Positions 1-64,000 of a DNA stretch of 64,000 nt are shown here, one piece after another. The DNA is from Diphasiastrum complanatum (Eukaryota > Streptophyta > Lycopodiopsida > Lycopodiales > Lycopodiaceae): the NCBI GenBank assembly GCA_029204225.1, contig CM055108.1, positions 26,527,303 to 26,591,302 of the forward strand, in the 5' to 3' direction. The notes beneath the pieces were generated by a model. The model was not told the origin of the DNA. It ran no database searches and saw nothing but the letters and a program-made list of their open reading frames with translations. Both the position numbers and the translations under genes were made by a program. How positions within the stretch are numbered: position 1 is the stretch's first letter; each line of letters starts with the position of its first letter.

Positions 1-600
1 TGTATGGGGAAAAGCGTGCATGGCCCTCCTCCCCGTGCATGCATCTAATGGGCCCACAGCCCACTCCAAATTCAAATTACCCTCCTTTCTCCATTGATGC
101 TCTTTCATCATCCAAATCGATGCCCCTGGCATCCCTCTTGCCATCCATCGGCGGCCTCATTCTTGCCCTCTATTGTTGCATTGCTAAAGAACGTTGTCCA
201 TGCTGTAATTATGTTTGCTTTCAAGGTATGTTAGAGCCAAAATTTAATGAGTTAAGCTTCTTGAAATGGTCTTTTGTTGAACATTCCAGCACTCCCACAA
301 AGTGAGAAACTACATGATATTCGTGGTAGATCCTGGAACTGTATGTGCATTTTTAACATGTAAAACACCATGTAAATATATATATAATAGTAAAGAGTGC
401 CCATCGTCAACGGGCGAGCAGCGACAGTTTAGGAGGAAAGCCGATGGTCGTTGACGAGTGGTCGATGTATGTGTGTCCATATGTACGTGGCCGAAGTACG
501 ACGGGTGGATGTCTTATTTTGGGTATCAAAAAAGTCTAATTTTGGGAAAAACAATTATGATTTTGGGTAGCAAAAAATTTTGATTTTGGGTTAAGGGCTT
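1..600. other. Unassigned stretch, no gene seen
   Basis: An open frame of 88 codons begins at position 39. It has no recognisable domain and no neighbouring exon that extends it, so I do not call it a gene. The rest of the interval has stops in all frames and no repeat that I can recognise. Confidence 0.5.
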
Positions 601-604
601 TGGG

Positions 605-960
605 TATCGAAAAATCCTTCTTTGCCAAGCTCAACGTTGGGTCGGAAAAATTCAAGTCTTCTGACAAATTCGAGTCCTCCGAGAAATTTGAGTCCTCCGA
701 GAAATTCAAGTCTTGGAGAAATTCGAGTCTTTTGAGAAATTTGAGTCCTCCAAAAAATTCGAGTCTTGGAAAAATTCAAGTTTTCCAAGAAATTTGTGTC
801 TCTAAAAAAATTCGAGTGTAAAAATTTGAGTCTTTTGAAAAATTCCAGTCCTCTAAAAAATTTGAGTCTCTGAAAAATTCAAGTCCTCCGATAAATTCAA
901 GAAAAATTTGGGTCTTCCGAGAAATTCAAGTCTTTGGAGAATTGGAAGGTCCAAAAATTG
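605..960. repeat. Degenerate short-period tandem repeat (minisatellite-like)
   Basis: Variants of the words GAAATTCGAGTC and AAATTTGAGTCCTCC recur roughly every 15 to 18 bases across the interval, with many substitutions. Open frames on both strands here are low-complexity products of the repeat (Lys/Phe/Ser-rich one way, Leu/Phe-rich the other) and are not taken as genes. Confidence 0.75.
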
Positions 961-1095
961 TGAAATGTGCGAAGTCCAAAAATTGCAAGATTTGTGGCCC
1001 AGCCAAGCTGGTGAGTGACATGATGGGTCTGCAGCGAGGATCCTCATGCTACCCGCGTCGGACGATGCTCCTGTGATGGAAAGAGACACGCACAA

Positions 1096-1097
<2 letters not shown>

Positions 1098-1160
<63 letters not shown>
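1098..1160. repeat. (AG)n microsatellite, about 31 units
   Basis: An uninterrupted AG dinucleotide run. It lies about 115 bases upstream of a long CT run, so the two tracts could pair with each other. Confidence 0.98.
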
Positions 1161-1162
<2 letters not shown>

Positions 1163-1270
1163 CCCTGTCTCAAAGCACTCACTCTCAGAGCCAACGATGG
1201 GCTGGTCTCCATAGCCTCACTCATGCTTGGCGTGAACACTGGGTATGAGCGCAAGGCCTCCAAAACGACC

Positions 1271-2077
<807 letters not shown>

Positions 2078-2199
2078 CAATCATGTTCTTGTAAGCCACA
2101 TAGAAGAGATTGCACTCTTCTACTATGAGATGGAGTAGCAATCACATTCTTGTAAGCCACATAGAAGAGATTGTGCTCTTCTACTGTGAGATGGAATAG
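2078..2199. repeat. Tandem duplication, two units of about 61 bp
   Basis: The segment beginning CAATCATGTTCTTGTAAGCC and ending near GAGATGGAGTAG is repeated at once from 2139 with a few substitutions. Confidence 0.9.
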
Positions 2200-2271
2200 G
2201 AGGGAGAGAGAGATGGAGATGGGAGGGCTAGAGAGATGAGCAGGAGGGGGCGATGGAGGCAGGCAGGAGGG

Positions 2272-2426
<155 letters not shown>

Positions 2427-2647
2427 TTGAATTTAGAGGGAGGAAAGGAGTGGGGCAGGATGCATACATGCATGGGGAGAAGGATGTATGCATGGGGCAT
2501 CCTCCGCCCATGCATGCATGTAAAAAATTTTAGTACATTTTTTTTAAAAGCACAACGGGGTAGGAAGAGGCACCCATGCTACCATGGGTGCATCCTCCTA
2601 CCCCATACATAGGCACCAATGTGACACACAGATATCTTCATATATAT

Positions 2648-2732
2648 AGATGTGTGTGTGTGTGTGTGTGTGTGTGCGCACACACACACACCCATTCAAT
2701 TTGTCGGGAGAAGCTCTCACACACACACATAG

Positions 2733-2766
<34 letters not shown>
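2648..2766. repeat. (TG)n/(CA)n compound microsatellite
   Basis: A TG run of about 14 units switches through CGCA into a CA run, followed after a short spacer by a second CA run (about 2729-2764). The TG and CA halves are self-complementary. Confidence 0.95.
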
Positions 2767-2768
<2 letters not shown>

Positions 2769-3420
2769 GGACGCACGCACGTGTGTGCGCGCACACACAC
2801 GTGTGTTCCAAATCTCCCCTCCCCCTATTTTTCTCTTTTTATTGTCTATTTTGTCCTTTTTTTTCAACTGTACAATTTTTGGCCCATGGATAAAAGCTTG
2901 TGGGTAACGATTTAGGAGTTAAAGCTAGTGAGTTTGGCCTTGTGGTTAAACATTCTTGAAAATGGGGGGCCAAGATAGGGATTCGAAGGATTGAAAAAAA
3001 AAATAGAAGTAGTTTAAGGTAGTCAAGAAAATTTTATGTTCATAATTTATGGTAAAACTTTGATAATCTAAAATAAATAAGAAAGCCATGTAATAAAGAT
3101 TATTGGCTTAAGTTTAAAGCACATTGAAGTGTGTAAAAAAAATAAAACCTTAACTTCAAACTCCACATATTTGAATTTAGAGAAAGATATCTGAATTTAG
3201 TGAGTGGGAGGGGGTGGGGAATCTTTTTGGGGCCCACCCCTCAATTCACACAATGTGCAAATGTATGGGGATATGCACTTCTCCCATACATGCTTCCCCC
3301 TCCCCATCACTTTTACTTAAGAGAGTGTGTATGCATGAGTGAGGAGAGGAGGATGCATGGGTGCACCCATACACATGCACATCACATGCGCACAAATATC
3401 TTTATATATATAGATATATA
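2767..3420. other. Unassigned AT-rich stretch
   Basis: I see no gene. Short words related to the segment near 2430-2520, such as TTTGAATTTAGAG and ATGCATGGGTGCA, recur, suggesting old local duplication. Confidence 0.5.
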
Positions 3421-3423
3421 TAT

Positions 3424-3424
3424 T

Positions 3425-3487
<63 letters not shown>

Positions 3488-3488
3488 C
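3424..3488. repeat. (CA)n-(TA)n compound microsatellite
   Basis: A CA run of about 20 units passes directly into a TA run of about 11 units. Confidence 0.97.
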
Positions 3489-3728
3489 AGGTGCATTAAA
3501 TGAGTTTCTTTGATTTTTTGAGTGCATGTTGAAGTTGAGAGAGATATTGCCAAAAATCATAGATTGAGTGATTTTGCAAGATTGAGACTAGAATCTAAAT
3601 TTGGCATCATTCTAGATTGGTTCATGAGTGATAGGATTGTGTATATAAGCTTTCGAATTGCTAGAAGACTTTAGGTTCAGATCTCTTAGAGAAACCATAA
3701 GAGTTTCTAGTGCTTTTTCACATTCAAA

Positions 3729-5050
3729 AATGGCATCAATGGGTGGATTTTCGCTTGAAGCTAGTGAAAGGCTCACATCCACTAATTATGCTGCTTAGGA
3801 ATCAAATTCTTCAAAGCATGAAATGAAGTAGTGAAAGTGCCCAAAATTATGTCTTTGGGATCAAATCTTTGAATAACGAGTTGTCTTCTATAGATGATAA
3901 AATCAAAGATGATGAGTTAGTTCAAATCATTTTGAATGGATTAGGAGATGATTATTCTAATCTTGTTCAAACCTTTGCTATTTAAGATTCACTTCCTAGT
4001 ATTGAAAAACTTCAAAGTGTGCTTGTAAGTGAGGAGAGTAGAATGCTTCACATCAAAAGTAGGATGAGTTCCTTATCTTTGAATGATGGTGATGAAAAAG
4101 CTAACTTTTCCTTGAAAGCCAAGAAGAAAAAGTTTCCATCCAAGAATACTCAAGACATGGAGATGGAGAGCAAGGATGGAGCATCAAGTTCCAAAGGAAA
4201 GAGCAAGAAGGACAAGAAGAAGCTGAAGTGTTTCTTTTGTAGTTAAAAGGGACATTTTGCATCCGAGTGCTACAAGATGAAGAATGCCCAAGAGAAGGAC
4301 AATCAAGGCAGGAAGAATGCAGTCTATCTTTGATGGTATCCTCACCACAAATATCTAATCAAGACACTTGGTGGATTGATAGTGGAGCAAGCTCCCACAT
4401 GACTCACCAAAAAGACTACTTTTCTAATCTACTTTCTTACAATAATTTTAAGAGATTTATGTTCACTACAAGTGATCAAGAATGTGAGATTGTAGGTGTT
4501 GGATCCATTCCTTTATGTCTAGGATCATAGTGTGAACATGGCAAGGGAAGAGCTAACTCAAGTGGAACTATGGCACAAAAGGTTAGGCCATCATAACTAC
4601 AAAGCTATGGAGACCATGGTGACAAAGGAGCTAGCAAGTGGACTTTCCAAAACCATATCCAAGTGTGACAAGCTTTGTGAAGCTTGTGGACTCTCCAAAT
4701 CTCATAAGCTACCTTTCAAGAGATCTTTGACAAGATCTAACTCTCCTCTTGACCTTATACACTCGGATGTTCATTCATTTTCACATGAATCTAATGGTGG
4801 AGCTATTATGTATGTCACTTTTATTGATGATAGATCAAGATACTCTTGGGTTTATCTCTTGTCTAAGAAAAGTGAAGTTTTTGAGTCCTTTGTAAGTTCA
4901 AAACTCTTGTGGAAAAGCAACTTAATACTAGCTTGAAGTATTAAGAAGTAATAATGGAGGGGAGTACATCTCCAATAGGATGAAAGAGTTTTGTAAAACT
5001 AATGGCATTAGGAGAGAGTTTATTTGCACATATACTCCATATGGCATATC
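3729..5050 (+). pseudogene. Decayed Ty1/copia gag-protease-integrase fragment
   Basis: The reading begins with an ATG and an N-terminal gag motif (LEASERLTSTNYA) and then jumps to RNQILQSMK. Compared with the related gag at 28.5 kb this is an internal deletion of roughly 80 codons. Further on are LVSEESRML, a zinc knuckle (CFFC, a stop, then KGHFASECYK), a frameshift, the aspartic protease motif WWIDSGASSHMT near 4370, a GAG-pre-integrase segment (LWHKRLGHHNYKAM) and the start of the integrase core (LDLIHSDVHSF, FIDDRSRYSW). At least four in-frame stops and two frame changes show it is dead. The similarity ends near 5050 and no RT follows. It is the same family as the gag-only element at 27-31.6 kb but still has integrase, so it may be a relic of that element's autonomous partner. 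Confidence 0.93.
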
Positions 5051-5390
5051 CTTGTACCAAGTTAGAATAATCTACACAAAGGGTCATTCAAGATCAGTTC
5101 TCAAAAGCTCATATTCCTTTATAGGCTCTCCTGTAAAGGCAAGTTCTTTGTTCTTTACCCTCAAAACATATGAATGAGCACCTTCCCCTTTCATTAGAGG
5201 AGTTACAAACATCAAAAGGGCCGTCTAAGAAATGCCATGTAGGACCAAAAAAAACACCGGATTTTAAAACTCAGACGGACTTTCAGGTCTAGTTTAGCTG
5301 AACCTTACTAATAATGTGTAGTTAACATGAGACGATTATGACGTATGCAACTGCGACTTCAAGAACCTATGACGCTCATTAACTAACTTT
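5051..5390. other. Junction between copia remnant and transposase-like gene
   Basis: I see no coding domain. Similarity to copia stops near 5050 and the first supportable exon of the next gene starts near 5390. If the 5.4-11.7 kb block is a mobile element, its left end should lie here, but I could not find a convincing terminal repeat by eye. Confidence 0.4.
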
Positions 5391-8144
5391 TTCAAATTTG
5401 AAAATGAGATTGTGTCCCTCGTTTTAACTAGCGAGAGAATAAACATAGAATCTCAGGTACGCCATGGATGAATAATAGTGTCTATTTTTTTTTTGGTCTG
5501 TCAGCTGATGTTTGCGGAGATGTCTCAGTTTCATCTACACATTGTTCTCCCTGCCGAGAATGCTCCGATAGCTAAAAGAGGAGTAGTGAAAGAATCCACA
5601 GTTTCTCCACTTGATATGATCGCTCACAGAATCAACCAAAGAAAGAATTACGATTTGTGGATTGACGGCAGTTTGTATGCATTGCATCTGAGCTCGATGC
5701 AAGCTCCACAATTCCAATCCATCACACAATTAATAAAGTTTTTGTGTGACGGAGAAAACGGTTTATTGGGTTATTGTAAAAGATTGACGACTTATGGTGT
5801 TGCAAACTAGGTTCAAAAAATTCCATGTTTAGAATGTATGTTAAATGGTTTGCTTGCTGACTATAGAGAAAAAGAGACCGCATTATTACAAACAAAAGAA
5901 GATAATGCACATTTACATAATATTATGTTAAATTTGAATGCAAGTGATGATCAATTCTGACAAGTTGTTCAGACATTACGTATATCAAATGACCATTTAA
6001 AAGAAGAAACTCGCATACTAGATAAGAAATTAAAAAGAAGCAAGCGAAAAAGAATTCTAAAGGACATTGATGAGCTTTCGCTAAATGGAGGCCAACGGAG
6101 AAAAAGGATTCAAGCATTCAAGTAAGGATTTGATTTGAATCAGTTTTATTTTAGTTTTGTGAAGTAGCATAACATTTATTATGTGTCCTATTTGGGTCTC
6201 TTGATTTTTATAATCATTTGCAGATCAGCATTGGTTGCAAATGAGCATCTGAAGGACAATGACCTGATCGGAAAATCATTGAGTTCGGTATTGACAACCA
6301 AGTCCACAAAGTCTTTATTGGACAATAATCGGTATTCTCGAATCAAGTCCAAGATCACTGAGGATTTGATGAACGAGGTCAGTAAGGTAATCGACCGAAC
6401 GTTAATTCAGGGAGCATGTGATTTCTCAGGTATTAGCAGGAAGGCATATGCCAGTATATTTAAAATTATTAAAGAGGCTTTTGGACAATTGCATGTAAGA
6501 AAATTTCTCATTCCTCGCCCTTTTCAGATAAGATTGGAGAGAGATGTATTGAATAAGGGTATGCAAAATGTCATTGGAATTCCTTTTCACATCAATGAGA
6601 TTTACAATTCAAAGTCTGGCAATTTGTCATATAATTCTACCAACAACTTATTTGTGGATTTGAATCATTTATTGAGATTTATAGTAAAATTCTATAATAT
6701 TACAAGTGTTAGTATGAGCAAACTTATTCTGGTGGTCAAGCTAGATGAATCGGAAGTTATAAAAGGACAAAAGTTGGAAAGAGTAAGTATTACTCTTATG
6801 AATGGAGCATTGAGCAATGCAACAAACTCAAGGGATCTCAACTTCAGTGTGCAATCAGAAAACAGCATACGGTGGCTAGCATATTTTCAGGTAAAAAATG
6901 GTTGTTATTCATGTGCAATTTCTTTTGGTAATTGTTTTGAATACATAAAAACTTGTGATTCCATATGTTGAACAGGTTATTAAGGAGGATCACGATGTTC
7001 TTTCCTGGATTTTTAGCAGAACAAGTTATCCCGATATCATAAAGGATCATATTAATGGCAAAGCACTTAGTGTTCTTGAAAGAGGTGAATTTTTGGTGGA
7101 ATGGCATTTAGCTGGAGATTTGAAGTCATTGAAATGTATGTTCAATGTATCTCATGGAGCAAATTTGAAACATCCATGTCTATATTGTATGAAATCATCA
7201 AATGACATTTCAAGGAACACAAGAGTTTCAAGAGATATTGAAGATCCCAACTGGAAACCAATACTACCAATCCCTTTACAAAATGTGCATATTTGCACAC
7301 TTCATGGAGGTGAGGATCATAGAGAAATTAATATATCTTCATATCTTGTTTGCATGGAATATCAAGCCAGAGTCAGCATCAAAACAAGCAATCGCTCGAT
7401 TAGAGGAAGTGTTGTCAAAAGCAGGCCTTCATAAAGGCCATGTTAAAATACAAAAAGATGAAAAGCTTTCGGGAAAAACAGGAAACGTACCCAATAAACC
7501 TAGCATAGGAGTCAAAGCTCGTCGATTTTTATCAAATCATTCTAAAGAGTCGTCTAAGATCCAATACTTGGTCTGGAAAGATGTTATTTCTGCAACAGAA
7601 GACTTTGAAGATAAAGGAACAAGGGTAAAGAAGGTTGAAGTTTGGAAAAAGCTCGATAATATGATTGAAGTGCTTAGAAAAGACACAATTTCATATGCAG
7701 ATGCACTTCTATTGGAGAAAACAACAATAGAGTTTGTAGATGCAGTTCGGGTGGCTTGGGGCTCATATCACATCACCCACTACATGGTAAGATACATTTG
7801 AACAGTGTCTTACAATTTTATAATTTTAGTATAACTTGCTTGATAGATTCTAACTAATGCATAAATCTTTGATATTGCAGCACATACTAAGGCATCATGC
7901 ATCATTTTTTGCAAAAAAGTATGGCAGTTTGAGTATATGGTCCTCACAAGGAATGGAGAAATCACATTTGCAGGCAAGAGCAGCATTTTATCGAAATACG
8001 CAACATGGTGGAACATCCTCAAAAAATAGTTACATCATTCAGCTATTCCAATGGTTTTATAGACGAGCTCAAGTTCAATACACAACAAGATCAACTGAAT
8101 ATCAAAGATTCAAAAAAGCATGTAAATTTATAAGCCAAAATTAG
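5390..8144 (+). pseudogene. Decayed multi-exon DDE transposase-like gene ([C/D]xxH type)
   Basis: I read at least four exons in one continuing frame. Introns are 6122-6223, 6891-6975 and 7787-7880 (85-102 bp, all GT...AG). A less certain first intron may end at 5503. The N-terminal part is Leu/Lys-rich and coiled-coil-like, ending in a basic segment (KKLKRSKRKR). The central part holds a candidate first catalytic Asp (VVKLDESEVIK, codon 6744), a second (WHLAGDLKSLKC, codon 7117), a CLYC pair (7177-7188) and a CTLH motif (7294-7305). The last exon has the candidate acidic residue in SQGMEKSH (codon 7956). This order (D, D, CxxC, CxxH, E) is that of RNase H-fold transposases of the [C/D]xxH group, which includes Transib/RAG1, hAT, Kolobok and others; I cannot name the superfamily. 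Stops at 5808 and near 5958, and a one-base frameshift near 7306-7313, disrupt it. A fast-evolving domesticated gene with sequence errors is the main alternative. Confidence 0.68.
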
Positions 8145-8225
8145 ATTGATGGCATTCAATAAAGATCAAATGCGTGTGATAAAAAATTCTCAAATTCCAA
8201 ATACATTAAATGAAAAAGAGTACAA

Positions 8226-9772
8226 TCATTTTTTTTCATTGTCTCTAAGGACAATTTTTGTTGTGTGGTCATGAAGGAACTTTTTCCTATCATACAGATC
8301 CAAAAATCGAGTGGATTGCCTTTTGCTCAAATCTATATATCTAGATAGAATTGCCAAAGCAGAGGATCTCATAGGAACATTTTCTGGCACATAATTAAAC
8401 ACTTTAAGAGCAACATCTCTTTTGAAAAAAATGATTCTATATGTACTTTTTGAGTATTTATGCCCTTGGGCAAAATAAGATAGGGCCTTGATGGCCATGA
8501 TTAAATTCCCGCATTCACAAAAAACCTTTCATGAAAAGCACAAATTTTGTTATTCAAAAAATGTTTCAAATAATGAGCCAATGAGGCATCCTTCTATCTC
8601 CCACCTTGTCTCTCTCTCAATCCTCCATGTCTGCTAGCAAAGGCATCAACTTCAATGATATCCTACAACACATAATCAAGTGTTAGTCAAACTAGCAGAT
8701 CAATCATCAGTTACACATTAAATAGTAAATGATTTTCGTGAGAAGGTGTACTTACCAAATCTTCCTCGTCAGCTTGGATCATACCAGCAGCTTCTAAATT
8801 GTGACCAGCAATAATGGTGGATTGTTGATCAGCTGGAATAGTATATATGGGAGGTGGCAGATACTTTTTCTGAAAAGCCAAAAACTCCTCCTCACTCAAC
8901 ATATTAGCCTCATATGCCCTGCTCTCAGATAGCATCCTTTAAAAGGCATCTGTGCCACTTGCCCGTTCAAACTGGTCCTCATAGTCGATGCCATCTATGA
9001 GGTCGTCATCATCAAAGTCAATAAAATCATTAAATTTAGAAATCATCCTTGACATAAGAGATAATATCTCATCTTCTCTGAGATCCATTACGTCTCCGAT
9101 GTCGCTAATGGATAAGAATGCAATATCGTCCATATGGTACACAGGGTGGTCCATCAGGGTTCTGCTCTGGTCAATCTCGCTCATGGTAGATAAGGGAGAG
9201 ATAGACAGATAACGAGCCTTGGCAGGATCATATTGATGTGCTTGCCCGGCCTCCTCTACATCTCCTAAAACCTCATCAGTAATGGAAACCTCTAAAGCCA
9301 CATGAGTGGTAGGGGCAGGCAAACCAATCATGGACGACCCAGAAGATTTTGCCTCATCAGGGATAAGAGCAGATAAGAAAAATACGAAGGCCATACCCTC
9401 CTGAACAAAGTGACACACTCGATTGTGTTCCTCACAAGGTATGACACGTTTAAACGGATCGATAAGTTTGGTAAACTTATGATCATGCCTTTTCTTGGCA
9501 CTAGGCTAAGCATGAGTCAAATCTATGAAATGCACAAATCTCAGGCCGTCCATCAGAAGGGTACCCTGTTGCAAGCACTCATAAAAATCCTTGTACAATT
9601 TAGAAAAAATTTCCCTGTGCTCAATAACAAATCTCTCTATGTCAAACTGAAAATCGAAATAGGACAAAAAATGGGCCTGTCTGTCGCTAACCTCAGCATC
9701 AACAAGGAAAGAACTAAGAGCTTTATAATAGATCGAACTAGTAGAAGAGGAGGCCATATCGATATGATGCAC
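8226..9772 (-). pseudogene. Decayed unknown gene convergent with the transposase-like gene
   Basis: Read from 9772 (or the in-frame ATG at 9757, MASSSTSS) downward, one frame stays coding-like to 8594 apart from two stops: TAG at 9506 and TAA at 8939. The text on both sides is continuous (FIDLTHA, stop, PSAKKRHDHKFTKLIDPF; then GTDAF, stop, RMLSESRAYEAN). A good intron removes about 8657-8751 (donor TTG|GTAAGT, acceptor TTGTAG|GAT). The frame then ends at TAG 8594, but coding-like text continues (LAHYLKHFLNNKICAFHERF) and, after a frame change near 8510, runs through ALSYFAQGHKYSKSTYR to KIVLRDNEKK at 8226. The middle is acidic (DDDDLIDGIDYEDQFE). I recognise no family. It faces the transposase-like gene tail to tail and the H3-like gene head to head, with about 0.8 kb between starts. 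Its decay matches that of the transposase, suggesting one old unit. Confidence 0.55.
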
Positions 9773-10346
9773 CGGTTAGCAAGGGGACATAAACGGTGTA
9801 ATCGTGGGCGCATGATGGTAATATGCATTGTACACGAATCCGAATATCGGAACCACGCGCCAGGGGATCAGTGCAACTATAGAACTCTCTGCTGGGCGTG
9901 TGGTAGCGATATTGTACACACAGATTTGGAGCAGGTCAGTTTCCTGGACTCAATATGCAAAACTAAATTCCAGAAATGACACTTATATATATAGTCTAAT
10001 ATAGAGCATCTGAACCGTACACGTGTCTCAGTAATGTGCGGTCAAAATTGCCACACATGTGAAAACGATGGCGAAATCATTTTGAATGACACGCGTACAC
10101 TTCGGATCCTGAAACGTGTCCTCGCACGTGCATGCCAACTGTACGATCGTACGACCCAGTTGTCTTGTGATGCGTGTGTGGTCCAGATGTCACCACGTGT
10201 CCTTGCACATGCGTGCCAGTCGTATGATTGTACGAACCACTGATGTCCTGACACGTGACAGCTCCATGTGATGACACGTGTGACCACACGTGTGGGGAGT
10301 GGAGGTGTCACATCACACGTGTGAATATGATGGGACGTTCTACAGA
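9773..10346. promoter_or_regulatory. Divergent intergenic region with tandem G-box-rich repeats
   Basis: ACGTG cores (CACGTG, ACGTGT) occur about ten times between 10018 and 10325. Within this, a unit of about 83 bp that starts CGTGTCCTCGCACGTGC and includes GTACGATCGTACGA is repeated once in diverged form (about 10113-10195 and 10196-10270). ACGT cores are bound by plant bZIP and bHLH factors. The region lies between the starts of the minus-strand unknown gene and the H3-like gene, so it could serve both. Binding is inferred, not shown. Confidence 0.5.
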
Positions 10347-10355
10347 TATAAAAGG
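10347..10355 (+). promoter_or_regulatory. TATA box (TATAAAAGG) of the H3-like gene
   Basis: A consensus TATA box lies just after the ACGTG cluster and about 250 bases before the ATG at 10605. That would give a 5' leader of roughly 220 bases. Confidence 0.55.
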
Positions 10356-10477
10356 ACGTTTTCGGCTCATATTTCAGTTTTGAATTTTTTCTTTCTCTGG
10401 CTTTCTTCGTTCACTTCCGCTCCTCGTTAGACGCATATCGCTACCACACGCCCAAGGACCCACATACCAGTATAGCT

Positions 10478-10497
10478 GGGGGGGCCCCCCCCCCCCC
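10478..10497. repeat. G7-C13 homopolymer pair in the H3-like leader
   Basis: Seven G followed by about thirteen C within the inferred 5' leader. It could form a very stable hairpin; its exact length may be affected by sequencing error. Confidence 0.8.
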
Positions 10498-10604
10498 GCG
10501 TGTCGTGGCGATACGCCATCTCTCATATTGCCATCACGCGCCTCCCCTGTTGGATATCTGCTTTTCCTTCTCGTTGGCACGTCATATCGATACCCTAGCT
10601 TGAA

Positions 10605-10979
10605 ATGGCCCGTACCAAACAAACAGCACGCCTTACCACATTTGCCCTGCCTCCTCGCCCTCCTGTACAAAGGGCAGTGGGCACTAGTAGGAGAGTATGT
10701 TGGCCCAGAAGACCATGGTTAAGAGATATCAGGAGACTTCAGAGGACAACAAATCTTCTGATTCTTCGTGCTCCTTTCTACAGGTTTGTGAGATTAGTAA
10801 CAAGGTCACTCTCACATGATGTTTTCTGGAACATAACAACCCTGGAAGCCCTCCATACTGCCTATGAGGACTTTCGAGTCAAATTCTTTGAGGACTCCAC
10901 GCTTTGCACAGTGCACGCTAAGAGAGTTACCCTCATGGCTCAGGACATGCATCTTGTCATGAGGCTGAGGAGTACATAA
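10605..10979 (+). CDS. Divergent histone H3-like protein, 124 aa
   Basis: The first nine residues are exactly the canonical H3 tail start (MARTKQTAR). After that Lys9 is replaced by Leu, and the rest of the tail is short and Pro/Arg-rich with none of the usual Lys14, 18, 23 or 27 sites. From residue 36 the histone fold aligns without gaps: RPWLRDIRRLQRTTNLLI (alpha-N), PFYRFVRLVTRSL (alpha-1), an alpha-2 helix with EALHTAYEDF, FFEDSTLC, HAKRVTLM and DMHLVMRLR (alpha-3). Canonical H3 is 135 residues plus Met, so this is shorter, the loss being in the tail. A Trp replaces Phe in loop 1, and TNLLI and RVTLM are also seen in plant CENH3, but the extra loop-1 residue usual in CENH3 is absent. The frame has no stop and no intron. 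The start is set by the tail match. The TAA replaces the usual C-terminal GERA. It sits among transposon-like genes, unlike replicative H3 genes. It could be a functional variant, a mobile-element histone or a recent pseudogene. Confidence 0.85.
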   Translation: MARTKQTARLTTFALPPRPPVQRAVGTSRRVCWPRRPWLRDIRRLQRTTNLLILRAPFYRFVRLVTRSLSHDVFWNITTLEALHTAYEDFRVKFFEDSTLCTVHAKRVTLMAQDMHLVMRLRST

Positions 10980-11703
10980 GATCAGGTCTTTAAGAGTGGC
11001 TTCACCTCTAGGCCACCACCTACAAAGAGAGGTCTTGTTCCTCAACGAAGAATGAGGAAGCAGACCAAGCCCACCAGGCCTGCAAAGCAAAGGGTGGTAC
11101 TTGGCGAATCACCATCCCCCCCATCACATCTCTCGTCCTTTGGTTGGACCATCACACCAGTCTGCAGTGCCTTCTTCTCGTCCCACCACCCCTAACTATT
11201 CAAGTAGTTCCTCTCCCATTCCCTCCATTCCATCCCACAATAACGAGGATATGAACTCGACTATAGATAAAATAATATCGGATCTAGATTTAAGTTTAAT
11301 AGGTGATTTTTATAAGGATCTTTGTGTAAGATCTCATGTTGATCCCAAAGATTCATTTTTGGATTCTGAGAGGTATATAATTTCTGATGAGTATGTTGCC
11401 AAAGAAATTGATAAGCTAGGAGGTCAATTTTCTTTTTGTCTAAGTTCACTTGATTATGTAAATCACATAAATAAAGACTTTTGTGATGCCCTGAAGGAGA
11501 AGACCTCAGATATATCAGATCCAGTTGTGGAGGCTGGTTTGATGTATTTTGTAAATAGATGTAAATCCGATTATAGTAAGGACATTGGAGTTGTGTTGTC
11601 CTTTTTTGCACACAGCCTTCATAGTCCAACTAAGGCGACAAGATATCTTCTCCTTACAACCTCAGAGACCAAAGTCTTTATTATTCCATACTGCTATTAC
11701 TAG
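10980..11703 (+). CDS. Downstream unknown ORF, possibly once fused to the H3-like protein
   Basis: Directly after the H3-like TAA the same frame stays open to a stop at 11193, giving a very basic stretch (PPPTKRGLVPQRRMRKQTK). In the next frame an ORF without its own early ATG runs from the stop at 11053 to 11703. It begins with a Pro/Ser-rich segment (SRPTTPNYSSSSSPIPSIPS) and continues with about 150 residues that look alpha-helical and acidic (STIDKIISDLDLSLIGDFY; VEAGLMYFVNRCKSDYS). The first in-frame ATG is at 11251. Either one nonsense change plus one frameshift split an H3-basic linker-helical protein, or this is a separate exon of a spliced gene. An acceptor-like TTTGTTTGCAG lies just after it, near 11775. 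I recognise no family. Confidence 0.4.
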
Positions 11704-12640
11704 AATATATTCTAGTAATATTTTTAATAGGTATTGTAATTCCTTTAGTTTAACTACTTATCTTTTGTTTGCAGTAAGCATTGGAGTATGCATATAATCT
11801 CCCTTAGGGAAGATTCAGATGGGATCATTAATCTCATCTGTTTAAAGATGAACTCCTAGAAATTATAGAAGTAGATAAGATTGCTTCATCGCATCACACA
11901 GCTGAGCTGATATAACTAACCGAGGAAGAGGGCTGTTCAAAACATTTACAGACGTAGTGATTTGAAACATCGCACAGAGGAAAAGAGGTCGTGATTCTTC
12001 CTTAAGGCAGCTATAGTAGTCAGCTTAAGCTAATCCTTAACATGGTTAAGGTTTGGATTATCTTCTAAAAGGCCTTGCGTGGTGAAAATGCAGATGTGGC
12101 CCATGTCTCAACAGAGTATTTAAAAGAACATGTAAAGCAAGTCGATTATGTCAACAGAAGTCTGACAGTGTGAAAAGATGTGAAAAGAAGCCTGACACAG
12201 AAGCAAGCTATTTTTTAAAGAAAAGTGACATCAAACTTTTTGTATATTCAATTCCAAACATGAGTCATTGTTCCGAGATGTAATGCCATTTGAGCTGACA
12301 GTTCACTGCAACTGTCTTATCCTGTCGTAGATCAACATGCAGGGCTTCAACTGAGCTACATCCACATGAACGAACTTAAACTCCAAGAAAACATTCCTCA
12401 GCCTGGCAAAGTGAAAGAAGCGCTAGTTATTCTTATAACATATGATTGATCATATATTGATGCCTATTGGTGTTAGTAACAACGTAGCAGGCCAGGTGGA
12501 CCTGATCAGCGTGCTTGAGAAGGCTGGCAAGTTCAATACTCTTGTGAGGTAACCGTAAACAAAAGGATTCAAGCTTCTTAAGTTACAAACCTTACCTTGT
12601 AGCATGGATATGGATATGGATATTGCAGTTGGTGGATACA
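11704..12640. other. Unassigned stretch after the H3-like block
   Basis: I see no gene or domain, and stops occur in all frames. If the 5.4-11.7 kb block is a mobile element, its right end should be in this interval or just beyond. Confidence 0.4.
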
Positions 12641-12999
12641 ATCAAAAAGAAGAGAGCAAGAAGATGAAGGAGGCCTGATGGAGAGAGAGGCCCGCATCCT
12701 GCCTGCTCACAATTGAGAGAGAGAGAGAAAAAACCGATCGAGAGAAAGAGAGAGCGCGCGCGCTCTGGGGGGGGGGGGGGATTTTGAAATTGTGTGCATA
12801 CATTGTGTTGGAGAAAGATGATGTGTTGTGTGTGAGAAACGAAAAATAGCTCGAAAAGAAAACAAAAAAAAAACGAACGAGAAATGAACTCGAACGGAAA
12901 GTGTTCATGCGCAATGGAATGAGCTATATGACTCTTTCCCTAAGTATGACTATGCCTATCAGAAACGAACAGAACGTTAGTGATAGAAATCATGGTCAT
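12641..12999. repeat. Purine-rich low-complexity stretch with G run
   Basis: GAGA-rich segments (12714-12760), a short GC alternation (GCGCGCGCGC), a G run of about 13 (12767-12780) and A-rich text with repeated AACGAA words. There is no coding signal. Confidence 0.6.
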
Positions 13000-13984
13000 T
13001 CTAATTACATAGCCAAACGTTAATAAAACACCAGAAGAATAATTTGTCGCAAACAACTAGACAAATTACCTATCGCGAATGATTTGCGACGAGCTAGACT
13101 GAGCTCGACTGCTAATCAGTCGCAAATGATTCAAGAAAGACAAGACTAAATATTAGTCGTCAACAGCTAGACTAATATTAACTCACTTAAAACAGATTGC
13201 CAGATTGAGCAACTAGAAAGTCAGAGAGAATGAAAAGTAAGCATAGCAATATTGACGCAAATCTGAACACAGAACAAAAGAGTTGTTATTAGATTAAGTA
13301 TAGCAAAATATACATGTCAATAATGCGGTAGAGCACAAGACAATAGCGAACAAAACCGCGTGCTCTACAAAGCTAATTCGATCTGTAAGAGGAATGAACA
13401 TGTTACTAACAAATAAATAATCAATGCACAAGGCATCTATTTGTCTATCTCTGATAAGCCTCTGATGCTATTATATTACACACACTTGATTTTCAATCTC
13501 TTAATCAATATGAATACACAAATGGTAATCAGTATATGTATACACAATGTTACAGGTGTGCAAATGAAGAAAGTACAAAGTGGATGTGTTGTATGTAGGA
13601 GGTCATGGGTGGCTGCAGTCGTTGTCAAGTCTGTTAGCACAATTGCATGGGGTGAGCAAGAAAAGGGTGCGACGTCAGCCTTTGCTGAAGTGAACGTTGG
13701 TGAAGATGAAAAAATGCGTCACTCTGATGAAATGCCTTAGGATTTAATTTACAGGGTGCATTTGCTTCCTAGGGCACCTTTGGCATTTTGTAAGGCAGTG
13801 TCGCCTTTTTCACCTGTCACAAAAACACGTGTAAAAATACAGTGTCACGTTTTGTTCGTCTTTTCTTCGCCTGTGAGAATCTAGATGTAAATATGCAGAC
13901 TGCATGACGACGTGAGTAAAAATGCAACATAAATGGAGGCAGATTAAAATGGGATTTAGGAGAGGAGAGGAGATAAATCCAACA
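13000..13984 (-). mobile_element. 3' LTR of the minus-strand copia element
   Basis: On the minus strand the LTR begins TGTTGGATTTATC at 13984, directly after the purine tract AAGAGGGG (13985-13993) and the RNase H frame. A related start (TATTGGATTTATTTCC) follows the copia RNase H at 49784. Both LTRs share further segments, such as the GAAACCGC/AAAACCGCGTGCTC region near 13350 and 50560. The far end is not defined: I could not find TSDs or a clear matching LTR beyond 18196. Confidence 0.6.
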
Positions 13985-14017
13985 CCCCTCTTAATCTAAA
14001 TCCATGAATGCCTTGAT

Positions 14018-15440
14018 CTACAGACTAAGCAATGCCCAAAATTTGTTGTGTGCATTAACACTTAATTCTTTCGTGAATATATTTGCAACCATGTCCTGCC
14101 TTATGTAGTACGTCAAGCTTACCTCCTTGTTGAGAACCTTGCCCCTGATGTAGTGATATCTGATTTCAATGTGCTTACTCCTAGAGTAAAATCTAGGGTT
14201 GGTTGATAAGGCAATAGCACTCTGATTATCATAGAATAAAATTGTAGGGTTGTACTGATGCAGATTAACGTCTGACAATAAATTTCTCAACCAAAACTCT
14301 TCCTTAATAGATTAAATAGCAGCAATGTATTTTGCTTCTGTAGAAGAAAGTGTGATAGAGGTTTGCTTATAACTGTTCCATGAGATAGGAGCGCCGTTGA
14401 AGAAGAATGTAAATCCAGATGTGGACTTACGATTGTCTACATCTCCTCCCCAGCTTGCATCAGAATACCCACTGAGCTGATGAAGATTGTCGTTGCTGAC
14501 ATCTCCATAGCAGATGCACTGGTCCATGATAGCTCAAATATACCTCATGACTCTTATGAGAGCCTTCCAATGGGTAATGCCTGGACTAGCCATGTATTGG
14601 ATGAGTAAGCTTACTGCAAAAGAGATATATGGTCTTGTATAGACCATTGTGTACATGAGAGATCCAAGTATCGATCGATAAGGATACTCATTCATCTGCT
14701 CCTCTTCCTGCTTGGTCTAGGGACATTGGTCCTTTGGTGAGTGAGCTAATTTACAATTCATTAGATTTTATATGTTAAGAACATTGTGAAGATATCTTTG
14801 TTGAGTGATGTAAATCAGTCATTTTGCTCTGTCTCTGTGGATTTGAATGCCCAGACATAAATGAGCTTTGCCCAACAGTCATATCGAACTCTGAAAACAG
14901 CATCTGCTTGGAATCCTTGACCAAATTGGTATTGTTGCTGAAGAGCAACGTATCATCCACGTATAAGGTGATGATAATGAAGGATTGCTGCACTGACTTG
15001 GAATAGACGTTGTAATCAGCAATGCTAGGTTTAAATCCTTGTTCGATGAGGAATGTGTTGATCTTCTGAAACCAAGCTCTAGTAGACTGTTTCTAGCCGT
15101 ACAGTGCTTTGTGGAGTTTACAGACATGATTTTTTATACCTTCCAGAATGTATCCTTCGGGTTGGATCATGTAGATATCTTCTTGTATAACTCCATTCAG
15201 ATAAGTTGTTTGTACATCAAGTTGATGTACTTTGAGATCGGCAGTTGCAGCATAAGACATGAGCATTCAGATCAACAAATGTTTGACTACTGGACTGAAA
15301 GTCTCGCTGTAGTCGACGTTCAGGATCTGAGTGAATCCTCGTGCTACCAGTCTTGCCTTCCTTCGATCAATTGCTCCGTTGGGATTGTATTTAATCTTAA
15401 AGATCCATTTGTCCTTCTCTAGACTGTCAATTGCTTCCTC
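14018..15440 (-). pseudogene. copia reverse transcriptase and RNase H region
   Basis: RNase H is the best part. LHQLSGYSDASWGGDVDNR, KSTSGFTFFFNG, SSTEAKYIAA, a stop near 14310, then FYDNQSAIALSTNP, SKHIEIRYHYIRG and DMVANIFTKELS are all standard copia RNase H blocks. Upstream (14560-15440) are RT pieces in several frames: IITLYVDDTLLFS with the YVDD catalytic motif near 14970, and the counterpart of the NPRATRLVARGF-type segment near 15340. Several frame changes and stops make it a pseudogene. Confidence 0.9.
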
Positions 15441-15446
15441 GAAAGT

Positions 15447-16400
15447 CTATGGTTCGCCACTAAATCCGCAGAACTCTTCTGATTTGAAAGTTGAGCTGTC
15501 TAGCACATATCTTGCTGGTGCTCTTTGTGGACTTGTCAACCTTATGGAAGATCCTCCTGGGACAGCTTTGCCTTTGCTTTTGTCTACTCTGCTCGGTCCA
15601 GAACCATCTTGGTTTACAGAAACTGCGGCGGCAGGTTGCCTCTCGAATCTTTCTTTGTCAAATTCGTCGCTCAAATGGGAGACAATTCGAAAATCTTTAT
15701 TTTTGTGTTCGTCCTCTGATCCCTCTGTCATTGGCGGTAGGTCATAGTACTGTCTCTCCATAACTTCGTAGTTGACAGGATTGTCATTGGCTTTTGTCCT
15801 GCTCTCATCGAATCTGACATCTCTCACTGTTTTCACAATGTTCGTGTCTGGCATGTAGACTCTGTAGTATGACGAATTGTTGTCATAACCTACCAAAAAT
15901 CCCTGCTCGGCTTTCTCATCAAGCTTCTTTCGAAGCTTATCAGGAATATGTGCATAAGCTGCATAGCCAAAGATTCTGACGTGAGACAGATTGGGCTTTC
16001 TACCCCACCATAGCTTATGTGATGTCGTGTGAGGGCCACCAGACTTGCCTGTTCTGTTCTGGATGTATGCGGCTGTAGCTACTGCTTCAGCCCACAGAGC
16101 CCTTGGAGCCTTCGAGTAGGCCATCATGCATCTGGCTGCTTCCATCAAGGTCATGTTCTTTCGTTTAGCAACAGCATTGTGCTATGGTGTGTAGGCTGCA
16201 GTTCTTCTGTGAATGATGTCACGATCATTGCAGAAGTCAGTGAAGCGATTTGAGATGTATTCACCACCTCGATCTGTTCTGATCTGCTTCACTTTACTGC
16301 CTGTACATCTCTCATTCCAATTCACATATTCTATGAATTTATCAAGTGCTTCAGATTTATTATGAATAAAATACACTCTGGAAAATTTGCTATGAAGGTT
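15447..16400 (-). pseudogene. copia integrase core and C-terminal region
   Basis: The core reads VNWNERCTGSKVKQIRTDRGGEYISNRF (16182-16376), with the second catalytic Asp in RTDRGGEY. After a stop comes MTLMEAARCMMAYSKAPRALWAEAVATAAYIQNR (from 16154), SHVRIFGYAAYAHIPDKLRKKLDEKAEQGFLVGYD and a variable linker to the RT. These are the usual copia integrase and GKGY-type tail blocks. The stop at about 16180 separates the two parts. Confidence 0.92.
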
Positions 16401-16402
16401 AT

Positions 16403-17040
16403 CTAGTATTTTAAACCTCCTACTGATATCACGTTGAATGGTCCACAGATGTCAGAATGCACTAGCTCCAGAATCGTAGTCGTTCTGTAGGAGTCTTTGA
16501 CGAATGGTGTGCGTGACATCTTGCCCTTCAAACATGCATCACAGGTGGTCGAACTGGTTGCATTCAAGATGCTGACCCCTGTTATTTCTCCATGATGGCT
16601 TGTTTGGTAAAGTGCCATTGAGTTCATGTGGCAGAGTCTCCTGTGCCACAGAGTGTCTGGCTGGTCATCATGAGTCTGATGCACCTGATTTACAGGTAGG
16701 CATACTTTCAGATGATATAGGTTTTCTTTCCTTCTACCTTGAGTGATCAAAGTATTGGTACTGGCATCAATCACATTGCATGCTTCGTCAGAAAACATCA
16801 CACGCATCCTTGCATCTGCTATTCTTGCTACAGAGAGCAAGTCTTGTTGCAGAGTAGGCACAAGCAGAACATCTTCGAGTCGTTTGTCTCTACCGTTGGT
16901 GTTGAGCCATAGTGAACCAATACCGTTCACTTGATGTCTAGATCCATCTCCAAGAACTATGAATCTTGAGGGATCTGCACTTCTGAAATCAGACATTATT
17001 CATCTTGATGTCATGAAGTGTGAGGTGGCCACTGAGTCTA
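16403..17040 (-). pseudogene. copia protease end, GAG-pre-integrase and zinc-binding region
   Basis: ILDSVATSH near 17040 corresponds to the protease active-site motif (usually WxxDSGAxxH) and is already altered. It is followed by LGDGSRHQVNGIGS, VLLVPTLQQDLLSVARI, the pre-integrase HHCC residues (LWHRRLCHMN ... CDACLKGKMSRTPF) and ELVHSDICGPF with the first integrase Asp. Confidence 0.9.
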
Positions 17041-17043
17041 GAA

Positions 17044-18170
17044 TCACCTCATGTGTGTCAGATGTTGATGTTGCACACACGTCTTCACAGATATAGGCAG
17101 TCGAACAGTTCTTGTTCGTTCTTTCTTCGCCCATTTTTGAGCTCTTGGGTTCCTCGACATAGGATGAACTATTGATGTTCTCCTGTCTGTTATGTGCTGA
17201 TTTGTTTCTCGGGTTCTAGTGACAATCCATGGCTGCGTGACCCTTCTTATGGCAATGGATACACTCAATCTTGGGATTGAGCCAGCATGTATCTACTATA
17301 TGCCCGTCTCTTCTGCATCTCAAGCAAGTTTTCTTGTCTGCACCTTGTTGTTTCGACCTCCCTTTGCTCTTCCAGTTGTCTTTGCTAGTTTCCTCTGCTT
17401 GCTGATCACGATTCTGCCTCTGATTCAGCTCCCTCTTAGGCTTGAATTGCTTCTTGGATTTTTTTTTGTCGCCGTAGAGGGCCTAGTCAGAACCATCTTT
17501 GTGATCAAGATGTTTTCTGGCCTCGACTTCCTCTTGAATCTCGACAATCGCCTTTTCGAGGTTCATTGCAGGATCTTTCGCGAGCAGGGTTATTGTCATC
17601 TCGAATGATCTAGGTAAGGCTCTCAACAGGTACGTGAGCTTTTTCTCAGCAGACACTGCGTTCTTTGCTCCAGAGTTATGTAGTGATAGAAACAAATCCT
17701 TCATTTTTCTCACGAAAGAGGTGAGGTCTTTTCCATCCCACTATAGATTGGTCAGCTGATCTTCCAACATTATGATTTGACTTCTTGACTTCGTCTAAAA
17801 TCTGGTGAATAATGCATCCCACATCTTCTTAGCTTAGGAGAGTGTAGCCAGATCAAGTGTGAGACTATCTTCGATGGAAGATAATAGCAAGGCTACTGCC
17901 TTGTCATTTTTCTCCCTCCATTCACGTTGTCGTAGGCATTTCTTCTGTGCCATCCACCCAGGGGAATAGTCCTTCGCCCTTGAGTATCAGTGATGTCTTA
18001 ACTTTCCAGGCTAGAAAGTTAGATCCTGAAGAATCAAGTATTGTGCAGATCTTACTCTGCATGCTGCTGATTGAAGTCATTGCTTCTTGGAGTCTGTTCC
18101 CTTATTGATGGCTGTTTGTTTGAATGCTTCGCCTCCTGGATATGCTAGCTTCTTGGCTATGTCAGAATAC
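17044..18170 (-). pseudogene. copia gag with zinc knuckles
   Basis: From the right: VEIQEEVEARKHL and LTYLLRALPRSFEMTITLLA are UBN2-type gag blocks (17483-17713). The next segment to the left gives a Cys-rich knuckle region (CIHCHKKGHAAMDCH, CX2CX4HX4C) near 17225-17270, then the linker to protease. Several stops occur, and the N-terminal third (17714-18170) can be read only in broken frames. Confidence 0.85.
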
Positions 18171-18182
18171 GACAAGATGATC

Positions 18183-18195
18183 GGCTCTGATACCA
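18183..18195 (-). other. Primer-binding site for initiator tRNA-Met
   Basis: GGCTCTGATACCA on the plus strand is TGGTATCAGAGCC on the minus strand, complementary to the 3' end of plant initiator tRNA-Met. It sits at the 5' end of the minus-strand copia element. Confidence 0.85.
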
Positions 18196-19239
18196 CTGAT
18201 GAGAATGAGAGTTGCAGTCATGAAGCTTTTGAGAAGGAACCACGACTCTCTTGCGTTCGGATGGAGTTCAGATGCGATCGCTGGACACTGCCAGCTGAAT
18301 CACTCCTACAGTCCTCCAGAATGTAGTCAGGCACTGCTGATCTATGTTTATAAAATTAATGCAGCATTCAACATAGTTTCAACCAAGGTGCGGAATTCAA
18401 ATGGACAAGAAAAACTCAAGCACACGATTAACGGCAGACGCATTTGCATTCGAGATCAGACACAACGAGAAAAACATCTATATTGATCTTTCTTTGATTT
18501 CTTCAAGCACTGCATGCAAATCCACGCAATGCGTTGGTGTGGGAGAAACACAGTTCTCTCACGAGCAATCGTCTCGCTTTACTAGCGGACAGTTGGATCT
18601 ACATATCGTAGACAGAATTGTCTTCGCACGCAAGCGGACATGTATTCTGTATTTTTGTCTTGAATGCTTACTTGCATCAGACTACTACTTTACACTGTAT
18701 GTGTACTCTGTTGATCTGTATGTCAAATATCATCCAGTAAGTATAGTCGCTCTATGTAAATCTAAGATTAGAGTGATTAAGCATCTAAAACTAATCAGGG
18801 AATTACAAGAGTGGCAGATTAGCCATGACCTAAAATGTATCTGCTGATGTCATGCCATCAGATCATAAATTTGTACTTTTGGGTACTTGTGTGATCTTTG
18901 CTGGTACTCTTTGGAGCGTGAGGGCAAAACGGGTTTCGCGACATTTTTTGTGGCGCGTTGTTGGTTTTGTTTCCATCGTTGGTTCTGTTTCCATTGTTGG
19001 TTTCTTTTTGCTCGTCTACTTTTCTCTCGTACTGGACCGCAAAAGATTCTCATGCCATACCACAAAAGATTCTCGTTCGTGAACCTTTCGTGTTCGCGAA
19101 CCGTTCGTCTTCATCTCCTTTGACTGTGGTGTTCGCGAAACTTTTCATGTTTCGTGTCTCCTGACTTTCATGTTCACGAACATCTTCGTCAGGCCGAGGG
19201 CTGAAAGCTAGCAAGGCTTTGTAAACAGAAACGTTTTGT
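18196..19239. other. Probable diverged 5' LTR region and flank
   Basis: By position next to the PBS this should include the 5' LTR of the minus-strand copia element, but I cannot align it clearly to the 3' LTR at 13-14 kb. From 18950 to 19190 words such as TTGGTTTTGTTTCCATCG and GTTCGCGAAC recur in short imperfect repeats. No gene is seen. Confidence 0.4.
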
Positions 19240-19560
19240 TTCTTCAAAGATGTAGCTTGGAAGCTATATCTTGCACTTTGTATAGTGTGCTCAAGATGTC
19301 CTAGACTTCTTTCGATGTCTAAGCCTCGGATACATGGCCGATCTGGGTATCCGTGATGTTGAGGATCTTCAGCGCAAAAGTCTTCCATCCTTCAACCTCC
19401 ATCTGGCGATTGTTGTGTTGTCTGCTTCGGGTTTTCCTTCTGCACCTGTGACAATGTCATACAACTATTTAGCCATTAGTATAGTTTTCATCTTAAATTT
19501 CCACAGATGGTTATTGGCTCCATCAAGCTTGTCCATGATAGGACTGGCCTTCCCTTGGGA
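19240..19560 (-). pseudogene. copia gag N-terminal fragment
   Basis: Minus-strand translation gives IMDKLDGANNHLWKFKMKTI, LYDIVTGAEGKPEADN, WRLKDGRLL, then in another frame ALKILNITDTQIGHV and DILSTLYKVQDIASKLHL. These are the standard copia gag opening (FDGxNYxxWKxxM) and UBN2 start blocks. Stops and one frameshift are present. Confidence 0.8.
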
Positions 19561-19914
19561 ATCCATGTGGACCCAGCCTCAACGTCAAGGTGGGAGAATC
19601 TATGCCCCCCCCCCCCTTTGTTCTTTTGTGCATTTACAAATCTCATGTGTGAAGTCTAGGTGGCAGGGTGACATGACAATCATCTTGCTAACCCACTCTC
19701 CCTTTGTACTATGCTTTACAGTGACCAATTTGGTGTCTCGTAGTGGGCCTTGGCATTTTGCGAGTTTCTTTCTTGACATGATTCAACAAAAAGATAGCAC
19801 ATGGTTTGCTACATTGTTTATGCTATTACTTCAATGTTTATTATTAAGAATGTGGTTTGGTAATAGTTAAAAATCCCACAAAGTAAAAATTTCAAAATAA
19901 ATTTTTTGTTTGCA
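19561..19914. other. Unassigned stretch
   Basis: An open plus-strand frame (19334-19870, 178 codons) crosses this interval, but it overlaps the minus-strand gag fragment and has no recognisable domain. I treat it as chance. Confidence 0.4.
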
Positions 19915-20112
19915 GCCTCCAAAGATAGCACACCGGCGTATTCAGCAGCACGTCAGAAAAAAAAAAAAATTTGAGCAGTCTCGCCTAGCACGCCGGCATG
20001 CTATCTTTGGAGGTTGCAAAAAAAAAACTTTCTCACTTCATATAGCACGCCGGTGTGCTACCTTTAAAGGATACAAAAAAAAGTTTTAGTTGTTTTACTT
20101 AGCACGTCGGCT
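19915..20112. repeat. Clustered AGCACGCCGGC/GCATGCTA repeats
   Basis: Four copies of a palindrome-like word (AGCACACCGGCGT, AGCACGCCGGCATGCTA, AGCACGCCGGTGTGCTA, AGCACGTCGGC) sit 50-60 bases apart, each followed by TCTTTGGAGG-like text and an A run. A fifth copy (GCTAGCACGCCAACATGCTAGC) lies at 21288-21310, beyond the foldback element, so that element may have inserted into this repeat array. Confidence 0.7.
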
Positions 20113-21082
20113 TCATTAGGAGAAATATGGGCTCAAAATGGGCCCTTTGAACAAGTTTGACTTTAGAGAGAGATAACATGGAGAGAGAAGACTATCAAGC
20201 AACATTTTGTATTTCCAGTGTTGCCCACCATTTAACCTATATTGCCATTCACCATCATGATTAGCTATAATTTTTAATTGGTACATAAAAATGTGGATGT
20301 CAAGAGATTTTTAACACATACCATATTGTTATAGTTGTACCAAGAAATAAGAAAGTTATAGCTGTTAGAAAATTGAGATACCTATTTAATGCGACCAAGT
20401 ACATTTGCAACTGTGCAAATGTACTCGGACGCACTGAATAGATATCCCATTCTTGATTAGCTATAACTTTTGATCAGTGCATCGAGATGTGAAACTGAGT
20501 ACATTATAAAAAAGAGTACATTATGTAGTTTGACTACATTTAGGGCCCGATCAAAACCAAGAAAGTTATGGCTGCTAGAAAAATGGGATATCTAATCAGC
20601 TCGAGTACATTTGCACAGTTGCAAATGTACTCGGGCACGCTGATTAGATATCCCATTTTTCTGACAACTATAACTTTCTTGTTTCTGGACAAAACTATGA
20701 CAATATGGTATGTGGTGGAAATCTCTTGACGTGCTCTTTCTTATGGTGTACTCAATTTTATACTTCAATACACTAATCAAAAGTTATAGCTAATCAGGAT
20801 ATGACTCCGTATAACTCAACACAATTTAACCATAGAAGTATGCTCTATGGACAGTGACGAAAACACATATGGGCAACAACTATTACTCAATAAAATGGTT
20901 TTTCATTGCCCGGTGTAAATTTCAAAATCACAAAACTATAGATGGCAAAGATTAAAAGTTTTCAGGCTATCAATCACTATAACAATACTTTACACACGGA
21001 TGAATGTTATTGGTCTATTTGAAAGATTAAAAGAAAGCATCATTACAAAGGGCCCATTTTGAGCCCATACTTCCCCTAATGA
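20113..21082. mobile_element. Foldback/MITE-like element with terminal inverted repeats
   Basis: The left end TCATTAGGAGAAATATGGGC continues to AAAATGGGCCCTTTGAA. The right end (about 21045-21082) is its inverted complement with a few changes, ending CCTAATGA. Inside are strong hairpins: 20573-20665 folds on itself (ATGGGATATCTAATCAGC arms with AGTACATTTGCA inner arms), and 20368-20455 is a diverged version of the same palindrome. It has no coding frame. I did not find a clear target duplication. Confidence 0.75.
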
Positions 21083-22570
21083 CTATGTTTGTAGGTTGAA
21101 ACAAATATTCTAAAACGATAATATTACTCAAAATTTGATTCTCAAATATGTCAAAATAGTTTTCTATTTTATAATTTACTCGGCTAACTCACCAACATGT
21201 TAGTCAAATTAGCTCCAAAAAGAAATTTATTTTTCCAAAAAGTTCTTCAATTTATTTTTTTATCTTTTTGAAATAAAAAATTTACAAGCTAGCACGCCAA
21301 CATGCTAGCTTTTACAACTTTAATAACAATTTTTTTAATTATAAAAGTAAACCTATATTTATAGAGTAACAAAGTACTTTGTGATGGACCTATTTTAAAT
21401 TTGATGGATAGTCAAAGTTTTAAGTATGCATCAAATCACAATTCTTTCCCTCATTTTCACTGCCACCGTTGGCTCGATTTGGGGTCCTTCCACTAAATTA
21501 TGCATAGGGAGGCATACGGGCTGCACACCTCCCAACCTCCTCTCCCAGTTCCCGGCTATGGTAAAAGTCCTTATAAAGAGTTTATATTTTCTATATGAGT
21601 CTCATGTAAACCTACACAGAATGATGAACACTGTCTCTTTTCCCTCAAATTCAGACACTTCTAGCTTCTTAACACAATAGATACCTTCCTTCCCTTTCTT
21701 GGATTTCACGTGTGGATATGAAATTGAACTATGTCGAATGTTCATCTTCCACTTCGAAACATAGGTTAATATCATAGTTACTATGTACTTCTTCCAAACA
21801 TCTACTTCCATCCTTCTAGTCCATGTCAATAATTTGTCTTTAATTATCAATGTCATTTCCAAAAGGATTCTACATAAGCTTTACTTCAACATGATCAAGT
21901 TCAATGCATATTGTAAATGCTTGAGCAAATTCAATTTTTTATTCATGTAAATGAAGTTGGTCAAGGTTTAGAAAAAGGGCTCAACAATACCAGCATGAAG
22001 TATTTTTTGCTTCCAGTTGTAAAATCAACTCTTGTTCTATGGAGTTTGTTATTAAAGAGGATTGTTGTCAGGAAGTTACCTAGTAAGAACATCATTAAGA
22101 TGTTTTCCAAGAAGATCGTTTTGGAGTAACATTGGACTTGGTCCAAGGAAAAAGGAGTACCTTTGAACCATTCTAATAAAGCCATCCTCGGGATTTTATT
22201 GAACTCTTGCTTTTGTCCAGTTAGAAGAAGTAAGCACCTCTAATCTTACAGAGCATATTCATGTAAGAGACTACATTTGTCCTTGGAGTTTCTACTCTTA
22301 TTTCTTATCATTATCCCAAAAACCAATTGGCATTTTCAAAAGATGACAATTCTAAAAAACCATAAACTCTTGTTGTTTGTGATATTTCAAATCCAATCCT
22401 AACACAATACTAAATTCCTTGTATTTGAAAATCATTTCTTACCATGATACCTTATGACCTTCTTGTTGTGACGGGCCTTCTTTTTGTAATGGCCTTGCAT
22501 AGCTCAATGAGGTCACATATGAGTGATAGGTTGTCTCATCAAAGTCCCATCATCTAAAACATGCTAATAT
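21083..22570. other. Unassigned AT-rich stretch
   Basis: Only frames of about 60-90 codons, with no domains. Apart from one palindrome copy near 21288-21310 I see no repeat or gene. Confidence 0.5.
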
Positions 22571-22674
22571 TCATTGGCATTTATAGGTCTTCAATGTAGA
22601 ACCACTAGTTCCCTTCATATTGCTACAATTTTACGCACATTGTCGCATAAATACTCTATTATTAGACAGGCAAT

Positions 22675-22771
22675 AGAGAGACAGTCTGACTTGTCAAAGT
22701 CTCCCGACTTGTCGGACTACTCCAACTTATCAGGGAAACCTGACTTGTCCGACTTGTCGACCAACAACCCG
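22675..22771. repeat. GACTTGTC short repeats
   Basis: The word GACTTGTC (or GACTTGTCGGAC, CAACTTATC) recurs six or seven times in under 100 bases, in a degenerate 12-18 bp pattern that encodes Asp-Leu-Ser repeats in one frame. Confidence 0.7.
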
Positions 22772-23286
22772 TAAGTTAATTGTGACTATAAGGGGATTGA
22801 GGCCCTTATGTGTATATGGTCATAATTAACGGTTGTAGGCCTAAATACACGGTGGTGGAGTTGGTATGGGTCTATCAGTGAGTCATTAGGGAACTGGACG
22901 ACGTGGCCCAGATAGGCTGCAGAGGTGTTCAGTGAGGTTTCACAGTGCAATACTAGTGGTGCATGGGCCTTGGAGGGTATAAGTATACCTGCTGGGCTCT
23001 CACTAGTGTATGCTTCATTTGTGATGAGTAGCTACATGCTGCTGGTGTGACTCCTCTTTCCATGACTCTGATTGATCCATATCTTGGGGGCTAGATCCGT
23101 ACGATCTAGGTTTGGTTGGGTTGGGTTGGTTTAACCTCCACCGGGCCCCATCAGTTGTTGCTTTGTATGGTATGCTTAGACTAGAATCCTGAGTTGAGAA
23201 CTTTATAGTTACAGATGATACTGGAAGCAATTGGTATATAGCATCAATATCCATGCATGGATTTTCAGAGTGCCATTTGTGAGAAA
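22772..23286. other. Unassigned stretch
   Basis: No domain is seen. GTTGGGTTGGGTTGGTTTAACC near 23113-23135 is a short local GGTT repeat. Confidence 0.4.
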
Positions 23287-23493
23287 TTGTCAACTAGTTT
23301 GATGCATTTTGGTCTACGTTGATTATTTGGCAATTTAGGACAATATGCATTTCATACTTAGAGATAAATTTTATGAAGTTGTTTTTATCCTAAGTATATT
23401 TGAAATAATCACTTTTAGAAAGTGAGAAAAAGTAGAAAGTCGAGTTTGGACACATTCAAATTTAAATGCTAGATACTTTGAATCTAGTTCATA
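23287..23493 (+). repeat. 207-bp direct repeat, copy 1
   Basis: It matches 24619-24825 over its full length, beginning TTGTCAACTAGTTTGAT and ending GAATCTAGTTCATA, with scattered substitutions. Copy 2 directly follows a copia RNase H end, so this is a retroelement 3' untranslated segment. Here it lies in front of an RT start. Confidence 0.9.
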
Positions 23494-23524
23494 AAGCCAA
23501 ATCATGTTTGTCTTCTACAAAAGA

Positions 23525-24611
23525 GTTTGTATGGTCTTAAGCAAGCACCAAGGAGTTGGTATGCTAAGCTTAACACATTTTTACTCTCTCAAAATTTTGT
23601 CATGAGTGATTATAATCATTCATTATATTTTAGATTTGCTGGAAGTGATGATACTATCTTGCTAATCTATGTGGATGATATCATCTTGAGTGGTGGAAAC
23701 AATCAAGATGTTAATGATTATCAAGAGTGCTCTCAAGAAGGAGTTTGAGGTGCATGATCTTGGTCATTTGCATTACATTTTAGGAATAGAAGTGATTAGA
23801 TCTTTTCAATCTACTTTTATTTGTCAAGAGAAGTATGCTAATTCTATTCTAAGAAGATTTCATATGGTAGATGCAAAATGTTGTGATATACCTATGAAGT
23901 CAAATGTAAAGCTAACTATAAGAGGTAATGAAAGATCCTTTGAGGACATTACTCTCTATAGAAAACTAGTCAGTTCACTTATATATCTAATCATCAACAG
24001 ACCAGATCTAAGCTATTGTGTTGGTAGATTAGGCCAATTTATGCAAGATCCTAGTGAGGGGCATGGGAAGATAGGGAAAAGAGTTTTGAGATACATCATG
24101 GGAACTCGAGATTTTGGCATATTGTATGAGGGATCATTACCTAACTTGTATGGTTCTTCAGATTCGACTTTGTTGGAAATCAAATGGATAGAAAATACAT
24201 AAGTGCACATTGTATTTTCATAGTTGATGGAGCTATATCATGGATGTCGAAGAAACAAGCCACTATCTCATTGTCATCTAGTGAGGCCGAGTACAAAGCC
24301 CTTACTCATTGCACAAAGGAGAGGATATGGATCGAGAGGATCATCAAGGATATTAATTTGCTGGATTTTTCAGAGAGGCCAATCATCTTTTGTGACAACC
24401 TATCATCCCAAAAGTTGGCAAGCAATCCTATCTTTCATGCTAGGAGCAAGCATATTGAGGTGGCATATCACTTTGTGAGAGAACAAGTCATGGCAAAGGA
24501 GGTGGAACTTCAACATGTGTCTTCAAAGGAATGTGTAGCTGATATCTTCACCAAAGCTCTTGGAAAAGACTTGTTTACAAAGCATAGAACTTCACTTGGA
24601 GTATTCTCAAA
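23525..24611 (+). pseudogene. copia reverse transcriptase-RNase H remnant
   Basis: It starts in mid-RT with LYGLKQAPRSWYAKLN, then LLIYVDDIILSG with the intact YVDD catalytic motif (about 23665). A frameshift near 23730 leads into FEVHDLGHLHYILGIEV, PDLSYCVGRLGQFM and LRYIMGTRDFGILY. A further change near 24180 removes part of the RNase H start. The end is good: WMSKKQATISLSSSEAEYKAL, IIFCDNLSSQKLASNP, SKHIEVAYHFVREQV and ECVADIFTKALGK. It belongs to the gag/integrase family at 3.7 kb and 28.5 kb by style, but gag, protease, integrase and the RT N-terminus are missing. Confidence 0.92.
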
Positions 24612-24618
24612 GTCTATA

Positions 24619-24825
24619 TTGTCAACTAGTTTGATCTATTTTGGTCTATGCTGATTATTTGGCAATTTAGGCCAATATGCATTTCATACTTAGAGATAAA
24701 CTTTATGAAATTATTTTTAGCCTAAGTACATTTGAGATTACCACTTTTAGAAAGTAAAGGAAAATAGAAAGTCGAGTTTGGACACATTCAAATTTGAAAG
24801 TTAGATACATTGAATCTAGTTCATA
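24619..24825 (+). repeat. 207-bp direct repeat, copy 2
   Basis: The partner of 23287-23493. It lies directly after the RNase H stop region, the position expected for a copia 3' untranslated segment. Confidence 0.9.
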
Positions 24826-25713
24826 TTGTGATAGGATTTTTGATCTAGAAGTTTCTATGGAGGGCAACCAAGCTCATTAATGAGGCATGGATCTGTTATG
24901 AATAGATGCACACTCGTGGGAAGAGGATGATCTTTTCTCTCTTATCTCACTTCATGCTTATGAATTCTCTTGGGTTCATCTATCCATTGGTGCACTATAT
25001 TGATGATATCTTGCAATTTTGTGTGTAAAATGCTTTGATTTATGGTTCATTGAGTTGACACGTGTGAGATATAGTAACCTACTATTTTTGTACGGACAGC
25101 AACTTCATTTTATGATATGTTTGATGTTTGATCAATATCTTGTTGAGTTTGCATCTCTTTCATTAAGTATATGTCGATTTTCTACATTGCCAATGGTGCT
25201 ATTTGTGTCGTCTTTCTAAACCGAAGATCAATAGATGTTTTTGAATCTTAGTGATTCATAAAATCTTCACACCATTTTAAACCTCTCTTGTAATGATTAG
25301 TTAATCAATCTTGTAATCTCACTTGGTGAGACATAAGTATAGGCTAGAACTTAGAATAGAAGTAATGAAGTTGTAGCAAAGAGTAGCAAGATCAAATAGA
25401 GATCTTTAAGAAGCAGAAATAGATTCCTACACTATTATGAGTCAAAATTGGTTTCTCTCTCTACTTGAGTTCTTGATTGTGAATTCTCTCTCTACTTGAG
25501 AGGAAGGCATTTTCATACCTAGTTTTGTGTTGTACAAGTCTCCACACGTGTGAATGTACAGGTATAGATGATTTATGCATGGTAGAAAGTGCTCTTTCCT
25601 TAGATTGATGGAATAGATCTGGTTTTCAATCTATGTGTGATCTATGTGCAATCACCACATCTTAGGAGATCTATCATACTCTTTTGGGCACTCCTACACG
25701 TGCAAATTTCAAC
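24826..25713 (+). other. Probable 5' LTR-like region of the plus-strand gag-less element
   Basis: The segment starts near TGTGATAGG and ends shortly before a tRNA-Met PBS (TTGGTATCAGAGC at 25714-25726). By position it should be a 5' LTR, but it does not clearly match the LTR at 26840, so its limits are uncertain. No gene is seen. Confidence 0.4.
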
Positions 25714-25714
25714 T

Positions 25715-25726
25715 TGGTATCAGAGC
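25715..25726 (+). other. Primer-binding site for initiator tRNA-Met
   Basis: TGGTATCAGAGC, complementary to the 3' end of plant initiator tRNA-Met. It marks the 5' end of an element reading rightward. Confidence 0.7.
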
Positions 25727-25925
25727 TAACCTAAGATATCCATGCATATGTCAGTTTGATGTGAAAATTTGCTTGAAATCAAGATTTTGTGAGTGTAGAT
25801 TCATCTTCTTGTCTATCTTCATGATTTTAGGATCAAGAAGGATCATAATTATTGTGAATGGACCTGATCTAGTACTTTATGAAATTCAGTGCTTAGACAC
25901 GTGTGAAGGACATCCAACTTTGACC

Positions 25926-26839
25926 AAGTGGCTTAAGGAGGAGGCTTCTCCACACATGGTTTTAAGGAGATCTTCAAGAGGCAAGGACGAGTCTTTGGGG
26001 CTCACAATAAATGGAAAATAGGGGCAATTTTCAGGTTGTATCTACTTCAACACATTTACATTTGCTTCTCTTCCATTATTTGATGTACCATCTTGCTTTA
26101 TTGAGATTTCTACATCTCAAAGTTCAAGTAAGGCAATACTAGTTTTGTATGATGCCTATTGTATGGACATATTTCTAGTCATTGATGGCTTAGATATGTT
26201 TCTAAAACATTTTGAAAGCAAGAGGTTGTGTCATCAAATGTATGCCCTTGGATTTAGAAAGAGCAAGAATGAGTTTGTTACTCGTAGTTTGAAAAATCAT
26301 GTTTTTACATGTTATGAGACATTTTGTAAATTTCTCTTGAGATTAAGTGAATCATCCTTGAAGGAGAGTTACATACTTGAGCAAGTATTTTGCCTCAAGA
26401 AGATCAAGATAATGTTTGATTTCAAGATTAGATTCATCATGGAAAAAGTTCATAGTATGTGGACTAGTCAAGCTAGAATTGAAAATCTTGATAATCATCA
26501 CATTTGCTCATCTTATGATCTTGATATTTATAATCTTTATGAGGCATGGAAGCCTCGGATTTCTCACTTTATGATGCAGCCATCTTCATCGAAGTGGAGT
26601 TTACAAGTCAAATATTATCATCAAGCATGGAGAAAAATCAAAGATATGGTGGCAAATTGCTCTTCAAGGAAGGTTGCAAATGATTTCTACCAAAAAAATC
26701 TTATCATGGTTATGGTGAAGGTGCTCCTATGGAGGATCCCTCAGCTGGTTTTCATATCATGCATACCAAAGGATCCACTCAACAAGTTTCATAAGCTCCT
26801 TGGTTGATCTACTACCTTATCAAGCTAGTTTTTGAGGAG
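25926..26839 (+). mobile_element. Body of a gag-less retroelement copy
   Basis: This segment matches 53026-53935 in the opposite orientation with very few differences. The inverted copy also has a gag upstream (54.3-54.9 kb), which is missing here. The stretch ends in a purine tract (TTTGAGGAG) followed by an LTR start at 26840. Confidence 0.8.
26145..26807 (+). CDS. Unknown 220-aa protein of a non-autonomous retroelement
   Basis: A full-length frame without stops, nearly identical to the one at 53058-53720 on the other strand (I count three residue differences). That preservation between two copies suggests either a very recent duplication or selection on the protein. It is Lys/Phe/Ser-rich with no transmembrane segment, zinc knuckle or DDE motif, and I recognise no family. 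It sits in the place where pol would be, just before the 3' LTR. The other gag-only element (27-31.6 kb) has a different unknown ORF in the same place. Confidence 0.55.
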   Translation: MYDAYCMDIFLVIDGLDMFLKHFESKRLCHQMYALGFRKSKNEFVTRSLKNHVFTCYETFCKFLLRLSESSLKESYILEQVFCLKKIKIMFDFKIRFIMEKVHSMWTSQARIENLDNHHICSSYDLDIYNLYEAWKPRISHFMMQPSSSKWSLQVKYYHQAWRKIKDMVANCSSRKVANDFYQKNLIMVMVKVLLWRIPQLVFISCIPKDPLNKFHKLLG

Positions 26840-27036
26840 TGTGAAAAATTAGCAAAATCTAGCTTGGCTATTTTGTATTTCCTTGTTTATGGGTAAATCT
26901 CACACACGTATGTAGAAGTGCTATTTATAATTATACAAAACATATCAGCAGGAAACTCTATAGAGCTCCATAAGTAGCATGACGTGGTTTAGGTTAAGAA
27001 ATCACGTCTCCAAAACCTAAATCATATCGGCCTTTG
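26840..27036 (+). repeat. 3' LTR of the gag-less element, interrupted
   Basis: The LTR starts TGTGAAAAATTAGC after a purine tract. It is broken at 27036 by the 4.5-kb element and resumes at 31581 (TGTAGGATTCAGAG), staying similar to the inverted copy until about 31627. The inverted copy at 52.8-53.0 kb reads straight through the junction. Confidence 0.9.
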
Positions 27037-27737
27037 TGTGAAGAATTGCCAAAAATTGGCAAATCTAGCTTGATCAAAAACCATGTAGAATAGTGTAAAT
27101 TGTGTACACAAGTGGGTCCCACACATGTGAGGCCATGATTCCACGTGGGAAACCCATCCTAATGTAGGTTAGATCAATTCAAGAGAGTTGGTCATGTCTA
27201 TTTGGTGGTCATCCCTACTTTATAGGACCTACACCTAAGTTTAAGGTGAAAATTTGACCAACTAGCTACCTACCAAGCATAACTCTAGGAAATAGACTAG
27301 GGTTTCATTTTAGGTCAAGGAGAGTGAGTTAACTTCCTTATTACATGCTAGAAATCCACCTAACTTCAAGAAGGAAGTCGAATTTGGTATGTATTCTCTC
27401 TCTCCATAGTGAGAAGATAGAAAATTTTTGGAGCTCATTGGCAATCTCAAGCTAGTTCACTATGTACATTGAGTTTTTGTGATCCAAATGAAACCAAATC
27501 AATTTCTACTTGTTTCTCAGGTTGAAGGCCGTACTACAGCCTGTAGTACACACGTGTGGGCTCTTATTTCAATGTTTATCAATGCTTTTGATTGTTAATG
27601 CTTGTTGTTTGTCAAATTGCCAATCTAGATCAACTTTTTTGTGTCTAGTTTTTTGATAGATTGTTAAGCAAGCATCCAATCACTCTTGTGGATCTTTTGT
27701 AGATCCATTTATGGTCCTAAAGTACAATACTTTCACA
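27037..27737 (+). repeat. 5' LTR of the gag-only element
   Basis: It matches 30896-31575 almost throughout. It is 21 bp longer because of a segment (GTCTAGTTTTTTGATAGATT region, about 27641-27663) absent from the 3' copy. Its ends are TG...CA. Confidence 0.96.
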
Positions 27738-27750
27738 TGGTATCAGAGCC
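27738..27750 (+). other. Primer-binding site for initiator tRNA-Met
   Basis: TGGTATCAGAGCC starts at the base after the 5' LTR and is complementary to the 3' end of plant initiator tRNA-Met. Confidence 0.92.
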
Positions 27751-28453
27751 AAGTATAAGATCATAAGCCATTGATCTAATGCAAATCCATTTTTAGCAAG
27801 TTTTGGTGCTAAAAACTAGTATTGAGAGGGCAAGCTAAAATCTTGATTTCGGTGAGGAGATTCATCCCAAACTTGGTAGGGGTCCAAATCCGTACTCTCC
27901 ACATGTGTGGGCACCTCTGAACCTACATTTAATTCATGGTATTCATTTGATCCAAAAAAATTCAATTTGTGATGGTGTAATTATTGGTGGAGATCCTAGG
28001 ATAATCTACCAAGATCATTTGCCATTGATTAGGTTTGAATTTGTTTCATGGAATCTAATTAATCTAGGCTGAGTTCAAGTCCTATTAAGGTTAAAAACAG
28101 GTCTTGAAAGTACACCAAGAAGGAAGAAAGGGATTAAGTCATTTTTTTGTCCAATAGCCAAAATTGGCAAGATTTGATTGTAAGTAAATTTCACATCATC
28201 TTATCTTCATTCCAACTTTGTGAAGGAGTGCTAAAACTGAGATTATAAGTCCATTTTTTGGATTAGAAATCTAATTTGAGTGAAAAACTACAAGAGAGAG
28301 ACCTTAGTGAGTTTCTAGAGACAATCAAATCCATTTCTTGGCAAGATTTGTTTGAAAGTAGTTTTCACTTCATCTTATCTTCATTCCAGCTTTGTGAGGG
28401 AGTGATAGAACTGTTATTATAAGTCCATTTGTTGGATTAGAAATAAAATTTGA
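27751..28453 (+). other. Untranslated leader of the gag-only element
   Basis: About 0.7 kb without a long frame. A segment of roughly 110 bases is imperfectly repeated: text around 28165-28275 (CAAGATTTG ... AAGTCCATTTTTTGGATTAGAAAT) recurs at about 28341-28450. Packaging or dimerisation signals would be expected here, but none can be recognised by eye. Confidence 0.6.
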
Positions 28454-28534
28454 GTGAAACACTGCAAGTGTGAGACCTTTGTGAGTTTTGTCAATCAAAT
28501 CTATTTCTTGTTTGTAGAAGTCACTAGTAAGATG

Positions 28535-29719
28535 GGATCTGCTGGAGCATACCTTCTAGAAGCTAGTGAGAGATTGAATTTTACAAATTATGCTATTTGG
28601 AAGGCTAGGATGGAGTCACTCTTGGTGCTCCAAGACCTTCATGAGTTCTTGATTGAAGATGAAGATGAACCTCTAGGTGCACAAGAGTTAGCTAGATACA
28701 AGAAGAGATCTAGGCTTGCACTTCATTGTGTGAAGATGAATGTGAGCAATGATTTGTTGAGAGAAGTATCAGCATGTACTAGTGCTAAAGAGGCTTGGGA
28801 GTCTTTAAAATTAATCTATGAATCTAGTAACACTTCAAGAGTACTCATGCTTAGAAATCAGATTTTGCAAAGCATGAAGAGAAGTGAGGAGAGTGCACAA
28901 GATTATGTACTCAGAATCAAGTCTCTAAATAGGGAGTTGGCTTCCATTGGAGAGAAGATTCATGATGGAGAGCTTGTACAAATTGTTCTTAATGGTCTAG
29001 GAGATGACTTTGCAAATTTGGTCCAAATTTTTGCCATCCAAGACACTTTGCCAACTATAGAAAAACTTCACAGTGTATTAGTGGCTGAAGAGTGTAGGAT
29101 GCTCCATGCAAAATCTAGGATGAGTTCCTTGTCTTTGCAGGATGGTGATGAGAAAGCCAATTTCTCATTCAAGGGCAAAAAGAAGACCAATGGAAGGAAT
29201 AAGCATCCAAAGGAGGCCAAAGAAGAGGATGATGCATCAAGCTCAAAGGACAAGTCAAAGCAGAAATGCTTCTTTTGTGGAAAGAAGGGGCATTATGCAT
29301 CTGACTGCTACAAGAGGCTAAGTGCACAAGTGGAGGAGGACAAACAAGGAAACCTTGCAAAGGAGGAGGAGGAGGATAAAGTAGATGTATTCTTGATGGC
29401 ATCTACATCCTCACCAACAAGCAATAGCAATTCAAGAGACAATTGGTGGATCGACAGTGGGGCTAGCTCCCACATGTCTTGTGAAAAGGACTTTTTCTCA
29501 ACCTTACACTCTTTCAATGATTCTAAAAAGTTTGTCTTTACTGCAAATGATGAAGAGTGTAGGGTAGATGGTGTTGGCACCATCTCTTTGTATCTAGAAT
29601 CCTCAAAATGCATGGATCTAGAAAATGTCCTTTATGTACCATCAATCACCAAGAATATGCTTAGCGTTGGTCTACTCTTAGAAAGTGGTTTGGATGTCCA
29701 CTTTAAGCATGGTGTTTGA
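28535..29719 (+). CDS. copia gag-protease polyprotein of the gag-only element
   Basis: The frame is open from 28454. The ATG at 28532-28534 or nearby gives MGSAGAYLLEASERLNFTNY, the usual gag start, so I prefer it. Blocks in order: NYAIWKARMESLL, EAWESLKLIYE and YVLRIKSLNRELASIGEKI (UBN2-type gag), KKTNGRNKHP linker, zinc knuckle CFFCGKKGHYASDCYK (CX2CX4HX4C), then the protease with WWIDSGASSHMS and NVLYVPSITKNMLSVGLLLESG. A TGA at 29717 stops it; the same frame continues FILKNDVCIAKGF to 29911, as in normal copia pol, so the stop is probably a mutation. After that the integrase is missing. The product would be capsid and nucleocapsid plus a protease. Confidence 0.92.
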   Translation, partial: GSAGAYLLEASERLNFTNYAIWKARMESLLVLQDLHEFLIEDEDEPLGAQELARYKKRSRLALHCVKMNVSNDLLREVSACTSAKEAWESLKLIYESSNTSRVLMLRNQILQSMKRSEESAQDYVLRIKSLNRELASIGEKIHDGELVQIVLNGLGDDFANLVQIFAIQDTLPTIEKLHSVLVAEECRMLHAKSRMSSLSLQDGDEKANFSFKGKKKTNGRNKHPKEAKEEDDASSSKDKSKQKCFFCGKKGHYASDCYKRLSAQVEEDKQGNLAKEEEEDKVDVFLMASTSSPTSNSNSRDNWWIDSGASSHMSCEKDFFSTLHSFNDSKKFVFTANDEECRVDGVGTISLYLESSKCMDLENVLYVPSITKNMLSVGLLLESGLDVHFKHGV

Positions 29720-29911
29720 TTCATCTTGAAGAATGATGTTTGCATTGCAAAGGGATTTAAACATGGAAGATTGTTCAAGTTGGAAGCTAGTGTTTCTTTT
29801 GAAAGAATGAGCTTGGCAAAGGAGGAGATCACTCAAGAGGAGATCTTGGCAAAGTGTGATCTTGCTTGCATTGAGGAGGAGCATCAAAAGGAGAAAGATC
29901 TTGAGGATTAG
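29720..29911 (+). pseudogene. Post-stop continuation of the gag-protease frame
   Basis: Directly after the TGA, in the same frame, NDVCIAKGFKHGRLFKLEA matches the region that in copia pol lies between protease and GAG-pre-integrase. It ends at 29911 in Lys/Glu-rich text. No HHCC or integrase motif follows. Confidence 0.75.
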
Positions 29912-29920
29912 CCTCAAATC

Positions 29921-30688
29921 ATGAGAGTTCCAATGGAGTCCTCAATGACAATGGCCGAGTCATCAAATTGCATGCAAATTGTCCATTCAAGTGTGCATCT
30001 TGCAAGGGTGGTGAGCATTGGAGAGTCTACTATCTTTGAATACTTTTTGGAAAGTAGTAGTAGACATGAGGTGACTTGTTTCTTATCTTTAAGGTCCATG
30101 GTGTTTATTACTTTGTATGACAAGACAATGAAATGGGATGCTTTGAAATCTACATTTGTTGTTGATAAAGCAATTTCATTGGATAACTATTTTTGTAATA
30201 GTTTGAATAGAGTCATAAAAGATGAAACATCATTTGCTTTGGAAATCTTTGTGTCCACATGCTTTGTGCATGATCATTCCAATGTAAGGACCAAAGATTA
30301 TCCTATTTCAATGATAGGAATAATGGTAGTGTTTTGCTCTTCAAGTAGAGATTCTAGAATCTACTTGTTTTCAACCAAAGAATTTGTCAATGGTGGAAAT
30401 GTGATCTTTCAAGAGTGGAAGATTTGTAAACTTGAAGAAGCACCTTTGGATCAACACCTTATTCAATTCATTGATGTTTTGGAGTCAAGTCAAGTGGAGG
30501 ATCAAGCTCAAGATCCAAGGACTCCAAGAAGAATCTTGAGTATCAAGATGGAGCCATCAAGGCTCAATCATATGGATCAAGCAAGGCAAGTTGTCTTTGG
30601 CAACATTATTTATGCACTTAATATTTTAATTGATGTATCTTCAAGTGCACAAAATGCCTTGGAATCCATGGCTTGGCATGATGTTTAG
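29921..30688 (+). CDS. Unknown second ORF of the gag-only element, 255 aa
   Basis: A long uninterrupted frame between gag-protease and the 3' LTR, where integrase-RT-RNase H should be. It has no DDE, YVDD or RNase H motifs and no zinc knuckle. The C-terminal part is richer in charged residues (EDQAQDPRTPRRILSIKMEPS). I recognise no family. It could be a captured host sequence, an envelope-position ORF or a chance frame, and its preservation in a young element is the only argument for function. Confidence 0.5.
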   Translation: MRVPMESSMTMAESSNCMQIVHSSVHLARVVSIGESTIFEYFLESSSRHEVTCFLSLRSMVFITLYDKTMKWDALKSTFVVDKAISLDNYFCNSLNRVIKDETSFALEIFVSTCFVHDHSNVRTKDYPISMIGIMVVFCSSSRDSRIYLFSTKEFVNGGNVIFQEWKICKLEEAPLDQHLIQFIDVLESSQVEDQAQDPRTPRRILSIKMEPSRLNHMDQARQVVFGNIIYALNILIDVSSSAQNALESMAWHDV

Positions 30689-30895
30689 TTTTGAAGTGTG
30701 CTACATGTATATAGACACATTTATGGAACATCTTGTAAGGGATCCTCTAAGAGATGGTGAAAGACCTTTCATGGACATCATTCTCTATTGGAGTCTCAAA
30801 AGTTCCTTGTTTGTAGCTGGATTTTTTAGACACTTCTAAAAGCTTTCATTGATCTATCAAGAGAGTTGTAAATAGATCAAGCTAAATTTGAGGAG

Positions 30896-31575
30896 TGTGA
30901 AGAATTGCCAAAAATTGGCAAATCTAGCTTGATCAAAAACCATGTAGAATAGTGTAAATTGTGTACACAAGTGGGTCCCACACATGTGAGGCCATGATGC
31001 CACGTGGGAAACCCATCCTAATGTAGGTTAGGTCAAGTCAAGGGAGCTGGTCATGTCTATTTGGTGGTCATCCCTACTTTATAGGACCTACACCTAAGTT
31101 TAAGGTGAAAATTTGACCAACTAGCTACCTACCAAGCATAACTCTAGGAAATAGACTAGGGTTTCATTTTAGGTCAAGGAGAGTGAGTTAACTCCCTTAT
31201 TACATGCTGGAAATCCACCTAACTTCAAGAAGGAAGTCGAATTTGGTATGTATTCCCTCTCTCCATAGTGAGAAGATAGAAAATTTTTGGAGCTCATTGG
31301 CAATCTCAAGCTAGTTCACTATGTACATTGAGTTTTTGTGATCCAAATGAAACCAAATCAATTTCTACTTGTTTCTCAGGTTGAAGGCCGTACTATAGCC
31401 TGTAGTACACACATGTGGGCTGGGATTTCAATGTTTATCAATGCTTTTGATTGTTAATGCTTGTTGTTTGTCAAATTGCCAATCTAGATCAACTTTTTTG
31501 TTTAAGCAAGCATCCAATCACTCTTGTGGATCTTTTGTAGATCCATTTATGGTCCTAAAGTATAGTACTTTCACA
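30896..31575 (+). repeat. 3' LTR of the gag-only element
   Basis: Preceded by AAATTTGAGGAG as a short purine tract. It is nearly identical to the 5' LTR apart from the 21-bp deletion and scattered substitutions, and is followed by the target duplication CTTTG. Confidence 0.96.
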
Positions 31576-31627
31576 CTTTGTGTAGGATTCAGAGATTACA
31601 ATACAAGAATATCACAAAGAACAAATC

Positions 31628-32806
<1,179 letters not shown>

Positions 32807-33019
32807 GTTCTAGTGATGAAATTACAAAAATATTCGATTAACTCGAGCAATGCCTCTGGGTATGGCTCCAACATGAGCTCTACTCGAGTAATCTAAGAAA
32901 ATTTCCACAACTATCCCAAAGGATTTGAAAAAGAATTTGTTGTAACTAGAGCACTGCTCGGGTTATCTAGTTCATTCTTGCAATAAGCTTCAGATTGTGA
33001 TAAGATGTAAATAGGATTC

Positions 33020-33355
33020 TAGCGCTCGTGACGAAGCTTTCAATTGGTTAAGTCCGATGTAAGTCAGACCGCTTGCTTGGAATGGATGTTACTCGTTTGT
33101 AACGAAGCTTTGAGTTGGTCAAGTTTGATGTATGTCGGGCGGCTTGCTTGGAGGGAAGTCACCCACATCGGGACCCCCGATCTGGCATGGCGCCAGGTTG
33201 GATCTCAATGTTGGTTTTCGGAACTTCAAGTTGGTTAAGTCTGATTGTTGTTGGCGAGTTGGCTGCTTGTATGTCAAGTGGGTTTGGATGGCAAGAGTTG
33301 AAGGCTGGGAAGCTAAGTCGTGGTTCCCGGCTCCCTTTGGGATGCCTGCGCTACA
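33020..33355 (+). repeat. Truncated gypsy-type LTR (second family)
   Basis: It matches the last 336 bases of the LTR at 40401-41286 (AGCGCTCGTGACGAAGC ... GCCTGCGCTACA). The first part is missing. A PBS (TGGTATCAGAGCC, from 33358) follows, so it was a 5' LTR reading rightward. Confidence 0.9.
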
Positions 33356-33370
33356 TGTGGTATCAGAGCC

Positions 33371-35147
33371 GACTGGCCGATCAGCTATGCGGATCTCACG
33401 GAAATGGCCATGGTTTAGGGTTCATCAAGACAATTGTTGTCTATACATTTAAGCTACTTGGCATAGTACTCAGTTTACTGGCCACTTTTTATTAACATTG
33501 AAGCTGGCACACCACAAGTCGGAGGCTCAGCTCTTTGTACTGAAAAATTACATAACTTGAAAATATATCTTTGTCTGGGAAAAGCGTAGATTTGATATCG
33601 CTTTCGTAAAACCCGAGAACCTTATTAACTGGTGGCAGAGACCTTTCTTTGAGATGTTCGCCCCTGTCGCTTCTGACTTTCGACTTTGGAACTCCTTTGA
33701 GCTCCTGATTTGTCCTTGATGCACTTTGTGTTGAGCTCTTTGAGCTCCAGATTTGTTCAGTTCCGCACATGTATCAAGGCTCCCTGAGCTGAAGGATTTA
33801 TCGTTTGATTGCCCACTTTATGGTCCACTTCGTGCCTTGTTGCTTCTCCCCCTTGATTTCTCTCCTTGTCCCAGCCTGATCTTGATACTTTTCCATCTTG
33901 GCTCTTTAAGGTAGGCAAAGATTGAGTACTCCGCAATGCACCTCTCACTTAGCTTGAAGTAGCTCTTTGAATCAGCCCAAATGTAACCATTGACCTCGTG
34001 TAAAGCCAAAAAGTCGCACCAGTTTGATCCGCATCCGAACTATCTCTTCGCGTTTGTTTGAAACACCATGTCCATCGCGCAAAACTTGACTTTCACAATT
34101 CCATCACTGGTCAGTTGCCTCACAGTCAAAACAAGAAGTATACATCGAGCTTGGCTTCAAGTAGCTCTCTTTGAATCAGAAACATGCACCCAGAGTTTGC
34201 ACTAATCCGATCTCAACGCGAACTGTCCCTTAGCATCCGTTCAAAATACCAAGTCTCTCATGCAAGACTTAACTTTCACAGTTCCTTCATTGATCAGTTG
34301 CCTTACACGTAACACAAGCCAGCATACTCATATGTTTCCTCATCATTGCTGGTCCAGAGAAAGCCTATAACAAACTTTCCTTTCCACAACAAAAACTTGT
34401 CAACTTACTAGGTCCAAAGTTCGTCAGTCTCCTCGTGTGAGTATGGCTAGGTCACCTTGAATTTGCCCCCATTTTGATCAACTTTCATTCAAAATTTGCC
34501 CCAAGAGAGAGGTGTGTGTGATAGTTCCCCTCCACTTATAAAATCAGCTGATCGGACTTAGAGTAGAGTTCTTCGGACAAAAAGCTTTTCCAACACTTTG
34601 CTTCCCATCTGCTAGGATTATGGCTCGATCCAACTTGTTGCCAATCTCTGAAGTGGATCCTAGTCTTTTCCCCTTTGAGGAAAAACCCAACTGATACTGG
34701 ATATCTCCCATGCTCAGTGAGTTTCAGTTCCGAAGGTGGCCGTCCCAAAATGAAGACCAACTGCTATAGAAGATCTCCCCTGAAATTGCCCTTTCCAACT
34801 TTTGACTTCCTGCTTGCATCTGGTGGGCGTTGTCGCAAATGAAACTAACCCAAGAAACAGGCTAGCCATCCATCCTTTGCAAACATTGAGTCGTTTCGTT
34901 GTCGTTCACGTGTGAGTACTTGAACTGCAAATCCGCCCCACAGATTCTGTAGTCCTCTTTGTTTGATGGTATCAGCCTTCAAAAGAAAAGGTTCCTTCTC
35001 GAGCCATCAGCTCCTTGTATCACAAGCAATCATGCAAACCAGACAAAGCACGAGTACTAAGACTCACCACGAATACATACAAGTAAGAAACTCAGGCAGG
35101 TTTACTAACAAGTAACAAAGACAAGGTCCCTCTTTGAGATGGTCCTG
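33371..35147. other. Gypsy internal remnant without coding frames
   Basis: The part from about 34364 to 35115 is similar in the same orientation to 41287-42060. It contains no gag, protease or pol block that I can recognise, only frames under 100 codons. It appears to be untranslated internal sequence of the second LTR family. Confidence 0.6.
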
Positions 35148-36067
35148 TGTTGCGCCGGCACCTCAAAGGACGCTGGGACTTGAGCGGTTTCCCCAATACG
35201 CGCTTAAGTCTAACATTCATCCATCATGCACTTACGTAAAAGCCAACTCAGAAACGTAACAAGCTTAACCATTCAGACTTAAGAAAACTGGATTCCCAAC
35301 CAACTCGAAAGCCAACTCAGAATCCGTCCCCAAAAGGTAACCAAAGGCAAAGACAAGCCACACATGAAACCCGAGGTATAATGGTCGCCAAACTGACCAA
35401 CTGGCATAGCGGCAAGCCCCATGTCGATGACAGGGACCCTTAGGCGCCAGCGACGCAAAAAGGTTGTAGTAAGGGTCCTTCCACTTGGACCAGTCCCGGA
35501 GGCGAAACCGAAATGGTAATCATCCCCAAGGATCAACTTTATTAGATTTGGAAGAGGTTACATTCATACGTAGACTGACCGGTCTCGGGGCCACCAACAC
35601 GTGCTGGGCATTGTGCCTGGCTTGTGCTGGTAGAGGGAGCTGAGACCTGGCGACTGGATTCCTGGCGCTGGTTGAGCTGCCCAAGTTTCTGTCTGCCGGA
35701 CTCCCCCTATAGTTCTGCTGTGATTCGGTGCACCCCCTCTGGTTTGAAACATAGTGCTTTCTGGTAAAGCACGCTTTTTAGGACTTAGTTTTTATTTTGC
35801 TGATTAAGCCTGGCAAGCTTGGCAGAATCAGTCTGGCTCCCGGACATGGGTCCCGGGAGCCGTCTTGGCGGCCGAATCAACCTGCTTTCCTGACTAGGCC
35901 ATGACTCGAGCTCCAGAGCTAGCTCATGACTTTGTGACTACTTGACTAGCTCACCACAGGTCGGAGGCTCAGTCCTTGACGTTCTAACTTGCTCTGGGAC
36001 CTTAGAGAATGTCACCTCTTTGAGTCTTACAGGGCACGCTGGGTGCACCCGAGTCAGCTTTACAACA
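35148..36067 (-). repeat. 3' LTR of the gypsy-type element
   Basis: Same length as 39480-40399 and nearly the same sequence. It starts TGTTGCGCCGGC on the plus strand and ends CTTTACAACA. Confidence 0.96.
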
Positions 36068-36434
36068 TCCTACCCTCATTTGAGAAAGCTGATGTCCTCA
36101 TCAGGGCCAAACTAGAACCTAAGACTCATGGCACGGGCTTAATTCACCTGCCAGACTTTAGTCACATATACAAGGGCACGGGCTTGATTCACCGGCCAAA
36201 GGAAACCAACTGTAAAGCGGAGTAATGATATTGTGTTTTACACCCAGCACAGGAAAAGTGTGGATCTAGTTCACTTACGTAAAACCTGTGTGAAGCTGCT
36301 GCACTTAGACATTAAACTGAAGCTCACTCCTCAATGAGAAATGCGGCTTACTTTATTAACATGAAAGAAAAAGGTACTTAAGACTCCCTTATGCCTCAGA
36401 TATGTCGTTTTCGTCGCACATCTGGATGATTCCC
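36068..36434 (-). other. 3' untranslated part with purine tract
   Basis: The bases next to the 3' LTR read AAATGAGGGTAGGA on the minus strand, a plausible polypurine tract. The words GGCACGGGCTTGATTCACC and its variant repeat once (36131 and 36175 areas). There is no gene. Confidence 0.6.
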
Positions 36435-38648
36435 CTAGGACTCTAGATATTTCGTTTGGTCGTCCAGGTTGAGCTCCTTGAGCTCTGCATCGGCACTTAG
36501 ATTCACCTTTGATGTAGAAACTGCAGGCAATGTTGGCTCCATTTGACCTCGCATCAGCTGGTTTGTCACTGTTGGATGTCCTTCGTTAAAGAAGTGAGCT
36601 TTCGCTTGGTCACACAAGGTGAGCTCCTTGAGCTCTACATCGGCACTTGAATTCACCTTTGATGTAGAGACTATAGGCAATGTTGGCTCCATTTGTTCCC
36701 GTGTCAGCTGGTCTGTCATTGTTGGCTGTCCTTCATTAAATAGGTGAATGAAATTGGGAGGAATGGTTGGATCAGGTTCATTTGTGTCGTTCTTTTCTAG
36801 TTGGTCCCCTGGCACAGCTCTGACGACACAAGGTCTCCTGCCATTATATAATAACACAAGGTTAATCCCTTTTGCCAAGAAGGCCACCACATGTTCGTTA
36901 AACCAGCTTAATCCCAAAATAGCGTCGAAGGCATCCATCTTCAAGATTGTGAACATTAGTCGATTCTTCCAGGCTCCCAGAGAGATTGGTAAGTTGGTTG
37001 CCAATCTACAAGTGGTCATTGTACCTTTCGCGGTCTCCACACAAATAGGAGTCACATTTTCTTCACATTGGATGTCCAATTCTCCTGTCAATTTTTCTGA
37101 CAAGTAGTTATGTGACGCCCCCAGGTCTACCATGAAGTAAATAATCCTACCTTGAATACAGCCTTTCAGGTACAATAACTTGGATCCTCTCGCAGGAGTC
37201 GCCATAAGATGTTCACGATACGCCGCAAGTGCCCCTATCTGTTGCAAGGCATTCAGGTCAGACTCCGTCAAATCCGTTTCTGGGTCCTCTTCATCATCTT
37301 GTTCACCATCTTCTTGATCAAATGCCTCTCTCTCCATCCTATCAAATCCTTCAATGGCAGCCATGATTTGCTTATTCAATGGTTTGGGGCATGACCTCCA
37401 AGAGTGACCTTGCTGATGACAGTTGAAGCAACGCATGGAACTGCCCACTGTTGGTGAGCTATTGCTGTGACTAACTGAAGGTCCAACATTGTTTCTTCTC
37501 TGGAACATGTTCCCTCCATTGTTGCCTTGGTTGCCAAACCCTGTTTTTGTTGGGAATTTGTTCACGCTACTCGAGGCTTGGTTGCCATTTGGAGCTGAGT
37601 CCCCCCTTGAAAAGAAGCTTGGACTCGGTCTGGATCCACTAAATACTCTTGTTGAGGTTGCGGGAGCAGCTGGTGCCAATGTGCTCTCATAATCACAAAC
37701 CATTTCAGCCGCTCGAATAGTTGAATTGAAATCATGGGGCATGTAGCTGTCTATCGCACGCCGGGTCCAAGATTGCATTCCAGACAATAGGTAATGAGTT
37801 TTGTCCGCCTCGGACATATCTTCAATAACCCATACACTCTGTCTGATTTTATTGAGGTACTCTCGCAATGACCCTTTCTGTTTGAGCCCCGATAATTTTG
37901 TCCTCAATCTCATGTGTGAATCCTTCGGTATGAACTCCTCTCATAACGCGGCTTTGAATGCGTCCCATGTTTGAAAATGCATTCCTGCCATCCGGTACCA
38001 ATTTGTAGTGTAGCCCTGAAAATATGCTTATGCCAAGTCAGTTCTTTCTTCCTTAGGAGTGTTCATCAGACGGAAGTAATGGTCCATGTGAAACAACCAA
38101 TCTTCCACAACTCGAATGTCACGCTCTCCTTTGAAAGTAGGTGGTGCTTTCACTTTGGCAGTCTTTCTTGGGCCCTCCGCGTTTCGCGCTCGTGGTTCTC
38201 TTGGTATCTGTGGAGGAGGCGCCACTGCATTCCCCCTAGTTGCTTCCAACTCTTCAAACCTGGCTTCGAGCTGTGTTAGCCCGTCTCTCATTTCTCTAGC
38301 AAGGTTAATTTGAGTAAGATTCATGGCTCGCAAGGATGTTTGCCATTCTTTCCTTTCGGTTTCTCTATCCTTCTTCACCTCGCTAAGCATAGTCGTCATT
38401 GCGCTTGATAAGTATTGCCGCATCTTCACTTCAAAGAGGTCTTGTTGCGCCTCTGGCAAGGGTTCATCTCTTGGTGTAGGTTCAGAAGGGCCACCCATCT
38501 CTTCTTGGAGGGGCGCCACTGTGGAGTGCATACGCTCTTTCTTTCTCGACTTGGACCTGGTGCCATCTCGATGCATGCGAGAGCTGTATTCTCGAGTCAG
38601 CTCTTCTTCGTTCGTCAATGCTCGTAACTCTTCAAGATGGTCCTCCAT
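36435..38648 (-). pseudogene. Ty3/gypsy gag-protease polyprotein with two in-frame stops
   Basis: One frame from MEDHLEELRALTNEEELT at 38648 down to 36435, broken by TAA at 38025 and TGA near 37941. Order: basic/acidic N-terminus with coiled-coil-like helix (MREGLTQLEARFEELEA type), gag core (APPTFKGERDIRVVEDWLF, WDAFKAAL, FIPKDSHMRLR, LKQKGSLREYLNKIRQ), zinc knuckle CFNCHQQGHSWRSC, then an aspartic protease (FMVDLGASHNYLSEKL, DAILGLSWF). The active site reads Asp-Leu-Gly instead of Asp-Ser/Thr-Gly, so the protease is probably inactive. The C-terminal 100 residues are a 50-residue unit repeated twice (150-bp period). RT and integrase are absent. Confidence 0.9.
36471..36750 (-). repeat. In-frame 150-bp tandem repeat in the gag-protease tail
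   Basis: Text starting GAGCTCCTTGAGCTCT at 36471 recurs at 36621 with a period of 150 bases. Each unit encodes a 50-residue segment with QMEPTLP, VSTSKVN and ELKEL words. The exact codon period keeps the frame. Confidence 0.9.
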
Positions 38649-39464
38649 TATAGTCAGAGGTGTACTTCCAACAGATTATCGCCTCAATCTTTTTTATATT
38701 TGAAGCTCTCCCTTCTGTCGGCCGGGCCCCACAGCTCTCTTTTCTTCTTTATTAAATCAGCTTCAATGAAAATATCCCTTCCTCAAACTTAGCACGCCCA
38801 CATCACCTGAGAGCCAAGTAGGAACTAGGTCATTTGTGTCCAAGCAGGCACACAACAAACGGAACATACCAACCAAAGCAAACACAGAGGATCCCTCTCA
38901 AGCCACAAACCCCCCTGAGACCGGACGTAGGACCTTTGCCTAGTCGTGCCCACACAAATCTATCACAGAATTAGCCCACGAGGAAACATCCATCCAACCA
39001 TCTGTGCTTTCACCATTAAGCAGCACACTGCCTCAGTCACGCCCCACCACTTTTTGGTCGATAGCCCTTATAGCTAAACGATCGGCAACTATCCCGCACC
39101 GGCAGCTAACCACCCGTGCTTTACACCCGAATTCGAGCAGCATCTCTGTATCAATGGTTAACCCGTACAGTTCGAATATGTCGCCACGCACCCCACAAGG
39201 TACAGACCGTGCTTTCACCTACCTAGGCAGCACTTTGCCTCATCCGTCCTGTGTGCAGACAGCGCCAAGCCCGAACCGCGAGAACTGACCGTGCTTACAC
39301 CTCGAGGGCAGCACTTTGACTCATCAAGTCCCTCGTTCTGCCGACCACCCCGACCGTGGACGCACCCGTGCTTACACTGTGGGCAGCACCTTGCGCAACG
39401 GTTGTCCTGACAAATCCCAAAACGTGGCCATCCCTGTGAGGTTTGCGTAGCTGACCAGCTAGTC
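38649..39464 (-). other. Leader region of the gypsy-type element
   Basis: No coding frame. From about 38915 to 39464 it is similar to 42061-42610, which lies beside an LTR of a different family. Near 39200-39400 the words GTGCTT(A/T)CAC and GGCAGCAC(C/T)TTG recur every 60-90 bases. Confidence 0.7.
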
Positions 39465-39477
39465 GGCTCTGATACCA
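39465..39477 (-). other. Primer-binding site for initiator tRNA-Met
   Basis: TGGTATCAGAGCC on the minus strand, two bases inside the 5' LTR that starts at 39480. Confidence 0.9.
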
Positions 39478-39479
39478 CA

Positions 39480-40399
39480 TGTTGCGCCGGCGCCTCAAAG
39501 GGCGCTGGGACTTGAGCGGTTTCCCCAACACGCGCTTAAGTCTAACATTCATCCATCATGCACTTACGTAAAAGCCAACTCAGAAACGTAACAAGCTTAA
39601 CCATTCAGACTTAAGAAAACTGGAATCCCAACCAACCCGAAAGCCAACTCAGAATCCGTCCCCAAAGGGTAACCAAAGGCAAAGACAAGCCACACATGAA
39701 ACCCAAGGCATAGTGGTTGCCAAACTGACCAACTGGCATAGCGGCAAGCCCCATGTCGATGATAGGGACCCTTAGGCGCCAGCGACGCAAAAAGGTTGTA
39801 GTAAGGGTCCTTCCACTTGGACCAATCCCGGAGGCGAAACCGAAATGGTAATCATCCCCAAGGATCAACTTTATTAGATTTGGAAGAGGTTACATTCATA
39901 CGTAGACTGACCGGTCTCGGGGCCACCAACACGTGCTGGGCATTGTGCCTGGCTCGTGCTGGTCGAGGGGGCTGAGACCTGGCGACTGGATTCCTGGCGC
40001 TGGTTGAGCTGCCCAAGTTTCTATCTGCCGGACTCCCCCTATAGTTCTGCTGTGATTCGGCGCACCCCCTCTGGTTTGAAACATAGTGCTTTCTGGTAAA
40101 GCACGCTTTTTAGAAATTAGTTTTTATTTTGCTGATTAAGCTTGGCAAGCCTGGCAGAATCAGTCTGGCTCCCGGACATGGGTCCCGGGAGCCGTCCCGG
40201 CGGCCGAATCACCCTACTTTCCTGACTAGGCCATGACTCGAGCTCCAGAGCTAGCTCATGACTTTGTGACTACTTGACTAGCTCACCACAGGTCGGAGGC
40301 TCAGTCCTTGACGTTCTAACTTGCTCTGGGACCTTAGAGAGTGTCACCCCTTTGAGTCTTACAGGGCACGCTAAGTGCACCTGAGTCAGCTTTACAACA
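39480..40399 (-). repeat. 5' LTR of the gypsy-type element
   Basis: The 920-bp partner of 35148-36067, with TGTTG...CAACA ends. On the minus strand it lies directly upstream of the PBS. Confidence 0.96.
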
Positions 40400-40400
40400 G

Positions 40401-41286
40401 TGCCGAATCACACCAATACTATAGGGGAGTGCGGGTTGCAACTCATGGTGAGCTCCAACCAAGTCTCAGCCTCCCTTGCTGGAATGTTGTCATGGCTCTC
40501 GCCTTGGCATGCTAGCACCCCGGTGACTAGGGTCGGTCACACACTTGAAATGTAACCTTCTCAGATTTATCAATAAAGTGGGATTTTTCTCAAACTGACT
40601 CTGATTACCTTCTGGGTTTCAGTGTTTGGTAAAAGCGCCAGTTGTAAGGTCACTTTCAAAATTTTTAACTTGGCACATAGCTGAGGGTCGTATCCCGGGA
40701 CGCCAGCGGTATGCCGTCGGGACCATTCGGTTCGTGGCGCCAGCGGTATGCTGTCGGGACCATTTGGTTCAGGAACTGGTTGTTTCCATATTTGTCGCGG
40801 CTTGTGGTTCTGAGTGTTCCTTGCATGAACGTGAATGGGTTAAGCTCTTGGGGAACGGGCTCTAACTTGTCGGCTGAGTTGGATGGCTTGCTTGGGTGGA
40901 TGTTATCTGTTTATGGCTGTCCAGTCTGGCGTTGGCACCAAGTTGGCTTCCAGCGCTCGTGACGAAGCTTTCAGTTGGTTAAGTCTGATGTAAGTTAGAC
41001 CGCTTGCTTGGAATGGATGTTACTCGTTTGTAACGAAGCTTCGAGTTGGTTAAGTTTGATCTATGTCGGGCGGCTTGCTTGGAGGGAAGTCACCCACGTC
41101 GGGACCCCCGATCTGGCATGGCGCTAGGTTGGATCTCAATGTTGGTTTTCGGAACTTCAAGTTGGTTAAGTCTGATCGTTGTTGGCGAGTTGGATGCTTG
41201 TATGTCAAGTGGGTTTGGATGGCAAGAGTTGAAGGCTGGGAAGCTAAGTCGTGGTTCCCGGTTCCCTTTGGGATGCCTGCGCTACA
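40401..41286 (+). repeat. Second-family LTR, plus orientation
   Basis: It begins TGCCGAATCACACCAATACT and ends GCCTGCGCTACA. It is the inverted partner of 42626-43510 at almost equal length, and its last 336 bases also occur at 33020-33355. It starts one base after the end of the neighbouring 920-bp LTR. Confidence 0.9.
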
Positions 41287-42625
41287 GAAAGCCTATGACA
41301 AGTTGTCCTTTCCACAACAGAAAACTTGTCAACTTATTAGGTTCAAAGTTCGCCAGTCTCCTCGTGTGAGTATGACTAGGTTGCCTTGATTTTGCCCTCA
41401 TTTTGATCAACTTTCATTCAACATTTGCACCAAGCGAGGGGTGTGTGTGATAGTTCTCCTCCACTTATAAAAATCAGCTGACCGGACTTAGAGTAGAGTT
41501 CTCAAACAAAAAGCCTTTCCAACACTTTGCTTTCCATCTGCTAGGATTATGGCTTGATCTAACTTGCTGCTAATGAAGAGGATCCTAGTCTTTCCCCTTT
41601 GAGGAAAAACCCAACTGATACTAGATATCACCCATGCTCAGTGAGTTTCAGTTCCGAAGGTGGTCGTCCCAAATGAAGACCAACTGCTCCATAGAAGATC
41701 TCCTCTAAAATTGCCCTTTCCAACTTTTACTTCCTGCTTGCATCTAGTGGGCGCTATTGCAAATGAAACTAACCCAAAAAAAAACAGGCTAGCCATCCAT
41801 CCTTTGCAAACATCGAGTCGTTTTGTTGTCGTTCACGTGCGAGTACTTGAACTGCGAATTCGCCCCACAGATTCTATAGTCCTCTTTGTTTGATGGTATC
41901 AGCCTTCAAAAGAAAGGTTCCTTCTCGAGCCATCAGCTCCTTGTATCACAAGCAATCATGCAAACCAGACAAAGCACGAGTACTAAGACTCGCCACGAAT
42001 ACATACAAGCAAGACACTCGGGCAGGTTTACTAACAGGTAAGCAAGACAAGGTCCCCCTTTGAGATACCCCTGCCAAAGGACCTTTGTCTGGCCACGCCC
42101 ATACAGATCGATCACAAAATCAGCCCACAGAGAACACCCATCCAACTATCCGTGCTTTCACCATTAAGCAGCACATTGCCTCAGTCACGCCCCACCAACT
42201 CTGGTCGATAGCCCTTATAGCTAAACGATCGGCATCTATCCCCCACCGGCAGCTAACCACCCATGCTTTACACCTGAATTCGAGCAGGATCTCTGTATCA
42301 ATGGTTAACCCGTACAATTCGAATATGTCGCTCCGCACCCGAGGCACAGACCGTGCATACACCAACCTAATGGCAGCAAACTGCCTCATCTGTCCTACGT
42401 GCAGACAGCGCCAGGCCCGAACCACGAGAACTAACCGTGCTTACACCTCAAGGACAACACCTTGACTCATCAAGTCCCCCGTTCTGCTGACAATCCCGAC
42501 CGTGGACGCACCCGTGCTTACACTGTGGGCAGCACCTTGCACAACAGTTGTCCTGATGAACCCCAAATCATGGCCATTTCCATGAGATCCGCATAGTTAA
42601 CCGGCCAGTCGGCTCTGATACCACA
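41287..42625. other. Chimeric gypsy internal segment between inverted LTRs
   Basis: 41287-42060 resembles 34364-35115 (internal part of a rightward element). 42061-42610 resembles 38915-39464 (leader of a leftward element) and ends in a PBS on the minus strand (42611-42623). The join is near 42060. There are no coding frames. Confidence 0.75.
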
Positions 42626-43510
42626 TGTAACGCAGGCCTCCCAAAGGGAGCCGGGAACCACGACTTAGCTTCCCAGCCTTCAACTCTTGTCGTCCAAACC
42701 CACTTGACATACAAGCAGCCAACTCGCCAACAACGATCAGACTTAACCAACTGGAAGTTCAGAAACCAACATTGAGATCCAACCTGGCGCCATGCCAGAT
42801 TGGGGGTCCCGATGTGGGTGACTTCCCTCCAAGCAAGCCGCCCGACATACATCAAACTTAACCAACTCGAAGCTTCGTTACAAACGAGTAACATCCATTC
42901 CAAGCAAGTGGTCAGACTTACATCAGACTTAACCAACTAGAAGCTTCATCACGAGTGCTAGAATCCAACCTGGCGCCACGCCAGACTGGACAGCCATAAA
43001 CAGCTAACTTCCACCCAAGCAAGCCATCCAACTCAGCCGACAGGTTAGAGCCTGTTCCCCAAGAGCTTAACCCATTCACGTTCATGCAAGGAACACTCAG
43101 AACCACAAGCCGCGACAGATATGGAGACAACCAGTTCCTGGACCAAATGGTCCCGACAGCATACTGTAGGCGTCACGGACCGAATGGTCCCGACGGCATA
43201 CCGTTAGTGTCCCGGGATACGACCCTTAGCTATGTGCAAAATTAAAAAGTTTGAAGCGGCCTTACAACTGGCGCTTTTACCGAACATTGAAACCCAGAAG
43301 GTAATCAGAGTCAGTTTGAGAAAAATCCCACTTTATTGATAAATCTGAGAAGGTTACATTTCAAGTGTGTGACCGACCCAGGTCTCCGGGGCGCTGGCAT
43401 GCCATGGCGAGTGCCACGACAACATTCCAGCAAGGGAGGCTGAGACTTGGTTGGAGCTCGCCCTGAGTCGCAACCCGCACTCCCCTATAGTATTGGTGGG
43501 ATTTGCCACC
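42626..43510 (-). repeat. Second-family LTR, minus orientation
   Basis: On the minus strand it starts TGGCAAATCCCACCAATACT and ends GCCTGCGTTACA next to a PBS. It is the inverted partner of 40401-41286. Confidence 0.9.
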
Positions 43511-46500
43511 TCCCCTCATACCAAGTACTCTACCCAGGCACACATTTTCTCTCTCTAGGATTTTCTCTCTCTAGAAAGTCATTTTCTCTTTGTAGAATTT
43601 ATTGATCCCCAGGCTTCCTTTAATCATGCCTACATCGTGTGAGGTGATTGCACATCGATCTGAGCTCTCTGGACTTCGCTAGAACCGATCAAAGATTTTT
43701 AGCCATAGGAACTTGGTGTCGGCTGGATTCTGGTCACAGTGGCACCGGGAGTGGCACTGCTGGCGCCGGGGAAAATACTGGCGCCGGAAGGAAGGCTTGT
43801 ATAGGTAACTTTACAACACTCGAGAACCAACTCTAAGAGAGCCATCAACTAAGGGAAGGGGAAAACTGACAAACATTAGGAAAAGAAGAGCTTTTAGGGT
43901 GAGTTTTGATCCAGAAGGGGGTCATAAGCTAAGGAGAGATTATGCATTACGGACCCAAATAAGGGACATGGCTAACAACACTTCCAATCAATAGGAGGAT
44001 TTTCTGGGGTACAAGGGAAAATAACAAAAAGACGAGACAAGGGGGTTTTGAATGGGGAGGGGATCCCTAGTTGCACATAGTACTGAATGAGAGATAAGGA
44101 CATGTTATTGAGAGCTATATTTGGTTCTATAAGGACAATTTAGAGATGAGATACCACATTATGGAGGGACATCGATAGGACCATCATTCTAAGAGTCAAA
44201 CACAATGATAAATAAATGAGTACACAATAGAGAGTGGAATGTTCTAAAAGTTCAACAAGATCACTCTTGAAATGTTGACCCATTGTATATAAGCTCCTCC
44301 ACAAAGGTCTGCCTATCATCTCCCGCTAGTCATATCTTTGAGAGCTTGGAAAACTCTCATTGACCCGGGAGTACGGAGTAATCAGTGGTGCCTTTTGGGA
44401 TTGGAAGTGGTCAGACTCTGATTACTTGCGTAAGGACAATGTGGGTCCTTCCCTCACTAAGGCGTTTTGGCTGGACCAATCCTTAGTCAAAATTTGCCCG
44501 AACAGCTATCAAAGGAATATCCATGTAAAGACATTTCTAACTCTCTACAATAGCCATTTTTAAAATGAAAATATTGTTTTTTTTTTAAAATACAAAAAAG
44601 TAATTTTTGCTAGAAGATTCCAACATTCAGTATATTTTTCTCTAGATTACATTATAGTCTTTGATTCTTTGTAGGTTAGCTTGATATTTTATCTCAGATT
44701 CCACAATGTCCAAGATTTTTTTTTGGATATCTAGCAAGCCCCAAGGTGTCCCCATCAAGCACAAGAAAAAATTCATGTACTATCTTACAAAGGGCATAAA
44801 GAATAACATATTGATTGAGCAATTTATACATATGGCTTAAAAAGCTAGAATGTCGTAGTTGAGATCGCAGTCAAGTTGAGTTTCGTGTTGAGAAACGTGA
44901 AAAAATATATATTTAAGGATCCCTAGTTTAGCATAACTCACATCATTTGCAAACACGAGATCATATATGCTAGTAGAGCGATCAAAGCGAGCATTATATA
45001 TTTCTCTATTGAAACTTGAATACAAGTTACACACAACATTTTAATTCTAGTAAAATACTCATCTATTTCATTTCTTTACATTTATTTTTACTTTTAAAAA
45101 GTCTTTTTTTTATTTTTTGTGCTTAATTAATTTCGTTGGTTCACTATGCTTGGCAAGGCTAAGACTTTTACTATGTTGAGCATAGCAAACTAGTGCTCCC
45201 CACAAGTTATTTTGATATGCTCAGCATAGCAAACGTCATGTAGAGTTTTTCTTTTTGCTATGCTAAACATAAAAAACCATTTGTGCTCTTTCAGCCTTGC
45301 TATTATGTAGAGTCTATATTTTGTAAAACTAATATTTTATTTTATTATAAAACAATCCACTATAAATGAATAAATTACTTTAAAATAAACATGATTATAA
45401 AATTTGTCAAAAAATATACATTTTTTTGAAGAAAATTAGTTGTTAGTATTGTCGCAATGAATGTATATTATTTTATTAATATCTTTTTAGAAATAAAAAT
45501 AATAAAAATTTGACCAATTTCAATAATATTCACTATTTTCTCGAAGAGTATGAAGTTCAAAATTTTAAAGCATTCATAAAAATAAAAACACTATTTAATT
45601 TTAACATAAATAATTTATTGAAATATAAAATTATATTGGAGCTGTTCAAAATATTCTTTATTAAAAATTATGATTTTAGAAAATTTAAAATAATCATGAA
45701 TTTTCATGACTCAAATTTTTGGTAAATATAATGAATTAGAGTACGTTAGACGACCCAAAAGCAATCAATATCATTGATGTCTTTTTGTTTCTCTGGAAGC
45801 ATCTCAGTAGAGGTAGTGATAACCTTTTCAACTATTTCGTCAACAATTAAAATATTATACTTCTGAACTAGGACATCTACAAAATACTCGATGTTACTAA
45901 GTTTCTCACTATCGGAATGGTGTAGTTCCTTTGATAGAGAAATAACAGAGTCTTTGTTATCTATACGCATTCCTACCTTTGTTAACTCATCTGGCAAAAT
46001 AAAGAGAGATTTCATTCGTAGTTTTATGAATGTTAGTAAACTAAAATCTAACTCTAAAACAACAATACCCCTATCTTTTTGAATAGCACATGCGTTGATA
46101 ATATAGCTACCATTAAATAAATTTAGTACTCAATCAGTTAGGCAAAAAAAAATTCAATCAAAAAATTCATTAACTATTGTGACTTTTTTTACAAGAACAA
46201 GCCACACTTTTTAGTAACTATTGGATATTAGAATAAGTTGCCAAAGCTTGTTAGTCTGGAGGTGTTATCTTACAACATTTAGTGTTTGTCAAACATTATT
46301 CTAGAAAACAAATAACAAATAATTATGATAATGCAAAACATAAAACTTATGTTGAGCATAGAATCTATCATAAATTTGAAAATAAAATAAATTGTTAATT
46401 ATAGCTGAAAACTTACAATATAGCATTTTATATCTCAACATTGTAGAATGCCAATAAGACTTTTTGAATCTCACAACGGATTGCCTACTTGAATGAAAAA

Positions 46501-47207
46501 CAACAACGGTCTTCAAAATAGGAGAAGTTGTGCACTCTATAATGCCTTCCATCACACTCTAAATTTTCTGTACTTCTTTCAATTGAAAATCATATGAGAT
46601 ATCGATTATACACAATGTATAAGGTCTTTTGTTCAAAAATTTGGCAATGTCTTTACAATCGTTTTCTTCTATGGTAACAAAAACATGTCTGATGATCGAC
46701 ACTTTTAGAAAAGTACTTCTTAGTTTCGTCCTCCTTTGCAACAGTCTCACCCCATGCTAACTTTTTTCTATCATTTTTCTCTTGGTTTTTTAAATGTGTC
46801 TTTTAAATTGTTCTGGAAGAATTTTTTTTTTGTTTTTTTTTTCAATAATCTAAAAAATAAAAGAAAAAAATTCATAAAAAAAAAGTTATATAAATTTTAT
46901 GCTAGCCCAAGGCATGGTTAAAGTAAACACCATATTTCTAAATAATATCAAGAATGGAACAAGGGCCTCATTTCTACTACTCAGAGGATAAAGCACTCTT
47001 GAAAGTCTTGAAAATTTAGCTTCAACAAAATTGGTAGTGCATCTCTTTTGGGATGAGGGACAAATACAGAAGAGAGATTAACTTCAGGAGCAGGTTTATT
47101 TATGGGGACAATGGAGAAACCTGCCTCGTCTCATCTCAAAGGTAATAACTTCAAACTACGAGAAGAAAAAGATAGGGTCTTTTTTCTCATAAATGACATT
47201 CAAGAAA
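43511..47207. other. Long AT-rich stretch without recognisable genes
   Basis: Only frames under 90 codons. From 45130 to 45300 the words TATGCT(C/G)AGCATAGCAAAC recur three times in a short diverged repeat. The minus strand around 46300-46750 and 45746-46015 has frames of 60-90 codons without domains. I see no retroelement motif and no RNA gene. Confidence 0.5.
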
Positions 47208-49770
47208 TTAATACTCAAACATTGTCTCTAACATTTGTGGCCCAATGTAGAATCCTTCATTAAAGGATGCAAAGTACTTCATCACTTTCATTGATGAATT
47301 TTCCAAAAGGACGATGGTGTACTTTATTAAGAAGAAATTTAAAGCTTTCAACTGCTTCAAAATATTCAAGGAGCAATAAGAGAAAGAAACTGGTAAAAAG
47401 ATCATCAAAGCCCTGAGGTCCAACAATGTTGGAGAGTACATCTCTATTGAATTCAAGGACTACTGCTAGAGGCAAGGCATTGAACAGCTCACTCTCTATT
47501 CGCCTCAGTCAAATGGCTTAGCCAAGAGGAAGAATCATACCCTGGTCGAGTCAGCCAAATGCATGATGGCATACGCATCTTTGCTGCCAAATGCATGTTG
47601 GCACACGCATCTTTACCAAAGAGTTTCTGGGCTAAAGCTGTTTCCACTGTAGCTGTTTCCAGTACAACTTAATCCATAAAGATGTTTGACTAGGGCCCTA
47701 TCAAACAAAATGTCCCATGAGGTTTGGACATGATCTAAACCTTCATCAAAGAACCTACGAGTATTTGGTTGCATCACCTACGCAAAGCTCCCAAAGGATA
47801 CAAGGAAGAAATTGGACTTCCAAAGTCTAAAAACCATCATGATCGGTTACACCTCCTCCAACAAACACCTATAAACTGTATGACCCCGATAACCAACATA
47901 TTTTATTCAGCAAGGATATAGTCTTTACCGAGGATCAGTTCATCGACCTCAAAGGCAAAGATGAAGTTCCATGCAAACATTTGACACCTACCACCAACAC
48001 GACAATTCAAGCCTCAAGCTCCATCGTGTCGATAGTCAACCAACTACTCAAAAATGGATCAAAAGAAGAAATTGTTGTTACTCACAACATCCTGACCAAG
48101 GAATGGATCATCAGCCAATGCGGTCTCCAAGAAGATCGAGCCGAGTGCAGCACAGCCCATGAGGTATATTCCCCAGTCTGTCTATCTTTTAATGCAGAAA
48201 CCGACTACTGTCGAAGCGGCACTTACCCAATCATACTTTGATATCTTGAGAGAAGCTATGGACAGAGAGTATTCCTCTCTGATCAAGAACCAGACATGGT
48301 CATTGGTCGAACTACCTATTGGCAGCAATCTTATCGATTGCAAATGGGTCTTCAAGATCAAATACAAAGCCGACAGGAGTATTGATCGAATGAAGGCTCG
48401 ACTAGTAGCCAGAGGATTTTCTCAGATCCCAAACATTGACTACAATGATACCTTCAGTCCAGTAGTCAAACATTCATTGATCCGAGTCCTCTTATCTTTT
48501 GCTACTGCGGCCAACTTCGAAGTACATTAACTCGATGTATAGACAACATATCTAAATGGAGTTATAGAAGAAGATATTTACATGATCCGGCCCGAAGGAT
48601 ACATGAAAAATCTCTAAGGTATGAAGAATCATGTTTATAAACTCCACAAGGAAATCTATGGCTTGAAACAATCAGCAAGAGTTTGGTTTCAGAGGATCAA
48701 CACATTCCTCATCCAACATGGCTCAAACCAAGCACTGTCGATTCTAATGTATATTTGAAGTCAGTGCAACATTCATTTATTATCATCACCTTGTATGTCG
48801 ATGATAAATTGCATTTCAACAACAGTATTGATTAGGTGAACGATTCTCAATAGATGTTGTCCTCCAAATTTGACATGACCGATTTGGACAAGGCTCACTA
48901 TTGTCTTGGAACTCAAATCCATTGAGATAGAGAGACACGACTGATTTACATCACTCAAAAAAGGTATCTTCATAATACTCTTGTCATATATGATCTGATG
49001 AATTGTCCAATGGATCCAGGCTTGCGATTGTCAAAGGACCAATGTCCTCATACAAGGTAGGAGAATGAGAAAATGAGAGAGTATCTATATCAATCGATAC
49101 TCAGCTCTCTCATGTAAGCGATGGTCTGTACAAGACCTGACATTGCTTTTGCAGTTAGCTCACTAAGCCAATTCATGGCTAATCTTGAAATCATACATTG
49201 GAAGGCTCTTATCAGAGTCATGAGATACATCCGAGCTACGACAGACCTTTGCATCGACTATGGAGAAGTCGATAACGACAATCTTCATCAACTAAGTGGA
49301 TATTGAGATGTAAGTTGGGGAGGAGATGTAGATACTCATAAATCTACATATGGATTTACATTCTTCTTCAATGACGGCCCTATCTCCTGGAACAGTCGTA
49401 AGAGACCCTCTATTGATGTTTCCTCTATAGAAGCAGAATACATTGCTTCTTTTCAAGCTATTAAAGAAGCAATTTGGTTGAGAAATTTACTGTCAGATAT
49501 TAATCTGAATCAATACACTCCTACAATTATGTTTTGTGATAATCAGAGTGCCATTGGATTATCGACCAACCTAGATTTCACTCTAGGAGTAAGCACATTG
49601 AGATTCAATATCACTATGTAAGGAGTAAGATTCTCGACAGAGAGGTAAGTTTCACATACTCGCGAACACAAAACATTATAGCAGATGTATTTACCAAGAC
49701 TTTGAGCATTGATGCACACAACAAATTTTGTGCATTGCTCACTTTAAAGATCTAGGCATTCACGGATCCA
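47208..49770 (+). mobile_element. Ty1/copia retrotransposon, decayed, integrase to RNase H
   Basis: The plus strand reads integrase core (KYFITFIDEFSKRTMVYFIKK, then ALRSNNVGEYISIEF and LTLYSPQSNGLAKRKNHTLVESAKCMMAYA), broken segments to 48150, then RT ([78 protein letters not shown]), the YVDD region changed to LYVDDKLHF (about 48795), TRPDIAFAVSSLSQFM and RNase H (LHQLSGY, GGDVDTHKSTYGFTFFF, SIEAEYIAS, FCDNQSAIGLSTNLDF). Gag and protease are not visible. Many stops and frame changes occur. Confidence 0.92.
48159..48530 (+). pseudogene. copia RT N-terminal segment, best-preserved part
   Basis: A continuous frame with the canonical copia RT start: EAMDREYSSLIKNQTWSLVELPIGS and [21 protein letters not shown]. 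It stops at the TAA after NFEVH at 48528, where copia normally continues QLDVxxAFLNG; that continuation is seen just after, with changes (LDV, then TTYLNGVIEEDIYMIRPEGYM). Confidence 0.9.
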
Positions 49771-49783
49771 GATTAAGTGGGGG

Positions 49784-50830
49784 TATTGGATTTATTTCCT
49801 CTACTCTCCTAAATCCCATGCTCATATGGTACGTCTATACTTTTGAAGGTTCCATGAGACATACACGATAGACTTAATCAACAACATTTAGGACAAAGCT
49901 TGCTAATAACAACCATAGTCACAACGAGGTGGAGTGTTGTACATTTGGTGAAGTATCTATTCATTGTAAGGTAGAGAGAGCGCACGTTTTTAAGAGTTAG
50001 GGCTTCTAGGATTAGGAATTTTTTAGAGTTTTGAAAGAAGTAATAGCCATAAAGAGAGATGTTGGAGGGAAGTTAGACAAAATGTGTTTTAAGCATTTTC
50101 ATTGGGCCACGTATGCCATAAAATTTAGGGATAACGGTCAATGCCTCGTCCTTTATTAGTATAGATAAGATTTTGCCCGACACTCTCATGCGTTCTCCCT
50201 GTGTTTGAAGACTCTCTTAGACTTTCAGCTCTAATAGATCGTGTTTGTTGTTGTCAGAGAATAATTGGGGGTCTGCGAATTGGACGGACTGGTCGAACAA
50301 TCAGATCAGAATGATCCTACTACTGCACAAAGGTAGTGGTTGACTAATTCCCTCAATGCGTGCACTACTACTATAGTAGGCGAACACAAAACAGAGTTTA
50401 ATTGCAAAAGTAGAAGAGTAGATAGTTAGCCAAAAAGCGGAAAGCATGCAACATTGACAAAATCTGAACGCAAAGCCAGACAATTGAATTTATTCAGATT
50501 GAATGTATAGGAATACAAGTCAGATGATGCTGGCGAGCACACGTCAATAGTGGGCGAAACCGCATGCTCACGAAGCTAACTATGATCTGTAATAGCTATG
50601 AGCTTATACTGACAATCAATCTGAAAGGAAAAGAATCAATGCTAGAAAGCAACAACTACGTCTATGTCTGATAAGTTGGTGTCTCAGCGACTATGGGCAC
50701 TCGAGTGTATATGTAATCAACTTACATTGGCGTGAACATGCGTTGTTAATTGATTACAATGAACAACTATATACACTTTACATTTGTGCAGATGTATGTA
50801 CAAAAAGATGGCATGGAGCCATTTATGCCA
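49784..50830 (+). repeat. 3' LTR of the plus-strand copia element (end not defined)
   Basis: It follows the purine tract AAGTGGGGG (49775-49783) and starts TATTGGATTTATTTCC, a decayed TGTTGGATTTAT as in the LTR at 13984. Later parts (50430-50650) align loosely with 13220-13450 in opposite orientation. Its right end is uncertain. Confidence 0.65.
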
Positions 50831-50949
50831 TCTAGAATATATCGTGGCTATTGCTATCATTGTCCAAGAATTTGGATAGTACATGAAGTGGGCATGAGCA
50901 GGCTTTGACTATTCAGAGTCGAGCATCTCACTATCGATAGTCAATGGAG

Positions 50950-52403
50950 TCAGCATGGCCTTCGATGATAGTCGATTGAGGAGAATTGACTTAATGAGTA
51001 GACAAAGAACGATAGATCGGGTCTTGTGCATAATATTAAGTATAGTAGACTTTCAATCAGATTTTGATATGGTATCTGCTCCATCTTTTGTCTCTCTTCA
51101 TCTGTATTTGGACAATCTTGTTTCGACAATTTGCGTCGGCTATAATTGGTGTTGCCTTTTCTTTGCAGTCGATCATTCTGTATTGCTTCAATACTTTTTC
51201 TACATATTGTGATTGATTTACGTGCATGAGTCCTCTTCGTATCATTGATCACATTAGATAATTTCATATTTCAGAGAGTCATCTACAAATATTGTTAAAA
51301 TAACAAAAAAAAAATTCTATTCTTTTTATGTAGACATTACAGTCTGGTTGTGCAGGATTAAAGCCTAGAGAGTTCAGAAGAATGTCGATCTCTTATACCA
51401 AGCTTGTGATGCCTGCTTGAGACCATAGATACATTGATGTAGTTGGGTCTTCATATCCTTCAAGATGCTTCATGAAGATTTTTTCCTCTAGGTCTCTGTG
51501 GATTAAGACTATCTTCACATCAATCTGGTGTACTTCCAAATCGTACTTTCTTGCATAGGCAAGGAGTACTCGGATGCTCGATATCTTGGCCATTAGTGAG
51601 TATGTATCGAAGTAGTCGATACCATACCTTTATGTGTAGCCCTTGGCGAGAAGTCAAGATTTGTATCGTCCAAAACTTCCATCTAATCTTAGCTTCTCCT
51701 TGTATACCCATTTTCAGTCGATCTTTTTCTTTCTTTCGGGTAGTGGCTCTAATGTCCATGCCTGATTCTGCTTCAACAATTCAATCTCCTCCGACATTGC
51801 TTGCTTCCAAAATTCTCTCTCTGGACCCTGGATGGCTTCTAGATATGTCGTCGTCCTTCAGTGTGTCCTTCAGTGTAGCTGCAGTATTCCACATCTGCGT
51901 CTTCACTCCAATGAAGATTGTTGATGAATCGGTCAATTTGTCTTCTTACTCTTGTCGACCTTCTTGGTCCGATTTGTCACTGCTGGTTTGTATTTTCTTC
52001 ATTTTTTTCAACAGGTTGGTCTTTAGCTTCTGCTCTAGAGTCTGTGATTCGACATTCTTATTCAATGTCTGGCCTCGATTTTCCTCTTCAATTCACAGTA
52101 TTGTAAAGATTTCATGGCCTTTTGTTTCCTTCATTCCAAGAAAGGTCGATTCATTGAACTTCGCATCTCTACTCATCACCACTTCTTCAAGGTTGGATTG
52201 TTATAGTAGAGTCGCTAGATCTATGAGTCGTTCGAATATCCAATGATGATTGTCGGTTCCGACTTTTCGTCAAGTTTGCTTCTTTTCTCCTTTGGTATGT
52301 GCATGTATGCTACACATCCGAACACTCGTACGTAGGATAAATCGGGCTTCTCTCTTGTCCACATTTCGTATGGCGTTTTGTCATCTAGCATTGTCATTGT
52401 CAA
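50950..52403 (-). pseudogene. copia integrase-RT fragment, minus strand
   Basis: In minus-strand order: TMLDDKTPYEMWTREKPDLSYVRVFGCVAYMHIPKEKRSKLDEK (integrase C-terminal part, 52221-52403), linker, RT N-terminal pieces around 51600-51760, SIRVLLAYARKYDLEVHQIDVKIVLIHRDLEEKIFMKHLEGY (51393-51593), then after a gap the RT C-terminal part PYQNLIESLLYLILCTRPDLSFFVYSLSQFSS (50950-51267). RNase H is missing and frames change several times. Confidence 0.9.
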
Positions 52404-52435
52404 TCTGTTATCTACTGGTTATGTTGGAGAATAGG

Positions 52436-53025
52436 CACTTAGTTGAGATTATGTTAAAACCCTACGAAGTTTTGAGATTAGTTATAGATTTGGAAGTCAC
52501 TTGGTTATTGTGATTTCTCAACTTTTCAATAGACTAAGTTAAAAGGAAAGGCTTTATCAAGTTCTAATTTTTTTCTTAAAACTCGAACCAAGTTCGAGTT
52601 TTCAAGTTCCAAAATAATATTGCTAAATTGTCGTATAATAATGTGCTAAATTGCACTCTACTAATGATAATCTCTCAACTTGAACCAGGTTCGAGTTGTG
52701 AACTTTCTAATAAATTGTAGATCTTTCAAAGCCTTTGAAAGGGGTACAATCAAGCCTTTGAGCTTAGAATAATACACTACTGATTTGTTCTTTGTGATAT
52801 TCTTGTATTGTGATCTCTGAATCCTACACAAAGGCCAATATGATGTAGGTTTCGGAGATGTGATTTCTTAACCTAAACCACGTCATGCTACTTATGGAGC
52901 TCTATAGAGTTTCCTGCTAATATGTTTTGTATTATTATAAATAGCACTTCTACATACGTGTGTGACATTTACCCATAAACAAGGAAATACAAAATAGCCA
53001 AGCTAGATTTTGCTAATTTTTCACA
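52436..53025 (-). repeat. LTR of the inverted gag-only element, uninterrupted
   Basis: On the minus strand the LTR starts TGTGAAAAATTAGC at 53025 and runs through the sequence that is split by the 4.5-kb insertion at 27036/31581 on the other copy. The single CTTTG (CAAAG at 52829-52833) is the empty target site. The far end, toward 52436, is not clearly defined. Confidence 0.8.
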
Positions 53026-53057
53026 CTTCTCAAGAACTAGCTTGATAAGGTAGTAGA

Positions 53058-53720
53058 TCAACCAAGGAGCTTGTGAAACTTGTTGAGTGGATCCTTTGGT
53101 ATGCATGATATGAAAACCAGCTGAGGGATCCTCCATAGGAGCACCTTCACCATAACCATGATAAGATTTTTTTGGTAGAAATCATTTGCAACCTTCCTTG
53201 AAGAGCAATTTGCCACCATATCTTTGATTTTTCTCCATGCTTGATGATAATATTTGACTTGTAAACTCCACTTCGATGAAGATGGCTGCATCATAAAGTG
53301 AGAAATCCGAGGCTTCCATGCCTCATAAAGATTATAAATATCAAGATCATAAGATGAGCAAATGTGATGATTATCAAGATTTTCAATTCTAGCTTGACTA
53401 GTCCACATACTATGAGCTTTTTCCATGATGAATCTAATCTTGAAATCAAACATTATCTTGATCTTCCTGAGGCAAAATACTTGCTCAAGTATGTAACTCT
53501 TCTTCAAGGATGATTCACTTAATCTCAAGAGAAATTTACAAAATGTCTCATAACATGTAAAAACATGATTTTTCAAACTACGAGTAACAAACTCATTCTT
53601 GCTCTTTCTAAATCCAAGGGCATACATTTGATGACACAACCTCTTGCTTTCAAAATGTTTTAGAAACATATCTAAGCCATCAATGACTAGAAATATGTCC
53701 ATACAATAGGCATCATACAA
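53058..53720 (-). CDS. Unknown 220-aa protein, inverted copy
   Basis: An uninterrupted frame nearly identical to 26145-26807 (three residue changes: Glu to Lys, Lys to Arg, Val to Ala). It lies between the gag remnant and the 3' LTR of the inverted element. No family is recognised; I see no catalytic or metal-binding motif. Both copies being open is the main sign of a real product. Confidence 0.55.
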   Translation of the reverse strand: MYDAYCMDIFLVIDGLDMFLKHFESKRLCHQMYALGFRKSKNEFVTRSLKNHVFTCYETFCKFLLRLSESSLKKSYILEQVFCLRKIKIMFDFKIRFIMEKAHSMWTSQARIENLDNHHICSSYDLDIYNLYEAWKPRISHFMMQPSSSKWSLQVKYYHQAWRKIKDMVANCSSRKVANDFYQKNLIMVMVKVLLWRIPQLVFISCIPKDPLNKFHKLLG

Positions 53721-54331
53721 AACTAGTATTGCCTTACTTGAACTTTGAGATGTAGAAATCTCAATAAAGCAAGATGGTACATCAAATAATGGAAGAGAAG
53801 CAAATGTAAATGTGTTGAAGTAGATACAACCTGAAAATTGCCCCTATTTTCCATTTATTGTGAGCCCCAAAGACTCGTCCTTGCCTCTTGAAGATCTCCT
53901 TAAAACCATGTGTGGAGAAGCCTCCTCCTTAAGCCTTGGCAAATCTCCATCATATACTTGAACTTTTGGTAGATTTGAGAATCCTACCATCATCCTCTTG
54001 ATTGACAAAGCATATGGACTAAAGATCCCCAAAGTATCAACTATTGCAATCTTCGTCAAGCACCATTGTAAGAGATACCGCCAATTAAAATCTTCAAATA
54101 AGAAGTCACATGAAATGGCACCATCTTTGCTTCTACGAGATGAAATAAGATCATCCAAATAAGAGAATTGAGAATTGAGAAGTAGACCTCCCTGGCAATA
54201 ACTCTTCATGTGCTTTTGCCAAAGCACCATCTTCATGAGCTTTACCTTTTTGGAACATAGGTTGAGGTAGATCACTTGCCTTCTCCTCCTTGAGATGATC
54301 CAAGCTCCTCTTCGCCACACTTCCACAAGGA
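53721..54331 (-). other. Link between gag and 220-aa ORF of the inverted element
   Basis: A frame of 164 codons (53844-54338) ends in ASPHMVLRRSSRGKDESLG, the same end as the short frame at 25900-26020 in the plus copy. The two copies diverge upstream of about 53935. There is no known domain. Confidence 0.5.
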
Positions 54332-54896
54332 TTAGCATCTAGTCCCACTTGCTATTACATCGCCATCCTTCTTCTTGAAACAATTAGAAGCAAAATTCCC
54401 TTTCTTACTACAAAGGAAGCACTTCTTGTTGGATTTGCAACTTGTTGATGTTTGGGATGACTCATCATCACTCTCCTCCTTTGTCTTGTCCTTCTTGAAA
54501 TGTTGCTCTTTGCCCATTCCTCTTGGCTTGTACTTCTTGAAGTAAGCTTTTACCTCTCCATCATCCTTCAATGTGTTCTTTTTATAGATGGATTTCAATG
54601 TGTCCCAAGCCTCCTTGGATTGAGCCAATCTCCCACAACACTTCATTGAAAACATTTATTTTGATGATATGTAGGGCCATCCTTGCCCTCGTCTTGTACT
54701 TTTGGACCTCTTGGAGCACTTGAGGCTCCTCCTGAAGACCTAGCACAATCTCCATCACATATTGGAGCACCAAAATGGACTCCATCCTCACCTTCCAAAT
54801 AGCATAATTGGAGGTGTTCAATCTCTCTCTTGATTCCAATAGGAAAGAACTTATGGAAGCCATGAAAGGTGAGAAATATGTCTTGTAATGGATCAA
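54332..54896 (-). pseudogene. copia-type gag of the inverted element, with deletion
   Basis: The start reads MASISSFLLESRERLNTSNYAIWKVRMESILVLQ, as in the gag at 28.5 kb. It continues to MALHIIKINVFNEVLWEI, then a frameshift near 54600-54650 leads to SKEAWDTLKSIYKKNTLKDD. The central gag is missing and the frame joins directly to KAYFKKYKPRG and the zinc knuckle CFLCSKKGNFASNC. The knuckle has Asn where the metal-binding His should be (KGHFAS in relatives), so it may not bind zinc. No protease motif follows. Confidence 0.88.
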
Positions 54897-55019
54897 AAGT
54901 TGTTCTCAATAATGGAACCTTAAAAGGTGTACTACCAACTCCAATATGAGATCTTGCAACTTGGTGTGAGACCTTAGTTCTACCAATCTCTCTCAAACTA
55001 GATCAAACTCTCATTCCAA

Positions 55020-56737
55020 GATGGAGCGAGGAAAAAGTTTGGGTCAACTTGACTCAAGTACACAAAGCCACTCAAAAACATCCACAAATGACTCAAATAC
55101 AATTGGATTGCATGAAACTATGTGGCTATGACCTCAAAAAATTGTCTAGATCTCAAATAGACAAGATTGGCAAGCTTTTTTCTAAGTTTTTTGATCAAAC
55201 AAGCAAAATATGGATCAAACCAAAAGTGTCCATACAGGTCTAGGTGCCCTACTTATTCATAGTAGGTGAAAGGAGGAGAGAAAAGAGATGAGATGAAGGT
55301 TAGCTCAGGTGCTCAAAAGCAAACACAACAAAAGCAAAAGCAAGAGTGATTAGCACATGAGGATTTGTTGGCAGATACTTTGAGGCCAACATTAACAATA
55401 AATTGTGAGGGTCGTGGCATCTTGCATGCGTAAGCCCATGGCCCAACACTTGTAAATAATCTATTTTGGAATAAACTAGACTTTGGGCCATGTAATTAAA
55501 ATAATATAAAAAGCCCAAAGTTTAAGTTAGACTTAAGTTCCAAAGTTTTTGTAGTTAGGTGGGGTGTGCTTCTTTGTACACCATAGATTAGTTTGTATTT
55601 GTCTGAACATACATCTGGTGAACGTCCAGATCTTCGACGGCTGTGATAGCAGGTAGTGATCGAATTGACTGGAGTCTTACTACTAGACTGAATGTCTCAG
55701 TGTAGTGAATCCCTTAAGTTTGTTCATATCCTTTGATGACTATTTTAATCTTCACAAAAAGTTCTACTTATTATTCTTTTATTATGTCACAAATGCCTTC
55801 CCATAATGCTAAAATTGTTGGATTAACATAAAGTAAAAATATGACAATATGACACGGCAAGGCCTTGTAGTACAATACCACCTCATCACTCTTGTTTGGA
55901 AACATTTCCACTCATATCCAAATGGTCATAACACAATCCTAATAGATGACTCAACTTAACAAATCATATAACAATCCATACAATTGCATCTACCTAGAAA
56001 TGATTAATGTATTCAACGACAATGTTATCTCAATGATGTGTTGTGGACATACTTGGAGAGAATCAAGGTGACTCTTAGCATCCAAACATACATCAAACAA
56101 AATCATATTGGTCAATATATTTCTTTCAGTTACTCATTAGGGGGTTATTCAAGGGCTATAATTGAAATGGTGCCATGGAAATCCAAATTTCCACCCTTCA
56201 ATCAAAGTGAAACTCCACAAGGCAATATTATATTACTTGGTTCACATACAAGGATCTTGACACCAAAGAGTACATATACTCTATAGTTGCATTTGCCTAA
56301 GGCTTTCTCGCAATCAAGAAAAGTATCAAGAGGCAAATTATTTACATTTGCCAATCATTCCAGTTTGCAAAAAGAGAAATTTTTAAGATGAGTCTGCATG
56401 TTTATCCGGTAAAAGTTGATTTTCACAGGACACTTCGGTAATAGAACATAATAAAAGTATGTAGATGAGTAAGATCAATTTGATTGTCTATATTGCATTA
56501 TTTTTTGATTGGAAATTGGTACATCCAGCATATCACAGGAGAACTTAGAAAACACATATGTCATACATTCTGGCAGCTGCCATAAAGAATTCTTCAGTAT
56601 TGTGAACAATGTGAAGGGCTGCTTTATCCTCCTGAATGATCTGGTGCAGGTGCTAGTGTTGGTAGCATTACCACCATTGCTCCAGTAGTAGAGGAAACAG
56701 CGTCCTTCTTATGATGAATCTGCAGGAAAAGTTAAAA
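55020..56737. other. Unassigned stretch
   Basis: Frames under 90 codons with no domains. A segment at 55600-55730 on the minus strand resembles text seen in copia RT regions here (the ATCTGGTGAACGTCCAGATC area) but is too short to be sure. The last 300 bases are the 3' flank of the LRR gene. Confidence 0.45.
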
Positions 56738-59476
56738 CTAGCTACCAACCAAAAAGGGATTGTTGGAAACATTGAAGGAAACAAGCGTAGTAGATTGGCT
56801 CAGAGACGTGGGTATCGTTCCAGAAAGATTGTTGAAGGAGAGGTTCACGAACTTCAGGCATGTTATATTTGCAAAATAAGACGGAATTGGCCCAGTAAAA
56901 CTGTTGCCTTGCAATTGTATTATACCAATCTCAGTTCTGTTGAATACCACAGGAATAACACCGGACAGATTGTTGTTTGACATGAAGAATGAGTCGACCT
57001 GGGATGCCTGACTCAAGCTCATGGGCAGGCTGCCATTGAACGTATTCATGGACAATTGAATGTAACCAGTTGAAGCAGTTTTTGGATCTTGTTCACAGAT
57101 AGGATTCACATTAGTTCCTCTCATGAGATAATTCCAAAATGTGGCGCATTTGTCACGATCCAATATAGGTGGGACTGCACTAAATGGAGAATCCATGTTG
57201 GGTAGCCAGCGTAAAAGAATATTGCACTCACCCAGCTGTTTAGGCAGGTATAAAAGACTACAACTGTTTGCTGTAAACGTTTGAACTGAAGTATTCCCAA
57301 TGTAACCAAAATTCTCCGGCATTGGGCCAGAAAGTAAATTGTTGAACAAATTCAGCCACATAAGGGCACTGCAGTTCGATATTACATCAGGAATTGTCCC
57401 GGTGAGCTGGTTATTAGCGAGTCGAAGCCACAGAAGATTATTGAATATGCCTATGGTGTTTGGTATTCCACCAGTAAGTTGATTGTCTCCAAGGTCCAGA
57501 AATTGCAGATATGGGAGGTAGCCCAGCTCTGGAGGAATAGATCCCGTATATAAACAGTTCGCGAGAATAAGGAACTGTAAGCTTGTCACGTTGCTGAGAA
57601 AACTTGGAATTGCTCCTCCAAATGGATTGTCACTCGCATCCAAATAGATTATATCTGAAAGTGTCGTGATTTCTGCTGGTAAAGGTCCACTAAAACTGTT
57701 ATTTTCTAAGAATAAATATTCTAAATATTTTAGTTGACTGATGCTTGAGGGTAACTGTCCCGAGAACTGATTGGCCCTCAAGTCTAAAATAGTAAGGTTA
57801 CTCAGCCCAGCTAGCTGAGAAGGGAATCCACCAACAAATTTGTTTTCTCCTAAAAATAACCAAATAAGGCTACTGAGCTGACCTAGCTGCACAGGAATTG
57901 AGGTGAAGCTGTTTTGACAAAGCATCAAAACAGACAAGGCTCTACAGTTTCCAATTGAGGCCGGGATACTGCCTGTTAAGAGATTTTGTGAGAGATCAAT
58001 GTATGATAGGGCTGAACAGCTGGAAAAGAGGCCATCAGGAAGTGTCCCTGTTAGATTATTGCTCCCTAGGTTCAGATACTGAAGATGTGGAATTTCTCCC
58101 AGCTCTGAGGGAATGCAGCCCTGCAAGTTGGTGATCTCAAGGTCAAGAACAGTCAAACTTTTGCAAGATTTAAATGCAGCAGAAAGTCCTCCACCAAAAC
58201 TTGGGTTATTTGAAATGTTGAGGGTTTTCAGATTGCCACACATTATAAATAGTGCCCCAGGAATCCCACCATTTAACTGATTGCTAGCGAGGTTTAGAAA
58301 CTGGAGCTTAGTCAAGCCATTGAAGCTTGCTGGAATTCCACCGGATAGGAAATTTTCAGAAAGATCTAAATATGTCAAGGATGACATGCTTCCAATCTGC
58401 GTGGGAATTGCACCAGTAAATAGATTTGAGTTCAAGGACAATGAAGCTAAAGCTGTAAGCAAGGATATCTCAGCTGGAATAGGACCTGTCAGATTGCTAG
58501 CGGATATGTTAAGACTTGTCACTCGGGTTATAGCCAATACTGTAGTGCACTGGACGAACTTCCATGTACATGGATTTAAAATATTTGGCTGCCAGGTGAC
58601 AAGCAAGCTTAATATTTGTGTATTGGCGAGCGTAAGTGCTGTCTTCAGAAGCATTAAAGCTTCAGCATCCAGGGTTAAAAGTGGAAGTAATGACAGCATA
58701 TCTGCAAAAAACATATTCAAAAACCAAAATTATTTCTAGATAAAGTTTAAGTTTCCCTTCAATACACACGTAATGACAATCATCAGTACACAAGGATGGG
58801 AATACACACGTAATGACAAATCACCAGTGGTTACACAAGCATGGGAAGGGCCTTACAAAGTCAATGAGCTATATGCAAGCAACGCTGTTCTGCAAGCTAG
58901 AAATTTCGAAGCCCATAACTTCGTTGTTAATGAACACCATATTGTAGAAAAAATATCAGCCGTCATCCTACGCTATGCAACATGCCATTTTAGAAACAAG
59001 TTATTTTGTACGATGTTGCTTATCTGGTTGGGATGAATGCATCTAATGGTAAGAATGCATAATTTGATGAACGGATTGCTGCTCTTGAGCGTTGTCTTTA
59101 TTCTTCCATCCGACTATTTCTTCGATTTTGTCCGCAATCATTTACAATCACATAAGAACTTCAAACTGGAATAGATTTCTATTGCTCCAGAAAGGTACTA
59201 GACTATCTCATAAAGAGTACTTTTGATTTCTTATTGAAAGATTAAAAAAGAAGAAGAAACATACGATGAGTACCTATAATTTTTTATTGCAAGATTTGGA
59301 AAGTAGAGGAAAGTTATAGAGTAACAAAAGTTCCTACCTCTGCCCTCTTGTCGACATTGGAGGCCGTGAATTTGGCCATTGGCGTGTGTCTGATTCGAAG
59401 TAGATTCTCCACAAGAAATCAGTAGTAAAATGAATGAAACAGTAAGCATAAAGCGAGAAGATTTGATCTTTGCCAT
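56738..59476 (-). CDS. Secreted LRR protein, receptor-kinase ectodomain type, no kinase
   Basis: Two exons: 59476-59338 and 58701-56738, with a GT...AG intron of 636 bp; the joined frame is 700 codons plus stop. Exon 1 encodes a signal peptide (MAKIKSSRFMLTVSFILLLISCGES). Exon 2 starts with an LRR N-cap (EALMLLKTAL ... NPCTWKFVQC) and about 17 plant-type repeats of 24 residues (LTGPIPAEI pattern). Between repeats lies an island-like segment (RDKCATFWNYLMRGTNVNPIC) and then about four more repeats ending SFNVSNNPFLVGS. Island position and sequence resemble the Arabidopsis At1g74360 (NILR1) receptor-kinase group, by memory of the family. It would be an extracellular or membrane-side ligand-binding protein. 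The usual transmembrane helix and kinase are absent; the stop comes where the juxtamembrane part should start. It may be a receptor-like decoy, a truncated gene, or miss a further exon. Confidence 0.88.
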
Positions 59477-59479
59477 CCT

Positions 59480-61048
59480 CGAGTAGTCGTATCATCCAAT
59501 GCAACAAGCAGCCTATCCCTTGTCAAATAGGCCCTCACTTGTTTTCCAGCACAATATAGTTATCCAAATTGGTTTCGATGAAGTACTTGTTCGGCCTGCA
59601 GAAGATTATCCTTTTATCTGTCACAAAGAACTTGTCTTCTTGCATTAGAGATTAACAAGAATGCCCAAGATGGATGTGAATAATTCGTGAGGCAATACTA
59701 CCCATGTTGCTTCACCAATACTGCACAATCGATATGAGTAGCAACTGGATGTAAACGTTTGGCTAGCAACAAAACCAGTTCCTTTATTTGGAGCTTGTTG
59801 CTCCATAACGTCCATTGTGTTGCAGCAGCTTGCTGTTTTTCTTATGAAGCCTTTCGCTCGAAGTATCTTAGCACCCAGAGCCTAACAATGGGAAGATACA
59901 GATTGCTGCTACGACCAGGCAAGGGCTGGCAGCTCCAGAATATTCACCGACCTTACTGGTTATAACTGCACAGAACCTACATCATATTCTATGATCAACC
60001 TTCAAAAAGTTCGAGTTACAGTTAACTGCTGAATACGCATACCCTCTATTTCAGACACATCCATCATCTGTTGTTACGAACACCCATGACAAAGAAATAT
60101 TTTAATTGTTGATACTGGAAGCTGCCCATATGATTAAAATAATGCAAGACGAAAAAGCGCTGATCATGCAATGTCAAGCTTACAAGGCAGTCACCAAATT
60201 TGTCCATTAGCAAGCTGCCCACGTCTTGAGAGCCTCCTTGCCTCGATAGGCTCCTGCAGTAGCTGCAATTTGCAACACAAAAGGAGGAGAAAAGAAACAA
60301 AGGCACGATGCAAGTGTGTGGAGGGAACAGTCGGCACATGTTTAAACTTTAGATTAGATACGTATGTACGCACACCATGCATACATACGTTTGGAAATAG
60401 GCACAACGGGAACGTTTGAACTTTAGAGCAACTTAAACTCAAGATAAGAGCTAATCTCCTAGGATACATGCCGTGATTCTTTTCGGCATTGCCTTGCAAA
60501 AAAGCATTTCTTTTGCATTCAACTTGGTCAATGAAGTTTTAGATCAATACTTTTTGTGGAAATACAACATCACACATGAGCATCAATATATTAAAAATAT
60601 ATATATTCAGCAATTTTACAAAAGACACTTATATGCTCATCAACATGCACATACATAGGTATCACACAACTTGGACTAAATGTGACTATTGGCACATCCA
60701 AAAAGTGTTGAGTTCTATTAAGCTCTTCAATCCATGCTTTTAGCCCCTTGAAATATGTTTTCAAAGAATTGAATCACATGAGTCATTTGTCGTGGCCAAG
60801 AGATCATGAAATAGACCCTCCTTGCACCAAAATATGCTTTGAGATGTTATACAAAAAAATCTTGTGGATTGGTTACATTCATAAAACAAGGTGATGACTG
60901 ACATCCCAACACACGACATGTGACCTACTAGACTGTTAAAATTAGTAAGCCCAATTTATTTCTCGAGCTTATGTACATTTTCAGTTTTAGTAGTTTTTAA
61001 ATTTCCGCTCATAAGTCTTTGTGTGTGTGCCTAGTGTGGACTATTGGA
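59480..61048. other. Unassigned stretch upstream of the LRR gene
   Basis: This includes the promoter side of the LRR gene, but I cannot point to a convincing TATA box at a set distance. Frames are under 105 codons and have no domains. A short palindrome, ACGTATGTACGCACACCATGCATACATACGT, lies near 60360-60390. Confidence 0.45.
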
Positions 61049-61432
61049 TCAAGCTCCATAGTGAAATTTGCATAAAATACATAACATTTCAATTGAAGGG
61101 CCCAAGGGGCAAAGGGCCGTCGGTAGCATGCCACTTGTGAACATTTGGGAATTTTCAGATAGACCATTCATTGCCATGTGAACTAGCTCAATGTTCTTCA
61201 TAGGTTCACCAATCACGATCAACTGGACTAGCAACTCCTTGATTCGCGTGAAATACGACTCTATTCTCTCATTTTTCTCCATGCGAACGCCTATAAATTT
61301 GGTTCTAAAAAACATCACTTGTGAGAGATTTTTTGTTTGAAATTGTTTTTTGAGTGCCTCCCAAATGCCTCTTGTAGTATTAGGTTGAATGATATGGGCA
61401 ATGACGTGGTCCTTCATGGCCAAATTGATCAA
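61049..61432 (-). pseudogene. copia gag (UBN2-type) fragment
   Basis: Blocks: NLAMKDHVIAHII, GIWEALKKQFQTKNLSQVMFFRTKFIGVRMEKNERIESYFTRIKELLVQLIVIGE and VHMAMNGLSE match the central gag of a copia subfamily different from the others in the window. The end diverges and no zinc knuckle or protease follows. Confidence 0.88.
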
Positions 61433-61439
61433 GGACGAT

Positions 61440-62118
61440 GTTGGAAGTATTTCGAGTGTGTGTGATGGCTAGATCTACTTACGGGTGTAGTATAGGGATG
61501 TAGAGATTCGTCCACTTTTTAAGTTTCTACAGCAAGCTTCAACGGAAATACAAAAAGAATCAACAGGGATGAGAGCACTAAGGCTTACCCAACTAGTGCC
61601 CGAAACGGAAATAAAGATAATTAGAAACAATAATAAAAATCCTTGCTAAGGCAAACCCAACTAGCAAGATTGCTAAACTAAGACCTAGATTAACACCCAG
61701 AGGGTTTGAAAGATAAGTTGTGGCTAACTAAATAAACCAATAAAAACATGCCACAATAAGCCAATGAAAGGAGGCAAGAGGAGGCCAGAGCGCCTTCCCT
61801 CAAGCTATGCACCTTCGAATGGGAACACAAAGAAATAGAATGATAATCTCAATAGAGAGCAATTTTGCATAATCTCATAGTGTTGTTTACAAGGCAAATA
61901 CCTCTCCTTTTATAGCAAGGAGGGTCTTCCATAAGTATCTACTAGCTTATGGGACTAATCTGTTTCTAGCCTTTCTAGAACTTCTAACTTAGGATTTAGA
62001 ACTTCAAAATTTCTTAACCTAGGAAAACTTAAGATAAAATATTTCTAATCTTAAGTTTCCTAAGTCTAAGTTCTAAATCTAAGTTAAGCTATTTTATTAT
62101 TATTTAAGCTTCTACTCA
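61440..62118. other. Unassigned stretch with an imperfect hairpin
   Basis: No gene. From 61987 to 62093 two arms (AACTTAGGATTTAGAACTT ... CTTAAGAT and its inverted counterpart CTAAATCTAAGTT) could pair imperfectly over about 45 bases. Confidence 0.5.
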
Positions 62119-62197
62119 TGGGCTTACAAAACACATGCCATGGTTGAAGTTTATTGACATATATTTATACAAGGACTTACAAAACACATGTCATGGA
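62119..62197. repeat. Short direct duplication
   Basis: CTTACAAAACACATG(C/T)CATGG occurs at 62121-62141 and 62177-62197, 56 bases apart. Confidence 0.8.
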
Positions 62198-62551
62198 GTT
62201 TTATATCTTTCTTTTTATTTTCGCTGTGTTAGCACAATTGCTAACATTATCCCCCTCTTTATTGGATTGGTGGTCCCACACCAATCGACGCCTTTTTGTC
62301 CTGGATCTTTTGTGCTTCTTGGAGGCGAGACTGTTGTTGGGAGTGGTAGATTGTCGTGCCGATGCCCTCCATCATTTGCCACCGTAATTTGTTCAGGAAG
62401 GGCATGGGTTTGTAATAATGGAGCATACCCTGTGAAAATTAAAACCGAATAGTCGATTGGTAAGAAGGAGAATAATCCAACATAGAGTAGAGTCCTGTGC
62501 ACGAAACCATGCAATCCCCATGCAGGTCAACTATAAATAGATCACATCTCT

Positions 62552-63757
62552 TCATGCTACGCTGATATGGTCGTCTTGCATTCGCAGGGGTTTATTGATA
62601 TCAAGGGCGATTGGGGGTAGCCCTCGATCCCAAAAATCTCTGAGTTCTGTCAGAAATGCCACCAGGCCGCAATCATCTGCAAAATATCTGACATCGCGAT
62701 CAAGATTGCCATGGTGCTTCTAGTAGAATACTTGGCAGTTGGTGACCATGTCTTCGGCAAAGTTGCCGGTATCGACGCATATGAGCTTGGGCCAAAATAT
62801 TCTATTCTTGACCTTAGTGGCAGGAAACGGTTCTTGTCTCGCTACTGGATAGTAATAAGGATTTGTGCGCATGTAGGAGGGAGCTTCAATATACCATGCC
62901 ATTGAGGTCTTACTCTACTGGAAGAGCTGATGATGCCAGATATATTGTGGATCCAGAAGTTTGACTGCTTCTTTATGTGTTTGACTCTGGTCCAAATCTG
63001 ACAGTTTGTAGCCACCTCGCTCTTTTGTTATTGGATATTTCTTGGCAAACTCCTGAGAGGCGCGCAACTCCTTGTTCGGTTCTATGGGCATGATTCTGTG
63101 CTGGATGGTTGGTGCTTCAGAGGCAATCTCGTGATGAATTTGGGGGTCGGGTTCACAGGAGAGAGGAGGCAAGGGGTTAGGTTCAACAATTCTTTGTGAC
63201 CTAGGAGAAAATTATCGTGGAATGAATGGGGGATTAGTGGTGTCAAGAGGGTTAGAAGTAGTGGAAGGAAAAAGATAATGTTGGGAGCTGGTACCCCCAG
63301 ATCCTGACGGATTGGTTGGTGCTTGAGCTCCTTGCCCTAGGGGTTGGCCTTGAAAAGAGGAGCCTTGAGTTGCAGGAGGAGGCTGCTAGAATCCTGCTCC
63401 ATCTCCACCATCTGGTCCACCAAAGTGGTATCATGGAATTGGGCGTGCTCTACATGAACCGACAGTGTTGACTGGACAACGACTTTGAAGCGTTCTTCCA
63501 GGGTGGCTATGTGCTGGTTCAAGGCCTCGACGGAAGCAAGGTATGATTGTTGTAATTTTGAGTGCTGCTCCTTTCAACTTTTGGGCCAGCATTTGATAGG
63601 CCACCACTGGAATGACAGTTCCCTCAAGAATAGCTGGTGGTGCGAAGTCGTCGAAGTCCACCAATTCCAACTGTTCCTTCATAGCGGAACGTGCGGCTTG
63701 TGCATCTGCTACAACCTCATCCCTTTCGGCTTTGAGGTTATCGATGGTATGCTGCAT
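62552..63757 (-). pseudogene. Decayed unknown coding region
   Basis: Minus strand: MQHTIDNLKAERDEVVADAQ (coiled-coil-like) and LELVDFDDFAPPAILEGTVIPVVAYQML, then a frame change to VEALNQHIATLEERFKVVV and LVDQMVEMEQDS. Back in the first frame come IMPIEPNKELRASQEFAKKY and LLDPQYIWHHQLFQ, stop, MAWYIEAPSYMRTNPYYYPV and TKVKNRIFWPKLICVDTGNF, stop, and finally VRYFADDCGLVAFLTELRDF to a TGA at 62552. Text stays protein-like on both sides of at least two stops, so this was once one gene of about 400 codons. I recognise no family. A retroelement gag or a host gene fragment are both possible. Confidence 0.5.
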
Positions 63758-64000
63758 TGTTGGATACCTTCAGTTGGAGCTGGTTCTGGAGGTGGAGTAG
63801 CATTTGCTGCTATTGTTGATTATAATTTGTGAGGTCATTAGAGGAGTTCTAAATCTAGAAAAGACCCTTTGTAAAAATTCTTTTTATATTTTTTTCTCAA
63901 ATTTTTCTTACACATGCACCAATCAAAACACTCAAATTTGAAATCTACGTAACATAACTTTTTGAGTCCACATTTTGATTACATACTAAAAATGACATAA
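63758..64000. other. Window end, nothing recognised
   Basis: AT-rich text with no frame that continues the preceding decayed coding region. Confidence 0.5.

Follow-up and report, generated by a model that had tools for sequence, protein, structure and literature searches.

A histone H3-like gene with lysine 4 as its only tail lysine, in what may be a degenerate divergent two-gene unit of the clubmoss Diphasiastrum complanatum

Introduction

In DNA of the clubmoss Diphasiastrum complanatum rich in transposable elements (TEs), a short open reading frame begins exactly as histone H3 begins, with the residues MARTKQTAR, and lacks every other lysine of the H3 tail. Is this a host histone variant, a drifting copy of ordinary H3, or a piece of something larger? 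The evidence discussed here comes from the 64-kb stretch in which the frame lies, the whole of which we call the window, and from proteins that resemble its product. The features on which the argument turns are collected in Table 1.

Results

A divergent H3-like frame that keeps Lys4

The 124-amino acid product of the frame at 10605-10979 is recognized as a histone by Pfam (PF00125, Histone; E 1.6e-22, 80.5 bits against a cut-off of 26.4), and solved H3 chains match its residues 2-123 in a structure-chain search, the best with E 2.4e-21. It is this homology that leads us to take the frame as real, since length alone sets it only slightly apart: an open frame as long occurs in 3 of 1000 dinucleotide shuffles, and the H3-like region stays stop-free in one frame in 8 of 1000 of its own dinucleotide shuffles. 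The first-pass annotation of this DNA had called an unbroken frame of this kind amid transposon-like genes unusual; the open frame and the TE-rich surroundings stand. Within the histone module, we find neither a break nor an intron.

Direct reading of the sequence bears out most of the peculiarities that the annotation had listed. The canonical tail start is exact, and of the lysines whose modification characterizes the H3 tail, Lys4 is present, position 9 (in mature numbering) is Leu as claimed, and the others, K14 and K27 among them, are absent. The loss of the acetylated tail lysines that had been reported goes further than the tail itself, with Lys4 the sole lysine ahead of residue 93, so that every other site for lysine acetylation or methylation in the tail is gone. 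The tryptophan assigned to loop 1 (W84) and the strings TNLLI and RVTLM are all found, and loop 1 has the ordinary H3 length, without the insertion of CENH3, again as described. The gapless alignment to H3 that had been claimed holds for the fold, where the spacing from H3 R49 to the C-terminal end is identical in the two proteins, but not for alphaN just before it, which is three residues shorter (RPGTVAL in H3, RPWL here). C110, H113, K115, R116, T118, and D123 are retained, and R83 is missing from the window copy but retained in its closest relative; all of these are residues that we take to have roles in the nucleosome.

Table 1. Features of the H3-like gene, its divergent partner, and the adjoining frames, in window coordinates.
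Feature	Position	Strand	Remarks
Neighboring frames, apparently a multi-exon gene	5508-8145	+	transposase-like by eye (WSSQGMEKSH...NTQHGG); no Pfam family above cut-off
Divergent gene, inferred last exon	8594-8662	-	
Divergent gene, intron	8663-8755	-	GTAAGT...TTGTAG; splice sites inferred from sequence
Divergent gene, first exon, 334 codons, acidic stretch	8756-9757	-	in-frame stops TAG 9506-9508 and TAA 8939-8941
TATA-like box and divergent gene leader	9758-9993	-	
Inverted copy of ATATCGCTACCACACGCCCA	9893-9912	-	exact
Core between the two TATA-like boxes, 340 bases	10001-10340	.	seven CACGTG boxes
TATA-like box (TATAAAAGG) and H3-like gene leader	10347-10604	+	resembles divergent gene leader
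Leader motif ATATCGCTACCACACGCCCA, 20 bases	10435-10454	+	exact inverted copy at 9893-9912
H3-like open frame, 124 amino acids and TAA	10605-10979	+	begins MARTKQTAR; K9L; histone fold starts near residue 40
TAA, probably a derived nonsense codon	10977-10979	+	P0001 reads on: TYDSIFKFGFT vs T(stop)DQVFKSGFT
H3-like frame continuation past stop	10980-11118	+	basic, proline-rich; end approximate
Second open frame, 215 codons, other phase	11056-11700	+	first ATG 11251; inferred C-terminal part of ancestral protein

A single close relative and signs of constraint

A protein search with the window protein returned 41 matches among 66 candidates, headed by P0001 (O6H91_14G014700), a 137-amino acid protein of D. 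complanatum with 57% identity over the whole query at 133 bits, the runner-up scoring 78 bits. When the window protein and P0001 were used together, there were 317 matches among 414 candidates, the best after P0001 at 105 bits; the best 120 of the 317 are listed in order of bit score, so a second close relative among the lower-scoring matches is not possible. The window itself holds one copy of the H3-like sequence and no second.

P0001 likewise has Lys4 as the lone lysine of its tail, and its loop 1 is four residues longer than that of the window protein. The first 11 residues of the two proteins are identical while most of the remaining tail differs, and this identical start beside a poorly conserved tail fits selection acting on ARTKQTAR itself. 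The two proteins also share 32 departures from H3.3 (a reference sequence) at aligned positions. Among the other rows of the alignment (158 rows, made up of 157 proteins and the reference H3.3, with P0045 excluded), 34 columns of the fold reach 85% conservation or more, and at these the window protein keeps the conserved residue in 26 and P0001 in 25. Shared departures together with kept fold columns fit a lineage long maintained by selection. Two metagenome proteins, P0005 and P0129, also have K9L, with the tail start MARTKQTARLSTGG, and alphaN is shortened in P0005 as well, so neither mark is unique to the pair. The window copy and P0001 would be the members known so far of an old, fast-evolving, probably H3-derived lineage.

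Placement between H3 and CENH3

The window protein is 41.1% identical to plant H3.1 and 41.9% to plant H3.3 (both reference sequences), and 45.1% identical to P0009, a plant protein taken as CENH3, 47.6% to P0079, which is named CENH3 in its source, and 44.4% to lamprey CENP-A. P0001 shows the opposite trend, at 46.8% to both H3 sequences and 41.7%, 46.1%, and 39.4% to P0009, P0079, and lamprey CENP-A, respectively. A tree of 49 rows (46 of 159 proteins, the window protein, and the two reference H3 sequences) unites the window protein and P0001 with full support (100/100), their common stem measuring 1.28 changes per column, and places the pair outside ten plant rows labelled CENH3 (clade support 100/99), of which P0012, P0079, and P0104 are named centromeric by their sources and the other seven are labelled by likeness. 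In the same tree, the neighbors of the pair are two thrips proteins, on long branches and modestly supported (88/78). The recent processed copy of ordinary H3, which the annotation had set out as the case against its own proposal, is not what we find, given the 41-42% identity.

The placement outside CENH3 carries less weight than these supports suggest. In a tree of 26 rows that included 23 of the 159 proteins, forcing the pair to join the plant CENH3 rows gave a score 3.89 log units above that of the free tree (p-AU 0.616), and forcing it to join animal CENP-A gave one 1.73 above (p 0.555), while joining it with both CENH3 and CENP-A cost 4.25 log units (p 0.373) and with plant H3 9.19 (p 0.218). 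Because the CENH3-constrained tree scores higher, the placement outside plant CENH3 in the free trees loses most of its force. The pair is distinct in both trees, and at the level of sequence, an origin from H3 and one from CENH3 are each compatible with its position.

These scores give substance to an explanation in which the gene is a fast-changing host H3 variant of clubmosses, possibly derived from CENH3 and keeping a K4-type tail, with the window copy a decaying duplicate. Neither the CENH3 nor the CENP-A constraint is rejected, the tryptophan after loop 1 and the rapid change are reminiscent of CENH3, and the region upstream of the frame resembles a proper promoter and leader. In the free trees, the pair falls outside plant CENH3, which would speak against such an origin, but the constrained-tree score has removed most of that objection. 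The shortened alphaN is harder to accommodate, with RPGTVAL kept in three plant rows taken as CENH3 (with one substitution in one of them), as is the lack of introns in the histone module, since plant CENH3 genes carry several. The breaks described below affect both genes of the pair, which also fits poorly with a host variant. Weighing these points, we consider this explanation doubtful, although it deserves to be taken seriously.

A stop codon within homologous coding sequence

After the TAA that closes the H3-like frame, the window continues in the same phase with DQVFKSGFT, and P0001, which has a Tyr aligned with the stop, continues to the end of its annotation, 10 residues past the window's stop, with DSIFKFGFT. 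Six of the nine residues match, a level reached by 1 of the 79,454 stop-free nine-residue frames of the window, presumably this same site. Since homology to P0001 runs on beyond the TAA, the C-terminus in RST that had been reported for the protein is probably not its natural end.

The second frame, which follows in another phase, is longer than any found in 1000 dinucleotide shuffles (maximum 148). Taken over the full span of 10605-11703, no single frame has fewer than 10 stops, a number that 18 of 1000 shuffles equal or undercut, which is what a phase change would give. A TAA inside coding sequence homologous to P0001, followed by an open frame out of phase with it, makes it likely that a longer protein was once encoded here and has since been broken, and the join between the histone module and the second frame may reflect slippage at a C-rich stretch. 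The new H3 variant that the annotation had proposed therefore survives as a divergent lineage with a 57% relative but not as a complete, unbroken short gene, in view of the TAA, the second frame, and the stops in the partner gene.

Searches with the second frame gave little to characterize it. No annotated protein fusing the histone module to it was found among candidates whose lengths lay between about 0.55 and 1.75 times that of the read-through query; the 4 proteins matched cover 20-30% of the query each, by the histone domain only. The frame has no Pfam domain and no notable match in the PDB, and its single-sequence structure model, at a mean pLDDT of 37.2, is too poor for use. A Ulp1/C48 protease reading, made by eye from IPYCYY...KHWSMHIISL, was rejected, having neither Pfam nor PDB support and a phmmer score against SENP2 of 6.4 bits, which the best of 200 shuffles exceeded (7.6). 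KHWSMHIISL, at 11776-11856, resembles by eye the His motif of Ulp1-like proteases, a likeness that these comparisons did not bear out.

It could instead be supposed that an intact protein of 124 amino acids truly ends at RST and that the downstream frame is a separate gene. The histone module is indeed unbroken, and the annotated P0001 is short too (137 amino acids), but neither the matches to P0001 right after the stop (6 of 9 residues) nor a downstream frame that is open from 11056, well ahead of its first ATG at 11251, is expected of two such genes, and we judge this improbable.

A divergent partner gene with a matching leader

A second gene points away from the H3-like gene on the opposite strand. 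Over 8717-9769, its best frame is interrupted by 2 stops, where shuffles average 17.4 and none of 1000 has so few. No Pfam domain was recognized in its pieces, and its single-sequence structure model (mean pLDDT 32.1) was too poor for use. Downstream of it, a 90-amino acid frame at 8226-8498 (minus strand) without a Pfam family may be a further exon.

The leaders of the two genes, taken from TATA-like box to ATG, align in inverted orientation with a score of 127.5, which none of 300 dinucleotide shuffles attains (maximum 89). The direct-orientation control scored 62, just above the maximum of 58 in its own 300 shuffles, probably because each leader contains the motif in forward as well as inverted copies. 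Five sites in the window lie within 4 mismatches of the first 18 bases of ATATCGCTACCACACGCCCA, every one of them in the two leaders, and in the predicted RNA folds of both leaders, the motif pairs with its inverted copy, the stability of these folds being only modestly unusual (matched by 12 of 200 shuffles in one case and by 3 of 200 in the other). No similarity was detected between the halves of the core beyond the TATA-like boxes (score 58.5, with 103 of 300 shuffles as high) or between the first 250 coding bases of the two genes (score 48.5, with 243 of 300 as high). The CACGTG boxes of the core, of which the whole window has 22, compare with a shuffle mean of 0.96 and a maximum of 5 in 1000. 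We read the H3-like gene and the divergent gene as a degenerate copy of a putative divergent two-gene unit.

A processed or captured copy of ordinary H3 that drifted without function, to which the intronless histone module, the TE-rich surroundings, and the description in a fungus of a transposon that took up an H3 transcript or retrocopy (PMC6710886) might point, is very unlikely here, as the leader resembles that of the partner gene and the 32 common departures from H3.3, the 57% relative, and the unchanged 11-residue start indicate a lineage kept for long.

Surroundings of the unit

Pieces of LTR elements flank the unit on either side: the sequence at 3792-4526 resembles, at 68%, a gag region of copia type that lies in another part of the window, and a retroviral SH3-like domain lies at 15450-16181. 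The transposase-like neighboring frames may belong to the unit that includes the H3-like gene. No terminal repeats (LTRs or TIRs) of a common element were found around the unit, in a search that short or degenerate ones would escape; the leader repeat alone stands out in it, and matches of 13-14 bases are at chance level. A link of the unit to a mobile element is plausible. Known RNA families gave three matches within 8500-12000, all far below their gathering scores. A viral origin was considered and rejected, with no relative in scans of viral contigs and none confirmed of the pattern matches to the second frame (3), to part of the divergent gene (8), or to the two-sequence histone alignment (67).

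Elsewhere in the window, an inverted repeat pair of 1.1 kb with 98.8% identity (25930-27039 and 52826-53935) carries a near-identical 214-amino acid frame in each copy, the first without a Pfam family. Repeats of roughly 0.1-0.9 kb, lying in either orientation and sharing 77-97% identity, cluster at 33014-43509, and a 658-amino acid open frame with leucine-rich repeats lies at 56738-58714 (minus strand).

Discussion

The explanation that we favor, at close to an even chance, takes the frame for the histone module at the N-terminus of a longer and old H3-derived protein, encoded in a divergent two-gene unit of which this copy is now degenerate. With a nonsense codon, a phase change, and two stops in the partner, the copy probably makes at most a truncated protein, and any function would have to be sought in intact members. 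In these, the protein would pair with H4 and enter nucleosomes through the retained H3-H3' interface, its K4 tail would be open to binding by readers of active chromatin, and, having no other tail lysine, it could not carry silencing marks at K9 or K27. It is the retention of K4 with the loss of every other tail lysine that suggests an anti-silencing role to us: such a protein would promote expression of its own coding DNA, and this would fit best with a selfish unit. Both the fusion of the histone module with the second frame and the mobile origin are steps that we infer.

A bolder version of this explanation would have a plant mobile element with an H3 of its own, reduced to the K4 reader site, joined to another domain, and expressed together with a partner by way of the shared leader. 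The protein might be deposited on or near the element, or its Leu9 tail might serve as a decoy for H3K9 methyltransferases, in either case keeping the element active. In this full form, we regard the scenario as a long shot. If intact members exist, they would amount to a natural experiment on the H3 residues that a genome parasite, or else a host variant, cannot do without, in which the K4 end of the tail has been preserved to the letter and all other tail lysines are gone; the window copy as found is broken.

Comparison with known systems

Our literature search returned no paper combining a histone variant, a transposon-encoded protein, and the histone fold, and none combining a histone mimic, a transposon, and anti-silencing, results from which absence from print does not follow; among the matches listed for H3K9L, all concern lactylation. 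The closest printed precedent that we found, going by the available text of PMC3538342, is the H3L of Pyrenophora tritici-repentis, where hAT-type elements with TIRs and a hAT transposase gene, present in 26 copies, carry H3L proteins that match neither H3 nor CenH3, have tail insertions, and are represented by ESTs. The window resembles this system, as far as that text describes it, in having an H3-like protein whose gene lies in DNA that is mobile or rich in repeats, close to another ORF without a known function, but differs in its shortened tail and in the indications of a longer protein and a shared leader. The fungal H3L also lies inside a TIR element with its transposase (PMC3538342), whereas around our unit no terminal repeats were found and the neighboring frames are transposase-like by eye only.

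In Pseudocercospora fijiensis, a hAT transposon has captured the organism's own H3 gene and is present in hundreds of copies, according to the available text of PMC6710886. An intronless H3 coding sequence and degenerate copies are common to that case and ours, but the window sequence appears to belong to an old divergent lineage. Plant CENH3 shares with the window protein the H3 fold, fast change, and a tryptophan after loop 1, and the two differ in the shortened alphaN, the ARTKQTAR tail start, and the intronless histone module of the latter. The VANC anti-silencing proteins of VANDAL elements are sequence-specific, and their abstracts (PMC5735166, PMC10398659) make no mention of a histone; the likeness to VANC would lie in the proposed role only, that of an element-encoded protein countering silencing, and is thus a functional analogy. 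Should intact members of the unit exist, plants would join the fungi in having H3-like genes of the transposon type, here with another protein architecture and a leader shared by two divergent genes.
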